A stretch of 64,000 nucleotides of DNA, taken from assembly GCF_001719165.1 (NCBI RefSeq), contig NZ_CP017057.1:1488001-1552000 (forward strand). The letters are read 5' to 3'. Under the pieces are notes generated by a model that was given only the letters and a program-made list of their open reading frames with translations, was not told the origin of the DNA and searched no databases. Source of the stretch: Erythrobacter litoralis (lineage in GTDB: Bacteria > Pseudomonadota > Alphaproteobacteria > Sphingomonadales > Sphingomonadaceae). The translations under genes and the position numbers were made by a program. Shown in pieces: positions 1 to 64,000 of the stretch (within the stretch, counting starts at the first letter, position 1; each line of letters opens with the position of its first letter).

Positions 1-1089
1 TCTGCCGATCCGGAAGCGCTGGCGGCGATCCTCTACACCAGCGGTTCGACCGGGCGGCCCAAGGGCGTGATGCTGACCCATGCGAACATGTGGCTGGGGG
101 CGGTTTCGGTTGCCCATTACCTCCGGATGCGGGGCGACGACGTGACGCTGTCCGTGCTGCCGCTGAGCTTCGATTACGGGCAGAACCAGTTGTTCTCGAC
201 ATGGTATGCGGGAGGAAGCGTTGTGCCGCTCGATTTCCTCTTTCCGCGCGACGTGGCCAAGGCCTGCGCGAAGCATGGCGTGACGACGCTCGCCGCGGTC
301 TCGCCGCTCTGGGTGCAACTGACCGAGCTTGACTGGAAAGTCGAGGAAAGTGCCCCGCTCAGGCGCCTGACCAATAGCGGAGGCGCGCTGACGGTTGAGC
401 TTGTACAATCGCTCCGGAGGATCTTCCCGCAGGCGGATCTTTATCCGATGTATGGTCTGACCGAAGCGTTCCGATCGACCTACCTCGATCCTTCTTTGGT
501 AGAAAAATATCCGACATCAATGGGTAAGGCGATACCCTTCGCAGAGATTCTCGTCATCGGCGATGATGGCGAAGTGGCCGGGCCAGGCGAGGAGGGTGAG
601 CTTGTCCATTGCGGGCCGCTCGTCGCGCAGGGCTATTGGCAGGACCCGGAACGCACCAGCAAGCGCTTCCGACCGGCCCCTTCTGCGTCGTGTTATGGGG
701 GGACGGCCGTGTGGTCGGGTGACCGGGTACGGCGCGACGAAGAAGGCCTGCTCCATTTCGTCGGAAGGCGCGATGCCATGATCAAGAGCGCGGGCAACCG
801 CATCAGCCCGCAGGAGATCGAGGAAGCCGCGCTCGCCAGCGGCCTCGCCTCCGAGGCGGTCGCGCTCGGCATCGCCGATCCGCGGCTCGGCCAGGCGGTG
901 CACCTCGTCGTGCGCGGGCCGGGCGACGCCGATGCGCTCGCAAGGGCGCTCAAGACGGCGCTGCCCAATTTCATGCAGCCGCAGCGCATCCACTGGCGCG
1001 AGACGATGCCCCTCAATCCCAACGGCAAGATCGACCGCACGGCGCTTGCCGCCGAACTCGCCGCTACAGCCGAGGACGCGAACGAATGA
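1..1089 (+). CDS. Acyl-CoA ligase (AMP-forming), exosortase A system-associated; 5' end cut by window
   Basis: C-terminal 362 codons of an ANL-superfamily adenylating enzyme; the reading frame is open from base 1, so the start lies upstream. The AMP-binding P-loop YTSGSTGRPKGV is encoded at about 34-69. Downstream are an adenine/substrate region around YPMYGLTEAF and the hinge GDRVRRDEEG with the GRRDAMIKSAGNRISPQEIE element, and the catalytic lysine motif NPNGKIDR lies near the C-terminus. Such enzymes activate a carboxylate as acyl-AMP and pass it to CoA or a carrier protein. Position directly before a PLP decarboxylase, overlapping it by 4 bases (ATGA), is the arrangement of the XrtA-associated ligase family (TIGR03098, from memory). 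The natural substrate is unknown. Confidence 0.9.
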   Translation, partial: SADPEALAAILYTSGSTGRPKGVMLTHANMWLGAVSVAHYLRMRGDDVTLSVLPLSFDYGQNQLFSTWYAGGSVVPLDFLFPRDVAKACAKHGVTTLAAVSPLWVQLTELDWKVEESAPLRRLTNSGGALTVELVQSLRRIFPQADLYPMYGLTEAFRSTYLDPSLVEKYPTSMGKAIPFAEILVIGDDGEVAGPGEEGELVHCGPLVAQGYWQDPERTSKRFRPAPSASCYGGTAVWSGDRVRRDEEGLLHFVGRRDAMIKSAGNRISPQEIEEAALASGLASEAVALGIADPRLGQAVHLVVRGPGDADALARALKTALPNFMQPQRIHWRETMPLNPNGKIDRTALAAELAATAEDANE

Positions 1090-2312
1090 AACCCGTCGGA
1101 CCGATCCCCAGCGGCTACGAAACCCTCGACGGCGAGCTGACGATAGGCGGGCGCACCGCGAGTGCGCTGGTCGAGGAGGCGGGCGGCACGCCGCTGTTCG
1201 TCTATTCGGGTGCGCTCCTCAGCCGGCGCGTCGCCGACCTGCGCGCCGCGCTTCCCGGGCGGATCGGCATCAACTACGCGGTCAAGGCGAACCCCATGCC
1301 TGCTGTCGTCACCCACATGGCGCCGCTCGTCGACGGTTTCGACATCGCTTCTTCGGGGGAACTGGCGATCCTCGAAAAGGTCGGCATAGATCCCGCGCGC
1401 ATCAGCTTTGCAGGCCCCGGCAAGCGCGAGGACGAGCTTGAAGCCGCGATCGCCGCCGGGGTGACGCTCAATTGCGAATCCGCAGGCGAGGCGGCGCGTT
1501 CGCTCGCGATCGGCGAGCGTATCGGCAAGCGGCCGCGGATCGCGATCCGGGTCAATCCCAGCTTCGAGCTCAGAGGGTCGGGGATGAAGATGGGCGGCGG
1601 GGCGAAGCAGTTTGGCGTCGATGCCGACAAGGTCCCCGCGCTCGCCCGCGAGGTGATCGGGCAGGGGGCGGAATGGCGCGGCCTCCATATCTTCACGGGC
1701 AGCCAGGCCCTGAGTGCAGAAGCCATCGTAGAAACGCAAGGCAACGTATTGAATTTGGCGGCACATCTTACCGATGAAATCGGCCACGGCCTGCCCAAGC
1801 TCAACATGGGAGGCGGTTTCGGCATCCCCTATTTCCCGGGAGATGAGCCACTTGATCTCGCCGAGGTGGGGCGCGCCCTTGGCGAACGGGTCGCGGACCT
1901 TCCGAAAGCGCTCGCCGGGACCGAGCTGTGCCTTGAACTCGGGCGCTATCTCGCAGGCGAAGCCGGGGTCTATCTGTGCCGCGTCGTTGACCGCAAGCAG
2001 AGCCATGGGACGACCTATCTCGTCACCGACGGAGGCCTGCATCACCAGCTCGCCGCCTCGGGCAATTTCGGAACGGTGGTGCGCCGCAACTACCCTTCGG
2101 CCATCGCCACCCGCTATGACGAGGAGCCTGCCGAAGAGGTCAACATCGTCGGCTGCCTGTGCACCCCTCTCGACCGGCTCGCCGACCAGGCGATGCTGCC
2201 GCGCGCGGATGTGGGCGATATCGTCGCGGTGTTCTGTGCCGGAGCCTATGGTGCGACCGCATCGCCATCGGCCTTTCTCGGTCATGGTCTGGCGCGCGAA
2301 ATACTGGTCTGA
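1086..2312 (+). CDS. PLP-dependent decarboxylase, exosortase A system-associated
   Basis: 408-aa fold-type-III decarboxylase of the diaminopimelate/ornithine decarboxylase class. The PLP lysine sits in INYAVKANPMPAVV near residue 65. The HIFTGSQ segment and the glycine-rich GGGFGIPYF segment match the phosphate-binding and substrate loops of the family, and the C-terminal CAGAYGATASPSAFLGHG resembles the DapC/LysA dimer motif. ATG overlaps the stop of the acyl-CoA ligase (ATGA), so the two are co-translated. Ligase plus decarboxylase, usually with an acyl carrier protein upstream, is a recurring module of XrtA clusters (TIGR03099, from memory). It may supply an amine-derived decoration of the polysaccharide; that is inference. 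Confidence 0.9.
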   Translation: MKPVGPIPSGYETLDGELTIGGRTASALVEEAGGTPLFVYSGALLSRRVADLRAALPGRIGINYAVKANPMPAVVTHMAPLVDGFDIASSGELAILEKVGIDPARISFAGPGKREDELEAAIAAGVTLNCESAGEAARSLAIGERIGKRPRIAIRVNPSFELRGSGMKMGGGAKQFGVDADKVPALAREVIGQGAEWRGLHIFTGSQALSAEAIVETQGNVLNLAAHLTDEIGHGLPKLNMGGGFGIPYFPGDEPLDLAEVGRALGERVADLPKALAGTELCLELGRYLAGEAGVYLCRVVDRKQSHGTTYLVTDGGLHHQLAASGNFGTVVRRNYPSAIATRYDEEPAEEVNIVGCLCTPLDRLADQAMLPRADVGDIVAVFCAGAYGATASPSAFLGHGLAREILV

Positions 2313-2314
2313 TC

Positions 2315-2337
2315 GCCGGGCCGCGCGCGCGCCCGGC
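2315..2337 (+). terminator. GC-rich hairpin after the ligase/decarboxylase pair
   Basis: Arms GCCGGGC (2315-2321) and GCCCGGC (2331-2337) pair perfectly across a 9-nt CG loop, three bases after the decarboxylase stop. There is no clear T-tract, so it is only a possible terminator. The rest of the 219-base gap to the export gene shows no gene and no promoter that I find convincing. Confidence 0.35.
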
Positions 2338-2531
2338 CAGGCCGTTCGTTAACCTGTCGAATTGCCCTGTCCCAAGGCGGGATGGGGTCTCGATTGAGGG
2401 CTTATTCCTAACACTCTCTTCACCATTTTCGGGCAGAGGCGAAGTCCATGTTCGCCGGGCCGTGCGTGGGCAGGTCGCTCCTGCCCGGAGCCGACCGGCC
2501 AGGCGGACCCTTGGCCCGAGGACAGGTATCG

Positions 2532-3197
2532 ATGCTCAATCCGCCGCTTTTCCGTTTTCCGACCGCTCGCCTCGCAGCGCAGATCATGGCAGCCGTGCTG
2601 GTGCCGATCGGCCTTGCCGGCTGCGCTGCCGGAGGACCGGAACTGCCGCCAGCTACCTACGGAGCCGCGCCCGAGCAGCCTTCGGAGGAATACCGCATCG
2701 GCCCGCTCGACGACATCACGATCCATGTCTGGCGCAACCCGGAACTGAGCGCGGAGAAGGTCAAGGTCCGCCCCGACGGGCGGCTGACCATCCCGCTTGT
2801 CCAGGACATCCCGGCGGTCGGCAAGACCGCAACGGAACTGCAGGACTACATCGCGGGCGAGCTTGCCCAGTATATCGAGCAACCGATCGTTTCGGTCATC
2901 GTCAACACGCCCGGCGGGACCTACGATCAGCGCGTGCGCGTGGTCGGCTCGACCGAACAGCCCGCCTCGCTGCCGTATCAGGCCAACATGACCGTGCTTG
3001 ACGCGATGATCGCGGTCGGCGGGCTTGGCGAATTTGCAAGCGGCAACCGTGCCAAGCTGATCCGGCTCGACCGCGAAAGCGGCACGCAGAAGGAATACCG
3101 CCTGCGCCTCGCTGACCTTCTGAAGCGCGGGGATGCGAGCGCCAATGTGATGCTTTCGCCCGGCGACACGATCATCATTCCCGAAAGCCGCTTCTAG
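2532..3197 (+). CDS. XrtA-type polysaccharide export lipoprotein (Wza-like)
   Basis: 221-aa outer-membrane export protein. The start ATG at 2532 is preceded by AGGACAGG; longer upstream starts would place the lipobox too far inside. Signal peptide with lipobox GLAGC (Cys about residue 33). Then comes the polysaccharide biosynthesis/export domain, starting YRIGPLDDITIHVWRNPELS and containing VRPDGRLTIPLV. An SLBB-like segment follows (RVRVVGSTEQPASLPY). Family: PEP-CTERM/XrtA export protein (TIGR03027, from memory). It should form the outer-membrane exit channel for the exopolysaccharide and opens a run of co-oriented genes to 14671. Confidence 0.92.
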   Translation: MLNPPLFRFPTARLAAQIMAAVLVPIGLAGCAAGGPELPPATYGAAPEQPSEEYRIGPLDDITIHVWRNPELSAEKVKVRPDGRLTIPLVQDIPAVGKTATELQDYIAGELAQYIEQPIVSVIVNTPGGTYDQRVRVVGSTEQPASLPYQANMTVLDAMIAVGGLGEFASGNRAKLIRLDRESGTQKEYRLRLADLLKRGDASANVMLSPGDTIIIPESRF

Positions 3198-3212
3198 GGG
3201 CGCGCGGCACGG

Positions 3213-4736
3213 ATGGACGAACTCTTCGATGAAGTGCGCGCGGCGCTCTGGTCGGTCTGGCACCGGCGCTGGATCGCGATCGCGGTCGCGTGGGGGGTGT
3301 GCCTCCTCGGCTGGCTGGTGGTCGCGCTGATCCCCAATTCCTACGAATCCAAGGCGCGCATCTATGTCGATGTGGAAGATGTCCTGTCCGAACAGCTCGG
3401 CATTGCGGGCGACGGGCGAGAGGAAATCCTGCGCGTGCGCCAGACGCTGGCGAGCAACGTCAATCTCGAACGGGTGATCAAGGGGACGCGTCTGGGCGAG
3501 GGGATTTCGACTCGCGGCGAGATGGACAATGCGATCGCCGACCTTGCCAAGCAGGTCGCGGTCCAAAGCGAGGAGGACAATCTCTTCGCGATCACCGCTA
3601 CGGTCGGCAAAAGCGACCTGTCCGATGCTGAGAACGCGGTGCTGGCGCGCAATGTGGTGCAGAAACTGCTCGACATCTTCCGGGAGGAGCACATCGCCGG
3701 AAACCGTGCGGGTATCGACCAGGCGCTGGCCGAACTCGATTCCCAGCTCGAAGAGCGCAAGACCGAGCTCGAAGCGGCCGAGGAGCGTCGCCTGTCCTTC
3801 GAGGCGCAGTATCCCGATCTCATCGGTGGCTCGCAGACGCTTTCGAGCAAGGTCCAGCAGGCCCGCACCGAATTGCGCGATGTCGATGCCGACCTCGCCG
3901 CCGCGCAGAGCGCATTGGCCGCGATCGAGGGCCAGGTTTCGGGCACGCCGCGCACCATCATCAGCCCCGGCGGGGCGACGGGTCCGCGCGGCGCGCTGAT
4001 GCAGGCGCAGGCCCAGCTCGCCGAATTGCGCTCGCGCGGGCTTACCAACGTTCACCCGGACGTTATCGCGACGAAGCGTCAGGTCGATCTGCTGGCGAAA
4101 CAGGCAGCAGCGGCTGGACCCGAGGATGCCGGCGGCACGCCGAACCCTGCCTACACATCGCTCATCGCGATCCGCGCGGACCGGCAGGCGGCGGTGGAAT
4201 CGCTCCAGGCGCGGCGTGCGGCGCTGCAATCGACACTGGCCTCGCTGATGGCGAGCCAGGCGAGCGAGCCTGCGATCGCCGCCGAAGCGAACCGGATCAG
4301 CCGCGACTACGACGTGCTGCGCAGGAATTACGAGGATCTGCTCCAGAACCGCGAGGAGATCAGGACCCGCGGCCACGTTGTGGACGAGACGAGCCAGTAC
4401 AAGTTCAACCTGATCGACCCGCCGGTCGTCCCGCAAAAGCCCGCTGCGCCCAATCGGCCGGTCCTTTTGCTTGGCGTGCTGGTCGTGGGTCTTGGCGCGG
4501 GTGCGGGCGTCGCGTGGGGACTGGGCCAGCTGCGTTCGGGTTTCGCGACGCCGCAGAAGCTCGAACGCGCTTTCGACCTCCCCGTGATCGGTGCGATTTC
4601 CCTGACGCTGTCGGATGCGGCGAAGGCGCTGGAGCGGCGGCGGCTGAAACAGTTCGCGGGGGCCTGTGCGGGGCTGGGCGCGGTATTCGTGATCCTGCTC
4701 GCGATCGAGGTCGTCTCGGTCGGGACGGTGGCATGA
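3213..4736 (+). CDS. XrtA system polysaccharide chain-length determinant
   Basis: 507-aa Wzz/GumC-type polysaccharide co-polymerase. It has an N-terminal membrane segment (about residues 20-42, IAIAVAWGVCLLGWLVVALI) with the Wzz signature region just after it, then a long periplasmic coiled coil (about residues 150-390, rich in AELDSQLEERKTELEAAEER-type heptads). A second membrane segment lies near 415-435 and a last hydrophobic segment at the extreme C-terminus. The FNLIDPPVVPQKPAAPNRP motif before TM2 is typical. It has no kinase domain of its own; that is the next gene. Starts 15 bases after the export gene. Matches TIGR03007 by memory. Controls polymer length at the inner membrane. Confidence 0.92.
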   Translation: MDELFDEVRAALWSVWHRRWIAIAVAWGVCLLGWLVVALIPNSYESKARIYVDVEDVLSEQLGIAGDGREEILRVRQTLASNVNLERVIKGTRLGEGISTRGEMDNAIADLAKQVAVQSEEDNLFAITATVGKSDLSDAENAVLARNVVQKLLDIFREEHIAGNRAGIDQALAELDSQLEERKTELEAAEERRLSFEAQYPDLIGGSQTLSSKVQQARTELRDVDADLAAAQSALAAIEGQVSGTPRTIISPGGATGPRGALMQAQAQLAELRSRGLTNVHPDVIATKRQVDLLAKQAAAAGPEDAGGTPNPAYTSLIAIRADRQAAVESLQARRAALQSTLASLMASQASEPAIAAEANRISRDYDVLRRNYEDLLQNREEIRTRGHVVDETSQYKFNLIDPPVVPQKPAAPNRPVLLLGVLVVGLGAGAGVAWGLGQLRSGFATPQKLERAFDLPVIGAISLTLSDAAKALERRRLKQFAGACAGLGAVFVILLAIEVVSVGTVA

Positions 4737-4746
4737 GGAGCGGATC

Positions 4747-5712
4747 ATGACCAAGCACAGCAGGATCACACCCGCAGGCGAACCCGGAAAGAAGCGCCCT
4801 TCGCTGCTTGAGCGGGCCGAGGAAACCTTCGGGAAAGGCCGTCTTGGCCCGGCCGGCGTGCCCGCGGACCTGCCCGAACCGCCGCGCCGGGGGCCCCGGC
4901 CAGCGCCGAGTGCACCCGCAAGCCCGGGAAAGGCGCTGGTTCCGACCACGCCCGAGCAGCGCGAACAGGCCCGTATCGGGCTCGCCGGGCCGTACCAGAC
5001 GATCGACCGGGCGCGGCTCCGTGCCGAAGGCCTGATCGTACCCGAGGACCCGGTCACCGGGCAGCTCGAGGAATTCCGCATCGTCAAGCGCGAGCTGCTC
5101 GTCGAGGCGCGCGCGGGCGCGGCCGGTCCGCTCTCCCGGCGCATCCTCGTCTGCTCGCCGCATCCCGGCGAGGGCAAGACCTACATCGCAACCAATCTCG
5201 CGATCGCCATGGCTGCCGAGCGCGATATCGAGGTCGTGCTGGTCGATGCCGACGTGGTGAAACCCTCGGTCACGCGGCGGCTCGGCATCGCCGGCGGGGC
5301 GGGATTGATGGACACGCTCGCCGATCCTTCGATCGAGCCCGAAAGCTGCGTCATCCGAACCGATATCGAGGGGCTCTTCGTGCTTCCCGCAGGCAATGCC
5401 AGCGTGCGCGATGCCGAATATCTCTCGAGCGCCCGGACCGGCGTGGTGCTGGAGCGGCTGACCCGCGGAGCACCGAACCGCATCCTGATCTTCGACACGC
5501 CTCCCGCGCTCGCCGCATCCCCCGCGGCCGAGCTTGCCGGCCATGTCGGACAGGCGATGCTGGTGGTGCGCGCCGACGAGACGAGCCGCGCCGCGCTCGA
5601 GGACGCGCAGCAATTGCTGTCGGCCTGCGCCGATATCAAGCTCCTCCTCAACGCCGCGCGCTACAGCCCTTCGGGCCGTCGTTTCGGCGATTACGGCCTG
5701 GCAAAGGGCTAG
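4747..5712 (+). CDS. XrtA-associated tyrosine autokinase-like ATPase
   Basis: 321-aa BY-kinase/ParA-like ATPase. The first 120 residues are proline-rich and low in complexity, then EFRIVKRELL leads into Walker A SPHPGEGKTYIATNLAIAM (about residues 137-155), Walker A' VVLVDADVVKPSV and Walker B-like ILIFDTPPAL. Tyrosines near the C-terminus (RYSPSGRRFGDYG) could be autophosphorylation sites, though there are only two, fewer than in the Tyr clusters of Wzc or CpsD. Pairs with the chain-length protein ten bases upstream to regulate polymerisation (TIGR03018 family, from memory). Confidence 0.9.
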   Translation: MTKHSRITPAGEPGKKRPSLLERAEETFGKGRLGPAGVPADLPEPPRRGPRPAPSAPASPGKALVPTTPEQREQARIGLAGPYQTIDRARLRAEGLIVPEDPVTGQLEEFRIVKRELLVEARAGAAGPLSRRILVCSPHPGEGKTYIATNLAIAMAAERDIEVVLVDADVVKPSVTRRLGIAGGAGLMDTLADPSIEPESCVIRTDIEGLFVLPAGNASVRDAEYLSSARTGVVLERLTRGAPNRILIFDTPPALAASPAAELAGHVGQAMLVVRADETSRAALEDAQQLLSACADIKLLLNAARYSPSGRRFGDYGLAKG

Positions 5713-5716
5713 GTCG

Positions 5717-7360
5717 ATGCGTTTCGCGCTCCTTGCTCTTGCGGCCCTTGTCGGCCTTGCTGCCTCGGTCCCGGCCCATGCCCAGGACCGGCGGGGGGAC
5801 AATGCGTTCGGCACCGGAGGTGGCAATGGCGACGGTCGCACCGTCATCCAGCCCTATATCGAGGTGAGCCAGGTCCTCTCCGCCGAGCTGACACCGGGCG
5901 ACGACGTGCTCACCTTCACCCAGTTGGCCGCCGGGGTCGATGCCAACACGCAGGGTCGCAATTCCGGGGCCTCGGTTTCGCTGCGCTACGAACGCAACAT
6001 CGCCTGGGGCGACGACCAGGTCGACACCGACACGCTGAGCGGGGTGGCGCGAGGCTATCTTTCCGTGGTCCCCCGCGCGCTTACGTTCGAAGCGGGCGGC
6101 CTTGCGAGCCGCACCCGGCTCGATGGTGGCGGCGGTGTCTCCAGCAACCCGCTGGTCCGCGAGGATGCGGAAAGCCAGATCTATTCGATCTATGCCGGGC
6201 CGACGCTGGCCACCAATGTCGGGCGGGTCGCGGTCAATGGCTTTGCGCGGTTCGGCTACAATCGCTTCGAGACCGAGAACGCGGCATTCGATCCCGCCGG
6301 AAACGCGGTCGACGTGTTCGATGACAGTGTGACCTATAACGGGCGGGTCACTGCCTCGACCCGATCTGGCGACCCGTTCCCGGTCGGTCTCGCCGTCACC
6401 GGCGGGATCTTTCAGGAAGAGATCTCCAATCTCGACCAACGGGTGCGCGATGCGTTCGTGCGCGCCGACGTCACCGTTCCGGTCACGCCTTCGCTCGCGA
6501 TCGTGGGCGGGGTGGGCTATGAGGATGTCGAGATATCGAGCCGCGACGCGCTTCGCGATGCAAGCGGCGATCCCGTGATCGGAGCTGACGGGCGGCTCGT
6601 CACCGACAGTTCGGGGCCCCGCAGGATCGCCTTCGACGTCGACGGCCTGCTCTGGGATGTCGGCGTATTGTGGCGACCGAGCTCGCGCACCTCGCTCGAG
6701 GCGCGAGTGGGTGAACGTTACGATTCAACAACCTATTACGGTAATTTCACATATCAGCCGAACTCGCGCAGTGCGCTCAGCGTTGTCGCCTATGACGGGG
6801 TCAGCGGCTTTGGCGGTGTACTCAACAACGCTCTTGCGGGCCTGTCGAGCGATTTCACCGCGTTTCGCAATCCCGTCACCGGTGATTTCGGCGGCCTTGT
6901 CAGCGGGGGCGAAGGGGCGGGCCTTGTCGGCACGCTCGGTTCGGTGCGTTCGGCAGCGTTCCGCGGTCGCGGCGTTCGGGCGAGCTATCAGCGGCGCATC
7001 GGCCGGCTCGATGCGGCTATCGGCGCGGGCTATGACCGGCGCACCTTCATTGCCGCGGCCGGGACCCCGCTCGAAGCGGCGGACGGCCTGACCGACGAAA
7101 GCTATTACGTCACGGGCGCCCTGTCCCGCCAGATCGGCCAGCGCGCGATCATCACCGCGAATGCCTATGCCAACTGGTTCGAGAGCGCGAGCGTGGGCGG
7201 CGATGTCACCGCCTTCGGCGCCTCGGCCTCCTACAACCGATCGCTTACCCAGCGCCTGTCGGGACGCGCGGCGCTGGCGATCGATTACTTCGACAGCGAA
7301 TTCTCCGCCGAGGATTTCGCCTTTGCCACCGCGCTTATCGGCCTGCGCTACAACTTCTGA
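5717..7360 (+). CDS. XrtA-associated outer-membrane beta-barrel protein
   Basis: 547 aa with a clear signal peptide (MRFALLALAALVGLAASVPAHAQ, cleavage after AHA). The mature part has many alternating amphipathic strands and ends in a C-terminal aromatic strand ALIGLRYNF, as in outer-membrane porin-like barrels. Start chosen at ATG 5717, four bases after the previous stop. Corresponds to the uncharacterised PEP-CTERM system-associated barrel (TIGR03016, from memory). It may help move or anchor polysaccharide at the outer membrane, but its role is not proven in any organism I can name. Confidence 0.85.
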   Translation: MRFALLALAALVGLAASVPAHAQDRRGDNAFGTGGGNGDGRTVIQPYIEVSQVLSAELTPGDDVLTFTQLAAGVDANTQGRNSGASVSLRYERNIAWGDDQVDTDTLSGVARGYLSVVPRALTFEAGGLASRTRLDGGGGVSSNPLVREDAESQIYSIYAGPTLATNVGRVAVNGFARFGYNRFETENAAFDPAGNAVDVFDDSVTYNGRVTASTRSGDPFPVGLAVTGGIFQEEISNLDQRVRDAFVRADVTVPVTPSLAIVGGVGYEDVEISSRDALRDASGDPVIGADGRLVTDSSGPRRIAFDVDGLLWDVGVLWRPSSRTSLEARVGERYDSTTYYGNFTYQPNSRSALSVVAYDGVSGFGGVLNNALAGLSSDFTAFRNPVTGDFGGLVSGGEGAGLVGTLGSVRSAAFRGRGVRASYQRRIGRLDAAIGAGYDRRTFIAAAGTPLEAADGLTDESYYVTGALSRQIGQRAIITANAYANWFESASVGGDVTAFGASASYNRSLTQRLSGRAALAIDYFDSEFSAEDFAFATALIGLRYNF

Positions 7361-7377
7361 ATCAGGGGAGCCCAGAC

Positions 7378-8529
7378 ATGTACGAACAATTCTACGGCCT
7401 CAGTGCTCGCCCCTTCCAGCTCACGCCCGACCCGCAATTCTATTTCGAGAGCATCACGCACAAGAAGGCGATGAGCTATCTCGGCTACGGGATGAACCAG
7501 GGCGAGGGCTTCATCGTCGTCACAGGCGAGGTCGGGGCGGGCAAGTCGACGCTGGTGGCGCACCTGATGGAGCGGATCGACCGCGAGGCGCTGACGGTCG
7601 CGCAGATCGTCACTTCGGCGCTCGACGGGGAGGAAGTGGTCCATGTCGTCGCGCAGGCTTTCGGCCTGTCGGTCGAAGGGCATGACAAGGCATCGGCGCT
7701 GGGTGCGATCGAGCGTTTCCTCCAGGACGAGGCGCGCGCCGGTCGCCGTTGCCTGCTGGTGGTCGATGAATGCCAGAATCTCGAACTCGACGCGCTCGAG
7801 GAACTGCGCATGTTGTCCAATTTCCAGCTCGGCTCGCACCCGCTTCTCCAGAGCCTGCTGCTGGGCCAGCCCGAATTCCGCCGCACGCTTGCGCATCACC
7901 CGGGCCTCGACCAGCTGCGCCAGCGGATCATCGCCTCGCATCATCTCGAAGCGCTGGGAGAGGACGAGATCGAGGCCTACGTCACCCACCGGCTCGGCCA
8001 GGTCGGCTGGGACGGGCGCCCCGTTCTGGGCGAAGTGCTGGCCAGCGCGCTCCACCTTGCGAGCGAGGGGATCCCGCGGCGCATCAATCAAATCATGAAC
8101 CGGCTCCTGCTGCTCGGCGCGATCGAGGAGGAGGAGGTGCTCACCCCTGCCATGCTCGAAGCGGTGGTCGAGGAGATGGCAGGCGACGAGGCGCAGGGCG
8201 CGAAAGCGCCGGAACCGAATACCGCCGCCCGACCTGCCGAAATTGCGGTCGGCGAAGAGGGGGGGGCGGCAGGCGAAGTCGCTGCGCTTCTGGCAGAGCG
8301 CGATGCGCGCACTTCCGAACTTGAATCGGCTATCCGCGAATTGCAGGCGGCGGGTTCTGCCCTGCACGGGGATGGTGCCTCCATGGACGCCGCCGCCGCG
8401 GATCCGGCATTGGCCGAGACGATCCGCAAGCTGGAAGCGCGGCTCGAGGAGCAGGAGCAATCGCTCCGTCACGTTCTCACCATGCTGATCGAATGGCTCG
8501 AGGACGACATCGCGCGGGAGGCGGCCTGA
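7378..8529 (+). CDS. XrtA-associated AAA ATPase (ExeA/GspA-like)
   Basis: 383-aa ATPase starting MYEQFYGLSARPFQLTPDP, the usual opening of the ExeA-like family. Walker A is TGEVGAGKST (residues 49-58), Walker B LLVVDECQNL, then an arginine-finger helical domain (GIPRRINQIMNRLLLLGAIE). The last 110 residues are alanine/glutamate-rich and end in a coiled coil (IRKLEARLEEQEQSLRHV). Family TIGR03015 (from memory). Lies between the barrel and deacetylase genes and is followed immediately by a GTG start, so translation is probably coupled. The function in the locus is unknown; it may energise assembly of the export machinery. Confidence 0.9.
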   Translation: MYEQFYGLSARPFQLTPDPQFYFESITHKKAMSYLGYGMNQGEGFIVVTGEVGAGKSTLVAHLMERIDREALTVAQIVTSALDGEEVVHVVAQAFGLSVEGHDKASALGAIERFLQDEARAGRRCLLVVDECQNLELDALEELRMLSNFQLGSHPLLQSLLLGQPEFRRTLAHHPGLDQLRQRIIASHHLEALGEDEIEAYVTHRLGQVGWDGRPVLGEVLASALHLASEGIPRRINQIMNRLLLLGAIEEEEVLTPAMLEAVVEEMAGDEAQGAKAPEPNTAARPAEIAVGEEGGAAGEVAALLAERDARTSELESAIRELQAAGSALHGDGASMDAAAADPALAETIRKLEARLEEQEQSLRHVLTMLIEWLEDDIAREAA

Positions 8530-8531
8530 CC

Positions 8532-9446
8532 GTGGGGCAGGCGCCCGATCCTGAGGCACCGCTCGTCAACGGCCTGTCGGTCGATGTGGAGGAGTGGTTC
8601 CAGGTCGGCGCGTTCGAGCGCGTGATCGACCGCGCCGATTGGGCGGGCATGGCAAGCCGGGTCGAAGACAATGTCGACTTCCTTCTCGACCTGTTCGCCG
8701 AAGCGAGGGTAAGGGCAACCTTCTTCACCCTGGGCTGGGTCGCCGAGCGGCACCCTGCTCTGATGCGGCGCATCGCCGGGGGCGGGCACGAAATCGCCAG
8801 CCACGGATACGACCATGCGCGCGTCTTCACTCTTTCGCGACGGATCTTCGCGCAGGACATCGCGAAAGCGCGCTGCCTGATCGAGGACGCATCGGGCGCG
8901 CGCGTGTCGGGCTACCGGGCGCCGAGCTTCTCGATCGATGCGCGCACGCCCTGGGCTTTCGAGGAACTGGCGGCACAGGGCTATGCCTATTCCTCCAGCG
9001 TCGCGCCGGTCGCGCACGATCATTACGGCTGGCCCGAAGCGCCGCGTTTCGCGTTCCGCCCGGTCGCGGGCTCGCCGCTCGTCGAATTGCCCGTCACCAC
9101 GGCCATGCTCGGTCAGCGCCGGGTGGCGGCAGGCGGTGGCGGGTTCTTTCGCGTGCTCCCCTATTCGTTCTCGCGCTGGGCGATCGGGCAGGTCAACGCG
9201 CGGGAGCGCCGCCCTGCAGTGTTCTATTTCCACCCCTGGGAAGTCGATCCGGACCAGCCGCGCATGGACCATGCGCCGCTGCGCTCGCGGTTGAGGCATT
9301 ATACCGGGCTAGAGTCGATGGCGGGCAAGCTGCGCAAATTGCTCGGCGATTTCGAGTGGGGGCGGGTGGATGCTCTGGCGGCGCGCGAGGCGCATCGTGC
9401 GCAGGCCTTCGCTCCGCGATCGCTGCCGCAAAGCGAGGCCGCATGA
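8532..9446 (+). CDS. XrtA-associated polysaccharide deacetylase (NodB domain + DUF3473)
   Basis: 304-aa carbohydrate esterase 4 protein. The start is a GTG two bases after the preceding stop; it gives an N-terminus close to LSVDVEEWFQVGAF, the catalytic-Asp motif. The metal-binding motif HEIASHGYDH and the RAPSFSID motif follow, then the C-terminal DUF3473-type motif HPWEVDPDQPRM. No signal peptide, as usual for this family (TIGR03006, from memory). It should N- or O-deacetylate sugars of the repeat unit in the cytoplasm or on the lipid-linked precursor. Overlaps the FemAB gene by 4 bases. Confidence 0.92.
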   Translation: MGQAPDPEAPLVNGLSVDVEEWFQVGAFERVIDRADWAGMASRVEDNVDFLLDLFAEARVRATFFTLGWVAERHPALMRRIAGGGHEIASHGYDHARVFTLSRRIFAQDIAKARCLIEDASGARVSGYRAPSFSIDARTPWAFEELAAQGYAYSSSVAPVAHDHYGWPEAPRFAFRPVAGSPLVELPVTTAMLGQRRVAAGGGGFFRVLPYSFSRWAIGQVNARERRPAVFYFHPWEVDPDQPRMDHAPLRSRLRHYTGLESMAGKLRKLLGDFEWGRVDALAAREAHRAQAFAPRSLPQSEAA

Positions 9447-10510
9447 ACGCGCCCGTTCGCCTCACGCAATCGGTGCGCGCGGTCGACCTGCACGATGCCG
9501 GCGAAGCCCGCCGGATCGAGGGTTTCGTGCGCGAACACGGCGCGAGCCTGTTCCACCGCCCTGCCTGGCTGCTTGGTGTGGAGGCGGGGACCGGGCAACG
9601 CGCGGCGGGCTTCGTGGCCGAGCGCATGGGAACGATCACTGGCTGGCTCCCGCTCACGGAGGCGCGCTCGGCGCTGTTCGGAAAAGCGCTGGTTTCGAGC
9701 GGTTTCGGCGTGGGCGGCGGCATCTGCACCGGGGACGCAGACGCAATTATCTGCCTTGCCGAAGCGGCCGAGCGCCATGCTGCGGCGCGCGGTTTCGGCT
9801 CGGTGGAACTGCGCGGCGGTGTGATTCCCGAACGGCCAGGCTGGAGGCAATGGAGCGACAGGCATTGCGGCTTCGAGCGCCGATTGGCCGAAGATGACGA
9901 GTCCGAGCTTCTGGCCATTCCGCGCAAGGCCCGCGCCGAGGTGCGCAAGGGCATCGCCAACGCATTGCGGGTCCATGTCGGGCGAGAGCGACGCGATCTC
10001 GCGGCGCATTACGCGGTCTATTCGCAGAGCGTGCGCAATCTCGGCACGCCGGTTTTTCCCAAGAAGCTCTTCGCCGCCATGCTCGCAGCCTTCCCGCGCG
10101 AAAGCGACATTCTCACCGTTTACGCAGGCGGCACGCCGATCGCGAGCGTTCTGTCCTTCTATCACGCGGGCGCGGTGATGCCTTTCTGGGGCGGCGGCAC
10201 TTTCGCCGCGCGGAGCAGACGGGCGAACGAACTCATGTACTACGAACTCATGCTCCATGCTCGAAAGCGGGGCATGGAACGGTTCGATTTCGGCCGGTCA
10301 AAGACCGGAAGCGGCCCGTTCCGGTTCAAGAAGAACTGGGGCTTCACGCCCGAACCGCTGACCTATGGCGCATGGGATGCACCGGGCGAGGCCGCGCGCG
10401 ATGTCGACCCGACGAGCGCGGCCCATGCCCGCAGGATCGCGCTGTGGAAGAAGCTGCCGCTGCCCGTCGCCAACCTCATCGGACCGCCCATCGCGCGCGG
10501 CCTTGCCTGA
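9443..10510 (+). CDS. XrtA-associated FemAB-like acyltransferase (GNAT fold)
   Basis: 355-aa protein of the FemAB/peptidoglycan-interpeptide-bridge superfamily. The C-terminal half carries the conserved GNAT-like run AGGTPIASVLSFYHAGAVMP, then RANELMYYELMLHARKRGME and FDFGRSKTGSGPFRFKKNWG. ATG at 9443 overlaps the deacetylase stop (ATGA). Family TIGR03019 (from memory). Enzymes of this type transfer an aminoacyl or acyl group; in XrtA loci the acceptor is presumably the polysaccharide or its lipid carrier, which the neighbouring deacetylase could expose as a free amine. The donor is not known. Confidence 0.9.
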   Translation: MNAPVRLTQSVRAVDLHDAGEARRIEGFVREHGASLFHRPAWLLGVEAGTGQRAAGFVAERMGTITGWLPLTEARSALFGKALVSSGFGVGGGICTGDADAIICLAEAAERHAAARGFGSVELRGGVIPERPGWRQWSDRHCGFERRLAEDDESELLAIPRKARAEVRKGIANALRVHVGRERRDLAAHYAVYSQSVRNLGTPVFPKKLFAAMLAAFPRESDILTVYAGGTPIASVLSFYHAGAVMPFWGGGTFAARSRRANELMYYELMLHARKRGMERFDFGRSKTGSGPFRFKKNWGFTPEPLTYGAWDAPGEAARDVDPTSAAHARRIALWKKLPLPVANLIGPPIARGLA

Positions 10511-10529
10511 GCCAGCGGTGGAGGGCCGA

Positions 10530-11756
10530 ATGGGCGATATCCTGTTCCTGGCGCACCGCGTCCCGTTCCCGCCCGACCGGGGGGACAAGATCCGCTCACA
10601 CCACCTGCTGCGTACACTCGCGCGATTGTCAAATGTCCATGTCGGCACGCTTGCGGAAAGCGCCGCAGACCGTGCGGGCGAAGCCGACCTTTCCCGCATC
10701 GCGGCGAGCCATTTCGTCGCGCCGCGCGTCAAGCCGCTCGCGCTTGCCGGAGCAGAAGCGGTGCTCGCGCGCAAACCCGTCAGCCTTGCCGCGTTCCACT
10801 GTGCCGCGCTCGAACGCTGGGTGCGCATGACCATCGAGACGCGCGAGATCGAAACGATCGTCGTCTTCTCCGGCCAGATGGGGCAATATGTCCCGGAGCG
10901 CTTTGCCGGCCGCGTTGTCATCGATCTGTGCGATGTCGACAGCGCCAAGTTCGCGGCATACGCCGATGCAGGCCAGCGAGTCTGGCTCAACCGCCGCGAA
11001 GCCCGCCTGCTCGCCCGCGAGGAAGAACGGCTCGCAGGCCGGGCCGATGCGACGATCCTGATCAGCGAAGCTGAGGCGAACCTGCTGCGCGCCCGGCTGC
11101 CCGCCCGCCTCGCGGAAAGGGTGCGCGTGATCGGCAATGGCATTGATGCGGCCCGCTTCGATCCTGCCGCCAGCGCGCCGCATCAGGCCCTTGCCGCGCG
11201 CAAGGGTCCGCAATTCGTCTTCACCGGGCAGATGGATTACTGGCCCAACGAGAAAGCCGCGATCTGGGCTGCGCGTGAACTGCTGCCCGCTTTGCGGCGA
11301 CGGCTGCCGAGTGCTGAACTCCACATCGTGGGACGCAGCCCGACCCGATCGGTCGAGGCGCTGGGCGCGCGAGCGGGCACGAGCGTGTGGGGCGAGGTGC
11401 CCGACATGCGCCCCTTCATCGCGGCTGCGGACATGGTGCTCGCCCCGCTCGATATCGCGCGCGGGGTGCAGAACAAGGTGCTCGAGGCGATGGCGATGGC
11501 GCGGCCGATCCTGCTCTCGCCCGCCGCCGCGGCGGGGATCGACGCGCGCGACGGCGAAGAATGGCTGGTTTGCGAGCGAGAGCCCGGGGCGATGGCCGCC
11601 GCCGCCGCTTGCCTGCTTGCCGATCCGGCGCGCGCTGCGGCCATGGGAGCGGCGGCACGGCGCTTCGTGCTCGACCGCCATGGCTGGGATGCTTTGCTCG
11701 AGCCGCTCGGGACGATCCTTGCGGCAGATCCTGCACAGGCGCGCCATGCAGCCTGA
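10530..11756 (+). CDS. XrtA/PEP-CTERM-associated glycosyltransferase (GT-B, GT4-like)
   Basis: 408-aa GT-B glycosyltransferase. Starts MGDILFLAHRVPFPPDRGDKI behind a GGAGGG ribosome site. The N-terminal Rossmann domain carries SHHLLRTLARLSNVHVGTL. The C-terminal nucleotide-sugar domain has FTGQMDYWPNEKAA and then APLDIARGVQNKVLEAMAMA, the EX7E-like retaining region. Matches the TIGR03087 family from memory. Probably adds one sugar of the repeat unit on the cytoplasmic face. Its last 11 bases overlap the start of the exosortase gene in another frame. Confidence 0.92.
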   Translation: MGDILFLAHRVPFPPDRGDKIRSHHLLRTLARLSNVHVGTLAESAADRAGEADLSRIAASHFVAPRVKPLALAGAEAVLARKPVSLAAFHCAALERWVRMTIETREIETIVVFSGQMGQYVPERFAGRVVIDLCDVDSAKFAAYADAGQRVWLNRREARLLAREEERLAGRADATILISEAEANLLRARLPARLAERVRVIGNGIDAARFDPAASAPHQALAARKGPQFVFTGQMDYWPNEKAAIWAARELLPALRRRLPSAELHIVGRSPTRSVEALGARAGTSVWGEVPDMRPFIAAADMVLAPLDIARGVQNKVLEAMAMARPILLSPAAAAGIDARDGEEWLVCEREPGAMAAAAACLLADPARAAAMGAAARRFVLDRHGWDALLEPLGTILAADPAQARHAA

Positions 11757-12759
11757 GCCGAGGTCTTCGCGCGCGCCCGCCATCGGGCAGGCGCTTGGCG
11801 CGATGTGGCGCGAACCACTCATCCGGCTTGCCCTCGCGAGCGCGGCGCTGATCGCCGCGAGCGCGAGGGAATGGGGCGAGATGCTCCACCAATGGTGGAA
11901 TATCGACACCTACAACCACATCGTCCTGATGCCCGCGATCCTGGTCTGGCTCGTCTGGATGAAGCGCGAGGAACTGGCGCAGGTTGAACCGCGCGAATGG
12001 GCTCCGGGTCTGGCGCTGGTTGCGGGCGCGCTCGGGCTTTGGGTCGCGGGGCGCTTTACCGGGATCAACCTGCTCGCCCATGCCGGGGCAGTTGGCGCGG
12101 TGCAGGGGGCGGTGGTGGCGCTGCTCGGGGCGAGGGTTGCCGCGCTGCTCGCTTTGCCGCTCTGTTTCGCGGTTTTTCTCGTGCCATTCGGCGACGAACT
12201 CATCCCCCCTCTGCAATTCGTCACCGCCGAGATCGCCGCCGCTCTCACCAGGCTTGGCGGCATTCCAGCACAGATCGACGGCATTTATATCCAGACGCCC
12301 GTCGCGCTGTTCATCGTCGCCGAGGCCTGTTCGGGGGTTAAGTTCCTCGCCGCCATGACTGCGCTCGCGGTGCTGGTGTGCTTCACCCGTTTCGCAAGCT
12401 GGAAGCTGCGCGCCGCTTTCATGGTTGCAGCGATCCTCGTCCCGATCCTCGCCAACGGGGTGCGGGCATGGGGGACGATCCTCGTCGCCCAAAGCTGGGG
12501 GGTCGAGTTCGCGCAGGGGTTCGATCACATCGTCTATGGCTGGGTGTTCTTCGCGCTGGTCGTCGCCCTTCTGCTCGGTATCGCCTGGCGCTTCTTCGAG
12601 CGCGAACCGGAAGATCATGGCTGGCGCGCCGCCGATCTCGCCGGTTCCGCCTACCTCGCGCGCAGCGAAAGTGGCGAATCAGCTTCTCGCGGCATGTTCA
12701 TCGCCATTCTTGCCCTGTCGCTCGTCGCCGCGATTGTGGCCTTTGCGACGATGGTCTAG
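11746..12759 (+). CDS. xrtA: Exosortase A (XrtA), without an EpsI domain
   Basis: 337-aa integral membrane cysteine protease/transpeptidase. The catalytic triad is visible: Cys195 in VAEACSGVKFLAAM, Arg240 in NGVRAWG and His261 in GFDHIVYGWVFF. About eight hydrophobic segments. Exosortases recognise C-terminal PEP-CTERM signals, cut them and are thought to link surface proteins to the polysaccharide. Many XrtA proteins of this clade continue after a last transmembrane helix into an EpsI (DUF3485) domain; here the protein stops right after that helix (residues 317-337) and no separate EpsI gene follows. No PEP-CTERM substrate was recognised in this window. Start ATG 11746 overlaps the glycosyltransferase. 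Confidence 0.93.
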   Translation: MQPEPRSSRAPAIGQALGAMWREPLIRLALASAALIAASAREWGEMLHQWWNIDTYNHIVLMPAILVWLVWMKREELAQVEPREWAPGLALVAGALGLWVAGRFTGINLLAHAGAVGAVQGAVVALLGARVAALLALPLCFAVFLVPFGDELIPPLQFVTAEIAAALTRLGGIPAQIDGIYIQTPVALFIVAEACSGVKFLAAMTALAVLVCFTRFASWKLRAAFMVAAILVPILANGVRAWGTILVAQSWGVEFAQGFDHIVYGWVFFALVVALLLGIAWRFFEREPEDHGWRAADLAGSAYLARSESGESASRGMFIAILALSLVAAIVAFATMV

Positions 12760-12772
12760 CGCCAGACCGCTC

Positions 12773-14671
12773 ATGTGCGGGATCGCCGGAATCTTCCATG
12801 CCGAAACGCCCAAGCCGGTCGATCCCGTCCGGGTCGAACGCATGTGCGAGGCGCTGGTCCATCGCGGACCGGACGGTTCGGGCGTGTGGACCGGGCCCGG
12901 CGTCGGGCTGGGCCATCGCCGGCTTTCGGTTATCGACCTCGAAGGCTCGCCCCAGCCGATGCATTCGGCCGACGGGCGCTCGGTCATCGTTTTCAACGGC
13001 GAGATCTACAATTTCCGCGAACTGCGCGGCGAACTCGAAGCCGCCGGCGCGCGGTTTCGAACCTCAGGCGATACCGAGGTGATCCTCGCGGCCTATGATC
13101 GCTGGGGGGTGGACTGTCTCGATCGGCTCGACGGCATGTTCGCTTTCGCGCTTTACGATAGGGACAAGCGCGCTCTTTTTCTCGCGCGGGACCGGTTCGG
13201 GGTAAAGCCGCTTTTCCTGGCGCAGCTTTCAGACGGGAGCCTCGCTTTCGCTTCGGAACTGAAAGGCCTCCTTGCCCATCCGCTGCTGCGTCGCCGGGTG
13301 AGCCCGCAGTCGCTCGATGCCTATCTCGCCTGGGGCTACGTGCCCGACAGCCACGCGATCCTGTCCGGCACGAGCAAGCTGCCCGCAGGCCATTTCCTGT
13401 GGATCGAGCAGGGCAAGGGCGTTCCGCAGCCGCGCCGTTGGTGGGACATGGATTTCACGCAGCGCGAAAAGGGCAGCGAAGCCGATCTTTCGGCGCAGCT
13501 TCTCCACCTGATGCGGGACGCGGTGCAATCGCGCATGGTCGCCGACGTGCCGCTGGGCGCGTTCCTGTCGGGCGGGGTCGACAGCTCCTCCGTCGTCGCC
13601 CTGATGAGCGAGGCGAGCGCCGCGCCGGTGCGCACCTGCTCGATCGGTTTCGACGTCGCAGCGCTTGACGAGACGAGCCACGCCGAGACCGTGGCAAGGA
13701 CCTTCGGGACGCTCCACACAGCGCGCCGGGTCGGGCATGACGATTTCGCGGCCGTGGATGGCCTTGCGGCGATGTTCGATGAGCCTTTCGCCGATGCCTC
13801 GGCGCTTCCGACATGGCGGGTGTGCCAGATCGCACGGGAACAGGTGACGGTCGCGCTGTCTGGCGACGGGGCGGACGAGGCGTTTGCGGGTTATCGAAGG
13901 CAGGTGTTCCATCGCAATGAGGAGCGCGTGCGTGCGCTGCTTCCGGGCGGGGTTCGCGAGCATTTGTTCGGGAGGCTCGGTACGCTCTGGCCCAAGGCGG
14001 ACTGGGCCCCGCGTCCGTTGCGCGCGAAGGCGACCCTGCTGGCGCTCGCGGGAAGCGGCGAGGAGGGTTATGCGCACGGCCTTTCCGTGACCACGCCGGA
14101 GCAGCGCGCAGCGCTTTATTCGGATGAATTCGCACGCGGGCTCGCGGGATACCGGGCCGAGGACGAGCTTGTTGCCCTGATGCGCTCGGCACCTGCGCGA
14201 GGCGGGCTCGACCGGGCGCAGTATGCCGACCTCGCCTTCTGGCTGCCCGGCGGTATCCTGACCAAGGTCGACCGCACCAGCATGGCGGTGAGCCTCGAGG
14301 CGCGCGAGCCTTTGCTCGACCATCGCCTCGTCCAATTTGCCGCGCGCCTGCCCGATAGGATGCGGGTGAGGGGCGGCACGGGCAAATATCTGCTCAAGAG
14401 GTGCATGGAGCGCTACCTGCCGCAAGACATCCTCTACCGGCCCAAGCAGGGCTTCGTCACGCCGATCGCCGAATGGCTGCGCGGCCCTCTTGCCGGAGAA
14501 GCGCGCGCGATCGCGGCAAGTCCGGTGATCGCGCAGAGCGGCTTTTTCGAGCCCCGTGCGCTCGCGAGGCTGGCCGAGGCGCATATTGCCGGGCGCAGCG
14601 ACAATTCGCGCGTCCTTTGGCAATTGCTGATGCTCGAGAAGTCGCTCACCCGACTAGGCATTTCTTCCTGA
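12773..14671 (+). CDS. XrtA-associated asparagine synthase-like amidotransferase
   Basis: 632-aa class II glutamine amidotransferase fused to an asparagine-synthase domain. The N-terminal nucleophile Cys2 is in MCGIAGIFHAE and is followed by HRGPDGSG and FNGEIYNFRELR. The PP-loop LSGGVDSSSVVALM lies at about residue 264, and the C-terminal domain has LDHRLVQFAARLP. Family TIGR03108 (from memory), the amidotransferase that closes many XrtA/EPS operons. It probably amidates a uronic acid or another carboxylate in the polysaccharide. The start keeps Cys at position 2, which the mechanism requires. Confidence 0.93.
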   Translation: MCGIAGIFHAETPKPVDPVRVERMCEALVHRGPDGSGVWTGPGVGLGHRRLSVIDLEGSPQPMHSADGRSVIVFNGEIYNFRELRGELEAAGARFRTSGDTEVILAAYDRWGVDCLDRLDGMFAFALYDRDKRALFLARDRFGVKPLFLAQLSDGSLAFASELKGLLAHPLLRRRVSPQSLDAYLAWGYVPDSHAILSGTSKLPAGHFLWIEQGKGVPQPRRWWDMDFTQREKGSEADLSAQLLHLMRDAVQSRMVADVPLGAFLSGGVDSSSVVALMSEASAAPVRTCSIGFDVAALDETSHAETVARTFGTLHTARRVGHDDFAAVDGLAAMFDEPFADASALPTWRVCQIAREQVTVALSGDGADEAFAGYRRQVFHRNEERVRALLPGGVREHLFGRLGTLWPKADWAPRPLRAKATLLALAGSGEEGYAHGLSVTTPEQRAALYSDEFARGLAGYRAEDELVALMRSAPARGGLDRAQYADLAFWLPGGILTKVDRTSMAVSLEAREPLLDHRLVQFAARLPDRMRVRGGTGKYLLKRCMERYLPQDILYRPKQGFVTPIAEWLRGPLAGEARAIAASPVIAQSGFFEPRALARLAEAHIAGRSDNSRVLWQLLMLEKSLTRLGISS

Positions 14672-14764
14672 CGGCGCTTTGCGCGCGCACGCAAGCCGGT
14701 GAGTCCTTTGCGCAACCTTTCAACCGATTTTCGGTCAACCGCTGCGGGTATGGTAAATATTTGA

Positions 14765-14794
14765 TTGCCAAGCGACTCCTGCCTCGCTTAGATT
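14765..14794 (+). promoter_or_regulatory. Candidate sigma-70-type promoter for the rpfF-like gene
   Basis: TTGCCA (14765-14770) and TAGATT (14789-14794) are separated by 18 bases in the only AT-rich part of the 208-base gap after the amidotransferase gene. They match TTGACA/TATAAT at 5 and 4 of 6 positions. The inferred start of transcription would leave an 80-base leader before the ATG at 14880. Inferred from sequence only. Confidence 0.4.
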
Positions 14795-14879
14795 CACTAC
14801 AACAGAGCCAAAGAGCCGTGAAGCCGAGCCGGAGGGGCTGCCCGCCGGGCAATGACGGGGCGTGTCGGAGAACGGAACT

Positions 14880-15806
14880 ATGGACAGCAGTGCCACAAGC
14901 GCAGTGCCCTTGTCGGGCGAGAGGGAAGAGCTTCTCGCCGAGAGCGCGCTCCATGCGGCGATCCCGGAAGGGCTTTTCGCACTGGGCGAACTCGATGTGC
15001 TTTACGATGACCGCGCAGCGGCGCTGTGGACCTTCATGAATCCGGACGGCCGGCCCAGTTTCACGCCGACGATGCTGCGCGATTTCGAGGCCTGGCAGGA
15101 CCTGATCGGTCAAGGGTTCGGGCCCGGAAAGGTACCGCTGCGCTACCTCATCCTCGGCAGCCGGGCGCGCGACGTGTTCTGTTTCGGCGGCGATCTCGAA
15201 CTGTTTCAGCGCCTGATCCGCGACCGCGACCGCGACGGGCTGGTGCGGTACGGGCACCGCTGCTGCGCCATCCTCGATCGCAATATCAGGACGCTCGACA
15301 TCCCGATGTTGACCGTGGGACTGGTTCAGGGCGCGGCGCTCGGCGGAGGGTTCGAAGCGCTCCTGTCGTTCGATTACATCATCGCCGAAAGACAGGCGAC
15401 CTTCGGCCTGCCCGAGATCATGTTCGGCCTCTATCCCGGCATGGGCGCGCATGCCCTGCTGGCGCGCAAGCTGGGGAGCGCGATGGCCGACCGGATCATC
15501 GTCTCGAACCAGACCTACACGGCCGAAGAGATGTACGAAATGGGGATCGTCCACGCGCTCGCCGAGCCGGGTGACGGGGTCAACGCGGTTCGCGATTTCC
15601 TGAAGAAGTCCGACCGCCGCCATGCCGGGCTGGTCGGCTCGCGCCGCGCGATCAAGGAGGTCTGGAAGCTCGACGTGGCCGAGCTCAACCGCATCACCGA
15701 AATGTGGGCCGAAACCGCTCTGGAATTGAGCGAGACCGATCTCAAGGTGATGAACCGCCTCGTCGCGGCACAGGCGCGCCTTGCGGAGCGGATCGCCGCA
15801 GCCTAG
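14880..15806 (+). CDS. rpfF: RpfF-type crotonase (probable DSF-family signal synthase)
   Basis: 308-aa enoyl-CoA hydratase/isomerase-fold protein. The run VQGAALGGGFEALLSFDYII followed by FGLPEIMFGLYPGMGAHALL is strongly RpfF-like. Glu159 and Glu179 are 20 residues apart, the same spacing as catalytic Glu141 and Glu161 of Xanthomonas RpfF. RpfF hydrolyses acyl-ACP and dehydrates 3-hydroxyacyl chains to make cis-2-unsaturated fatty acid signals. The ATG at 14880 has GGAG nine bases upstream; a GTG at 14862 is an alternative. It directly follows the XrtA locus on the same strand. No RpfC/RpfG sensor is in the window. It could instead be a crotonase of unknown substrate. Confidence 0.82.
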   Translation: MDSSATSAVPLSGEREELLAESALHAAIPEGLFALGELDVLYDDRAAALWTFMNPDGRPSFTPTMLRDFEAWQDLIGQGFGPGKVPLRYLILGSRARDVFCFGGDLELFQRLIRDRDRDGLVRYGHRCCAILDRNIRTLDIPMLTVGLVQGAALGGGFEALLSFDYIIAERQATFGLPEIMFGLYPGMGAHALLARKLGSAMADRIIVSNQTYTAEEMYEMGIVHALAEPGDGVNAVRDFLKKSDRRHAGLVGSRRAIKEVWKLDVAELNRITEMWAETALELSETDLKVMNRLVAAQARLAERIAAA

Positions 15807-16921
15807 CCTTCTTCCCCGTGGCCGAGCGCCATGTAATCGTCGCTCTGCATCTCGTTGAGGCGGCTGACGGTGCGCTCGAATTCGAACGCGCCGTCGCCCG
15901 AAGGATAGAGTTCCTCCGGCACGGCGGCGGCTGTGGCGAAGAGCTTGACCCGGTTTTCGTAGAGCGCGTCGATCAGGGTGATGAAGCGCGCCGCTTCGTT
16001 GCGGTTTTCCGGGCCCAGGCGGGGAATCCCGACGATGATGACGGTATGAAACGCGCGGGCGATGGCGAGGTAATCCGCCGCCCCGCGCGCTTCGCCGCAC
16101 AGCCGCCTGAAGCTGAACACCCCCACGCCCTTGAGGCTTTTGGGCACGTGGATCGAACGTTTCGCGCCGATGGGCAGCTCTTCGCTCGGCACGTGCTCGG
16201 CATCCTCGGGTGCGAAGTCGGTCAGGCGGAAGAAGGCTTCGCGCACCTTCGCGGTCGCTTCATCACCAAGCGGCGTGTGCCACGTCGCAAGCCCGCCGAT
16301 CCGGTCGAGCCGGTAATCGGTGGGTCCGTTCAGGGGCAGCACGTCGAGCTCCGCCTCGATAAGGTCGATGAAGGGCACGAAATGCTCGCGGTTGAGCCCG
16401 TCCTTGTAGAGATCGCGCGGCGGCCGGTTGGAGGTGGTGACGATCACCACGCCGCGCTCACGGATGAGCTGGGTGAACAGGCGGCTCATGATCATCGCAT
16501 CGGCCGAATTGTTCACCACCATCTCGTCGAAGGCGAGGCATCGCACGCCATCTGACAGCCGCTCGGCGATGCGCGGGATGGGGTCGCCCTCGCGCCGTTG
16601 GCGGACCTCGCGCATCGTTTCGTGGACTTCCTGCATGAAGGCGTGGAAGTGGGCCCGGCGCTTTTCGGCGATGCCGAGCGTCGCGTGGAACAGGTCCATC
16701 AGCATGGATTTTCCTCGCCCGACGCCGCCCCACATATAGACGCCCTCGGGACGCTCCGGCTCCCTTGCGAAAAGCTTGCCGAAAATCCCGCCCGCTGGCT
16801 GTGCCGCCTCCAGGTCGCGCTGCAATCGATCGAGCCGCTCGGCTGCGGCGCGCTGGTCGGGATCGGCGCGCAATTCGCCGCTCGCAATCAGTTGCTCGTA
16901 GCGCGCAAGCAGCCCCGCCAT
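15803..16921 (-). CDS. zapE: Cell division protein ZapE (AFG1-like ATPase)
   Basis: 372-aa P-loop ATPase. Walker A is GGVGRGKSMLMDLF (residues 65-78) within the family motif GVYMWGGVGRGKS. Walker B-like CLAFDEMVVNNSADAMIMSR and the sensor region VVIVTTSNRPPRDLYKDGLN follow, with FVPFIDLIEAELDVL and the late block YLAIARAFHTVIIVGIPRLG. ZapE binds FtsZ and acts in late division in E. coli; the AFG1 family is otherwise a mitochondrial quality-control ATPase. The gene converges on rpfF with a 4-base stop overlap, and its ATG overlaps the stop of the thioesterase gene. Confidence 0.93.
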   Translation of the reverse strand: MAGLLARYEQLIASGELRADPDQRAAAERLDRLQRDLEAAQPAGGIFGKLFAREPERPEGVYMWGGVGRGKSMLMDLFHATLGIAEKRRAHFHAFMQEVHETMREVRQRREGDPIPRIAERLSDGVRCLAFDEMVVNNSADAMIMSRLFTQLIRERGVVIVTTSNRPPRDLYKDGLNREHFVPFIDLIEAELDVLPLNGPTDYRLDRIGGLATWHTPLGDEATAKVREAFFRLTDFAPEDAEHVPSEELPIGAKRSIHVPKSLKGVGVFSFRRLCGEARGAADYLAIARAFHTVIIVGIPRLGPENRNEAARFITLIDALYENRVKLFATAAAVPEELYPSGDGAFEFERTVSRLNEMQSDDYMALGHGEEG

Positions 16922-17391
16922 CAGCGCGGTTTCATCTTTCGCACGATGCCAGAATAGCTCGCCACGACATCGTCACCCTGCATGCACTGGCCCCGCAGGA
17001 AGAGCATGCGCCCGGTCTCGCGCACGATCTCGCTCACTGCATCGAGCGGTCGTTCGGGATCGCCTGCGCCTACGAACTGGGTGGATAGCTCGACAGTCAC
17101 CGAAGGCCCGGCATTGCCGCTGCCGACCACATGCATGGTTGCGAACAGGGCAATATCGATCAGGCCGAGCGTCACGGCGCCGTGGATATTGTCGCCGAGA
17201 TTGGTGTGCTTGCGTTCAGGAAACATGCGCAGGCGGCACCGGGTCCCTTCGCGGCGGACGTGCATGTCGCCGAGCACGGCGGTGTTGTAGCGCGTGCGAT
17301 CGATGAGATTCCAGCTGTACCAGCCGTCTTCGCCGCCCGTTTCCTCGGGCGAAAGCTCACGATAGTCGAACGGAGGACCGCCGTCGTTCAC
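16921..17391 (-). CDS. PaaI-type hotdog-fold acyl-CoA thioesterase
   Basis: 156-aa protein with a GTG start (GTG AAC GAC GGC). The central hotdog motif is NIHGAVTLGLIDIALFATMH, followed by SVTVELSTQFVGAGDPERPL, both typical of the PaaI/YbgC-like thioesterase family. The HGG of classic PaaI is HGA here. It probably hydrolyses small aromatic or medium-chain acyl-CoA; the substrate cannot be read from sequence. Its TGA stop overlaps the zapE ATG, so the two are co-translated. Confidence 0.8.
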   Translation of the reverse strand: MNDGGPPFDYRELSPEETGGEDGWYSWNLIDRTRYNTAVLGDMHVRREGTRCRLRMFPERKHTNLGDNIHGAVTLGLIDIALFATMHVVGSGNAGPSVTVELSTQFVGAGDPERPLDAVSEIVRETGRMLFLRGQCMQGDDVVASYSGIVRKMKPR

Positions 17392-17433
17392 AGGCCGGAC
17401 CCTCCCGCAATACCCCTCCCGATCATGCCGGGG

Positions 17434-18216
17434 TCAGAGCTCGCGCTCGGCCATCATCTTCTTGGTTTCGGCGATCGCCTTGGCTGGGCTTAAACCCTTG
17501 GGGCAGACATTCGCGCAGTTCATGATCGTGTGGCAGCGATAGAGCCGGAACGGGTCCTCCAGCGCATCGAGCCGTTCGCCGGTCATCTCGTCGCGGCTGT
17601 CGGCGAGCCAGCGATAGGCCTGCAGCAGGATCGCGGGACCGAGGAACTTGTCGGAATTCCACCAATAGGACGGGCAAGCGGTGGAGCAGCACGCGCACAG
17701 AATGCATTCGTAAAGCCCGTCGAGCTGTTCGCGCTGTTCGGGCAATTGCAGCCGCTCCTTGCCCGAAGGCGTCGGGCTGACGGTCTGCAGCCAAGGCTTG
17801 ATAGAGGCGTATTGCGCATAGAAGTGCGTGAAATCAGGGACGAGGTCCTTGATCACGTCCATGTGCGGCAGCGGCGTAATGCGGATCTCGCCCTTCAGCT
17901 CCTCGATCGCGGTAGTGCAGGCGAGGCCGTTCTTGCCGTTCATGTTCATCGAGCACGACCCGCAGATCCCCTCGCGGCAGGAGCGGCGGAAGGTCAGCGT
18001 CGGGTCGATCTCGTTCTTGATCTTGAACAGGGCGTCGAGAACCATCGGGCCGCACTGGTCGAGGTCGATCTCGAAGGTGTCGTAACGCGGGTTCTGGCCG
18101 CTGTCGGGATCGTAGCGATAGACCTTGAACGATTTCACCCGATTCGCGCCGTCGGCCTTGTGCTTCTTGCCGTCCTTGCGGATCTTGGAATTCTTCGGAA
18201 GGGTGAATGTCGCCAT
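17434..18216 (-). CDS. sdhB: Succinate dehydrogenase iron-sulfur subunit
   Basis: 260-aa SdhB. The [2Fe-2S] cysteines are C80, C85, C88 and C100 ([10 protein letters not shown]...GLAC). The C-terminal domain holds [16 protein letters not shown] and [15 protein letters not shown] for the [4Fe-4S] and [3Fe-4S] clusters. It passes electrons from SdhA-bound FAD to the quinone site in SdhCD (TCA cycle and respiratory chain). Start ATG 18216 was chosen because the protein then opens [12 protein letters not shown], as in alphaproteobacterial SdhB. Upstream is the divergent SDR gene, not sdhA, so here the subunit is transcribed apart from the rest of the complex. Confidence 0.96.
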
Positions 18217-18372
18217 TGTCGCTGTGATCCCGGTTGCTCTGGCTGTCCTATCTAGCGGCTTGGCGCGGCGAGGCAACCGGTGGCGTGTTGCGCGCTTTGA
18301 CACATGGGTTGAGCGTCCGGCATCCTTGAGGTTTGTGGGGAACTTCGGGCGGGCTGCCGCCTTGTGCCTAAC

Positions 18373-19128
18373 ATGGATCAGGAACGAGACGAGCGGGCCG
18401 CCGCACCCGGTTTTCCCCGCAGAGCCGCAGTGTTCGGAGCCTCCGGTGGGATCGGTAAAGCCCTGTGCGAGGGCCTCGCCCAGGGCGGATGCGAGATCGT
18501 GTATGCTGGCTCGCGCGTTGGCGAGGCGCCTTCGGGCGGGCCATATCGGCCTTTCGCCTTCGACCTCACGCGGGAAGACACGATCAAGGACGCTGCCGAC
18601 GCGATGAAGGATGAGCCACCTGAATGGGTGATCGTCGCGAGCGGGGTATTGACGCTCTCCGACGGGACAGGGCCGGAACGCAGCTATCGCCATGTCGAAG
18701 CCGCGAGCATGGCCGAGGTCTTCGCCCTGAACACGATCGGCCCCGCGCTGGTCGCAAAGCATTGCCTGCGCCTCATGCCGCGCAAGGAGCGCTTCGTCTT
18801 CGCGGCGCTGAGCGCGCGGGTCGGTTCGATCAGCGATAACGGGATCGGCGGGTGGCATGCCTATCGCGCGTCGAAAGCGGCGCTCAACATGCTGCTCAAG
18901 AACTACGCGATCGAAATGGGCCGGACGCATGAGTCTGGCGTGGTGGTCGGGCTGCATCCGGGTACGGTGGATACGAGCCTTTCGCAGCCCTTCCAGAAGA
19001 ACCTGCCCGAGGGCCAGCTCACTGCGCCAGGCGATGCGGCGGGTAAGCTGCTGCGCGTACTGGCGGGTCTCGGGCCGGAGGACAGCGGCAAGGTGTTCGA
19101 TTATGCGGGGAAGGCGGTGCCCGCCTGA
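18373..19128 (+). CDS. SDR family oxidoreductase (CsgA/C-factor-like)
   Basis: 251-aa short-chain dehydrogenase. The NAD(P) motif [10 protein letters not shown] is near residue 22, the substrate-side motif [12 protein letters not shown] is mid-protein, and the active site [11 protein letters not shown] carries Tyr and Lys (Y-x3-K). A serine ([10 protein letters not shown]) lies at the expected distance before it. The subfamily resembles Myxococcus C-factor-like SDRs, of which many are unassigned. ATG 18373 was preferred over an in-frame GTG at 18364. It is divergent from sdhB across a 156-base gap that must hold both promoters. The substrate is unknown. Confidence 0.88.
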
Positions 19129-19156
19129 GCCGGTTCGCGCGCAGGAGAACCGGCTC
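19127..19156. terminator. Bidirectional intrinsic terminator-like hairpin
   Basis: A perfect 10-bp inverted repeat, GAGCCGGTTC (19127-19136) and GAACCGGCTC (19147-19156), with a 10-nt loop. It starts inside the SDR stop codon and lies between two convergent genes (SDR on +, ATP-grasp on -). A third partial copy, GAACCGG, follows at 19160. There is no long T-tract. Confidence 0.55.
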
Positions 19157-19172
19157 TCAGAACCGGCGGGCT

Positions 19173-20198
19173 TCAATCGAGCTTGATCAGCCCGTGCCGC
19201 GCCAGCGCCTCGGCGAGGATTGTCTCGATCAGCTCTTTCTGCGACCAGCCCGCCATCTGCGCCGCCCTGCCAAACACCTTCTGTGACCACAGATTGCAGT
19301 TGAGATTGAGTTCGAGGAAATTCACCTCGCCCGTCGCCTCGTTCACCCGGAATTCGAAGCGACCGTAGTCGAACGGCCGGTATTCCTCCCAGACCTTCCG
19401 CGTCATCTCGGCGATACGAGCGGTCAGCGTCTCGTCCTCGAACGGATCGAGCGAATATTTCTGACTGCGATCAACGAGGTCGCGCTTCTCGTAATAGGTC
19501 CGCAGATGGGAGGGATCGGCCTGGCGGAAGATCAGCATCGGAAGGATCTGCGGCTCGCCGCGAACCGTGACGACCGGCACCTCGACATCGGAGCCTTCGA
19601 GAAACGGCTCGACGATCGCGTCCTGTCCGCCATTCGCGGGATCGGAGTGGATGCGGTGCACGGCCTCTTCGACGCCGGGCCAGTCATGCGCATCGGCGAC
19701 GCCCCAGCTAGCCGAGGAATTGTTCGGCTTGATCACGTAACGCACGGCCTGCGGACACTTGTCGCGCGTCACCGGGGCGCCCTTGCGATAGACAGCCCAT
19801 GGCGCTGTCGGAACGCCCGCGACCTCGGCGGCCCGCTTGGCGAAATGCTTGTCATCCGATGTGCCGCGCAGGATCGGGTTCGCGCCGAGATAGGGAAGGG
19901 CCGCACGCTCGCACAGCAGCGGCAGCAGCATTTCCGAATTGAAGAAGCCCGCACGGTTGAGCAGCGGAAAGACGAAATCGACACCCTTGGGCGGATCGAA
20001 CAGGACTTCGTGGGTCTGAGCGATTTCGAGCTTGAGGCCGAGCGATTGCAGCACCTCGCGCATTTGGCGATGATAGACCGCGTGATTGCCGTCCTCGGGA
20101 TGGATGTCGCCCTCCCACAGCGCGTTCTTGGCAACGAACAGGACAGTCAGCCTGTCCTTCGCTTCGGACGGAATCGCGAGCGGGGAGAGTTTGGGCAA
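19173..20198 (-). CDS. D-Ala-D-Ala ligase-like ATP-grasp enzyme (paralogue A)
   Basis: 341-aa ATP-grasp ligase if started at the TTG at 20198. That start gives 15 residues before [10 protein letters not shown], matching the 16 residues before RVRLLYMAKH in paralogue B; a longer version would overlap the divergent PLP gene. Visible elements are [45 protein letters not shown], the ATP-binding lysine in [28 protein letters not shown], and the metal ligands in [13 protein letters not shown]. The chemistry expected is ATP-dependent joining of a carboxylate to an amine. Both true Ddl function (cell wall) and a role in a dedicated small-molecule pathway are possible; the paired paralogue and PLP gene favour the latter. 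Confidence 0.85.
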
Positions 20199-20238
20199 TT
20201 CTGTGCGACCTGTGCTTATGGAAATGTCCCTGTCGCAT

Positions 20239-20256
20239 AATTCTGCTAGGGCAAGG
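20239..20256. promoter_or_regulatory. Motif shared with the upstream region of paralogue B
   Basis: AATTCTGCTAGGGCAAGG, in the 86-base divergent gap between ATP-grasp A and the PLP gene. It shares the ungapped core CTAGGGnAAGG, and AATTCT with a 3-base gap, with 22827-22841 in front of ATP-grasp B. In both cases it lies about 50-70 bases before the ligase start. It may be a common promoter element or operator. Confidence 0.35.
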
Positions 20257-20284
20257 TTCCAAGCCGAAAGAGGGCAATCGCCTC

Positions 20285-21748
20285 GTGGTCGCACGATTTC
20301 CTGACATTGACCCCGCTTATGAGGGGCGCGAGGGGGTTGCGGAGCTTGTCGCGCTGCTGTGTTCAGGGGGCGATGCGCGAATCGCGCTCGATCCTGAAAC
20401 GGGCCTCAATCGGTATCTGGCTGCGCCCTATCCGCGCCGGACGCTCGCGCTGGCTTCCTCGACCGCCAACGACATCTCGCCCGCAGCCTTCGATCATCTG
20501 CTCGCCGTGAAGTCGGCGGGGCAGGCTTCGCATGCCGAGCATCTCGATGCACTCAGGCAGAGGATCATTGCGGCCTACAGCCTCGACCGCGACACGGGGA
20601 TCATCTTCGCGCCCTCGGGGACCGACTGTGAATTCATCGCCCTCGCTGCGGTGCAGGGTCGGGCGAAAAGCGGGGTGCACAACATCCTGCTCGGAGCGGA
20701 CGAAGTGGGCAGCGGATGCGTCCATTCCGCGCGCGGCTGCCATTTCGCCGACAGCACCGCTCTCGGCCATGCGACCGAGGCGGGAGAACCGGTTGCGGGG
20801 ATGGACGCGGTGACGCTGTGCGACGTGCCGGTTCGCTGCGCGCACGGCGAGGCGCGCAGCAGCAGCGAGATCGCGCAGGTCATCCGCGCTGAGATCGTCC
20901 ATGCGTGCGAGCAGGAGCAGCACGCTCTGCTGCATGTCGTCCACGGCTCTAAGACCGGGCTGATCCTGCCGCGCCTGCGCGAAATCGACGTTCTGATGGC
21001 CGAATTCGGTGACCATCTCAGCCTTGTCGTCGATGCCTGCCAGGCCCGCATTACTTCCCAGGCCGTACGCGATTATCTCGCGCGCGGAGCGATCGTGCTG
21101 CTGACCGGATCGAAATTCATGGGCGGCCCGCCCTTTTCGGGCTTTGCCCTTGTCCCTGCTCGCCTGATCGAACAGGCCGCCCCGCTGCCGCGAGGCTTCG
21201 CCGGGCTGTTTCGCCGGGCCGAGTGGGACGCGCGCTGGCCGGGGCGCGACGGCCTCGAGCAGAGCGCCAATCCTGGTCTTGCCCTGCGGCTCGACGCGTC
21301 GATCTTCGAACTCGAAAGGTTCGAGGCGTTGGGGCACGAGGCTGCCCGGCGGGTGATCCTTGCCTTCCAGCGCGCGATCCGTGCCTTGCTTCTGCATCGC
21401 AACGGCTTTCGCCGGATCGAGCCCTACCGCAACGGCAATGCCGAGGAAGCGGCCGACCATCCGATCGAAATGCTCACCCTCGCAACGCTCGACGTGAGCG
21501 CGCATCCGCAGGCCGCCACATTCGAGGATGCGCGTGTCCTGCACCTTTCGCTCGAAGCGAAGGGCCTCAGGCTGGGGCAGCCTGTCAAATGCGTCCCGCG
21601 AGAGGACGGCAATTGGGCGGGGACGCTGCGGGCGGGGCTTTCGATGCCGCAGATCTGCGTGCTTGCCGAGCTGTCCGACCATGCTCTTGAAAGAGCGATG
21701 TTCGAACAGGTCGGACGCTTTGCGGATGCGCTCGCCGTTCCGGCCTAG
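20285..21748 (+). CDS. PLP-dependent fold-type-I enzyme of unknown function (aminotransferase class V-like)
   Basis: 487-aa protein. It reads as a fold-type-I PLP enzyme: an APSGTDCEFIAL phosphate-loop region, HVVHGSKTGLILP, Asp250 in LVVDACQARI to pair with the pyridine nitrogen, and the Schiff-base Lys277 in LLTGSKFMGGPPFSGF. The C-terminal domain (about 330-487) has no motif that I can name. Start is GTG 20285 with GAGGG about 11 bases upstream. It is divergent from ATP-grasp A and converges with ATP-grasp B, overlapping its stop by 4 bases. It might supply an unusual amino acid or amine to the two ligases, or be a lyase. I cannot assign a reaction. Confidence 0.8.
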   Translation: MVARFPDIDPAYEGREGVAELVALLCSGGDARIALDPETGLNRYLAAPYPRRTLALASSTANDISPAAFDHLLAVKSAGQASHAEHLDALRQRIIAAYSLDRDTGIIFAPSGTDCEFIALAAVQGRAKSGVHNILLGADEVGSGCVHSARGCHFADSTALGHATEAGEPVAGMDAVTLCDVPVRCAHGEARSSSEIAQVIRAEIVHACEQEQHALLHVVHGSKTGLILPRLREIDVLMAEFGDHLSLVVDACQARITSQAVRDYLARGAIVLLTGSKFMGGPPFSGFALVPARLIEQAAPLPRGFAGLFRRAEWDARWPGRDGLEQSANPGLALRLDASIFELERFEALGHEAARRVILAFQRAIRALLLHRNGFRRIEPYRNGNAEEAADHPIEMLTLATLDVSAHPQAATFEDARVLHLSLEAKGLRLGQPVKCVPREDGNWAGTLRAGLSMPQICVLAELSDHALERAMFEQVGRFADALAVPA

Positions 21749-22761
21749 CCCGCGATCAGCCCGTTCCTGCGCCAGCTTTCGGCGAGCAGGGTTTCAAGCA
21801 GGTCCGCATGGCTGAAACCGGCGCGCGCAGCGGCCTTGGCCATGACCTTTTCCGACCACAGATTGCAGTTCAGGTTGATTTCGATGAAATTGATGTCGCC
21901 GGTCTGAAGGTCGAGCCGGAATTCGATCCGGCCATAGTCGAACGGCACGAATTCGCGCGCAACGGCCTTTGCCATGTCGCCGATGCGCTCGGCGAAATCG
22001 GGATGTTCGAAGGTCTTGAGCGCGGCCTTCTCGGTGTTCTGGACGAGATCGCGCTTTTCGTAATAGGTCCACAGCCGCTGCGTGTCCTCTCGCTCGTACC
22101 ACAGCATGGGAAGCGCGGTGGGCGTATCATGCAGCGTGATGAAGGCGCACTGGATGTCGTAGCCGTCGAGATAGGGCTCGACGATCGCGTCGTGTCCCTG
22201 GCCGTGAATGTCGGCGACGGCGTTGGCGACACCGGCGAAGTCGAACGCATCGGAAATGCCCCAGCTCGCCGATGAGGCGTTGGGCTTGATCACCCAACGG
22301 CCCTTGGGGCTGGCGGGAAGGTCGGCCTCGCCCACGGGGGCGCCGCGGCGGTAGCAGAACCAGTCGGCGGTCGGCACGCCCGCATGGCGCGCGACGAGCT
22401 TGGAGACCGACTTGTCATCGCCCAGCCCGCGCAGGAAGGGCATCGCGCCGAGATAGGGGATGCGCTGCATGTTGCACAGCAGCGGCACCATCATCTCCGA
22501 ATTCACGAAGCCGCCGCGATTGAGCAGCGGGAACACGAAATCGGCAGGCGGGCGCGTGAAGAGGATGTCGTAGCTGGCGCCCAGCTGCAGGTTGAGCCCA
22601 AGCCCCTCGAGCGTCTGGCGCACCTCGTGGTGATAGATCGCGTGGTTGCCGTCTTCGGGATGCATCCCGCCGCCCCACTTGGCGTGCTTTGCCATGTATA
22701 GAAGGCGCACGCGCTCCTTGTCTTGTGCAGAGATGCGCAGCGGTTCGATTGAGTCGGTCAT
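21745..22761 (-). CDS. D-Ala-D-Ala ligase-like ATP-grasp enzyme (paralogue B)
   Basis: 338-aa paralogue of the gene at 19173, collinear over its whole length. Shared blocks are [96 protein letters not shown] and [15 protein letters not shown]. Lys of KPN and the E-x-N-x-N metal/phosphate ligands are kept, so it should be active. Differences cluster between residues 190 and 230, where the substrate loop would be, which suggests that the two paralogues act on different substrates. It converges on the PLP gene with overlapping stops. Confidence 0.85.
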   Translation of the reverse strand: MTDSIEPLRISAQDKERVRLLYMAKHAKWGGGMHPEDGNHAIYHHEVRQTLEGLGLNLQLGASYDILFTRPPADFVFPLLNRGGFVNSEMMVPLLCNMQRIPYLGAMPFLRGLGDDKSVSKLVARHAGVPTADWFCYRRGAPVGEADLPASPKGRWVIKPNASSASWGISDAFDFAGVANAVADIHGQGHDAIVEPYLDGYDIQCAFITLHDTPTALPMLWYEREDTQRLWTYYEKRDLVQNTEKAALKTFEHPDFAERIGDMAKAVAREFVPFDYGRIEFRLDLQTGDINFIEINLNCNLWSEKVMAKAAARAGFSHADLLETLLAESWRRNGLIAG

Positions 22762-22826
22762 GAAGATGTCCGTGGTGTGGGAAACGAGCGGCGCTGATTA
22801 CCGTTTCGCATGGCGCTCCGCCACAC

Positions 22827-22841
22827 AATTCTAGGGAAAGG
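22827..22841. promoter_or_regulatory. Second copy of the shared upstream motif
   Basis: AATTCTAGGGAAAGG, 66-80 bases upstream of the ATP-grasp B start. The core CTAGGGnAAGG equals that at 20246-20256. Read on the minus strand it contains TAGAAT, a 5-of-6 match to a sigma-70 -10 box, but I see no good -35 hexamer. Confidence 0.35.
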
Positions 22842-22915
22842 TGGTCCGGCGAAAGCGCTTGGCATGCGGGCCGGTTTCGGGGAAGACTGGCTGCGGGGGC
22901 AAGAGGAGAAAACCG

Positions 22916-23551
22916 ATGGGCCTCGGCCGATGGTACGATCGCCACGTAATGCCGCGGCTGATCACCTGCGCCTGTTCGCAGGGGCAAGTGATGAAGCGAC
23001 GCTCGGCGGTCGTGCCGCTCGCGAGGGGCGCGGTGTTCGAACTGGGCTGTGGCGGCGGGATCAATCACGAATTCTACGACGCGTCCGCGATCACCTCCTA
23101 TGCCGGGATCGACCCGCACGAAAAGCTGCTCGAGGACGCGCGCAATGCGGCGCGAGAAAAGGGCTGGTCCGCCGATATCAGGCAGGGACGGGGGGAGGAG
23201 ATTCCCTTTCCCGACACATCTTTCGACACGGTCGTGTGCACTTTCACATTGTGTTCGGTCGATGACCCGGCGCAGGTCCTGTCGGAGTTTGCGCGCATTC
23301 TGAAGCCCGGCGGGCAGGCGCTGTTTCTGGAGCATGGCCGCGCGCCCGATGCCGCGATTGCCAGATGGCAGGACCGGATCGAGCCAGTGTGGAAGCGCCT
23401 GGCCGGCGGCTGCCACCTCACGCGCCCGATCGGCAGCGCGTTTCGCGGTGCGGGCTTTCATGTCGCACCAATCGGGCAGGGCTACACCCCGCAGGCCCCG
23501 AAATTCGCCGGTTGGATGGAATGGGGCGCGGCGATCAAGCCGGGAGTATAG
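22916..23551 (+). CDS. Class I SAM-dependent methyltransferase (METTL7/UbiE-like)
   Basis: 211-aa methyltransferase. The start ATG 22916 has a strong AGGAG site at 22903-22907; earlier in-frame starts lack one. Motif I is VFELGCGGGINHEFY (about residues 40-54), followed by the acidic loop YAGIDPHEKLLEDARNAA, the motif DTVVCTFTLCSVDDP and the post-motif LKPGGQALFLEHGRAP. The opening WYDRHVMPRLITCAC and the HGRAPD block resemble the METTL7/small-molecule thiol and lipid methyltransferase group. It sits beside the ATP-grasp/PLP cassette and might act in it, but it is separated by a 154-base gap and its terminator faces rne. Confidence 0.82.
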   Translation: MGLGRWYDRHVMPRLITCACSQGQVMKRRSAVVPLARGAVFELGCGGGINHEFYDASAITSYAGIDPHEKLLEDARNAAREKGWSADIRQGRGEEIPFPDTSFDTVVCTFTLCSVDDPAQVLSEFARILKPGGQALFLEHGRAPDAAIARWQDRIEPVWKRLAGGCHLTRPIGSAFRGAGFHVAPIGQGYTPQAPKFAGWMEWGAAIKPGV

Positions 23552-23570
23552 GGCGAAACCGAAAGAAGCT

Positions 23571-23609
23571 CGGACCGGGCGGGCGAAGAAACCCCCGCCG
23601 CCCGGTCCG
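23571..23609. terminator. Strong GC-rich terminator hairpin between convergent genes
   Basis: Perfect 12-bp arms CGGACCGGGCGG (23571-23582) and CCGCCCGGTCCG (23598-23609) around a 15-base loop. It lies between the methyltransferase (+) and rne (-) and could serve both. Only short T-runs flank it. Confidence 0.6.
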
Positions 23610-23650
23610 TCAGCTGCGTTTCACATGCCGTCAGGCCAAGCGCCGTCCTA

Positions 23651-26482
23651 TCACTCGCCGAACGTGCGCTGCCACCAGCCGCGCTTCCTTGGCGCGGACT
23701 TCCCGCCAGATCCGGACGCACCGGACTTTTCCGATTCCTCCGCCTCGTTTTCGGCAGCGGGCGTTTGTTCGGCGGTTGCCGTTTCGGTTTCACCCGCCTC
23801 CTCGACCTTCTTAGCGGGGGACTTGCGCCGGCGCGGAGCCTTGGGCTTTGCATCGGCCTGTGCTTCGGCTTCGGGCGCAGACCCGGCCTCGGCGGGTGCC
23901 GCATCGCCGCTGATTGCGGCTGCTTCGGCGTCCTTTTGCGCCTTGGTCTTGCGCGGCGCGCGCTTGCGCTTCGGTTTTTCTTCGGTTGCCTCTTGCGCTG
24001 CGGGCGTTTCGGCCTCCGCGGACCCTTCGGCCGGAGCCTCCTCCACCTTCTTCTTTTGCGGCGCGCGCCTGCGCTTGGGCTTTTCCTCGGCGGGAGCCTG
24101 CTCTTCGGCCATCGCCTCGGCGGTTTCGGGAGCATTGTCGGGGCCGGAGACGACGGTCATGTCCTCCTTTACCTGCTCGGCGACGTCGCCCAGTTCATCG
24201 GCAGCCTGTTCCAGACTTTCGTCCGAACCCTCGGCTCCCTCATCGCTTCCCTGCCTGCGCGAACGTCCGCGACCGCCGCGTCGGCGCCGCCTTTTCGTGC
24301 CGTCGCCGCCCTCTTCGCCATCGCCGCTTTCCGCTTCGCTTTCATCGGAACCGGAATCCTGCTCGTCGCCATTTTCGTCCGAGCCGTTCTCTCCGTTTTC
24401 CTGCCGCTTCTTGCGACCGCGACCGCCGCGCCGACGGCGGCGCTTCTTCTTGCGCGGGCCGCCGTCATCGTCAGAGGACGTGTCGTCGGTGGAATTGTCG
24501 TCGGAGGAAGTGTCCTCGTCCTCGTCCGTTTCCTCGGGCAGGTCCTCGTCATCGTCATCATCGTCGACGATGGGATCGAATCTCGGTGCTGAGGCGGGCT
24601 TGGGTCCCGCGCTCGAGACGTTCATCTTCGCGCCCTCGTTCTCGCCCTCCGGCAGGACTTCGACGCGCACGCCATAGCGCTGCTCGATCTCGACGAGGTC
24701 GTCACGCTTTTCGTTGAGGAGGTAGATTGCCGCTTCGGTGCTTGCAGCCAGGCGGATGATCGTGCCCTTGCCCTTGGCCGCTTCGTCCTCGATCAGTCGC
24801 AGTGCCGACAGGCCCGCGCTTGACGCCGTGCGGACAAGCCCTGTGCCGTCGCAATGCGGGCATTCGCGGGTCGTCGCCTCGAGCACGCCGGTGCGCAGGC
24901 GCTGACGGCTCATTTCCATCAGGCCGAAGCCTGAAATGCGCCCGACCTGGATACGCGCCCGGTCGTTCTTGAGCGCCTCCTTCATCGCCTTCTCGACCTT
25001 TCGCACATTCGAATTGTGCTCCATGTCGATGAAATCGATCACGACGAGGCCTGCCATGTCGCGCAGGCGCAGCTGGCGGGCAATTTCCCGTGCGGCTTCG
25101 AGATTGGTGTGAAGCGCGGTCTGCTCGATCCCGTGTTCCTTGGTCGAGCGACCGGAGTTGATGTCGATCGAGACCAGTGCCTCGGTCGGGTTGATGATGA
25201 GGTAGCCGCCCGATTTCAGCTGCACCATCGGATCGTACATCGCGCGCAGCTGGTCCTCCGCGCCATAACGCTGGAACAGCGGAACGGGATCGGAATACGC
25301 CTTAACCCGGCGTGCATGGCTCGGCATCAGCAGCTTCATGAAGCCCTTGGCCGCCTTGTAGCCTTCCTCGCCCTCGACGATGACTTCTTCGATCTCGCGG
25401 TTGTAGATGTCGCGGATGGCGCGTTTGACGAGGTCGCTGTCCGAATGGATCAGCGCGGGCGCGGTCGAGGCGAGGGTCCTCTCGCGGATTTCGTCCCAGA
25501 GCCGGGCGAGATAGTCGAAATCGCGCTTTATCTCGGGCTTGGTGCGGCTGATCCCGGCGGTGCGCACGATCAGGCCCATGGTCTTGGGCAGCTTGAGGTC
25601 GGAGACGACCTGCTTCAACCGCTTGCGGTCGCTGGTCGAATTGATCTTGCGGCTGATGCCCCCGCCATGGCTGCTGTTGGGCATGAGCACCGTATAGCGC
25701 CCGGCAAGGCTGAGATAGGTGGTCAGCGCCGCACCCTTGTTGCCGCGCTCTTCCTTGACGACCTGGACGAGCAGGACCTGGCGACGCTGGATGACGTCCT
25801 GGATCTTGTAGCGGCGACGCAGCGCCATGCGCTTGGCGCGGACTTCATCGACTTCCTTGGCCCGGCTGCGTCCGCCCTTTGCATTGCCGTTGCCCCGGGC
25901 CTTGCCCTGACGTCGGCCCCGACGCGATCGGCCGCGGCGGTTGCCCGAGCCGTTCTCGCCGTTTTCGCCGTTTTCCTCGTCGGAATCGTCCTCATCGTCG
26001 GAATCGTCGTCGTCGGACGTGCCGTCCTCGATCGTGGAGACCTTGTCCGAGTCCTCGTCGTCGATCTCCTCGACCCCGTCTTCAGCGAAATCCTCGGCAA
26101 GGCTTTCGCCGCTCTCTTCCTCGGCGTCGTATTCGTCGCCGGGCGCTATCCCCTCGCTTTCCTCCTCGTCGCGCAAGCGCTGCTCTTCCTCGGCCGCCTC
26201 GGCCTCTTCGGCGAGCAGTTTCTGCCGGTCATCGTAGGGGATCTGGTAGTAATCGGGATGGATTTCGCTGAAGGCCAGGAAGCCGTGGCGATTGCCACCG
26301 AAATCGACGAAGGCCGCCTGCAGCGAGGGTTCGACCCGTGTTACCTTGGCAAGATAGATATTGCCCTTGATCTGCTTGTGTTCGGCAGATTCGAAATCGA
26401 ATTCCTCAATCCGGTTGCCCTTGAGCACCGCCACCCGGGTCTCTTCCGAGTGGCGCGCATCGATAAGCATGCGCGTTGCCAT
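23651..26482 (-). CDS. rne: Ribonuclease E
   Basis: 943-aa RNase E/G. The start is ATG 26482 behind GGAG; this gives the standard opening MATRMLIDARHSEETRVAVL. An S1-type domain (residues about 37-230) is interrupted by a long charged insert at 90-225, very acidic first and Arg/Gly-rich after. Then come the RNase H-like and catalytic DNase I-like domains with MVQLKSGGYLIINPTEALVS, VSIDINSGRSTKEHG and LVVIDFIDMEHNSN holding the metal-binding Asp residues, and the zinc-link CPHC near residue 544. The last 300 residues are disordered, with alternating Asp/Glu and Lys/Arg-Pro-Ala blocks: the degradosome scaffold. It initiates mRNA decay and rRNA processing. Confidence 0.95.
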   Translation of the reverse strand: MATRMLIDARHSEETRVAVLKGNRIEEFDFESAEHKQIKGNIYLAKVTRVEPSLQAAFVDFGGNRHGFLAFSEIHPDYYQIPYDDRQKLLAEEAEAAEEEQRLRDEEESEGIAPGDEYDAEEESGESLAEDFAEDGVEEIDDEDSDKVSTIEDGTSDDDDSDDEDDSDEENGENGENGSGNRRGRSRRGRRQGKARGNGNAKGGRSRAKEVDEVRAKRMALRRRYKIQDVIQRRQVLLVQVVKEERGNKGAALTTYLSLAGRYTVLMPNSSHGGGISRKINSTSDRKRLKQVVSDLKLPKTMGLIVRTAGISRTKPEIKRDFDYLARLWDEIRERTLASTAPALIHSDSDLVKRAIRDIYNREIEEVIVEGEEGYKAAKGFMKLLMPSHARRVKAYSDPVPLFQRYGAEDQLRAMYDPMVQLKSGGYLIINPTEALVSIDINSGRSTKEHGIEQTALHTNLEAAREIARQLRLRDMAGLVVIDFIDMEHNSNVRKVEKAMKEALKNDRARIQVGRISGFGLMEMSRQRLRTGVLEATTRECPHCDGTGLVRTASSAGLSALRLIEDEAAKGKGTIIRLAASTEAAIYLLNEKRDDLVEIEQRYGVRVEVLPEGENEGAKMNVSSAGPKPASAPRFDPIVDDDDDDEDLPEETDEDEDTSSDDNSTDDTSSDDDGGPRKKKRRRRRGGRGRKKRQENGENGSDENGDEQDSGSDESEAESGDGEEGGDGTKRRRRRGGRGRSRRQGSDEGAEGSDESLEQAADELGDVAEQVKEDMTVVSGPDNAPETAEAMAEEQAPAEEKPKRRRAPQKKKVEEAPAEGSAEAETPAAQEATEEKPKRKRAPRKTKAQKDAEAAAISGDAAPAEAGSAPEAEAQADAKPKAPRRRKSPAKKVEEAGETETATAEQTPAAENEAEESEKSGASGSGGKSAPRKRGWWQRTFGE

Positions 26483-26936
26483 TGTGTAATCTCCAGGCGC
26501 CCGCGCGCTTTCGCTTGAAGCGGCAGGGCGGACGCAAATTGTGGGATGATGCGGCAGGCCTATGGGCCCTGACGCAAGTGGTGTTCGCGGCCGCTTCGCT
26601 GGCGAAGGCTGGCGCGCTGTTCGTGTCTGCTGTGAAAAGAGCGCGGGACTGTCCCGCTCCTCGGCCCGCAAGACAGGAAACGGCAGAAGCGCGTTCCTGA
26701 TGGATATGCGGGGGGAGGCGTCTCGTCACTGCATCAACCTGTTGGGGCGCGGCGCGGATGCTGCCGGCCGGCCGTTCGATCTGATGAACGTCGCAATGGT
26801 TCCGAAAGCTCGATGCCGCCGCGCGGCTGCAAGTCCCGAGAAAACAGTTACGTCCACTTCGGCTTGCTAGCACCGTGGGTTTCCACCCGCAACTCTATTG
26901 CGCTCCTTGCGCGCAACATCCTAAGCCCGCCGCGTC
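26483..26936 (-). promoter_or_regulatory. Long gene-free leader upstream of rne, possibly structured
   Basis: A 454-base gap between divergent rne and the amidase gene; no convincing protein gene is present. Read toward rne it contains the perfect inverted repeat GCGGGAC-A-GTCCCGC (plus strand 26643-26657) and CTTCGC-CA-GCGAAG (26594-26607). RNase E controls its own mRNA through a long 5' leader in E. coli, and a similar arrangement is plausible here. The promoters for both genes must also lie here, but I could not place them. Confidence 0.4.
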
Positions 26937-27806
26937 ATGAGCTTTCGCACCCTGTTTTTGCTGGTCGTCGCTTTGCCTGCGATCATGGTGGGCGCAGCCA
27001 TGTTGCTGGGCCTTACCATTCCGGTGCCCGAATGGGGGCGCGACTATGTCCTGCGCTTTGCGCTGGGGGAGGAAGCGCGCCGCGTCGACCTGCCTGCCAT
27101 TGCCGGTCCCGACGACCCGTCCCGCCCGCTTGTGGTGATCGATGCCGGCCATGGCGGGCGCGATCCCGGTTCGGTCGGAGGCGGCGTGCGCGAGAAGGAC
27201 GTCGTGCTTGCCATTGCCCGTTCGCTGCGCGCGGAATTGCTCGAGGCGGGCGGGATCCGCGTCGCCATGACCCGCGATGACGATCGCATCGTTCCGCTCG
27301 CCGATCGGCCGGAAATCGCGCGTCAGCTGGGTGCCGACCTTTTCCTGTCGATCCATGCCGACAGCGCGGGCGAGCGGGGCGATGTCGGCGGGGCGAGCAT
27401 CTACACCCTTTCCAACGAGGCTTCGAGCGAGGCGGCGGCCCGCTTTGCCGAGCGCGAGAACAACGCCGACCGCGTCAATGGCATCGTGATCGAGGGGCAG
27501 AGCGAGGCGGTCAGCGCGATCCTCGTTGAGCTTTCCCAGTCGCGCACGCAGGATGAGGCGACCGAGTTCGCAGGACTCATAGCGCGCGAGGGGGAGGGGC
27601 GAATCGCCTTCCACCCGCAGGCCCGCCGCTCCGCCGAGCTCGCCGTGCTGCGGGCACCCGACGTGCCGGGCGTCCTGTTCGAAAGCGGCTTCGTCACCAA
27701 TCGCGACGACCGTGCGCGGCTCACCACCGAGGAAGGCCGCGAGGCCTATGCCGAGGTCCTCGCCCGGGCAATCCGGGTCTATTTCGCCCGTCGCGCCGAG
27801 CTTTAG
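26937..27806 (+). CDS. amiC: N-acetylmuramoyl-L-alanine amidase (AmiC-like, amidase_3)
   Basis: 289-aa zinc amidase. An N-terminal signal-anchor (MSFRTLFLLVVALPAIMVGAAMLLG) is followed by a catalytic domain with His72 (VIDAGHGGRDPG), Glu86 (GGVREKDVV), His140 (LFLSIHADS) and Glu249 (VLFESGFVTN). It cuts the amide bond between muramic acid and the stem peptide in the periplasm during cell separation. It lacks the AMIN domain of longer AmiC proteins. The PBP1A gene follows 131 bases downstream on the same strand, a common alphaproteobacterial pairing (amidase-mrcA). Confidence 0.92.
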   Translation: MSFRTLFLLVVALPAIMVGAAMLLGLTIPVPEWGRDYVLRFALGEEARRVDLPAIAGPDDPSRPLVVIDAGHGGRDPGSVGGGVREKDVVLAIARSLRAELLEAGGIRVAMTRDDDRIVPLADRPEIARQLGADLFLSIHADSAGERGDVGGASIYTLSNEASSEAAARFAERENNADRVNGIVIEGQSEAVSAILVELSQSRTQDEATEFAGLIAREGEGRIAFHPQARRSAELAVLRAPDVPGVLFESGFVTNRDDRARLTTEEGREAYAEVLARAIRVYFARRAEL

Positions 27807-27847
27807 GCGGCTTTCCCGATGGCGTGTTCATGCCGCTGTAAGCCGCC
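27806..27847 (+). terminator. Weak inverted repeat after the amidase gene
   Basis: GGCGGCTT (27806-27813) pairs with AAGCCGCC (27840-27847) over a 26-base loop, starting at the amidase stop codon. No T-tract follows, so it may be an attenuator or nothing at all. Confidence 0.25.
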
Positions 27848-27937
27848 CCGCGCGAAAGGCGGCAGATGGATGCGCGAAGCGACTGGCATGTCGCTTGCAC
27901 GCCGTGCTAGTAGGCCGTGCCCATTTCCTGATCGACC

Positions 27938-30451
27938 ATGACCGACCCCGCCAATCTCTCCTTTTCCGATTATGCTCGCTATCGCGTCAGCCGCGATCTG
28001 ACGGGGCTTGCCGGATGGTTCGGCGCGAAATGGCGCGGGAGCATCCTGTTCAAGCTGGCCGCCGCCGCGTTCGCGGTGCTGGTCGCGCTTTGGATGGCTG
28101 CGTGGATCTGGCTTGCGAGCGACCTGCCGGATGCGGACAAACTGCTCGAATACGAGACCCCTCTGCCCACGGTCGTGCGCGGTTTCGATGGCGAGATCGT
28201 CCATTCCTATGCGCGTGAGCGGCGCGTCCAGCTGCAATATCCCGATTTCCCCGAGCGGCTGAAGCAGGCCTATATTTCGGCCGAGGACAAGACCTTCTAC
28301 AGCCATGGCGGTGTCGATCTGACCGGTACGATCAATGCCGCCTTCGACTATGCCCGCAAGATGGGCACGGGCGAGCGCGCGGTGGGCGGCTCGACCATCA
28401 CCCAGCAGGTCGCCAAGAACCTGCTTTTGGGCGATGAATATTCGGTCACCCGCAAGCTCAAGGAAATGATCCTCGCCAGCCGGATCGAGGATGCGATGAG
28501 CAAGCAGGAGATCCTCGAGCTTTATCTCAACGAGATCCCGCTCGGCCGACGGTCTTTCGGGGTGCAGGCGGCCGCACGGGCCTATTTCGACAAGGACGTG
28601 GCGGATCTCGAACTCCATGAAATGGCCTTCCTCGCGATCCTGCCCAAGGCGCCCGAACGGTACGGCCGCAAGGGTCAGGAACAGGCGGCGCTGGGCCGGC
28701 GCAATTTCGTGCTCGGCCAGATGGAAGCGAACGGCTTCATCACCGAGGCCGAACGCGCCGCGGCCGCCGCGAAGCCGCTCGGCCTCGTTACCCAGCGGCG
28801 CGAGCGCAGCATCGATGCCGGCTATTTCCTCGAGGAAGTTCGCCGCGAGCTGATCGCGCAATTCGGCGAGACTGCCGAAGACGGTCCGAACAGCGTCTAT
28901 GCGGGCGGATTGTGGGTGCGCACCTCGCTCGACCCGGAAATGCAGGATGCCGCACGCGAGGCCCTGCGCGATGGCCTGCTGCGCTATCACGGCAATCGCG
29001 GGTGGAGCGGGGCGATCGCCACCATCGATGTCAGCGAGGGCAATTGGGCGCGCCAGCTGCAAAGCTCCCCGCTCGGCATCCGTTACAAGGACTGGCGCCT
29101 CGGCGTCGTCACCAGCCGCGAAGGCTCCTCGGCCCGGATCGGCTTTTCCGATGGGCTCGAAGCGCCGCTCACCGGCCTTCCGAACGCGCTTGGGACCGGC
29201 GATGTTATCGTCGCGAAGCCTGCCGGGGCCGGGTACGCGGTCGCCACCGTGCCAGAGGCGCAGGGCGGTCTCGTCGTGCAGGACGCACAATATGGCCGCG
29301 TGCTCGCAATGCAGGGCGGGTTCGATTTCCGCCTGTCCGATTTCAACCGCGCAACCCAGGCCAATCGCCAGCCGGGCTCCACGATCAAACCCTTCGTTTA
29401 CGCCGCCGGGCTCGATAACGGGATGACCCCTTCCACCCAGGTCGATAACACCCGCTACTGTTACTACCAGGGCGCCAATCTCGGCGAGAAGTGCATTCGC
29501 GGCGGTCGTGCGGGCCAGTTCCCGATGCGTTACGGGCTTGAGCAGTCGCAGAACATCATGACCGTGCAGATCGGTTCGACCGTCGGGTTCGACAACGTGG
29601 TCGAAACGATCGAACGCATGAACATCAGCGACGAGGCGCAGCCTTATCCGTCCACCGCGCTGGGCGCGGGAGAGACCACGGTTTCGAAGATGGTCGCCGC
29701 CTATGCCGCGCTCGCCAATCACGGCCGCCTCAACGAACCGACAGTGATCGACTATGTCCAGGACCGCCGCGGTAAGGTCATCTGGCGGGCGGACGAGCGC
29801 GCCTGCACGGGCTGCAACATGCCCGAGTGGGACGGCACGCCGATGCCGCGCTTCGGCCTCAAGGGCGAACAGGCGATGGATCCGCGCACGGCGTTTCAGG
29901 TGATGCACATGCTCAAAGGCGTGGTCCAACGCGGCACGGCGACGAACCTGCGTGATCTCGGCCTGCCGCTGTTCGGCAAGACGGGCACCACCAGCGGGCC
30001 CAAGGACGTTTGGTTCATCGGCGGTACGCAGGAACTGATCGCGGGGGCCTATGTGGGCTTCGATTCCCCGCGCAACATGGGTGGCTATGCCTATGGCGGG
30101 ACGATCGCAGCACCGATCGTCAAGAGCCTGATCCAGAAGACGAAAACGCGCTGGTCCGACCTCCCGCCGGTCGCGCCCGAAGGCGTGCGGATGGTCCGGA
30201 TCGACCGTCGAACGGGCAAACGCGTCTTCGACGGCTATCCGAGCGACGATCCGCTGTCGGCGATCATCTGGGAGGCGTTCAAGCCCGATACCGAGCCGGA
30301 ACGCTTCACCCGCCAGGACGCGGTCGCCGCACGCCGAGACGAGATTCTCGAACTGATCCGCACCGGGCGCCTCGGCGCGGTCCCGCGCGCGCAGGAAAAC
30401 GCGTTCGGCCAGCCGAGCGATTTCGTCGAGGAGCAGGGCGGCATCTATTGA
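27938..30451 (+). CDS. mrcA: Penicillin-binding protein 1A (bifunctional transglycosylase/transpeptidase)
   Basis: 837 aa. A cytoplasmic start, then a TM helix at about 36-60. The GT51 transglycosylase domain has catalytic Glu116 in ISAEDKTFYSHGGVD, then GGSTITQQVAKNLLLG and RKLKEMILASRIE. An OB-like domain is followed by the transpeptidase with Ser481 and Lys484 (QPGSTIKPF), SQN in EQSQNIM and KTG in LFGKTGTTSGPKD. It polymerises and cross-links peptidoglycan. The C-terminal tail (about 780-837) is charged and probably flexible. The ATG at 27938 is the first good start; a peroxiredoxin gene follows 41 bases later. Confidence 0.95.
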   Translation: MTDPANLSFSDYARYRVSRDLTGLAGWFGAKWRGSILFKLAAAAFAVLVALWMAAWIWLASDLPDADKLLEYETPLPTVVRGFDGEIVHSYARERRVQLQYPDFPERLKQAYISAEDKTFYSHGGVDLTGTINAAFDYARKMGTGERAVGGSTITQQVAKNLLLGDEYSVTRKLKEMILASRIEDAMSKQEILELYLNEIPLGRRSFGVQAAARAYFDKDVADLELHEMAFLAILPKAPERYGRKGQEQAALGRRNFVLGQMEANGFITEAERAAAAAKPLGLVTQRRERSIDAGYFLEEVRRELIAQFGETAEDGPNSVYAGGLWVRTSLDPEMQDAAREALRDGLLRYHGNRGWSGAIATIDVSEGNWARQLQSSPLGIRYKDWRLGVVTSREGSSARIGFSDGLEAPLTGLPNALGTGDVIVAKPAGAGYAVATVPEAQGGLVVQDAQYGRVLAMQGGFDFRLSDFNRATQANRQPGSTIKPFVYAAGLDNGMTPSTQVDNTRYCYYQGANLGEKCIRGGRAGQFPMRYGLEQSQNIMTVQIGSTVGFDNVVETIERMNISDEAQPYPSTALGAGETTVSKMVAAYAALANHGRLNEPTVIDYVQDRRGKVIWRADERACTGCNMPEWDGTPMPRFGLKGEQAMDPRTAFQVMHMLKGVVQRGTATNLRDLGLPLFGKTGTTSGPKDVWFIGGTQELIAGAYVGFDSPRNMGGYAYGGTIAAPIVKSLIQKTKTRWSDLPPVAPEGVRMVRIDRRTGKRVFDGYPSDDPLSAIIWEAFKPDTEPERFTRQDAVAARRDEILELIRTGRLGAVPRAQENAFGQPSDFVEEQGGIY

Positions 30452-30492
30452 GCCCGCCCAAGCGTAGCTTTCGCATTCAGGAGGAAACCGTC

Positions 30493-31023
30493 ATGACCCG
30501 CTTCCGCACCCTTTTGGTCGCCGCGCTTGCCGTCGGGGTCGTCGCTGCCCCCGCTTCGGCCGAACTTCCGGTTGGAGCCGCAGCTCCCGGTTTTTCGACC
30601 AAGGCCGCGCTCGCGGGCGAGGAATTCGCCTTTTCCCTGCGCGAGGCGTTGAAGAAAGGCCCGGTCGTGCTCTATTTCTACCCCAAGGCCTTCACGCGGG
30701 GCTGCACGCTCGAAGCCAATGCCTTCGCCGAGACCATGCCCGAATTCAAGAAAGCAGGAGCGAGCGTGATCGGCATGTCGAATGACGACATCGCAACGCT
30801 CAAGCGCTTCAGCCGAGAGGAGTGCCGCGACGCATTCCCGGTAGGCGTCGCGAGCGCGAAGGTAATCGCCGATTACGACGTTAAATACGCCGCCACTGAC
30901 CTTGCCAGCCGCACCTCCTATGTCATCGCGCCTGACGGGCGGATCGTTGCGGTCCATTCGGACAGCGACTATCGCGGCCACGTCACCGAAACGCTCGCCG
31001 CGGTGCGCGCGCTGTCTCGGTAA
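30493..31023 (+). CDS. Periplasmic peroxiredoxin (AhpC/TSA, BCP-like)
   Basis: 176 aa. Signal peptide MTRFRTLLVAALAVGVVAAPASA with an Ala-x-Ala cleavage site, so it is exported. The peroxiredoxin fold includes VVLYFYPKAFTRGCTLEANAF, with Cys71 as the peroxidatic Cys. The position five residues later, Cys in classical BCP (CTxExC), is Asn here. A second Cys, Cys111 (REECRDAF), might serve for resolving, or the enzyme may act as 1-Cys type. It reduces peroxides in the periplasm. Start ATG 30493 has AGGAGG upstream at 30479-30484. Confidence 0.88.
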   Translation: MTRFRTLLVAALAVGVVAAPASAELPVGAAAPGFSTKAALAGEEFAFSLREALKKGPVVLYFYPKAFTRGCTLEANAFAETMPEFKKAGASVIGMSNDDIATLKRFSREECRDAFPVGVASAKVIADYDVKYAATDLASRTSYVIAPDGRIVAVHSDSDYRGHVTETLAAVRALSR

Positions 31024-31115
31024 GGGTGGCGCGCTGATCTTTACAATCGCATGATGCTCGCTAGGTGAGGCGTCCCGCTGGCGAGCGGGCGTCTCTAGCG
31101 TTGAAGGAACCATGC

Positions 31116-32243
31116 ATGCGGGCAGAAGCCCAGGCCCATATCGACCGTATCGAAGCCGCACTCGCGCTCGTGCGCCAGTCGCTCGACTGGGAGCGTGCGC
31201 TGCGGCGGTTGGACGAACTCAATGCCCGCGTGCAGGATCCGACCCTGTGGGACGATCCCAAGGAAGCGCAGGCGATCAGCCGCGAGCAGAAGACGCTCGA
31301 GACCGCGGTGAACACGGTGCGCGAAATCTCGAGCGAGATGTCCGATGCGATCGAATTCATCGAAATGGGCGAGGCCGAGGGCGAGGATGCCGTCGTCCAG
31401 GACGGGCTGAAAAGCCTCGAACGGCTTGCCGTGCGGGCCGACGCCGACAAGGTCCAGGCGCTTCTTTCGGGCGAAGCGGACGGCAACGACACCTATCTCG
31501 AAATTCATGCCGGCGCTGGCGGGACCGAGAGCCAGGACTGGGCCGAGATGCTTTTCCGCATGTATTCGCGCTGGGCCGAGCGGCGAGGATTCAAGGTCGA
31601 GACGGTCGAATACCAGGCGGGCGAGGCCGCGGGGATCAAGTCGGCGACGCTGCTCCTGAAGGGCGAGAACGCATACGGTTATGCCAAGACCGAAAGCGGG
31701 GTTCACCGGCTTGTCCGGATCAGTCCCTATGACAGCAGCGCGCGCCGCCACACCAGCTTTTCCAGCGTCTGGGTCTATCCCGTCATCGACGACGACATCG
31801 ACATCGAGATCAACCCCGCCGACCTCAAGATCGACACCTACCGGGCGTCCGGGGCTGGCGGGCAACACGTCAACACGACCGATTCCGCCGTTCGTATCAC
31901 CCACCAGCCGACCGGCATCGTGGTGGCGAGCCAGAACGACCGCAGCCAGCACAAGAACCGCGCGACCGCGATGAACATGCTGAAAGCGCGCCTGTTCGAA
32001 CGCGAAATGGCCGAGCGCGAAGCGGCGGCTTCGGGCGAGTACCAGGAAAAAAGCGAGATCGGGTGGGGTCACCAGATCCGCTCCTATGTTCTGCAGCCCT
32101 ACCAGATGGTGAAGGACCTGCGCACCGGGGTCACATCGACTTCGCCCGACAACGTGCTCGACGGGGAGATCGACCCGTTCATATCGGCCGCGCTCGCGCA
32201 GCAGGTGACGGGCGAGACGGTCGAGATCGAGGACGTCGAATAG
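31116..32243 (+). CDS. prfB: Peptide chain release factor 2
   Basis: 375-aa RF2. The GGQ motif is residues 248-250 ([16 protein letters not shown]). The stop-codon-reading tripeptide, SPF in E. coli RF2, is Ser203-Pro204-Tyr205 here ([18 protein letters not shown]). The gene reads through in one frame from [16 protein letters not shown]; the autoregulatory UGA frameshift found near the start of many prfB genes is absent, as is common in alphaproteobacteria. An overlapping ATG at 31112 is out of frame. RF2 terminates at UAA and UGA. Confidence 0.95.
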
Positions 32244-32249
32244 GCAGGG

Positions 32250-32864
32250 CTATTCGGGGGCCTCATCCTCGCCGATTTCATGCTCATTGTCGGCGGGGAC
32301 GATCGTCACCACCGGTTCGACCGGGAAGATCCGCGACGCGGAAAGCTCGGCCACCCCCTCGCGCGCGGCGTCGAGCAGGGCTTCGCGGGTCGTGAAACGG
32401 CAAGTGCGCGAGCCGCCGTCCTCGAACAGACGCTCCATGCCGTCGCGCCGGGGCGTGCCGTCGCAGTTCGGCGCATGGAGCGCGAGCCGGGCGCTCTCGT
32501 ACCGCGCGATATAGAACTGGACCTCGCGCGGTTCCGTCTCGTCCTCGCTGACAAAGGCGAGATACCAGCCGTTGGCCGCCCCGGGTATGGCGACGAGCGA
32601 GAGCAGGGCTTCACGGTCTTCCGCGAATTCGGCCCCCGGTTCGCCCGGCGAGCGGAGCGGCACGATCCTGGTCCTGCCATCGCCAAGCGCTTCGAACCGC
32701 GCGAATTGCCGGGTCGAGCCTTCGGGGAAATTCGCGCCGATCTCGTAATGTCCGTCAAGTTCGACCGAGGCCAGATCGTCGGGCGCGAACAGCGCGCCGT
32801 TGCCGATCCAGCATCCGCCGAGCAGGAGCGCCAGCAGCGCTGCCAGAAAACCGCGCAGGGACAT
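32250..32864 (-). CDS. Hypothetical lipoprotein
   Basis: 204 aa with signal peptide and lipobox LLGGC (Cys about residue 18), so a membrane-anchored periplasmic protein. Start ATG 32864 with AGGAAG upstream; a TTG six bases earlier is possible. The mature part is acidic with no family that I recognise; it contains HYEIGANFPEGSTRQFARFE and a Cys pair (HAPNCDGTP and RTCRFTT) that could form a disulfide. It converges on prfB with a 6-base gap and is divergent from the exported methyltransferase gene. Confidence 0.75.
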   Translation of the reverse strand: MSLRGFLAALLALLLGGCWIGNGALFAPDDLASVELDGHYEIGANFPEGSTRQFARFEALGDGRTRIVPLRSPGEPGAEFAEDREALLSLVAIPGAANGWYLAFVSEDETEPREVQFYIARYESARLALHAPNCDGTPRRDGMERLFEDGGSRTCRFTTREALLDAAREGVAELSASRIFPVEPVVTIVPADNEHEIGEDEAPE

Positions 32865-32950
32865 GGGCAAGCTTCCTCAGTGACCGGAGGGGATTGCCGA
32901 CGAATTTCGCTTTTGCCAAGCCGGATTCCAGAGGCTAAGCCAGTGCTTCG

Positions 32951-33676
32951 ATGCGCTTGCGACTGCTCCCGGCCCTGACGCTGTCCCTGATGGCGATACC
33001 GCTTGCCGCCTGCGACGGGCTGTTCGCCACTTCCGACCGGCCCGAGACCGCGCTGGACTTTCCCGAGCCTGACCGCCCCGTTGCCCGCGTCGTCTCCAAC
33101 CAGTTCGCCGACGAGGATGCCCGCGACGAACGCGACGAGGCGCGGATCGTGATGGACCTTGCCGATATCAAGGCCGGCATGACGGTTGCCGATATCGGCG
33201 CGGGCGAAGGATATTACACCGTTCGCCTCGCCGAGCGAGTGGGCGAGGAAGGCCGCGTGCTGGCGCAGGACATCGACTGGGAAGCGCTCGAACGGCTCGG
33301 CCAGCGGGTCGAGCGCGAGCGGCTCGAGAACATTTCGATCAAGCCCGGCCGCGCCGACGATCCGCAATTGCCGCCCGACAGTTTCGACCGGATCTTCCTC
33401 GTTCACATGTATCACGAGGTGACCGAGCCCTATGCCTTCCTCTGGCGGATGTGGCCCGCGCTGACCGCGCAAGGCGAGATCGTCGTCGTCGAAACTGACC
33501 GCCCCGTCGGGCGTCATGGCCTGCCCCATGCCCTGCTTTTCTGCGAGTTCGAGGCGGTCGGCTATACGCTCATCGAATATCTCGAACGGCCCGACATCAA
33601 GGGTTATTTCGCCCGCTTCGGCAAGGGCCAAGCCCGCGTCGAACCCGAGGCGATCAAACCGTGCAGGGCAGGCTGA
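32951..33676 (+). CDS. Exported/lipoprotein SAM-dependent methyltransferase-like protein
   Basis: 241 aa. The N-terminus MRLRLLPALTLSLMAIPLAAC is a lipoprotein signal (LAAC) or at least a signal peptide. It is followed by a class I methyltransferase domain: motif I VADIGAGEGYYTVRLAERV, acidic loop LAQDIDWEALERL, motif IV-like FDRIFLVHMYHEV and LTAQGEIVVVETDRPVGRHG. This resembles the COG4798-type predicted methyltransferases, some of which carry signal peptides. A SAM-dependent enzyme outside the cytoplasm would lack cofactor, so either export or activity needs testing. Confidence 0.8.
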   Translation: MRLRLLPALTLSLMAIPLAACDGLFATSDRPETALDFPEPDRPVARVVSNQFADEDARDERDEARIVMDLADIKAGMTVADIGAGEGYYTVRLAERVGEEGRVLAQDIDWEALERLGQRVERERLENISIKPGRADDPQLPPDSFDRIFLVHMYHEVTEPYAFLWRMWPALTAQGEIVVVETDRPVGRHGLPHALLFCEFEAVGYTLIEYLERPDIKGYFARFGKGQARVEPEAIKPCRAG

Positions 33677-33693
33677 TGCCACCTGCAAAAGGG

Positions 33694-33733
33694 CGGAGAA
33701 GCCTCCGATAGGTCATTGCCGCAGCCTTGCGGC
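33694..33733 (+). terminator. Tandem hairpins after the exported methyltransferase
   Basis: CGGAG-AAGC-CTCCG (33694-33707) and GCCGCA-GCCT-TGCGGC (33718-33733). The second is followed by TTCCTTATG. The placement, just after a stop and before a gene with its own ribosome site, suits an intrinsic terminator. Confidence 0.5.
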
Positions 33734-33795
33734 TTCCTTATGTGACACCGGAAATTCAGCGCAAGGAAAGGCGCCTTGCGAACAGGAGTTGTTAA

Positions 33796-35199
33796 TTGTT
33801 CAAGGGATTGAGCCCGATCGTCTATGGCGGGCGCGAAGTGTGGCCGCTTATCGAAGGCGGCAAGGGCGTGTCTGCGACAAATCATGCAAGCTCGGGCGCA
33901 TGGGCGGCTGCGGGCGGCATCGGCACGGTGAGCGCGGTGAATGCCGACAGCTATGACGAAGACGGCAACGTCATCCCGCAGGTCTATCCGCAGGCGACCC
34001 GCCAGGAACGGCACGAGCAGCTGATCCGCTATGCCATCGACGGAGCGAGCGAACAGGTCCGCCGAGCCTATGAGATTTCGGGCGGCAAGGGCGCGATCAA
34101 CATCAACGTGCTGTGGGAAATGGGCGGCGCGCAGGCCGTGCTCGAAGGCGTGCTCGAACGCACGCGCGGCATGGTAGCGGGCGTCACCTGCGGGGCGGGC
34201 ATGCCCTACAAGCTGGCCGAGATCGCAGCGCGCTTCAATGTCAGCTACCTACCGATCGTGAGTTCGGGTCGAGCGTTTCGCGCATTGTGGAAACGCAGCT
34301 ACCACAAGGTGCCCGAATTGATGGCCGCGGTCGTATACGAGGACCCGTGGCTCGCCGGCGGGCACAATGGTCTTTCCAATGCCGAGGACCCGCGCCAGCC
34401 GCAGGACCCCTATCCCCGGGTCAAGGAACTGCGCGACATGATGCGTAAGGAAGGCGTGTCGGAAGACGTGCCGATCGTCATGGCGGGCGGGGTCTGGTAC
34501 CTGCGCGAATGGAACGACTGGATCGATAATCCGGAACTCGGCAAGATCGCCTTCCAGTTCGGCACGCGGCCGCTGCTGACGCAGGAAAGCCCGATCCCGC
34601 AGGTCTGGAAGGACATGCTGCGGACGGTCGAGAAGGGCGACGTGCTGCTGCACAAGTTCTCGCCCACAGGCTTTTACTCGAGCGCGGTGAAAACGCCTTT
34701 CCTTTACGATCTGATGCATCGTTCGGAACGCCAGATCCCCTTCCGCAAGCGCGGCGAGATGGACGGCACGGTCCAACTGGGCGACGAAGGCAAGGCGAGG
34801 AGTTTCTGGGTCAGCCCAGAGGACAAGCGCAAGGCCGAGACCTGGATGCGCGAGGGCCATACCGAGCCCTTGAAGACTCCCGACAACACGATCGTCTTCG
34901 TCACCCCTGACAAGCGCGACGAGATCCGCAAGGACCAGCAGGATTGCATGGGCTGCCTGTCGCATTGCCAGTTTTCGAGCTGGAAGGATCATGACGACTA
35001 CACCACCGGGCGCCTGGCCGACCCGCGCAGCTTCTGCATCCAGAAGACCCTCCAGGAAATCGCCCATGGCGAGGACCCGCAGGACAATCTCGCCTTCGCC
35101 GGGCATTCGGCATACCGGTTCAAGACCGATCCGTTCTATTCCAACGGCTACACGCCGACCGTGGGTGAACTGGTAGAGCGGATCCTCACGGGGGATTGA
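33796..35199 (+). CDS. Nitronate monooxygenase-like flavin oxidoreductase with C-terminal Cys cluster
   Basis: 467 aa with a TTG start behind AGGAG (33784-33788). The TIM-barrel part has the family's glycine motifs: GGRE near the start, AGVTCGAGMPYKLAEIAARF, HNGLSN, and IVMAGGVWYLREWNDW with AFQFGTRPLLTQESP for FMN phosphate. The last 100 residues hold Cys384, Cys387, Cys391 (DCMGCLSHCQF) and Cys414 (SFCIQK), which look like a metal or Fe-S site not found in ordinary nitronate monooxygenases. It probably oxidises a nitronate or an enoyl-type substrate with FMN. No operon partner. Confidence 0.8.
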   Translation: MFKGLSPIVYGGREVWPLIEGGKGVSATNHASSGAWAAAGGIGTVSAVNADSYDEDGNVIPQVYPQATRQERHEQLIRYAIDGASEQVRRAYEISGGKGAININVLWEMGGAQAVLEGVLERTRGMVAGVTCGAGMPYKLAEIAARFNVSYLPIVSSGRAFRALWKRSYHKVPELMAAVVYEDPWLAGGHNGLSNAEDPRQPQDPYPRVKELRDMMRKEGVSEDVPIVMAGGVWYLREWNDWIDNPELGKIAFQFGTRPLLTQESPIPQVWKDMLRTVEKGDVLLHKFSPTGFYSSAVKTPFLYDLMHRSERQIPFRKRGEMDGTVQLGDEGKARSFWVSPEDKRKAETWMREGHTEPLKTPDNTIVFVTPDKRDEIRKDQQDCMGCLSHCQFSSWKDHDDYTTGRLADPRSFCIQKTLQEIAHGEDPQDNLAFAGHSAYRFKTDPFYSNGYTPTVGELVERILTGD

Positions 35200-35330
35200 T
35201 GAGGCCCGGTGGCCGCGCGCTTCGTGGCCTATGCGGGCTGTTTCACGCCTGCTTGACCGGAGGCATCTAGAGCGCGGATGGTCCCGAATCGCGGCCCATC
35301 TGGCAGGCAACGCGGACTACGCATGACCGG

Positions 35331-36341
35331 TTAGATCAGCCCGGTAAGCACCTGGTCCGGCGGCCTGTGTCCATCGGCCCAGAAACGGATGTTCGCGATC
35401 ACCTTCTCGCCCGAAGCCTCGCGCCCCTCGGCGGTAGCGCTGCCGATATGGGGGAGGGTCATGACGTTCGGATGGTCGAGCAGGCGCCGGTCGACATTCG
35501 GCTCGTCCGGATAGACGTCGAGGCCGGCGCCGGCGAGGCGGCCTTCGTGGAGCGCCTCGATCAGGGCCTCATGATCGATCAGTTCGCCACGCGCGGTGTT
35601 GATAACGCTGGCGCCGGCCTTCATCAACCCGATCCTGCGCGCGTCGATCATCCCGCGTGTTTCCTCGGTAAGGGGGCAGTGCAGGGTCAGTATATCGGTC
35701 TCGGACACCAGATCGTCGAGATTGGCGATGAAGCGCGCGCCGAACATGCGTTCGGCCGCCTCGGGAAGCGGCTTCCTCGCAAAATAGGCAATGTCGAGCC
35801 CGAACGCCTTCGCCCGGTGCGCGACCGCCTGGCCTATGCGACCCATACCCACGATTCCGAGCACCTTGCCGCCGATTTTCCGGCCGAGCAGGCCCGAAGG
35901 CGCCCACCCGGTCCATTCGCCGCGCCGCACGAGCTGCGTCCCTTCGCGGATACGGCGCGGTACGCCGAGGATCATTGCCATCGCGATATCGGCGGTGTCG
36001 TCGGTAAAGACGCCCGGCGTGTTGGTGACGATGATCCGCCGCTTCGCCGCGGCCTCGAGGTCAATATGTTCGGTTCCCGCGCCGAAATTGGCAATGAGGG
36101 CGAGCCGATCACCGCAGCTGTCGATCATTTCGGCATCGATCCGGTCGGTCACGGTCGGCACCAGCACGTCGCAGTCCCGCATCGCCGCGCACAGCTCCTC
36201 GCGGCTCATCGGCGTGTCGCTTTCATTGAGGACGGCATCGTAAAGTTCGCGCATGCGCGCCTCGACATTCGGCATCAGGTGGCGGGTGACCACGACGCGG
36301 GGCTTGCCTGAAGGGAAGTGCGGTGCGCTCGTTGATGCCAT
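35331..36341 (-). CDS. D-isomer-specific 2-hydroxyacid dehydrogenase (glyoxylate/hydroxypyruvate reductase-like)
   Basis: 336 aa. Start ATG 36341 (MASTSAPHFPSGKPRVVV); the longer open frame upstream is low in complexity. Signature elements are IANFGAGTEHIDLEAA, the NAD-binding KVLGIVGMGRIGQAVAHRAK, catalytic Arg in VINTARGELIDHE, Glu in YPDEPNVDRRLL and His in TLPHIGSATAEGREA. It reduces 2-oxoacids such as glyoxylate. The 131-base gap between its stop and the flavin oxidoreductase gene holds no gene that I can see. Confidence 0.9.
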   Translation of the reverse strand: MASTSAPHFPSGKPRVVVTRHLMPNVEARMRELYDAVLNESDTPMSREELCAAMRDCDVLVPTVTDRIDAEMIDSCGDRLALIANFGAGTEHIDLEAAAKRRIIVTNTPGVFTDDTADIAMAMILGVPRRIREGTQLVRRGEWTGWAPSGLLGRKIGGKVLGIVGMGRIGQAVAHRAKAFGLDIAYFARKPLPEAAERMFGARFIANLDDLVSETDILTLHCPLTEETRGMIDARRIGLMKAGASVINTARGELIDHEALIEALHEGRLAGAGLDVYPDEPNVDRRLLDHPNVMTLPHIGSATAEGREASGEKVIANIRFWADGHRPPDQVLTGLI

Positions 36342-36447
36342 GGGAAATTGCGCTAATGGGTGAGGGGCTTGGCGGTCAAGCGGTTCCGGCGAGGCTTGTT
36401 CGAATGCGCCGCTTGAAGCCTGCGCGCGGCACGCTATCACGGGGTGC

Positions 36448-36942
36448 ATGAGTGCCCTTCGCCTTGTCGCCGTGCTTGTTCTGGCGGTCGTTGCCGCCGT
36501 GAGCCTCGTCGTTTCTCCGGCGAGCGCGCAGGACCGCGAGACGCCCTATTGGGCCACGCTGCGCTTCGACAAGGTGAACCTGCGCGTCGGGCCGAGCCGG
36601 GAATATCGCATCGACTGGGTCTATCAGCGCAAGGGCCTGCCGGTGAAGGTCGTGCGCATCCGCGAGGGCTGGCGGCTCGTCGAGGATGCCGAGGGGACGA
36701 TGGGCTGGATCTCCGAAAGCCAGCTGAGTCGCTCGCGCGGCGCGCTGATCGTGGGCGAGGGGCTTGCCGACATGCGCGAAGGCCCTGACCCTGCCTCGGG
36801 CTTGCGCTGGCGGGCCGAACCGGGAGTGGTCGGCCAACTGCAGCGCTGCCGCGACAACTGGTGCGAGATCGACGTGGCGGGGCGCACCGGATGGGTATTC
36901 GCCGACCGGCTATGGGGTGACGAGGAACCGGCAGGCGGCTGA
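36448..36942 (+). CDS. SH3-domain periplasmic protein
   Basis: 164 aa. Signal peptide MSALRLVAVLVLAVVAAVSLVVSPASAQ. Two SH3_4/bacterial SH3-like repeats follow: LRFDKVNLRVGPSREYRIDW with WRLVEDAEGTMGWISESQL, and the second half GLADMREGPDPASGLRWRAE with WCEIDVAGRTGWVFADRLWG. Proteins like this (DUF1058/SH3_4 family) are frequent in alphaproteobacteria and may bind peptidoglycan peptides. It ends 2 bases from the convergent small lipoprotein gene. Confidence 0.88.
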   Translation: MSALRLVAVLVLAVVAAVSLVVSPASAQDRETPYWATLRFDKVNLRVGPSREYRIDWVYQRKGLPVKVVRIREGWRLVEDAEGTMGWISESQLSRSRGALIVGEGLADMREGPDPASGLRWRAEPGVVGQLQRCRDNWCEIDVAGRTGWVFADRLWGDEEPAGG

Positions 36943-36944
36943 GC

Positions 36945-37088
36945 CTATTCGGATGTCGGCGCCGATGGTCCTGCCGCCTCACCCTGGGGAATCGGAGCCG
37001 GCTCCAGCGGCTCGGGGTCCTGCACGGGTGCGTCGCATCCTGCGAGCAGCAGGGCAGTGAGGGCCAGAGACAAAAGCGCCTTTGGCAT
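36945..37088 (-). CDS. 47-aa small lipoprotein
   Basis: Short gene encoding MPKALLSLALTALLLAGC followed by 29 residues rich in Pro, Glu and Ala, ending in TAG. The lipobox LLAGC gives a lipid-modified Cys18 and a mature acidic tail of about 30 residues. It starts 7 bases after the thiolase stop on the same strand, so it is likely to be in the thiolase transcript. No homologous family that I recognise. Such short lipoproteins are often missed by gene callers. Confidence 0.6.
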   Translation of the reverse strand: MPKALLSLALTALLLAGCDAPVQDPEPLEPAPIPQGEAAGPSAPTSE

Positions 37089-37095
37089 TATCGAC

Positions 37096-38292
37096 CTAGA
37101 CCAGTTCGACTGCGACCGCGGTCGCTTCGCCGCCGCCGATGCAGAGCGAGGCGACGCCGCGGGTCTTTCCGTGGTTCTTGAGGGCGTTCAGAAGCGTGAC
37201 GATGATCCGCGCGCCGCTTGCCCCGATGGGGTGGCCGAGCGCGGTGCCGCCGCCGTTGACGTTGATCCTGTCATGCGGGATGTCGAGATCGCGCATCGCG
37301 AACATGGCGACGCAGGCGAAGGCTTCGTTGACTTCGAACAGGTCGACATCCTCCACGCTCCATCCGGCGCGGGCGAGCACTTTCCGGATCGCCGGAATCG
37401 GCGCGGTGGTGAACTTGGCCGGCTCCTGCGCGTGAGCGGCGGTGGCGACGATCCTTGCGACCGGCGCGAGACCCTTTGCCTTCGCCACGCTTTCGCGGGT
37501 GAGGACCAGCGCCGCCGCCCCGTCCGAGATCGAGCTCGAGGTCGCCGCCGTGATGGTCCCGTCCTTGGCGAAAGCGGGACGCAGGGTCGGGATCTTGTCC
37601 GGGCGGCCCTTTCCGGGCTGTTCGTCCTGTTCCACCACCACGTCGCCCTTGCGCGTCGTGACGGTCACCGGGACGACCTCATCGGCGAAGGCGCCGCTTT
37701 CGATCGCCTTGTTCGCGCGGGCGAGCGATTCGATCGAATAGGCGTCCATCTCCTCGCGGGTCATCTGGTAATCGTTGGCCGTTTCCTGCGCGAAAGTGCC
37801 CATCGCGCGGCCTTCCTCGTAGGCATCCTCGAGCCCATCGAGGAACATGTGGTCATAGGCGGTGTCATGGCCGAGCCGAGCGCCCGAACGGTGTTTTTTC
37901 AGCAGGTAGGGCGCATTCGTCATGCTCTCCATGCCGCCGGCGACGACCATGTCGATGGTCCCGCTGGCGAGCGCCTCGGCGCCCATGATGACCGTCTGCA
38001 TGCCCGATCCGCAGACCTTGTTGACCGTCGTCGCCTCCACCGAAAGCGGAAGGCCTGCCTTCACCATCGCCTGACGCGCGGGCGCCTGGCCGAGTCCTGC
38101 GGGCAGGACGCAGCCCATGTAGGCGCGATCGAAATCCTCTCCGCTTGCGCCCGAGCGTTCGATCGCGGCCTTGACCGCTACCGCGCCCAGTTCGGTCGCC
38201 GACACGTCCGCCAGCGCGCCCTGCATCCCGCCCATCGGGGTGCGGGCATAGGAGAGGATGACGATCGGGTCTTCGGCTGAGAACTGGGGCAT
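37096..38292 (-). CDS. Acetyl-CoA C-acetyltransferase (thiolase)
   Basis: 398-aa biosynthetic-type thiolase. Acyl-accepting Cys94 is in VNKVCGSGMQTVIMGAEAL; the C-terminal catalytic pair is His in GGGTALGHPIGASGARI and Cys in SLCIGGGEATAVAVE. It condenses two acetyl-CoA to acetoacetyl-CoA or works in reverse in degradation. The start MPQFSAEDP at 38292 was chosen; upstream codons in frame lack homology-like sequence. It is divergent from the aldehyde dehydrogenase gene across 189 bases and is followed by the 47-aa lipoprotein gene. Confidence 0.94.
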   Translation of the reverse strand: MPQFSAEDPIVILSYARTPMGGMQGALADVSATELGAVAVKAAIERSGASGEDFDRAYMGCVLPAGLGQAPARQAMVKAGLPLSVEATTVNKVCGSGMQTVIMGAEALASGTIDMVVAGGMESMTNAPYLLKKHRSGARLGHDTAYDHMFLDGLEDAYEEGRAMGTFAQETANDYQMTREEMDAYSIESLARANKAIESGAFADEVVPVTVTTRKGDVVVEQDEQPGKGRPDKIPTLRPAFAKDGTITAATSSSISDGAAALVLTRESVAKAKGLAPVARIVATAAHAQEPAKFTTAPIPAIRKVLARAGWSVEDVDLFEVNEAFACVAMFAMRDLDIPHDRINVNGGGTALGHPIGASGARIIVTLLNALKNHGKTRGVASLCIGGGEATAVAVELV

Positions 38293-38481
38293 TGCGTGAG
38301 AGTCCTTCGTGATGGCTGTGATTTCGCGCGCGGGTCTAGGCCCGAGCCGCGCGGTTGGCAATCGCGCGCGGGGAGGGCTTTCGTGTTACCTTGTCATCGG
38401 CCCCGGTTTGGGCAAGTGTCCGTATCGGTGGCAAACCGAAACGGATGCCGACACTCGATACAGGGATCAGGAGAGACACAG

Positions 38482-39912
38482 ATGGCTGACGACAGGCGCG
38501 ACGAACTCGAAGAGCTGCTGCAGCACCAGCGCGACGCCTTCACCGCCTCGCGGCCCGAGGCGATGAGCCTGCGCAAGGACCGGATCAAGCGCGCGATCGC
38601 GTTGCTCAAGGAAAACGACGAGGAACTGTGCCGCGCCATGAGTGCCGATTTCGGCAATCGTGCGCTGGAGCAAAGCATGATCACGGACATTGCGGGCACG
38701 GTCGGGCTTGGCAAGGATGCGTTGAAGCACATGGACAGCTGGGCCAAGGTGGACAAGCGCAAGGTCCAGTTTCCTCTGAACCTGCTCGGCGCGAAGGCTG
38801 AGGTGCGCTATGAGCCAAAGGGCGTCGTCGGAATCCTCTCGCCGTGGAATTTCCCGGTAAATCTCGCCTTCGCCCCGCTGATGCAGGTGCTCGCGGCAGG
38901 CAACAGGGCTATGATCAAGCCATCCGAATTTACCGAGCGCACGAGCGAACTCATGGCCGAGCTGACAGCGAAATATTTCGCGCGCGACGAGGTGGCAGTT
39001 GTCACCGGCGGTCCGGAAGTCGCGTCGGCGTTCTCCTCGTTGCCGTTCGATCATCTCGTCTTTACCGGTTCGACCGCCACCGGGCGGCTTGTGATGCAGT
39101 CGGCAGCGAAGAACCTCGTGCCCGTCACGCTCGAACTGGGCGGCAAGTCGCCGGTCATCATGGGCCGCAGCGCCGATTTCGCCAAGGCGGGCGAGCGGAT
39201 CGCATTGGGCAAGATGATGAATGCGGGCCAGATCTGCCTTGCGCCCGATTACATGTATGTTCCCGAGGACAAGGCTGACGAAGCGGTCGCGGGCGTCTCG
39301 AACGGCGTGTCGGCGATGTATCCGACCCTGCTGGAGAACGACGACTACTGCTCGATCGTATCCGACCGCCATTTCGATCGGCTCAAGGGTCTTGTCGAGG
39401 ATGCGCGGGAAAAGGGCGCGGAAGTGATCGAGGTAAATCCGGGCGGTGAGGATTTCGGCTCCTCCAACCAGCGCAAGATGCCTCTTACCATTCTCAGGAA
39501 CGTCAACGACGACATGGCCGCGATGCAGGAGGAAATCTTCGGGCCGGTCCTGCCGGTGAAAACCTATCGCGCCATCGACGAGGCAGTCGACTACGTCAAC
39601 GAGCACGACCGTCCGCTCGGCCTGTATTATTTCGGCGAGGACAAGGCCGAACAGGAGCGCGTGCTGAACCGCACGATTTCGGGCGGGGTCACGACCAATG
39701 ACGTGATCTTCCACGTCTCGATGGAGGACCTGCCCTTTGGCGGGGTGGGGCCGTCGGGGATTGGGAGCTATCACGCGGTCGAGGGCTTCCGCGAATTCAG
39801 CCATGCCCGCAGTGTCTATCACCAGCCGAAAATCGACATCGCCAAGCTCGGCGGGTTCAAGCCGCCCTATGGCAAGGGCACGCTGAAGGCCGCGCAGACG
39901 ATGATGAAATGA
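38482..39912 (+). CDS. Coniferyl aldehyde dehydrogenase-like aldehyde dehydrogenase
   Basis: 476-aa ALDH, close in length and opening to CalB proteins. Catalytic Glu218 in VTLELGGKSPVIM and nucleophile Cys252 in MNAGQICLAPDYMYV. NAD-binding motif LVFTGSTATGRLVM; N-terminal block ILSPWNFPVNLAFAPLMQVL. It oxidises an aldehyde to the acid with NAD(P). Start ATG 38482 with AGGAG at 38469-38473. Its stop overlaps the next gene by 4 bases (ATGA). The exact aldehyde is not known; a role in lignin-derived aromatics is possible. Confidence 0.88.
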   Translation: MADDRRDELEELLQHQRDAFTASRPEAMSLRKDRIKRAIALLKENDEELCRAMSADFGNRALEQSMITDIAGTVGLGKDALKHMDSWAKVDKRKVQFPLNLLGAKAEVRYEPKGVVGILSPWNFPVNLAFAPLMQVLAAGNRAMIKPSEFTERTSELMAELTAKYFARDEVAVVTGGPEVASAFSSLPFDHLVFTGSTATGRLVMQSAAKNLVPVTLELGGKSPVIMGRSADFAKAGERIALGKMMNAGQICLAPDYMYVPEDKADEAVAGVSNGVSAMYPTLLENDDYCSIVSDRHFDRLKGLVEDAREKGAEVIEVNPGGEDFGSSNQRKMPLTILRNVNDDMAAMQEEIFGPVLPVKTYRAIDEAVDYVNEHDRPLGLYYFGEDKAEQERVLNRTISGGVTTNDVIFHVSMEDLPFGGVGPSGIGSYHAVEGFREFSHARSVYHQPKIDIAKLGGFKPPYGKGTLKAAQTMMK

Positions 39913-41147
39913 GGCGGCTTGCGGGGCTTGCCGCGCTGGCGCTTGCGGTCGCGGCGCCGGTGGCAAGCGAACCGCCCGAATGGCGCCCGGTCGATGCCGC
40001 GACCGGCCAGTTGCGCGAGGTCGAGGCGCTCGAGGCACTCGCGCAGGCCTTCCCCGACAGCGGCAGCGTGCGGCTGCGGTTGCTCGAGCCGCTGATCGCG
40101 GCGGGCGAGGGGGCGCGAGTGCTCGAAGTGCTGCACTGGCTCGAAGAGCGGGGCTATGTGTTCAGTCCTCCTGCGCGGGAGCAGATCCCGCGTCTTGTCG
40201 GCGAAAAACATGCAGATGCGGCGAAGGCGCTGTTGCTGCCTGATGCCGACCCGATCACTGCAAGCGAGGTCGTCGCCCGGGTCCCGGCACAGGCGGGCCT
40301 GGTCGAAAGCGTATTCGCCTCGCCCGACCTCTCGACCGTCATCGCCACTTCGGTCACGCGCAAGGCGCTGTGGGTCCGGGAGGATGGGAACTGGCGGAAA
40401 GTCTCGTTTCCGGGGGCGAAGGACCTTTCCGGCATCGCGCAGGATACGAAGCGCAACATCAGGTGGGTCGCTTCGTCCGATATCGACGAAAGCGGCGGGG
40501 ACGGGGACCTTTTCAACGGTGTTATCGGTTCGTCCCCGCTGATCGCCGCGCCGCTGCACATTGCGGTTCCTGCCGGCGTGACCCTGTCCGACATAGCGGT
40601 CGACGAGGCCGGGACGGTCTTCGCGAGCGATCCTCTCGGCGGCGGCATCTATCGCGCAGCAATCGGAGAGAGCGCGTTCTCGCCGCTCGTCGAACCGGGC
40701 ACGTTCCGCTCGCCGCAGGGCCTTGCGCCGAGCGCCGACGGAGCGCGGCTCTTCGTCAGCGACTATCGCTATGGCCTTGCGATGAGCCACCTTGCGTCGG
40801 GCGAAGTCTCACGCCTTGCTAGCGACGTGCCCGCGATCCTCGACGGGATCGACGGGCTCTGGCTGCATGGCGCGGAGCTTATCGCGGTGCAGAACGGCAC
40901 CAGCCCGATGCGGATCAGCGCCTTAGCCCTGTCCGCGGATGGCAGCCGGATCACAGGCGTGCGCGTACTCGAACAGGCGCACCCCAAATGGACCGAGCCG
41001 CTCGGCGGCAGCATCGCAGATGGCGCGCTGGTCTATGTTGGGACGGGCCATTGGCGCGATTATGTCGCGGGCGAGCTTGTCGAGGGGCGCGAAACCAAGC
41101 CGACCGAGATTCGCCGTCTCCCGCTCGGCTCGGCGAGGGGGCGCTGA
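39909..41147 (+). CDS. Exported SMP-30/beta-propeller-like protein with an N-terminal helical domain
   Basis: 412 aa. Signal peptide MRRLAGLAALALAVAAPVAS, then a helical TPR-like stretch (about residues 35-110: EVEALEALAQAFPDSGSVRL and onwards). The second part has repeated blades of the type GVTLSDIAVDEAGTVFASDP, RSPQGLAPSADGARLFVSDY and DGIDGLWLHGAELIAVQNG, resembling SMP-30/NHL propellers. It may be a periplasmic lactonase or a binding scaffold. It overlaps the aldehyde dehydrogenase stop (ATGA), so the two are translated together; a lactone or aldehyde-acid pathway link is inference. Confidence 0.7.
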   Translation: MRRLAGLAALALAVAAPVASEPPEWRPVDAATGQLREVEALEALAQAFPDSGSVRLRLLEPLIAAGEGARVLEVLHWLEERGYVFSPPAREQIPRLVGEKHADAAKALLLPDADPITASEVVARVPAQAGLVESVFASPDLSTVIATSVTRKALWVREDGNWRKVSFPGAKDLSGIAQDTKRNIRWVASSDIDESGGDGDLFNGVIGSSPLIAAPLHIAVPAGVTLSDIAVDEAGTVFASDPLGGGIYRAAIGESAFSPLVEPGTFRSPQGLAPSADGARLFVSDYRYGLAMSHLASGEVSRLASDVPAILDGIDGLWLHGAELIAVQNGTSPMRISALALSADGSRITGVRVLEQAHPKWTEPLGGSIADGALVYVGTGHWRDYVAGELVEGRETKPTEIRRLPLGSARGR

Positions 41148-41254
41148 TCGCACCAACTGTTCGAATTCGTGCAAGTGCGATGCGTCGATTTGCCCGAGTC
41201 GCGCCCTTGCGCGCGGTGTGGGACAGGCCTAGGTGGCACGTGGGATAAGCAAGC

Positions 41255-41641
41255 TTGGACATCGCCGTGATCGACCTCAGCCAGTATCTGCCGATACTGT
41301 TATTCATTTTCGTGGCCCTCGGGCTCTCGGTTCTTTTCGTGTTCCTGCCCATGGGCGTCTCGCGGCTGACCGGGGCGCACAATCCGGACGCGGAAAAGCT
41401 CAGCGAATATGAATGCGGCTTTCCTGCGTTCGAGGATGCGCGCAGCCAGTTCGACGTGCGGTTCTATCTGGTCGCGATCAGCTTCATCATCTTCGACCTC
41501 GAAGCCGCGTTCCTGTTTCCCTGGGCGGTGAGTCTCGGCGAGACGGGCTGGGTGGGCTGGATCGGCATGATGACCTTCCTGTTCATCCTCGCCGTCGGCC
41601 TTGCATACGAATGGAAGAAAGGAGCTCTGGACTGGGAATGA
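41255..41641 (+). CDS. nuoA: NADH-quinone oxidoreductase subunit A
   Basis: 128-aa membrane subunit with three TM helices. It carries the conserved [20 protein letters not shown] loop and [24 protein letters not shown] TM2. The start is TTG 41255 with only a weak ribosome site; a GTG at 41267 is the alternative. It opens the complex I operon, and nuoB starts inside its stop codon region (ATGA). Confidence 0.95.
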
Positions 41642-42231
41642 GCAAGCCTTCCGAGAGCACTGTCGTCACCCCGCCGCGCGCGCTTCCGGAAATGTCCGGA
41701 TATGCGACCGCGAAGGGCGGCGAGGTGCGCCAGCCCGACCAGGATTATTTCAACGCGCTCCAGACCGAGGTCAACGACAAGGGCTTCCTCGTCACCTCGA
41801 CCGAGGACGTGTTCCAGTGGGCCCGCACCGGTTCGCTGTGGTGGATGACCTTCGGCCTAGCCTGCTGCGCGGTCGAGATGATCCACGTGAACATGCCGCG
41901 CTATGACATGGAACGCTTCGGCGCCGCCCCGCGCGCGAGCCCGCGTCAGTCGGACCTGATGATCGTTGCTGGCACGCTGTGCAACAAGATGGCCCCGGCG
42001 CTTCGCAAGGTCTATGACCAGATGTCGGACCCGAAATACGTGATCAGCATGGGTTCGTGCGCCAATGGCGGCGGCTATTACCACTACAGCTATTCGGTGG
42101 TGCGCGGCTGCGACCGCATCGTGCCGGTCGACATCTATGTCCCCGGCTGCCCGCCTACGGCCGAGGCGCTGCTCTATGGCGTGATGCAATTGCAGCGCAA
42201 GATCCGCCGCTCCGGCACGATCGAGCGATAG
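41638..42231 (+). CDS. nuoB: NADH-quinone oxidoreductase subunit B
   Basis: 197-aa subunit holding cluster N2, the last Fe-S centre before quinone. Cysteines are seen in [10 protein letters not shown] (the tandem Cys pair), [13 protein letters not shown] and [15 protein letters not shown]. The first 30 residues are a variable extension. Overlaps nuoA by 4 bases. Confidence 0.97.
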
Positions 42232-42241
42232 GGCAAGGCTG

Positions 42242-43114
42242 ATGGCAGTCCTTCATTCCGCCCCGAAGATCGCCTCCCACGAAGGCGTTATCGATCGCAT
42301 TGCCGAGACGATCAGCGTCTGGCTGATCGACGCGAGCGAGGCGTATGGCGAATTGATCTTCACCGTCCGCCGCGACGACATCGAGCGGGTACTGCGCGTC
42401 CTGCGCGATGACCATGCATACCAGCAGTTGATGGAAATCGCGGGCGCGGACTATCCCTCGCGGCCCGAACGGTTCGAAGTGGTCTACATGCTGCTTTCGC
42501 TGACCAAGAACCACCGCATCATCGTCAAGTGTTCGACCGACGAGGCGACGCCCGTCCCGACCGTCACGACGCTGTGGCCGAATGCGGGCTGGCTCGAGCG
42601 CGAAGTGTTCGACATGTTCGGCGTGACCTTCGCCGGCAACCCGGACCTTCGCCGCATCCTCACCGACTATGGCTTCGAAGGGCATCCCTTCCGCAAGGAC
42701 TTCCCGATGACCGGCTATACCGAGCTGCGCTATTCGGAAGATGAGAAGCGGGTGGTCTACGAACCGGTCGATCTCGCGCAGGACATGCGCACCTTCGACT
42801 TCCTCTCCCCGTGGGAGGGTGCGGAATACCAGCTGCCGGGCGACGAGAAGGCGCAGCAGCCGCCGCTCGCCGACGAAAAGAAGCCGCCGGTGAAGGATCC
42901 CAAGGTGACCGAAAAGCCCACCGATACCGGTGCGGGCCCGAAGGCGGACGAGAAGGCGGCCGAAGGCACGGCGGCGAACCCGCCCAAGATGAAGGACGGC
43001 AATGGCGCGCCCGGCGCTCCGAATGCGACCGAGGACAGCCCCGACCGCGCCCCGGCCAAGAGCAGCGTGCGCGACACCAAGGGCGCGACCAAGCCCGAAG
43101 GCGGTGACGAATGA
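42242..43114 (+). CDS. nuoC: NADH-quinone oxidoreductase subunit C with a long C-terminal tail
   Basis: 290 aa. The domain proper is residues 1-200: [35 protein letters not shown] (the conserved E-R-E-x-x-D-x-x-G signature) and [17 protein letters not shown]. From about 200 to 290 the protein is Lys/Pro/Ala/Asp-rich and looks disordered; most NuoC proteins end near 200. It binds NuoD in the peripheral arm. The 3' end overlaps nuoD by 4 bases. Confidence 0.96.
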
Positions 43115-44322
43115 GCATCGAGATCGAAAAGTCGCCGACGACCGAAGGCGACGTCATCACCAATTACACGATCAATTTCGGTCCCCAGCACCCGGCCGCG
43201 CACGGCGTCTTGCGCATGGTCATGGAACTGGACGGCGAGGTGATCGAGCGGATCGACCCGCATGTCGGCCTGCTCCACCGCGGCACCGAAAAGCTGATCG
43301 AGCACAAGACCTATCTCCAGGCGCTGCCCTATTTCGACCGGCTCGACTACTGCTCGCCGCTGTGCATGGAGCATTCCTACGTCCTCGCGATCGAGAAGCT
43401 GCTCAATCTCGAAGTGCCCGAGCGCGCCCAGTACCTGCGCGTCCTGTTTGCCGAACTGACCCGCATTTCCAACCACATGCTCAACATGGGCGCACACGTG
43501 CTCGACGTGGGCGCGTTCACGCCGAACCTGTGGATCATGGACCTGCGCGAAGACTGCATGAATTTCTTCGAGCGGGCTTCCGGCGCGCGGATGCACAGCG
43601 CATACTTCCGCCCCGGTGGCGTCCACCAGGACGTGCCGGAAAAGCTGCTGGTCGATATCGGTGACTGGCTCGACAACCGTTTCTTCCAGCTGTTCGACGA
43701 TGCGATGAGCCTCGTGCTCGACAACCGCATCTTCAAGCAGCGCAATGTCGATATCGCCGTGGTCGGCCGCGAGGACGCGGTGGCGTGGGGCTTTTCCGGG
43801 CCGATGATCCGCGCGGCGGGCATTCCTTGGGACCTCAGAAAGAGCCAGCCCTACGATGTCTATGACCGGATGGATTTCGAAATTCCGGTCGGCACGAATT
43901 CGGACTGCTACGACCGCTTCATGGTTCGGGTCAAAGAGGTGCGCGAGAGCGCGAAGATCATCAAGCAGTGCTTGGCGCAGATGCCCGGTGGGCCGATCGC
44001 GGCGGAAAACAGCAAGGTGGTCCCGCCCAAGCGCGGCGAGATGAAGCAGTCGATGGAAAGCCTCATCCACCACTTCAAGCTCTACACCGAAGGCTTCCAC
44101 GTGCCCGCGGGCGAGGTCTATGTCGCGACCGAAAGCCCCAAGGGCGAATTCGGCGTCTATCTCGTCAGCGACGGCACCAACAAGCCGTACCGCTGCAAGA
44201 TTCGCCCGACGGCGTTCAGTCACCTGCAGGCGATGGACTTCATGTCCAAGGGCCACATGCTGCCCGATGCGACCGCCATTCTGGGCGCGATCGACGTGGT
44301 GTTCGGGGAGTGCGACCGGTGA
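43111..44322 (+). CDS. nuoD: NADH-quinone oxidoreductase subunit D (49-kDa)
   Basis: 403 aa. Typical opening [20 protein letters not shown], where the His residues line the quinone cavity, then [40 protein letters not shown] and the C-terminal [13 protein letters not shown]. It forms the quinone site with NuoB. The next gene, a small ORF and not nuoE, starts at its stop codon. Confidence 0.97.
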
Positions 44323-44534
44323 TGAGCTTTTTCCGGCAAATTCTCTGGGATTGCCAACCGGTTTGGGCACGACTGCTGTTTCTCCTGGTCGGCATCCCCG
44401 CATTTGTTGGCCTGCGCGCGTTTGATCCGTTGGATTATCCGTCTCTAAATCTAGGCCTTCTTCTCATTTTCGGTGCGACTGTGTCGGTTCAACTGCTCTT
44501 CATCGCACGCGCTTTCTATCGGAGTGATGTCTGA
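44322..44534 (+). CDS. 70-aa two-helix membrane protein inserted between nuoD and nuoE
   Basis: Starts ATGAGCTTT from the last base of the nuoD stop and ends one base into nuoE, so it has no free space on either side. Two hydrophobic segments: about residues 18-31 (RLLFLLVGIPAFVGL) and 43-62 (NLGLLLIFGATVSVQLLFIA). By my count GC is about 52% (111 of 213), well below the surrounding nuo genes. No family that I recognise. Translational coupling says that it is made with complex I; possible roles are an accessory subunit, an assembly factor or a recent insertion. Confidence 0.7.
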   Translation: MSFFRQILWDCQPVWARLLFLLVGIPAFVGLRAFDPLDYPSLNLGLLLIFGATVSVQLLFIARAFYRSDV

Positions 44535-45202
44535 TGGCTGACCGCACCCCCGCACCCGACACCCCCGAACTGCGCGCGCGCTGGGGCTCGTTCGAATGGA
44601 CGCCCGAGAACCGCACAAAGGCCGACTGGCACATCGCCAAGTATCCCGAAGGCCGCCAGAAATCGGCGGTCATGCCGCTGCTCGACCTCGCCCAGCGGCA
44701 GGTCGGCGCGGAGACCGATACGCAGGGCTGGCTCCCGCTGCCGGTGATCGAATACGTGGCAGCCTATCTCGACATGCCGGTGATCCGCGTGCTCGAGGTC
44801 GCGACCTTCTATTTCATGTACAACCTGAAGCCCGTCGGCAAATTCCACGTGCAGGTCTGCGGCACGACGCCCTGCATGCTGCGCGGCTCGGACGACATCA
44901 TCGCCGCCTGCAAGAGCCGAGGCATGGTGAAGGGCGAAGTTTCGGCAGACGGGCTGTGGACCCTCACCGAGGTCGAATGCATGGGTAATTGCGCGACCGC
45001 TCCGATGGTCCAGATCAACGACGACAATTACGAGGACCTGACGCCTGAACGCCTCGACGCCGTGCTCGACGCGCTCGCCGCCGGTGAGCAGCCGAAAACG
45101 GGCACGCAGGAGCCGGGGCGCCACACCTCCGAGCCGGTCGGCGGGCCGACCACGCTCAGGGAAATGGTCAGCGAAAACCACGATTACCGGGGCGAATGGT
45201 GA
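44534..45202 (+). CDS. nuoE: NADH-quinone oxidoreductase subunit E (24-kDa)
   Basis: 222 aa. The [2Fe-2S] ligands are in VCGTTPCMLRG and VECMGNCATAPMVQIND (cluster N1a). The helical N-terminal part has ATFYFMYNLKPVGKFHVQVC. About 40 residues at the C-terminus (GEQPKTGTQEPGRHTSEPVG) are an extension common in alphaproteobacteria. It pairs with NuoF at the NADH site. Separated from nuoF by two small membrane-protein genes. Confidence 0.96.
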   Translation: MADRTPAPDTPELRARWGSFEWTPENRTKADWHIAKYPEGRQKSAVMPLLDLAQRQVGAETDTQGWLPLPVIEYVAAYLDMPVIRVLEVATFYFMYNLKPVGKFHVQVCGTTPCMLRGSDDIIAACKSRGMVKGEVSADGLWTLTEVECMGNCATAPMVQINDDNYEDLTPERLDAVLDALAAGEQPKTGTQEPGRHTSEPVGGPTTLREMVSENHDYRGEW

Positions 45203-45205
45203 TCC

Positions 45206-45346
45206 ATGGAAGTGGTCTCGATCATCGGTGCGCTGGTGCTGGCCTTCATCGCCTACAAGGTGCTGATGGGGCTCGTGCGCGTCGGGGTAATCGTCGCGAT
45301 CATTGGGGTTTTGTTCGTGCTGTTCCAGCAGGGAGCGATCGGATGA
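45206..45346 (+). CDS. 46-aa single-span membrane protein
   Basis: A short gene in the nuoE-nuoF gap: ATG 45206, 3 bases after the nuoE stop, TGA at 45344-45346. Most of it is one or two close hydrophobic stretches (MEVVSIIGALVLAFIAYKVL and VGVIVAIIGVLFVLF). The last 4 bases overlap the next small gene. No known family. Its place inside a tightly packed operon makes it likely to be translated. Confidence 0.6.
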   Translation: MEVVSIIGALVLAFIAYKVLMGLVRVGVIVAIIGVLFVLFQQGAIG

Positions 45347-45555
45347 ACGGCGGCACCTTGGCCTTCGCGCTCGGCGGGATCATCTGCTTCTTCATCGGGG
45401 CCTATCTATCGGCCACCGAACAGCTTTACCTCGGCATATTCTTCATGGGTGTGGGTCTGGTCTTCCAGGTCGCTTCGCTCGCGCGGATCAAGGCCGAGAA
45501 GAAAAGGGCCGCACAGGCGGCCAGTGAAAGGGATGGCGACAATGCTGGCCGATAA
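45343..45555 (+). CDS. 70-aa two-helix membrane protein
   Basis: Second small gene between nuoE and nuoF. Overlaps the 46-aa gene by ATGA and extends 14 bases into nuoF. Two hydrophobic segments (about 6-20, [17 protein letters not shown], and 28-46, [20 protein letters not shown]) and a basic/polar tail ([20 protein letters not shown]). Family unknown to me. The coupling implies an expression level like that of complex I. Confidence 0.65.
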
Positions 45556-46834
45556 GGACCGCATCTTCACCAATGTCTACGGCTTTCAGGACTGGAGCCT
45601 GAAGGCGGCGCAGGCACGCGGCGACTGGGACGACACCAAGGCGCTGCTCGCGCGCGGGCAGGATTCGATCATCGAGGAAATGAAGGCGTCGGGCCTGCGC
45701 GGCCGGGGCGGGGCGGGATTTCCGACCGGGCTCAAGTGGTCGTTCATGCCGAAAGAAAGCAAGGACGGCCGGCCGAGCTTCCTCGTTATCAACGCCGACG
45801 AATCCGAACCGGGTTCGTGCAAGGATCGCGAGATCATCCGCCACGATCCGCACAAGCTGGTCGAAGGCGCGCTCATCGCCGGTTTCGCCATGCGCGCACG
45901 GGCGGCTTACATCTACATTCGCGGCGAATACATTCGCGAGGCCGAAACGCTGCAGGCCGCGATCGACGAGGCCTATGACGCCGGGCTGATCGGCAAGAAC
46001 GCCTGTGGGTCGGGCTATGATTTCGACGTCTTCATGCACCGCGGCGCGGGCGCCTATATTTGCGGCGAAGAGACCGCGATGATCGAAAGCCTCGAGGGCA
46101 AGAAGGGCCAGCCGCGTTTGAAGCCCCCGTTCCCGGCGGGCGCCGGGCTTTATGGCTGCCCGACTACGGTGAACAATGTCGAGAGCATCGCAGTCGTCCC
46201 GACGATCCTGCGGCGCGGCGCGTCGTGGTTCAGTTCCTTCGGACGCGAGAACAATGCCGGGACCAAGCTCTTCCAGATCTCCGGCCATGTCGAGCGCCCC
46301 TGCGTGGTCGAGGAAGCGATGAGCATTCCCTTCCGCGAGCTGATCGAAAAGCATTGCGGCGGCATTCGCGGCGGGTGGGACAACCTGCTCGCGGTGATCC
46401 CGGGCGGTTCGTCGGTCCCGCTGGTTCCTGCGGCCGAGATCATGGACGCGCCGATGGATTTCGACGGGCTGAAGGCGCTCGGCAGCGGCCTCGGCACGGC
46501 GGCGGTGATCGTGATGGACAAGTCGACCGACATCGTGCGCGCGATCAGCCGGATCAGCTATTTCTACAAGCACGAAAGCTGCGGCCAGTGCACCCCCTGC
46601 CGTGAGGGCACGGGCTGGATGTGGCGCGTGATGGAGCGCCTGCGCACGGGCGACGCGGCGATCGAGGAAATCGACATGCTGCACGACGTGACCAAGCAGG
46701 TCGAAGGCCACACGATCTGCGCGCTGGGCGATGCTGCGGCGTGGCCGATCCAGGGCCTCATCCGCCATTTCCGCCCCGAGCTCGAGCGGCGGATCGCCGA
46801 ACACAACGCACAATTCCAAGAGGCAGCCGAGTAA
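45542..46834 (+). CDS. nuoF: NADH-quinone oxidoreductase subunit F (51-kDa)
   Basis: 430 aa with ATG 45542 chosen over 45533 because AAAGGG lies at a proper distance and the usual opening is [20 protein letters not shown]. The FMN/NADH site is [15 protein letters not shown] with [14 protein letters not shown]; the N3 cluster is in [15 protein letters not shown]. It accepts hydride from NADH. It overlaps the upstream small gene and ends on the first base of nuoG. Confidence 0.97.
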
Positions 46835-48867
46835 TGCCCAAGGTCACCGTAGACGGTCAGGAAATCGAGGTCCCGGCGGGCGCCACCGTCCTTCAGGCGT
46901 GCGAGATGGCGGGCAAGGAAATCCCGCGTTTCTGCTATCACGAGCGGCTCAGCATTGCGGGCAATTGCCGCATGTGCCTCGTCGAGGTGAAGCCCGGGCC
47001 GCCCAAGCCGCAGGCCTCCTGCGCGCTGCCGGCTGCCGAGAACCAGGAAATCCGCACCGACACGCCGATGGTCAAGAAGGCGCGCGAAGGGGTGATGGAG
47101 CTCCTCCTCATCAACCACCCGCTCGACTGCCCGATCTGCGACCAGGGCGGCGAGTGCGACCTGCAGGACCAGGCGATGGCCTATGGCCGAGGCGGCTCGC
47201 GCTACACGCGCGAGAACAAGCGCGCCGTGACCGAGAAATACATGGGGCCTCTGATCAAGACGATCATGACCCGCTGCATCCACTGCACCCGCTGCGTGCG
47301 CTTTTCCGAAGAGATCGCGGGCGTGGACGAAATCGGCGCGCTCTATCGCGGCGAGGACATGCAGATCACGACCTATCTCGAAAAGGCCGCGGCGCACGAA
47401 TTGTCGGCGAACGTCATCGACCTGTGCCCGGTCGGCGCGCTGACGAGCCGCCCCTACGCCTTCGAGGCGCGGCCGTGGGAGTTGAAGCGCACGCTCTCCA
47501 TCGACGTGTCGGACGCGGTCGGCGCGAACATTTCGCTCCACTCCAAGGGGCGCGAAGTGATGCGCGCGCTTCCCCGGATCAACGACGACGTCAACGAGGA
47601 ATGGCTTTCGGACAAGGGCCGCTATCAGGTCGACGGGCTGGTGAAGCGCCGGCTCGACCGCGTGTGGATGCGCAAGGGCGGCAAGCTACTGCCCGCGAAC
47701 TGGGGTGAGGCGTTCGAGGCGATTTCCGGGCATCTCGGCAAGGACAAGTCGAGCATCGCGGCGGTCGCGGGCGACATGGTCGATTGCGAGACTATGTTCG
47801 CGGCCAAGACGCTGCTCAAGGCCTGCGGATCGGACCTTGTCGAGGCGCGCCAGACCGGCATGACCTATGACGTGTCGAACCTCGCCGCAGTCAATTTCAA
47901 CACTGGCTTTTCCGGCATCGAGACAGCCGACTGCATCCTGATCGTCGGCAGCCACATCCGCTGGGAAGCGGCGCTTGTCCATCCGCGCCTGCGCAAGGCG
48001 GTGAAGGCGGGGGCCAAGGTGTTCCTCGTCGGGCCCGAATGGGACACGACTTTCGAAGCCGAATGGCTCGGCTCCGACCTCAAGGTGCTGAACCGCGTGC
48101 CCAAGGCGCTGGGCGATGCGATGAAGGCGGCGAAGCGTCCGGCGATGATCCTCGGCGGCGCGGCGCTGGCCAAGGGCGCGCTGGCTCCGGCGCTAAAGCT
48201 GGTCGACAAGTTCAAGCTTGTCCGTGTGCTGGAGGACGGAAGCGCCTGGAACGGCTTCAACGTGCTTCACATGGCGGCGGCGCGGATGGGTTCGCTGATG
48301 CTCGGTTTCGCGCGTGAAGGCGGCATGGCGGACATCGCCAAGGCGTCACCCAAAGTGCTGCTCAGCCTCGGCGCGGACGAGATGGATTACGAACCCTTCG
48401 CCGATGCCCTCAAGGTCTATATCGGCCACCACGGCGACAAGGGCGCGCACGCGGCGGACATCATCCTGCCGGCTGCAAGCTATGCCGAGAAGGACGGGAC
48501 CTACGTCAACACGGAAGGGCGCGTGCAGTTCGCAGAAAAGGCGGTTTTCGCTCCCGGCGATGCGCGCGAGGATTGGACGATCCTGCGCGCGCTTGCCGAC
48601 GCGCTGGGCGTCTCGGTCGGCTTCGACAGCTTCGGCGAATTGCAAATGGCGATGATGCGCGAAGTGCCCGCGCTGGGCGAAGAGGGGCTGGCCGATTACG
48701 GCGAGCTTCCTAAGGCCGACGCCAGCGCCAAGGCGGACGGCGTGATCGAGGCCTACCCGATCAAGGATTTCTATCTCACCAACCCGATCGCCCGCGCCAG
48801 CGCGGTGATGCAGCGCTGCTCGGCCGAACTGCTTCACGCCGAAGAGGTCAAGGAGGCCGCGGAGTGA
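46834..48867 (+). CDS. nuoG: NADH-quinone oxidoreductase subunit G (75-kDa)
   Basis: 677 aa. N-terminal [2Fe-2S] cluster in RFCYHERLSIAGNCRMCLVE, the HxxxCxxC region LINHPLDCPICDQGGECDL, and the 4Fe-4S motif TRCIHCTRCVRFSEE with DLCPVGALTSRPYAF. The rest is the molybdopterin-oxidoreductase-like domain, which is non-catalytic in complex I. Carries electrons from NuoF to NuoI. Start overlaps the nuoF stop by one base, and its end overlaps nuoH by 4. Confidence 0.97.
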   Translation: MPKVTVDGQEIEVPAGATVLQACEMAGKEIPRFCYHERLSIAGNCRMCLVEVKPGPPKPQASCALPAAENQEIRTDTPMVKKAREGVMELLLINHPLDCPICDQGGECDLQDQAMAYGRGGSRYTRENKRAVTEKYMGPLIKTIMTRCIHCTRCVRFSEEIAGVDEIGALYRGEDMQITTYLEKAAAHELSANVIDLCPVGALTSRPYAFEARPWELKRTLSIDVSDAVGANISLHSKGREVMRALPRINDDVNEEWLSDKGRYQVDGLVKRRLDRVWMRKGGKLLPANWGEAFEAISGHLGKDKSSIAAVAGDMVDCETMFAAKTLLKACGSDLVEARQTGMTYDVSNLAAVNFNTGFSGIETADCILIVGSHIRWEAALVHPRLRKAVKAGAKVFLVGPEWDTTFEAEWLGSDLKVLNRVPKALGDAMKAAKRPAMILGGAALAKGALAPALKLVDKFKLVRVLEDGSAWNGFNVLHMAAARMGSLMLGFAREGGMADIAKASPKVLLSLGADEMDYEPFADALKVYIGHHGDKGAHAADIILPAASYAEKDGTYVNTEGRVQFAEKAVFAPGDAREDWTILRALADALGVSVGFDSFGELQMAMMREVPALGEEGLADYGELPKADASAKADGVIEAYPIKDFYLTNPIARASAVMQRCSAELLHAEEVKEAAE

Positions 48868-50009
48868 CCGATTTCTTCCAATCGCTCGGCCTTTCCTACG
48901 AATGGGCCTGGACCGTCGGCACCTTCGCCGCGATCCTGATCATCTCGCTGCTGGTCATGTTCTCGGTGGCGATGGTGATTTTCGTCGACCGCAAGGTGCT
49001 GGGCGCGATCATGCTGCGCAAGGGACCGAACGTGGTCGGGCCGTTCGGGCTGATGCAGAGCTTCGCCGACGGGCTGAAGGTGTTTCTGCAGGAGACCATC
49101 ATTCCCTCGGCCGCGAACAAGGGCATCTTCCTGCTCGCGCCGATCGTTACATTTACCGTTGCGCTCGCCGCCTGGGCGGTGGTGCCGTTCGATGCGGGCT
49201 GGGTGGTCGCGGACATCAATGTGGGGCTGCTCTACATTCTGGCGATCAGCTCTATGGGCGTTTACGGTGTCGTGATGAGCGGGTGGGCAAGTAACTCGAA
49301 ATACCCGTTTTTTTCCGCCATGCGTGCGGCTGCGCAGATGATCTCCTACGAAGTCTCGATCGGCTTCATTCTCGTGTGCGTGGTGCTGTTCGCGGGAACC
49401 TTCAACATGAGCGGGATCGTGATGGCACAGCAGGGCTTCGGGCTCGGCATCATCAACGGTTTCGTCGTGCACCCGCTATTGTTCCCGATGTGGGTGGTGT
49501 TCTTCATCTCGGCGCTGGCCGAAACCGCGCGCGCGCCCTTCGACCTGACCGAGGCCGAGAGCGAGCTCGTCGCGGGCTACCAGACAGAATATTCGAGCAT
49601 GGCCTTCGCTTTGTTCTGGCTTGGCGAATACGCGAACATCCTGCTGATGTGTTCGCTCAATACCCTGCTGTTCTGGGGCGGGTGGCTGCCGCCGATCGAC
49701 TGGGCGCCGCTTTACGCGATCCCGGGTATCTTCTGGTTCCTGATCAAGACCTTCGCGTTCTTCTTCATGTTCAGCTGGATCTGGGCGACCGTTCCGCGGT
49801 ACCGCTATGACCAGCTCATGCGATTGGGCTGGAAGATCTTCCTGCCGATGAGCCTCATTTTCGTCGCCCTGATCAGCGGGTATCTTATGGCGACGGGGCA
49901 TTTCGAGCGGAACGCCATCCTGAGCGAAGAGGCTCCCGCCGCCGTCGCTCCTGCCGAACTCGTCAACAACAATCCCGCGCAGCCCGCTGCTGTGAGAGGC
50001 CAGTCATGA
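48864..50009 (+). CDS. nuoH: NADH-quinone oxidoreductase subunit H
   Basis: 381-aa membrane subunit that links the quinone cavity to the proton pumps. Start is GTG 48864 overlapping nuoG (GTGA). Typical runs are [20 protein letters not shown], the quinone-side [20 protein letters not shown] and the later [16 protein letters not shown]. Slightly longer than E. coli NuoH because of a C-terminal tail (about 350-381) rich in Ala/Pro. Confidence 0.97.
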
Positions 50010-50494
50010 CCACCGCAACCCAACTCCTCAAATCCTTCACCCTCTGGGAATTTCTAAAGGCGCACGCCTTGACGCTGAAGTATTTCTTCAAGCCCAAGGT
50101 GACGATCAACTACCCGTTCGAGAAGTCGCCGCTCTCCCCGCGCTTTCGCGGCGAGCATGCGCTGCGCCGCTATCCCAACGGCGAGGAGCGCTGCATCGCG
50201 TGCAAGCTGTGCGAGGCGGTTTGTCCCGCGCAGGCGATCACGATCGAGAGCGAACCGCGCGAAGACGGTTCGCGCCGCACAACGCGCTACGACATCGACA
50301 TGACCAAGTGCATCTATTGCGGGTTCTGTCAGGAAGCCTGCCCGGTCGATGCCATCGTCGAGGGTCCGAATTTCGAATATTCCACCGAAACCCGCGAGGA
50401 GCTGCTCTACGACAAGGCCAAGCTGCTCGCGAACGGTGACAAATGGGAACGGGCCATCGCGGCCAATCTTGAAGCGGATGCCCCCTACCGCTAG
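50006..50494 (+). CDS. nuoI: NADH-quinone oxidoreductase subunit I
   Basis: 162-aa ferredoxin-like subunit with two [4Fe-4S] motifs, [16 protein letters not shown] and [16 protein letters not shown] (clusters N6a and N6b). Starts 4 bases inside nuoH. It is the only nuo gene followed by a real gap: 143 bases to nuoJ. Confidence 0.97.
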
Positions 50495-50541
50495 GGGCAT
50501 CGCGAAAATCACGACAAGGGGGCTTTAGCGAGTCTCCGCCT

Positions 50542-50567
50542 GCCCCTGTCCCTGGCGGGAGAGGGGC
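50542..50567 (+). terminator. Stem-loop in the nuoI-nuoJ gap
   Basis: GCCCCT (50542-50547) pairs with AGGGGC (50562-50567), then TCCC/GGGA after a G-G mismatch, closing on TGGC. It lies in the only sizeable intergenic gap of the nuo operon (50495-50637). It may be an attenuator, an mRNA-processing or stability element, or a REP-like remnant. No T-tract follows, so full termination is doubtful. Confidence 0.4.
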
Positions 50568-50637
50568 CACTAACAAGGGATCCGATCGCCGGTCTACCGG
50601 GTTCGCCAGCGGCGGGCCGTGGCCGGCCACAAGCGTC

Positions 50638-51261
50638 ATGATACAGGTCCTCGCCTTCTATCTCTTCGCCGCCGTGGTGATCGCGAGCGCGGTGTTCGTG
50701 ATCCTGTCGCGGAACCCGGTTCATTCGGTGCTGTGGCTGATCCTTGCCTTCTTCAACGCGGCGGGGCTGATGGTGCTGGTCGGCGCCGAGTTCATCGCGA
50801 TGCTGCTCGTCATCGTCTATGTCGGCGCGGTTGCGGTGCTGTTCCTGTTCGTCGTCATGATGCTCGACATCGATTTTGCCTCGATGCGCGCAGGGTTCAT
50901 ACGCAACATGCCGCTGGGCGTGGCGGTCGCCGTCATCCTGCTCGCCGAACTTTTGCTGGTGGTCGGAGCCTATGGTGCGGGCGGGATCGATATCGGGACG
51001 GCTGATGGATCGCGGGCAACGCCGCTGGGCCTCAGCAATATCGAGGCGCTGGGTGCACTGCTTTACAGCGATTACATCCTGCTGTTCGAGATCGCGGGGA
51101 TCATCCTCCTCGTCGCCATGATCGGGGCGATCGTTCTAACCTTCCAGCCGCCCAAGCCGGGCGCGCGCGGCCGCCAGAACGTCGGCAAGCAGATCGCGCG
51201 TCGGCCCGAGGAGGCGACAGTCATGAAGAACCCGGAATACGGGAAAGGGGTCGAGCTGTGA
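50638..51261 (+). CDS. nuoJ: NADH-quinone oxidoreductase subunit J
   Basis: 207 aa with five hydrophobic helices. Conserved run [20 protein letters not shown], then [20 protein letters not shown] with the pi-bulge helix VYVGAV found in all NuoJ. C-terminal tail basic and polar. ATG 50638 follows the nuoI-nuoJ gap; nuoK overlaps its stop (GTGA). Confidence 0.96.
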
Positions 51262-51563
51262 TCGGCATCGAGCATTACCTCACCGTGGGCGCGATCCTGT
51301 TCGTGCTCGGCGTGCTGGGGATCTTCCTCAATCGCAAGAACGTGATCGTCATCCTGATGGCGATCGAGCTGATCCTGTTGGCGGTGAACATCAACCTCGT
51401 CGCCTTCAGCGCCTTCATGGGCGATCTCGTCGGGCAGGTCTTCGCCATGCTGGTGTTGACCGTCGCGGCGGCCGAGGCGGCGATCGGGCTGGCGATCCTC
51501 TTCATCTATTTCCGCGGCCACGGCACGATCGCGGTCGACGACGTGAACCGGATGAAGGGATAG
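51258..51563 (+). CDS. nuoK: NADH-quinone oxidoreductase subunit K
   Basis: 101-aa three-helix subunit. GTG start at 51258. Conserved membrane glutamates are in the second helix ([19 protein letters not shown]) and the third ([19 protein letters not shown]). Takes part in proton translocation with NuoJ and NuoA. Confidence 0.96.
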
Positions 51564-51569
51564 TCGTCC

Positions 51570-53648
51570 GTGCAATCGATCACCATCATCGTCTTCCTGC
51601 CGCTGCTCGCCGCGATCGTCGCGGGACTCGGCAACCGCATGATCGGAAACGTAGCGGCAAAGACCGTGACGACCGGCGCGCTGTTCGTTTCGGCGGCGCT
51701 TAGCTGGCCGATCTTTCTCGGTTTCCTCGACGGGAGCGAGGCGGAGCGGGTCGTGCCCGTGCTCAAGTGGGTGCAGTCGGGCGACATGAGCTTCGACTGG
51801 GCGCTGCGGGTGGATGCGCTTACCGCCGTCATGCTGGTCGTCATCAATTCGGTCTCGGCGCTCGTCCACCTCTATTCCTGGGGCTACATGGAGGAGGACG
51901 ACAGCCAGCCGCGCTTCTTCGCCTATCTCTCGCTCTTCACCTTCGCGATGCTGATGCTGGTCACCGCCGACAACCTCGTCCAGATGTTCTTCGGATGGGA
52001 AGGGGTGGGGCTGGCGAGCTACCTGCTCATTGGGTTCTATTTCAGGAAGCCGAGCGCGGGCGCGGCGGCGATCAAGGCTTTCGTCGTCAACCGGGTCGGC
52101 GATCTCGGCTTCATGCTCGGCATCTTCGGCACGTTTCTCGTGTTCAACACGACCTCGATCCCGGAAATCCTCGACGCGGCACCTGCCATGAGCGGGTCGA
52201 CCATCGGTTTCCTCGGCTTCCGCTTCTACACGATGGATATCCTTTGCATCCTCCTGTTCATCGGAGCGATGGGGAAGTCCGCTCAATTGGGCCTGCACAC
52301 CTGGCTGCCCGACGCGATGGAAGGGCCGACGCCCGTTTCCGCGCTGATCCACGCCGCGACCATGGTGACCGCGGGCGTTTTCATGCTCTGCCGGTTGTCG
52401 CCCATGTTCGAGACCGCGCCGACCGCGCTCGCCATCGTCACCGTAGTTGGCGCTGCGACCTGTTTCTTCGCCGCCACCATCGGGACGACGCAGTGTGACA
52501 TCAAGCGAGTGATCGCCTATTCCACCTGCTCGCAGCTCGGTTACATGTTCTTCGCCGCAGGGGTTGGCGCCTATGGCGTCGCCATGTTCCACCTGTTCAC
52601 CCACGCTTTCTTCAAGGCGCTGCTCTTCCTCGGCGCGGGCAGCGTGATCCACGCCATGCACCACGAACAGGACATGCGCTATTACGGCGGGCTGCGCAAA
52701 GCGATCCCCGTGACCTTCTGGGCGATGATGGCGGGTACGCTGGCGATAACCGGGGTCGGCGTGCTCTACGTCTTCGGCTTCGCGGGCTTCTATTCGAAGG
52801 ACGCGATCCTCGAAGCGGCCTGGGCGCGCGGCACCGGCACGGCGCATTTCGCCTTCTGGGCGGGCGCGATCGCGGCTCTGCTGACCAGCTTCTATTCCTG
52901 GCGCCTGATGTTCCTCACCTTCTGGGGCAAGCCCCGCTGGGCCGAGAGCGAGCATATCCAGCACGCCGTCCACCACGGCGAGCACACATCCGACCACGCG
53001 CACCCGGCACCGCACGAAAATGCAGCGCAGAAGGGGCCGCACGACGTTCCTGCGACCGAGGAACAAGACGGGACCGCCGGATACCACCCGCACGAAAGTC
53101 CGCTTTCGATGCTGGTCCCTCTTGGCGTGCTGACCATTGGCGCGGTCTTCGCGGGGTATGTCTTCAAATATCCGTTCATCGACGGGTCTTCGGAAATGGT
53201 CGACCCGAACGGGTTCTGGGGCAATTCCATCTATTTCAACGAGAACCTGATCCACGCGCTCCACGCGGTGCCGCTGTGGGTCAAGCTGACGGCGACCGCC
53301 GCAATGCTGATCGGGCTGGGCGGAGCGATCCTCGCCTATGTCCTGAAGCCCGGCATCCCGGCGGCCTTCGTGGCGCGCTTCTCGGCGCTGCACGACTTCG
53401 TCTATCGCAAGTGGTATTTCGACGAGCTCTATGATGCGATCTTCGTAAAGCCCGCCTTCTGGTTCGGGCGCCAGTTCTGGAAAATCGGCGATATCGGCGG
53501 GATCGACCGTTTCGGCCCCAACGGCATCGCCTGGGCAGTCCAGCGCGGATCGATCGCGACCAAATCGATCCAGTCGGGCTATCTCTACACCTATGCACTT
53601 GTCATGCTGCTCGGCCTCGTCGCCGCCATGACCTACGTTCTTCTCTAG
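51570..53648 (+). CDS. nuoL: NADH-quinone oxidoreductase subunit L
   Basis: 692-aa antiporter-like subunit. GTG start 6 bases after the nuoK stop. Conserved runs are [19 protein letters not shown] (with the key Glu), [20 protein letters not shown], and the central [21 protein letters not shown] histidine-rich loop lies at about 460-500 ([18 protein letters not shown]), a feature common in alphaproteobacterial NuoL. The amphipathic lateral helix ([19 protein letters not shown]) is near the end. Confidence 0.97.
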
Positions 53649-53662
53649 GGGCCGAAGCTGTC

Positions 53663-55213
53663 ATGGAAGGCTTTCCCATCCTTACGACTATGATGCTCGT
53701 GCCGCTCGTCGGCGCGATCCTCTGCCTGTTCACCAGTGCGAGCGTCGCGCGCGGCATCGCGCTCTCGGTGACGATGGTCACGCTCGCGCTGGGCGCCATG
53801 CTGTGGCTCAATTTCGATATCGGCGGCGCGCAGTGGCAGTTCACCGAGCGGGCCGAGTTGTTCGCCGGTTTCACTTACGCGCTGGGGATCGACGGCATCG
53901 CCCTGATGCTGATCATGCTTTCCGTCTTCCTGATGCCGATCTGTATCCTTGCGAGCTGGGATTCGATTCAAAAGCGCGTCGGCGAATACATGAGCGCCTT
54001 CCTGCTGATGGAAGTGCTGATGATCGGCGTGTTCGCCGCACAAGACCTGTTCCTGTTCTACATCTTCTTCGAGGCGAGCCTCATCCCGATGTATCTCATC
54101 ATCGGCGTGTGGGGCGGGGACAACCGCATCTACGCGAGCTATAAGTTCTTCCTCTACACGCTTCTGGGCTCGGTCCTGATGCTGATCGCGATGTTCTGGA
54201 TGACGGCCGAGGCCGGCACTTCGGACATCCCGACGCTGATGGCCTATGATTTCCCGGCGGGGGCGCAGACCTGGCTGTGGCTCGCCTTCTTCGCGAGTTT
54301 CGCGGTAAAGGTGCCGATGTGGCCTTTCCACACCTGGCTCCCCGACGCGCACGTGCAGGCGCCGACCGCAGGCTCGGTGATCCTTGCAGGCGTGCTGCTG
54401 AAGCTCGGCGGCTACGGCTTCATCCGGTTCAGCCTGCCGATGTTCCCCGAAGCGAGCGCGGACCTTGCCTGGTTCGTCTTCGCGCTTGCCATGGTGGCGG
54501 TTGTCTACACCTCGCTCGTCGCGCTGGTTCAGCACGACATGAAGAAGCTGATCGCCTATTCGAGCGTGGCGCACATGGCGATCGTGATGGTCGGTCTGTT
54601 CGCCTTCAACGTGCAGGGGCTCGAGGGGGCGATGGTGCTGATGCTGTCGCACGGCCTCGTATCGGGCGCGCTCTTCCTGTGCGTCGGCGTCATCTACGAC
54701 CGCCTGCACACCCGCGAGATCGACCGCTATGGCGGCCTTTCCATCAACATGCCCTATTACGCGATGTTCTTCCTGTTCTTCACCATGGCCTCGATCGGCC
54801 TGCCGGGGACGAGCGGTTTCGTCGGCGAGTTCCTGTCGCTCGCCGGGATCTACCAGGTCTCGACCTGGGCCGCGCTGATCTGCACCACCGGCATTATCCT
54901 TGGCGCAGCATACATGCTCTATCTCTATCGCCGCGTTGCCTTCGGCGTGCAGAAGAATGCGGACGCCGCGCGCATGGACGATCTTTCGGGCCGCGAATGG
55001 GCGATGATTGTGCCCGTCGTCGCGGTCGTATTGTGGATGGGCGTCTACCCCGAAAGCTTCATCGCCCCGATGCGGGCCGACATTGCCGCGCTCGACGCGC
55101 GGATCGCTTCTGCAGCGCCCGAGAGCGATAGTCGGCTCGCGGCAGGCCCGCCCCGTGAGGAGGCAGCCAACGCCTTGCCCCACGGAGCGGATGGCGAGGA
55201 GGGAGAGCACTGA
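53663..55213 (+). CDS. nuoM: NADH-quinone oxidoreductase subunit M
   Basis: 516-aa antiporter-like subunit. Visible blocks are QDLFLFYIFFEASLIPMYLI (with the buried Glu), KVPMWPFHTWLPDAHVQAPT, and DMKKLIAYSSVAHMAIVMVG. The extra C-terminal tail of about 40 residues is polar (APESDSRLAAGPPREEAANA). ATG 53663; stop overlaps nuoN by one base. Confidence 0.97.
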   Translation: MEGFPILTTMMLVPLVGAILCLFTSASVARGIALSVTMVTLALGAMLWLNFDIGGAQWQFTERAELFAGFTYALGIDGIALMLIMLSVFLMPICILASWDSIQKRVGEYMSAFLLMEVLMIGVFAAQDLFLFYIFFEASLIPMYLIIGVWGGDNRIYASYKFFLYTLLGSVLMLIAMFWMTAEAGTSDIPTLMAYDFPAGAQTWLWLAFFASFAVKVPMWPFHTWLPDAHVQAPTAGSVILAGVLLKLGGYGFIRFSLPMFPEASADLAWFVFALAMVAVVYTSLVALVQHDMKKLIAYSSVAHMAIVMVGLFAFNVQGLEGAMVLMLSHGLVSGALFLCVGVIYDRLHTREIDRYGGLSINMPYYAMFFLFFTMASIGLPGTSGFVGEFLSLAGIYQVSTWAALICTTGIILGAAYMLYLYRRVAFGVQKNADAARMDDLSGREWAMIVPVVAVVLWMGVYPESFIAPMRADIAALDARIASAAPESDSRLAAGPPREEAANALPHGADGEEGEH

Positions 55214-56691
55214 TGGACTTTCCCGCAAGTTTCGCGCTGATCGCGCCCGAACTGGTCCTCGTAGGGACCGGCCTTGCCCTGTTGCTCGTCGCGGCATGGG
55301 CAGGCGACAAGGCGGCGCGGCCCATCACCATTCTCGCCGCGACCGGCCTGTTCGGGGCGGGCTTCCTGCTTGTCCCCGGCCTCCATACCGGCATGGATGG
55401 CCCCGGCACGCTCGCTTTCGGCGGACTGCTCAAGATCGACAGCTTCGCGCTGTTCGCCAAGGCGTTGATCTACCTTGCCGCGATCGCCTGCCTGATGGTC
55501 GCGCCGCGGTTTTTCGACAGTGAGGCGGCGGGCCTCGACCGCGGCATGCGCGCCGAATATCCGGTCCTGGTCGTCTTCGCCGTGCTCGGCATGAGCATCA
55601 TGGTGTCGGCCAACGATTTCATGTCGCTCTATCTCGGGCTCGAACTGAACAGCCTGTCGGCCTATGTCCTGGCCGCGATCCTGAAGCGCAATGCGCATTC
55701 GGGCGAAGCGGGGCTGAAATATTTCGTGCTCGGCGCGCTCGCCTCGGGCATCCTGCTTTACGGGATGAGCCTGCTATACGGGTTCACCGGAGGGACCAGT
55801 TTCGACACGGTGCGCGCCGGTCTTCTGGGCGACCTTACTTATGGCCCGCTCTTCGGGCTGACCTTCGTGCTGGCCGGCCTCGCCTTCAAGATCTCCGCCG
55901 TGCCGTTCCACATGTGGACGCCCGACGTCTACGAAGGCGCGCCGACGCCCGTGACCGCCTTCTTCTCGACCGCACCCAAGGTCGCCGCGATCGGACTGAC
56001 CGCGCGGGTCGTGTTCGACGTGTTCGGCGGGCAGGTCCTCGCCTGGCAGCAGATCGTCATGTTCGCCGCGCTGGCATCGATCATCTTCGGTGCGCTCGGT
56101 GCGATCGGGCAGGAGAACCTCAAGCGGCTGCTCGCCTATTCCTCGATCAACAATGTCGGTTTCATCCTGCTCGGTCTCGCGGTCGCCAGCGAGGCCGGGG
56201 CCTCGGCAATGCTGGTCTACCTGTTCATCTATGTCGCAATGAGCCTTGGCAGCTTCGTCGCGCTGCTGATGCTCAGGAGCGAGGAGGGCGGGCTTTACGA
56301 AACCTTCGGCGACATTCGCGGGCTTTCGGTGACCCAGCCAGCGATCGCGTGGTGTCTTCTGATCTTCATGTTCAGCCTCGCCGGCATCCCGCCACTGCTC
56401 GGCTTCTACAGCAAGTTCGTCGTCTTCCAGGCTACGGTCGATGCCGGCCTCATAGCGTTCGGCGCCATCGCCATCGCGGCGAGCGTCATCGGGGCGTTCT
56501 ACTACATCAAGTTCGTCAAGGTGATGTTCTTCGACGAACCGGTGGGGCTCGTTACCGGCGAGAGCGGAACAGGGCATTGGGCTCTGCTGTTTCTGATGGC
56601 AGCGCTTCTCTCGCCGCTTGGCTATCTCTTGACCCCATCCCTGACCGACCTCGCCGACAAGGCTGCGTCTTCGCTGTTCTTTGCGGTTTGA
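55213..56691 (+). CDS. nuoN: NADH-quinone oxidoreductase subunit N
   Basis: 492-aa antiporter-like subunit closing the complex I genes. Runs are DFMSLYLGLELNSLSAYVLA, KISAVPFHMWTPDVYEGAPT and NLKRLLAYSSINNVGFILLG, plus the broken-helix region GIPPLLGFYSKFVVFQA. birA begins inside its stop codon region, so nuo and birA are translationally coupled. Confidence 0.97.
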   Translation: MDFPASFALIAPELVLVGTGLALLLVAAWAGDKAARPITILAATGLFGAGFLLVPGLHTGMDGPGTLAFGGLLKIDSFALFAKALIYLAAIACLMVAPRFFDSEAAGLDRGMRAEYPVLVVFAVLGMSIMVSANDFMSLYLGLELNSLSAYVLAAILKRNAHSGEAGLKYFVLGALASGILLYGMSLLYGFTGGTSFDTVRAGLLGDLTYGPLFGLTFVLAGLAFKISAVPFHMWTPDVYEGAPTPVTAFFSTAPKVAAIGLTARVVFDVFGGQVLAWQQIVMFAALASIIFGALGAIGQENLKRLLAYSSINNVGFILLGLAVASEAGASAMLVYLFIYVAMSLGSFVALLMLRSEEGGLYETFGDIRGLSVTQPAIAWCLLIFMFSLAGIPPLLGFYSKFVVFQATVDAGLIAFGAIAIAASVIGAFYYIKFVKVMFFDEPVGLVTGESGTGHWALLFLMAALLSPLGYLLTPSLTDLADKAASSLFFAV

Positions 56692-57413
56692 GCGACGCAC
56701 ATTCCATCCGCATTCTGGAGGAGACGGGATCGACCAATGCCGATCTCGCTTCGCTGATCCGCGAGGGCAGGGCGCCTGCCGAGGGCGACTGGCTCATCGC
56801 GCGCAAACAGAATGCCGGACGGGGGCGGCAGGGGCGCGAATGGTTCGATGGATCGGGCAATTTCATGGGCTCGAGCCTCGTCCTGCGGCTCGACAACGAT
56901 CCGCCTCCTGCTTCGCTGAGTTTCGTGGCTGCGCTTGCGGTCCATGATGCGGCCGCCGGCGCCGTCGGCAAGACGGACGATCTTGAGTTAAAATGGCCCA
57001 ATGACGTGCTGCTATCCGGCGGAAAGCTGTCGGGCATATTGCTTGAAATGGTCGGGCGGCATGTCATCGTGGGGATCGGCGTGAACCTCGCCCGCGCGCC
57101 GGATCTGCCGGAAAGAAGTACCGCCGCCATCGCGGATCATGCGCCTGCACCATCGCCCGAAGACTTCGCCCGCAGCCTTGCCGAGGCCTTCGCTTCGCGC
57201 CTCGCCGAATGGCGAAGCGAGGGTCTGTCAGTAACGCTGCAGCGCTTTCTCGCGCTTTCGATCTATGCTCCCGGATCGCACCTGCGCGTTCATGACGGCG
57301 AGGGCGAGGCGGTCGAAGGACGCTTCGCCGGGCTGGAGACGAGCGACGGAGCGCTGCGTCTGCGCTTGGCGGATGGATCGGAACGTGTCATTCGCGCGGG
57401 CGACGTGGACTAG
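56688..57413 (+). CDS. birA: Biotin--[acetyl-CoA-carboxylase] ligase, without HTH domain
   Basis: 241-aa class I biotin protein ligase. TTG start (TTGAGCGACGCA) overlaps the nuoN stop by 4 bases. The ATP/biotin loop is NAGRGRQGREWF; the catalytic region is LKWPNDVLLSGGKLSGILLE and VVGIGVNL-like VGIGVNLARAP. The C-terminal SH3-like cap (about 190-241) is present. It lacks the N-terminal winged helix of E. coli BirA, so it is a ligase only and not a repressor. Loads biotin on carboxylase carrier proteins. Confidence 0.95.
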   Translation: MSDAHSIRILEETGSTNADLASLIREGRAPAEGDWLIARKQNAGRGRQGREWFDGSGNFMGSSLVLRLDNDPPPASLSFVAALAVHDAAAGAVGKTDDLELKWPNDVLLSGGKLSGILLEMVGRHVIVGIGVNLARAPDLPERSTAAIADHAPAPSPEDFARSLAEAFASRLAEWRSEGLSVTLQRFLALSIYAPGSHLRVHDGEGEAVEGRFAGLETSDGALRLRLADGSERVIRAGDVD

Positions 57414-57431
57414 GAAGAGGCCGGAAAACCC

Positions 57432-58223
57432 ATGCTGCTCGCCGCCGATGTCGGAAACACCAATGTCGTCTTCGCCCTGTTTGACGGGGAGGGCGCCGCG
57501 CGCAAGGTGCGTGCGCGCTGGCGCATCGCAACCGATCCGCGGCGCACCGGCGACGAATACGCGGTCTGGCTGCTGCAGCTTCTCAAGATCGAAGGGGTCG
57601 AACGCTCCGACATCACGCAGATCATCTTCGCCTCGGTCGTGCCGCGCGCCGACCATAACCTGACGGTCCTTGCCCAGAAATATTTCGGCCTCACGCCGCT
57701 TTTCGCGGGGCAGGGGGCGGCGCGCTGGCGGTTCGAGATCGACGTCGATCAGCCTTCCTCGCTCGGTGCCGATCGCGCGCTCAACATCCTTGCCGCGCAT
57801 CACAAATATGGCGGCGACCTGATCGTGATCGATTTCGGTACCGCGACCAAGTTCGAAGCGATCGATTTCAACGGCACCTACAAGGGCGGCTCGATCGCCC
57901 CGGGGATCAACCTTTCGCTCGACGCATTGGTCGGCAAGACAGCAAAGCTCCCGCGGATCGCGATCCGGGCGCCCGACACCACCAGCGTGATCGGCCGCAA
58001 CACCGAAGACCAGATGCTGATCGGCGTGTTCTGGGGCTATGTCGCGATGATGGAAGGGCTGGTCGAACGCATGCGGGCCGAGATCGGTCGCCCTGCAAAG
58101 ATCGTCGCCACAGGCGGGCTCGCGATCCTGTTCGACGAGGCGACCGACATGTTCGACCATGTCGATGCCGACCTTACAATCGAAGGGCTCGGCATTCTCG
58201 CCGAACAGACCGAGCAAGGCTGA
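57432..58223 (+). CDS. coaX: Type III pantothenate kinase
   Basis: 263-aa ASKHA-fold kinase: first step of coenzyme A synthesis, pantothenate to 4'-phosphopantothenate. The phosphate-1 motif is [15 protein letters not shown], catalytic/base motif [17 protein letters not shown], and phosphate-2 motif [34 protein letters not shown] is the usual pantothenate-binding run. Starts 18 bases after birA with GGAAGAGG upstream. CoaX is the enzyme type that needs a monovalent cation and is not feedback-inhibited by CoA. Confidence 0.95.
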
Positions 58224-58238
58224 GGATTTTACGTAGAC

Positions 58239-59888
58239 ATGGACAAGAATTTCAGACCTCAGGACGAATTGCTCTTCCTCGCCCTCGGCGGATCGGGCGA
58301 GATCGGGATGAACGTCAATCTCTACGGCTGCGAAGGTAAGTGGCTGATGGTCGATCTCGGCATGACCTTTTCGGGCGGCGAATACCCTGGGGTCGATCTC
58401 GTCTTTGCCGATCTCGAATTCATCGAGGATCGCCGCAAGGACCTTCTGGGGATCGTCCTCACCCACGCGCATGAGGATCATATCGGCGCGGTCCCCTATT
58501 TCGCAGGCGATCTTGGCGTCCCGCTTTACGCGACGCCCTTCACTGCCGATCTCGTCGCGCGCAAGCTTGAGGAAGCGGGCTTGCTCGGAGAAGTCGAAAT
58601 CAACATCATCGAGGAAGATCACGGGCAGATCGAGCTCGGGCCTTTCAAGATCACCTATCTCCCGCTCGCCCATTCGATCGCCGAAGGCAACGCGCTGCTG
58701 ATCGACACCCCGCATGGCCGTGTCTTCCACACCGGGGACTGGAAACTGGACGAGGACCCGATCATCGGCGAGCCAACGACCGAGGCGGAATTGCGCGCGA
58801 TCGGTGAGGAAGGCGTGCTCGCGCTCGTTTGCGATTCGACCAATGTCTTCAACCCGAACCCTTCGGGCTCCGAAGGCGCGGTGCACAAGGCACTTATGGA
58901 GGAGGTCGCGCGCCATTCCGGCAAGCGCGTTCTGGTCACCACTTTCGCGAGCAACGTCGCCCGGCTCCAGACCCTCGGCGAGGTCGCGCGCGAGACCGGG
59001 CGGCGGGTCTGCGTCGCGGGCCGTTCGCTCGACCGGATCATCGAGGTTGCGCAGGACAACGGCTATCTCGAGGACTTTCCGGAAACGGTCGATTTCGACA
59101 CCGCGATGGGCCTGCCGAGGGGCGAAGTGCTCATCCTTGCGACCGGCGGGCAGGGTGAACCTCGCGCGGCTCTGTCGCGGATCGCCGAAGGTAACCACCC
59201 GCTCGAACTCGCAAGTGGGGACGTCGTATTGTTCTCCTCGCGCCAGATCCCCGGCAACGAGATCGCGATCGGCAAGGTCCAGAACCAGCTCGCCGCGCGC
59301 GGGATCACGATGGTGACAGACCGGCAGAGCCTCATCCACGTCTCGGGCCACCCGGGGCGCCCCGAACTCGAAGCGCTCTATTCATGGCTCCGCCCGCACG
59401 TGCTGGTCCCGGTCCACGGCGAGATGAAGCATATGGTCGAGCAGGCGCGGCTCGGGAAGGAATGCCAGATCCCGAAAGCGGTCGTGCAGTCGAATGGCGA
59501 CATCGTTCGTCTTGCGCCGGGTGACCCGGGCCGGCTCGCCCAGGTGCGCAACGGTCGCCTCGTTCTCGACGGTGACATCATCGCTCCGTCAGATGGCGAC
59601 GCGGTCGTCATGCGTCGCCGGATTGCGCATGAAGGGGTGCTGATCGTCGTCCTCGTCCCTGGCGAAACCCCGCTGATCGAGGCGATCGGCCTGCCGCTCG
59701 ACGAAGACATGGCGGATTTCGTAGCCGAGGCGCAGGAAGATATCCTGAAGGCCGTCGGCAGGCTCAAGGGCAAGGATGCGCGCGATCTCGCGGCAATCCA
59801 CGAAGCCGCGCGTCTTGCCGCTCGCCGGGCCGCGCAACGCTGGTCGGGCAAGAAGCCGCAGGTCCGCGTGCTCATGCCGGGGGCCTGA
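58239..59888 (+). CDS. rnj: Ribonuclease J
   Basis: 549-aa metallo-beta-lactamase/beta-CASP RNase. The zinc motif HAHEDH (His76, His78, Asp80, His81) lies in LTHAHEDHIGAVPYF, then PLAHSIAEGNALLIDTPHGR with VFHTGDWKLD, and the beta-CASP run SRQIPGNEIAIGKVQNQLAA and SGHPGRPELEALYSWLRPHV. Has both 5'-3' exonuclease and endonuclease activity in the family. It acts in mRNA decay and rRNA maturation beside RNase E (23651-26482), the dual set usual in alphaproteobacteria. Start ATG 58239 after GAGGAT. The gene order nuoN-birA-coaX-rnj is typical. Confidence 0.95.
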   Translation: MDKNFRPQDELLFLALGGSGEIGMNVNLYGCEGKWLMVDLGMTFSGGEYPGVDLVFADLEFIEDRRKDLLGIVLTHAHEDHIGAVPYFAGDLGVPLYATPFTADLVARKLEEAGLLGEVEINIIEEDHGQIELGPFKITYLPLAHSIAEGNALLIDTPHGRVFHTGDWKLDEDPIIGEPTTEAELRAIGEEGVLALVCDSTNVFNPNPSGSEGAVHKALMEEVARHSGKRVLVTTFASNVARLQTLGEVARETGRRVCVAGRSLDRIIEVAQDNGYLEDFPETVDFDTAMGLPRGEVLILATGGQGEPRAALSRIAEGNHPLELASGDVVLFSSRQIPGNEIAIGKVQNQLAARGITMVTDRQSLIHVSGHPGRPELEALYSWLRPHVLVPVHGEMKHMVEQARLGKECQIPKAVVQSNGDIVRLAPGDPGRLAQVRNGRLVLDGDIIAPSDGDAVVMRRRIAHEGVLIVVLVPGETPLIEAIGLPLDEDMADFVAEAQEDILKAVGRLKGKDARDLAAIHEAARLAARRAAQRWSGKKPQVRVLMPGA

Positions 59889-59893
59889 GCGCG

Positions 59894-60178
59894 ATGGAAT
59901 GGACCTCAATCCTCGCGATCTATTTCCTGGTCTGGATCGCGACTGCTTTCGTGATGCTGCCTTTCGGCGTGCGCACCGCCGAGGAAGAAGGCGCGGAACG
60001 GGTGCCGGGCCAGGCTGAGAGCGCCCCGGTCAATTTCCGTCCCCGCCGGCTCGCATTGCGCGCGACGGCGCTGGCTGCGGTTCTGACGGGTATCTATGTC
60101 CTCAATTACGAGCAGGGCTGGATCACTGCGGAGGACATCGATCTGATGCCTGAGCCACCCGCCGACCTGCAGCGCTAA
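59894..60178 (+). CDS. DUF1467 family membrane protein
   Basis: 94 aa, two TM helices (about 5-23, SILAIYFLVWIATAFVMLPF, and 54-72, LRATALAAVLTGIYVLNYEQ) around a loop with GVRTAEEEGAERVPGQAESAP. This is the DUF1467 pattern; such genes regularly follow rnj in alphaproteobacteria. Function unknown. ATG 59894 is 5 bases after the rnj stop, so it is in the same operon. The TAA overlaps the convergent coiled-coil gene's stop by 3 bases. Confidence 0.88.
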   Translation: MEWTSILAIYFLVWIATAFVMLPFGVRTAEEEGAERVPGQAESAPVNFRPRRLALRATALAAVLTGIYVLNYEQGWITAEDIDLMPEPPADLQR

Positions 60179-62758
60179 TCGCGGAAGCGCTCTATCGCCT
60201 GGGCGAGCACGACGTAGAGTTTGCCGGCATCCGACCCAAGCACCGTGACCCCCAACGCATTGCCGTCCCGGGTCGAGAGCATTGCTCGTAACATCGCTTC
60301 GAAATCGTGGATGTAGCGCGCGACCGCTGCCTTGAAATCCTCATCTGTCTGATAGAGTTCGGTGATGCGTCTTGCCTCGCCCCCATCGATCAGGCGCACA
60401 GCGCGGCGAGTGAAAATGCCGCGATCGCCCTTGAGATAGGCGTCCCACGAGGAATCGGTCACTTCGGTCGACAGCGCCGAGGCAATGTCGATCGACGCTG
60501 AATTGAGGCTGTCGGTAATCAGCGCCATGCGCCGCGCGAAATCGTTGTTGACCTTCTCCTCGGCCAGTTCGCGCGCACGGGCGACCCGCTGTTCCAGATT
60601 GCCTGCGAGCTCGTTGACCCGGGCGAGCTGGTCGCGCAGCTGCGCCGCAGCCTCGCGCCCGACGCCGGAAGCATGGGCCGCGGCCTGCTCGATCCTGCTG
60701 ATCGTCTCGGAGCTTTCGCTGCGCAGACTGCGCTCGAGCGCGGTGACAGCCTGTTCGCCCATTTCCCTGGCGAGCTGTTCGAGCCGCTCACGGGCACCCT
60801 CATCGAGGGTTCGGAATGCCGCCTCGGTCGCGGTGCGAAGTTCGTCGAGGCTGGTGCGAAGCCGATCCTGGCTCTCGCCTCCGAGGCGGCCACTCTCTTC
60901 GACCAGTCGCTCAAATCCGCCGCGCAGGCCGCCGAGCCGCGCAAGCGTGTCTTCCGACTGTTCCGCCAGTTTCTCGGCCAGCTGCCCGATGGAAGCTTCG
61001 GCCGCGTCGATCTCGCCCTGGGTCTTCACGAGATAGTCCGACAGTTCGCTTCCATGTCCCTTGGCGGACAGCATCAGATCACCGATCGCTTCGGCACGCT
61101 GCTCGACCGAGGCGAGGCCACCGGTCGCGACTTCGATCGCCTCGGGCAGGTCCTCGCGTGCGTGGCGCGCGCCGGACTGGATGATTTCGAGCAGGCGAAT
61201 CCCCGCATCGGTCAACTCGGCGAGCTGTTTTTTCGGTTTCGGCGAGTTCGCGCCGACGTTCGGCCAATTGCTGGCCAAGCGCACCGATACCACTGCCGAG
61301 GGTCTCACGGGTGGTCTGCGATTGCTGGGCGATCTCGCCGATCAGGTTGCCGAGCCGCTCCACCTCGGCCGTCATGTCACGACCATGGGCGACGAGTTTC
61401 TCGGTTTCTTCCACCTGCGCTTCGCGGCGCTGTGCGATGGCTTCATCAAGATCGGCAAGCCGCTGGGCAAGCACTTCGCTGGCCTGCGATTCGCGGGTCT
61501 CGAATTCGTCCTGCCGGCGCCGCATTTCTTCCATGAAACGCCGGTCACGGATTTCGAGCCGGTCGTCGAAGCGCCCGGCTTCCTCGTGCAGTTCCTTGAG
61601 CCGTTGGCGCGCGGCTTCCATCGCCTGCCTGTCGAGCCCTTCGACGGTGGCGATGGTCTCCGCGATCTCATCATGCAGACGCTCTTTCGCCTCGCGCAGC
61701 CGCGTCAGGGCCGCGTCCTCGCCATCGCGCAGACTTGCCGATGCGGTCTCGGTTTCCTCGCGCAGCGCGGCGACACGCTCACGCAATGCAGCGAGCGCCC
61801 TGCCTTCGGTTTCCTCAAGCGTTTCGCGATAGGATCCCGCTTCCTCGCTCAGCGCCGCGAAGCGGCCGGCGGCCAGCTGTTCGATTGCCGAAAGCTGTTC
61901 CTCGAAGTCTGCCAGTGTTTCCCCGACCTTCTTGCCGAGTGCCGCGACCTGGCTGGCGCTTGCCGAACCGAACTGGTTGAGCCTTTCGAAACCGCCGACG
62001 AGCGCGTCGAGCTGCGCCTGTGCGGTTCGCCCTGCATTGCCGACCTGGTTTGATACATCGCGCGCCGAATTGGCGATGACCGGGAGGTCGTCACGGAGCC
62101 GATTCATATTGGCAAGCGCGGTCTCGCTGGCCGAGCCGATCGCTTCGACCTGCGCTCCATTGTCGGTGATCAGCTGCTGCAGCTCGCCCGCGTGGCTCGA
62201 AATCCGTTCGCTTGCGATACGGCCTAGCGATTCCAGCTCACGCGATTGCGCGGCCAGAAATTCGCGAGCCAGGCTGAGTTCGCGATTGACGACCCCAAGC
62301 CTCTCTTCGAGCTGGGCGCTCTCACGGCTGAGCATCGCGGCGGAGCTGGCGAAGCGTTTCGCTTCGGCCCGCGAATTGCGCATTGCGATGAGATAGGCGA
62401 CGCCGATGAGAAGCACCGGAACCGACCAGTCGATGATCCAGCGGGTCCATTCGGTGGGCGGGGCGGAGGCGGCGGTCGAGAGTTCGTCTCTTAGGGCCCA
62501 GCCGTAAAAGGCGCTCCACCCAAAAACAGCCAGGCCGGCGAGCAGCGGGCCGACCCAGCCAAAACGGACAGGCGGCGAAGCGGCAATGCCGTCGTCCTCT
62601 TCCGGCTGTGCCCAGCTATCGTCGTTCTCATCTTCTGTGGGCAAGGCCGTGTCTTCTTCGCCCTTGCTCTCGGAAGGGAGAGACTTTTGCGCCGCATCGT
62701 TCGGTTCCTGCGGGCCTGCGCCCCGGCCGATCGCTCTGATATGATGACCACCCGACAT
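60175..62758 (-). pseudogene. Long coiled-coil membrane protein gene split by a frameshift (as sequenced)
   Basis: The two halves make one protein of about 860 aa. Upstream half: ATG 62758, an acidic first 60 residues, two TM helices (about 66-86 and 104-124), then heptad-rich alpha-helix (SREEAKRFASS-like, RLKELHEEAGRFDDRLEIRD). At the A6 tract (plus strand 61228-61233) the reading shifts: one frame goes on to Arg/Pro-rich nonsense until 61079, the other goes on in good coding sequence KQLAELTDAGIRLLEIIQSG to the TAG at 60175, with a globular C-terminal part (SSWDAYLKGDRGIFTRRAVR). Removing one A from the tract restores a continuous gene. Function unknown; similar to anonymous coiled-coil ATPase-like proteins of sphingomonads. 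Confidence 0.75.
61228..61233 (-). other. A6 homopolymer at the frameshift point
   Basis: Six A residues on the coding (minus) strand in GAAACCG-AAAAAA-CAGCTC. With five A the frames join as GAA ACC GAA AAA CAG CTC GCC GAG (E-T-E-K-Q-L-A-E), a natural heptad continuation. It may be a true mutation, an assembly or sequencing error, or a slippage site. Confidence 0.7.
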
Positions 62759-62826
62759 AGACAATCAATACCATACCCGGTGACATGATAAACCCCGCTT
62801 TAACTCCATCGCGGATAAGAGGGGGC

Positions 62827-63138
62827 ATGGCGTATGAAAGCGGTGCCCTGGATGCGACGATCGCGGCGGCAGCGGGAGATGATTCCGCGCTGATGGGGGA
62901 ACTGCGCAAGGCCTTTCTCGACAGCGCCGCGCGCCAGCTCGACCTGCTGCGGCGTTCGCGCTGCGATGGAAACTGGAATGTCGCCGCGATGCGTCTCAAG
63001 GGGCTGGCAGCGAGCTTCCATGCTCAGGACTTGCTGGGAGCAGCCGAGAACGCGCTTGCGTCGGCACCGGGCGATCCTGCTGCTATCCGCGAAATCGACA
63101 AGGTGATCGCCAGATTTTCGGGTCGCTCCGACGCCTGA
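62827..63138 (+). CDS. Hpt-domain-like protein lacking the phospho-acceptor histidine
   Basis: 103 aa with ATG 62827 preceded by AAGAGG; an in-frame ATG at 62785 has a poorer site. The helical bundle pattern fits an Hpt domain, and the signature, normally H-x-L-K-G, reads Met55-Arg-Leu-Lys58-Gly59 (NVAAMRLKGLAASFHA). The usual phosphorylated His is replaced by Met, while the Lys-Gly that bind the response regulator remain. It could act as a scaffold or inhibitor, or His65 nearby may have taken over. Divergent from the coiled-coil gene across 68 bases. Confidence 0.65.
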   Translation: MAYESGALDATIAAAAGDDSALMGELRKAFLDSAARQLDLLRRSRCDGNWNVAAMRLKGLAASFHAQDLLGAAENALASAPGDPAAIREIDKVIARFSGRSDA

Positions 63139-63229
63139 TCTGTCCATAATCGCGACGAACCGCACGCCGCGCGCTTGAAGCGGGGCGGGACAGGGGCGTA
63201 GCGAGGTCCCTTCACGGTCCGGGGACATC

Positions 63230-64000
63230 ATGGTTCGCACAGCCCTTCTGGCAGCTCTCGATGAAAGCGAAGAAGGCGGCTTGCGCGCTGAACTGGCGCT
63301 CGGCGGGCGGAGCGTGCTTGCCTGGCAGTGCGAGGCGGTGCGCTCGCTGGGTTGCGAAAAGGTCGTTTGCCTGATCCGCAGGTTGGGCGAGGAGATCATC
63401 GCTCTCCAGCGCGCTGTCGAAGCCGATGGCGGCGAATTCCATGCGGTGCGCTCAGGACTGCAATTGCCCGGCCTGATCAAGGCCGAGGATGAACTGGTCG
63501 TGATGCTCGACGGGCTGATCGCCGAGCGCGGCGCCATCGAAGCCGTTGCTTGCCAGGATGGAGCTCTGCTGAAGGGTGTCGCGACCATCGCCGCCAGTCA
63601 CCCGCTGGCGCAAAGCTGTCCGCAGGCTTTCGAACGGATAGACCGCGAACGCAGCTGGGCAGGGCTGATAGTGATGCGAGCGGCACCAGTGCAACAACTT
63701 GCGGATCTGCCCGGAGATGGTTCGACCGTTTCGCTTCTCCTGCGCCTAGCCCTGCAGGCGGGCACGCCGTGCCGCGAGATCGGTGTCGAAGCGCTGGCGG
63801 AGGGCGATTGGCTGCTCGCGACCTCGAGCGAGGTGCTGGAGGCGCGCGAACAGGTGCTGATCGACCGTACTCTGGACGAGACCCCCTGGAGTGGACCCGG
63901 GCGCGCGCTGGCGCAGGAGATCGCCCGGCGCATCGCGCCAAGAGGACTCGCCATCGGTCCGCTTGCCGGAGCCGGATTGGCGGCGCTTCTCATGGTTCTG
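63230..64000 (+). CDS. Nucleotidyltransferase-like protein, probably fused to a CDP-alcohol phosphatidyltransferase (3' end cut by window)
   Basis: 257 codons without a stop from ATG 63230 to the window end. The N-terminal about 210 residues have the layout of a MobA/IspD-like nucleotidyltransferase: VLAWQCEAVRSLGCEKVVCL and a VVMLDGLIAE acidic motif, but the usual LAAGxGxR loop is degenerate (LLAALDESEEGGLRAELALG). Near residue 215 a linker leads to AREQVLIDRTLDETPWSGP and ARRIAPRGLAIGPLAGAGLA, reminiscent of the junction in bifunctional cytidylyltransferase/CDP-alcohol phosphotransferases, followed by hydrophobic sequence. The end of the gene is outside the window, so the fusion is inference. 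Confidence 0.6.
   Translation, partial: MVRTALLAALDESEEGGLRAELALGGRSVLAWQCEAVRSLGCEKVVCLIRRLGEEIIALQRAVEADGGEFHAVRSGLQLPGLIKAEDELVVMLDGLIAERGAIEAVACQDGALLKGVATIAASHPLAQSCPQAFERIDRERSWAGLIVMRAAPVQQLADLPGDGSTVSLLLRLALQAGTPCREIGVEALAEGDWLLATSSEVLEAREQVLIDRTLDETPWSGPGRALAQEIARRIAPRGLAIGPLAGAGLAALLMVL

Follow-up and report, generated by a model that had tools for sequence, protein, structure and literature searches.

A PLP enzyme and a divergently encoded Ddl-like ATP-grasp ligase: a candidate two-gene biosynthetic unit in Erythrobacter litoralis

The three genes described here lie in a window of 64,000 nucleotides from the Erythrobacter litoralis genome. On the minus strand, lig1 (positions 19173 to 20198) encodes a Ddl-like ATP-grasp ligase of 341 residues that matches PF07478 with 49.7 bits; its TTG start at 20198 was chosen from the N termini of homologues. 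A gap of 86 bp (20199 to 20284) separates this start codon from the GTG start of a divergent plus-strand gene (20285 to 21748) for a 487-residue PLP enzyme, which is assigned to fold type I by its predicted model, a fold match, and invariant motifs. A second Ddl-like ATP-grasp ligase gene, lig2 (21745 to 22761, minus strand, 338 residues), is recognized by a PF07478 match of 41.7 bits and by its place in a tree. The initial annotation had described these as genuine genes in this arrangement, which we confirm. A sigma-70 scan of positions 18300 to 23100 gave no site and is uninformative, as 0.7 sites are expected by chance, and promoter and terminator scans yielded nothing useful for the locus. 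Four proteins gave no PADLOC match at E≤0.01, and a known defence system was rejected on that basis; carriage of the PLP gene by phages was also rejected, none of 50,697 phage records giving a match. No description of the PLP/ligase layout was found in the parts of the open-licence PMC literature covered, including PMC4431377, PMC8939145, and PMC8141765.

Judged by sequence, both ligases are ATP-grasp enzymes that are distant kin of Ddl and are not Ddl. Their PF07478 scores exceed the cut-off of 24 bits, and the PDB sequences closest to the ligase are Ddl enzymes, but on the NCBIfam Ddl model, TIGR01205, the two ligases reach 67.1 and 65.6 bits against a cut-off of 245.65. They have in common with Ddl the ATP-grasp fold, a Y..K loop motif, and the ATP/Mg residues and active-site arginine (R278 in lig2); E294 and N296 (ATP/Mg) and R278 are invariant across 27 ligase rows and align with the genome's own Ddl. 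The roles of the ATP/Mg residues, the arginine, and the loop are presumed ones, assigned by analogy with Ddl. The ligases differ from Ddl at the acceptor site, where PGM is replaced by CNL, within a CNLWSxK motif invariant at that position in lig1, and a serine by an invariant lysine (K305), and also in carrying an N-terminal DGxHAxYH motif. The HG..GEDG motif of Ddl is missing: signature 1 (HGxxGE[DN]G...) occurs in none of 44 family ligases and none of five distant homologues, whereas the genome's own Ddl carries it. A second Ddl signature did not match even that Ddl and was set aside. Moreover, lig1 and lig2 lie outside the dcw cluster, in which the same genome has a separate ddl. Given that ddl, the different acceptor-site motif, the missing signature 1, and scores far below TIGR01205, Ddl identity was rejected for both. 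The initial annotation had named canonical Ddl placement in a genome with no other ddl as an outcome that would refute it, and the result here does not do so. What emerges is a distinct Ddl-like ligase family, whose members are labeled D-alanine--D-alanine ligase or phosphoribosylglycinamide synthetase in the sources. Within it, lig2 belongs to a clade of 12 rows (support 100/100) separate from the lig1 type, with 7 of the 12 rows having no PLP gene; lig2 is probably a paralogue with another acceptor and not a fixed part of the PLP/lig1 unit.

The PLP enzyme matched no Pfam or NCBIfam model at E≤1 and no PDB sequence at E≤10, and it is missing from the genome's nine PF00266 matches. Its predicted structure has a NifS/AGT-like fold of type I, with large and small domains, and the best fold matches, in which identities are 10 to 17%, include alanine:glyoxylate and aminoethylphosphonate aminotransferases. 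Across 16 diverse rows, SGTD (111 to 114), SK (222 to 223), DACQ (250 to 253), TGSKF (274 to 278), and R449 are invariant. Assigned by motif, K277 is the Schiff-base lysine and D250 the pyridine-binding aspartate, in an active site that is intact by the same measure, and R449 is the probable carboxylate-binding residue. The likeness to the class-V aminotransferase/NifS family (PF00266) lies in the predicted fold and in the D-x-x-Q and S-K motifs, and the difference in the missing PF00266 match and the lack of a conserved desulfurase cysteine. The only cysteine invariant in the 16 rows is C252 of DACQ; C437, the nearest to the desulfurase position, is serine in several relatives, and cysteine desulfurase was rejected for want of a conserved catalytic cysteine in the C-terminal loop. 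The family is large, with at least 1,776 proteins at E≤1e-3 among the best 7,999 candidates scored.

Genome sets were even samples drawn from larger groups. The PLP gene is present in 24 of 149 family genomes, and in all 24 a lig1-type ligase stands divergently beside it; no genome among the 149 has the PLP gene and lacks the ligase. The proposal of a module of PLP enzyme and ATP-grasp ligase is supported by this constancy, and in the relatives PLP and lig1 do remain neighbors. The expectation that all three genes would stay together held less well, since just four of the 24 genomes (G000, G004, G098, and G104) have lig2 next to the PLP gene, as does, in addition, E. sanguineus locus L003; with lig2 in its own clade as well, a trio performing two successive couplings is left unsupported. 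The neighboring methyltransferase, once suggested to finish the product, was rejected as a unit member: it was found at 11 of 42 loci (one of which, L048, yielded no genes in that count), 6 of the 11 have no PLP gene, and it always accompanies rne, to whose locus it belongs. The 42 loci were hand-picked, and a ligase was obtained from 37 of them. Genes at fetched loci were called with our own codon-score script, which is known to give some wrong starts, including those of sdhB in the window and of the PLP gene at L046; the latter explains the label "noPLP" for L046 in the ligase tree, where the positions show a divergent PLP gene. Mirror-distance correlations over 12 loci were 0.74 for PLP with lig1, 0.85 for lig1 with rne, and 0.79 for PLP with rne, so that the PLP-lig1 value is not above that of either gene with rne and offers no indication that the two co-evolved more than shared ancestry would produce.

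The ligase also keeps company with further genes in these genomes. Among the 149, with bit-score cuts that were fixed after the lists were seen, ligase and an NTP transferase (≥280 bits) are both present in 53, the ligase alone in 1, the transferase alone in 5, and neither in 90; for ligase and a flippase, the corresponding counts are 35, 19, 16, and 79 at ≥384 bits and 25, 29, 4, and 91 at ≥480 bits. In 24 genomes, including E. litoralis, no more than 4 kb separates the transferase from the flippase; in E. litoralis the two are unlinked to PLP/lig1 (G000:C1:716-718 kb). The transferase is within 4 kb of the ligase in only 10 of the 24 PLP genomes, and genome G050 has PLP and lig1 with no such transferase. 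A sugar-transfer-associated ATP-grasp gene (PF14397, ATPgrasp_ST) never occurs together with PLP in the 149 genomes; in the 54 with a ligase, ATPgrasp_ST alone is found in 10, PLP alone in 24, both in none, and neither in 20, in a search in which 4 of 11 genomes scored only 168 to 220 bits. Fisher p values for these tables are 2.6e-33, 7.6e-9, and, one-sided, 0.0013, and they overstate independence because the genomes are related. Cluster names derive from Pfam scans of a few members (two NTP transferases, four ATPgrasp_ST, one flippase, and one decarboxylase).

Outside the family, an ATP-grasp gene was found within 4 kb of PLP relatives in 21 of 23 genomes. The partners were RimK-like, by weak profile matches, in 18, tandem ATP-grasps in two, and ATPgrasp_ST in one; of the exceptions, G478 has no ATP-grasp nearby and the G719 locus stops at a contig edge. 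Here and below, absence means that none was recognized by similarity, annotation, or eye. A profile of 12 of the 18 RimK-like partners had as its best, weak PDB match 3vpd, a ribosomal protein S6 modification protein (E=3e-5). Taken singly, one partner scored 23.4 bits against the RimK cut-off of 143.4 and another had no match; no ATP-grasp Pfam model was above cut-off in the four scanned, and hhalign of a distant partner ligase against the Ddl-like ligases was not significant. On rhizobial plasmids (33 records matched, 7 read), a giant NRPS lies directly upstream of the PLP relative in two, and in three no ATP-grasp or NRPS partner was recognized beside it. One more relative, from Neorhizobium, follows genes for a D-alanine aminotransferase and a D-aminopeptidase, with no ligase annotated there. 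The core of the initial annotation, a PLP enzyme and an ATP-grasp ligase making an amide-type product, is strengthened by these ATP-grasp and NRPS partners.

Gene arrangement, co-occurrence patterns, family assignments, the fold prediction, and conserved residues together tip the balance slightly toward PLP and lig1 being a two-gene biosynthetic unit that provides an amino-acid block for ligation in a pathway of surface decoration. What we infer is which reaction occurs and in which direction, what the substrates are, and that the destination is the surface. The PLP enzyme, with its class-V-like fold of type I, would make or edit the building block, and lig1, which keeps the ATP/Mg residues and arginine of Ddl with the CNLWSxK acceptor site, would couple it, by way of an acyl phosphate, to a carboxylate. 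Once joined, the block would enter a pathway dependent on a MobA-like nucleotidyltransferase and, in many of the genomes, also on a flippase of the polysaccharide type; because of these needs it would most likely decorate a surface glycan or lipid. A broader proposal, to which we give a little under an even chance, is that the PLP family, an undescribed one, serves as a portable partner to enzymes that make amide bonds in Alphaproteobacteria and other Pseudomonadota, associated with at least four ATP-grasp families and twice placed directly after an NRPS; it would supply an unusual amino-acid or amine block, and here would have been added to an older ligase/NTP transferase/flippase surface pathway, competing with ATPgrasp_ST for the slot.

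The PLP enzyme might instead be an amino-acid racemase or epimerase, similar to the class-V-fold epimerase CefD, that furnishes the Ddl-like ligase with a D-amino acid. The closeness of the ligase to Ddl among PDB sequences, the D-alanine aminotransferase and D-aminopeptidase genes preceding the Neorhizobium relative, and NRPS neighbors suited to an unusual amino acid agree with this; we consider it unlikely, as the ligase lacks the Ddl subsite motifs and most of the distant relatives have a decarboxylase and a RimK-like ligase as partners, with no D-amino-acid gene recognized there by eye. A similarly low probability attaches to an aminotransferase or lyase that follows the ligase and takes the joined product or a sugar as its substrate, in the manner of amino-sugar biosynthesis: the aminotransferases among the best fold matches and the co-occurring NTP transferase and flippase would fit, but fold does not fix the reaction, and linkage to NRPS genes and decarboxylase operons points to amino-acid-sized substrates. 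The single unit of lig1, PLP, and lig2 with successive couplings can draw on the four genomes and E. sanguineus that have the trio, and is improbable with the other 20 PLP genomes lacking a lig2 beside PLP and 7 of 12 lig2-clade rows having no adjacent PLP gene. Least probable is that the ligases are spare or alternative Ddl enzymes, for peptidoglycan or D-cycloserine tolerance, with PLP as a chance neighbor; their PF07478 matches and closest solved relatives are set against the ddl in dcw, scores of about 66 bits where Ddl requires 245.65, a signature 1 kept by the genome's own Ddl and by 0 of 44 family members, and PLP adjacency in 24 of 24. Under the two-gene reading, a large PLP family with no matching Pfam or NCBIfam model gains a testable role, making or editing a block for ATP-grasp ligases or NRPSs, and the co-occurring nucleotidyltransferase and flippase indicate where to look for the product.

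Two known systems bear comparison with the PLP/lig1 pair. PF14397 (ATPgrasp_ST) elsewhere neighbors the same ligase and NTP transferase, and it seems to take the place of the PLP gene in other genomes; it is an ATP-grasp family other than that of lig1 and lig2. The methanofuran/methylofuran pathway, with its MfnA decarboxylase, MfnD ligase, and MyfA/MyfB ATP-grasp ligases, is an analogy only, in a different context, and one decarboxylase from the distant operons scored weakly on the MfnA model (81.9 bits, cut-off 299.4). That pathway nonetheless follows the same logic of PLP enzymes acting with an ATP-grasp amide ligase, and in this it is close to the operon of decarboxylase, ATP-grasp, and PLP genes found in distant relatives.

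The gene for the fold-type-I PLP enzyme of unassigned family (20285-21748, plus strand, GTG start) lies between two Ddl-like ATP-grasp ligase genes on the minus strand, lig1 (19173-20198; TTG start, set by homologue N termini) and lig2 (21745-22761; ATG start). In the window sequence, lig1 and the PLP gene are separated by a divergent gap of 86 bp, and the stop codons of the PLP gene and lig2 overlap in CTAG. Housekeeping genes flank the trio on both sides: zapE-like ATPase (named by eye), thioesterase, sdhB, and short-chain dehydrogenase (by Pfam/NCBIfam) on one, and methyltransferase (by Pfam/NCBIfam), rne, amidase, and penicillin-binding protein (by eye) on the other. Upstream of sdhB, at 1086-14671, is an exopolysaccharide-type cluster with polysaccharide chain-length-like and asparagine-synthase-like proteins, named by eye only.

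The ligases are 51% identical to each other. Both exceed the PF07478 cut-off in a Pfam scan and fall ~180 bits short of the NCBIfam Ddl cut-off; the best PDB relatives of the 27-ligase family profile are Ddl structures (3r23, E = 1.2e-16). The R, E..N, and Y..K positions of Ddl are kept in the ligase family, but its acceptor site departs from that of the genome's own Ddl, and the motifs DGxHAxYH, PFDYGRxE, and CNLWSxK occur in 44 of 44 rows. That separate ddl, for which the initial annotation had called for a check of the dcw cluster when proposing the trio as a biosynthetic cassette, was found at 2,467 kb of contig C1 (genome G000), flanked by murB-like and ftsQ-like genes, beyond which come ftsA- and ftsZ-like genes (named by eye).

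Among the 149 family genomes, ligase matches at E ≤ 1e-3 are present in 59 (E below 1e-20 in 54 of these) and the PLP gene in 24; 30 of the 54 lack the PLP gene. The expectation that the trio stays together in relatives held for the PLP gene and a divergent ligase, found in 24 of 24 PLP genomes with matched ends 64 to 227 bp apart, but lig2 follows the PLP gene in only 4 of the 24 (G000, G004, G098, and G104). It does likewise in E. sanguineus (L003). In a 50-row tree, the lig2-type rows form a single clade of 12 (support 100/100), 7 of them without PLP. Because the two first-branching clades within the ligase family (together 10 rows, with unstarred supports of 91/92 and 92/86) have no PLP gene, this gene is probably a later addition to an older ligase. 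In a mirror-distance test, PLP/ligase distances showed no excess over neighbor genes. At locus L080 (G104), the PLP gene is matched at 9371-10788 as two overlapping pieces with lig1 and lig2 on either side, possibly through decay or assembly error; G103 and G108 have one stop mark each in ligase or PLP matches.

We read 42 loci with our own gene caller, 37 with the ligase. Near it, an NTP transferase (PF12804) recurs in 20 loci, ATPgrasp_ST (PF14397) in 8, and a flippase-like protein in 5. The NTP transferase, counted at ≥280 bits (matches of 130 to 235 bits being excluded), occurs with the ligase in 53 of the 149 genomes, within 4 kb of it in 30 of these; 1 genome has only the ligase, 5 only the transferase, and 90 neither. 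Of the 24 PLP genomes, 23 carry it, 10 of them no more than 4 kb from the ligase. At ≥384 bits, the flippase and the ligase occur together in 35 genomes, the ligase alone in 19, the flippase alone in 16, and neither in 79; at ≥480 bits the corresponding counts are 25, 29, 4, and 91. The flippase lies within 4 kb of the NTP transferase in 24 genomes, 22 with the ligase, including that of E. litoralis, where the two are at 716-718 kb adjoining glycine-cleavage-like genes. ATPgrasp_ST occurs in 11 of the 149 genomes; the ligase accompanies it in 10, PLP in none. Since the genomes are related and the bit-score cuts were chosen after the lists had been seen, p values for these co-occurrences are descriptive. 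At two further loci (L081 and L082, from G433 and G510), two divergent distant ligase homologues enclose a 337-aa secreted-looking, possibly binding protein, and large membrane-type proteins adjoin the pair; this is perhaps a sensing system with ATP-grasp enzymes.

Sampling 385 genomes of the class and 398 of the phylum yielded 23 genomes outside the family with PLP relatives. By raw count, an ATP-grasp gene lies within 4 kb in 21 of the 23. The partner is a RimK-like protein, so identified by weak profile evidence, in 18, a large tandem ATP-grasp protein in 2 (with matches to PF01071 and others), and an ATPgrasp_ST protein in 1. A PF00282-type decarboxylase (one by PF00282 match, the rest by similarity) is present in 20, and in G225 it is fused to the RimK-like protein. 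Neither ATP-grasp nor decarboxylase was recognized near the PLP relative of G478, and the G719 locus runs into a contig edge. At L123 and L124 (G610 and G554), the PLP relative and decarboxylase adjoin tandem ATP-grasp proteins of 804 to 938 aa, the longer with a C-terminal acylphosphatase domain. In one genus, the decarboxylase/RimK-like/PLP operon of five genomes (G505, G623, G664, G827, and G866; loci L038 and L115-L118) lies amid flagellin-like and FlbT-like genes (by eye) together with a 244- to 261-aa glycosyltransferase-like protein (by eye; one copy lacks a Pfam match), hinting at flagellar modification.

Of the 33 plasmid records that matched, 7 were read. One has a decarboxylase/repeat protein/PLP set; one rhizobial relative of the RimK-like protein is annotated as a tetratricopeptide-repeat protein. 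Two have an NRPS directly upstream of the PLP relative, one has a D-Ala aminotransferase and a D-aminopeptidase beside it, and in three no such partner was recognized. On both NRPS plasmids, S. medicae pSMED03 (L132) and R. jaguaris pRCCGE525a (L135), the NRPS gene is very large and a phosphopantetheinyl transferase lies close by; both plasmids were typed as conjugative.

The strongest point is that one PLP family is paired again and again with differing amide-bond makers, by raw count. The partnership is not obligatory, since isolated PLP relatives exist. The pairing fits a putative role of the PLP enzyme in supplying or editing an amino-acid block. An analogous logic, a PLP decarboxylase with ATP-grasp ligases, is described for methylofuran (PMC8141765).
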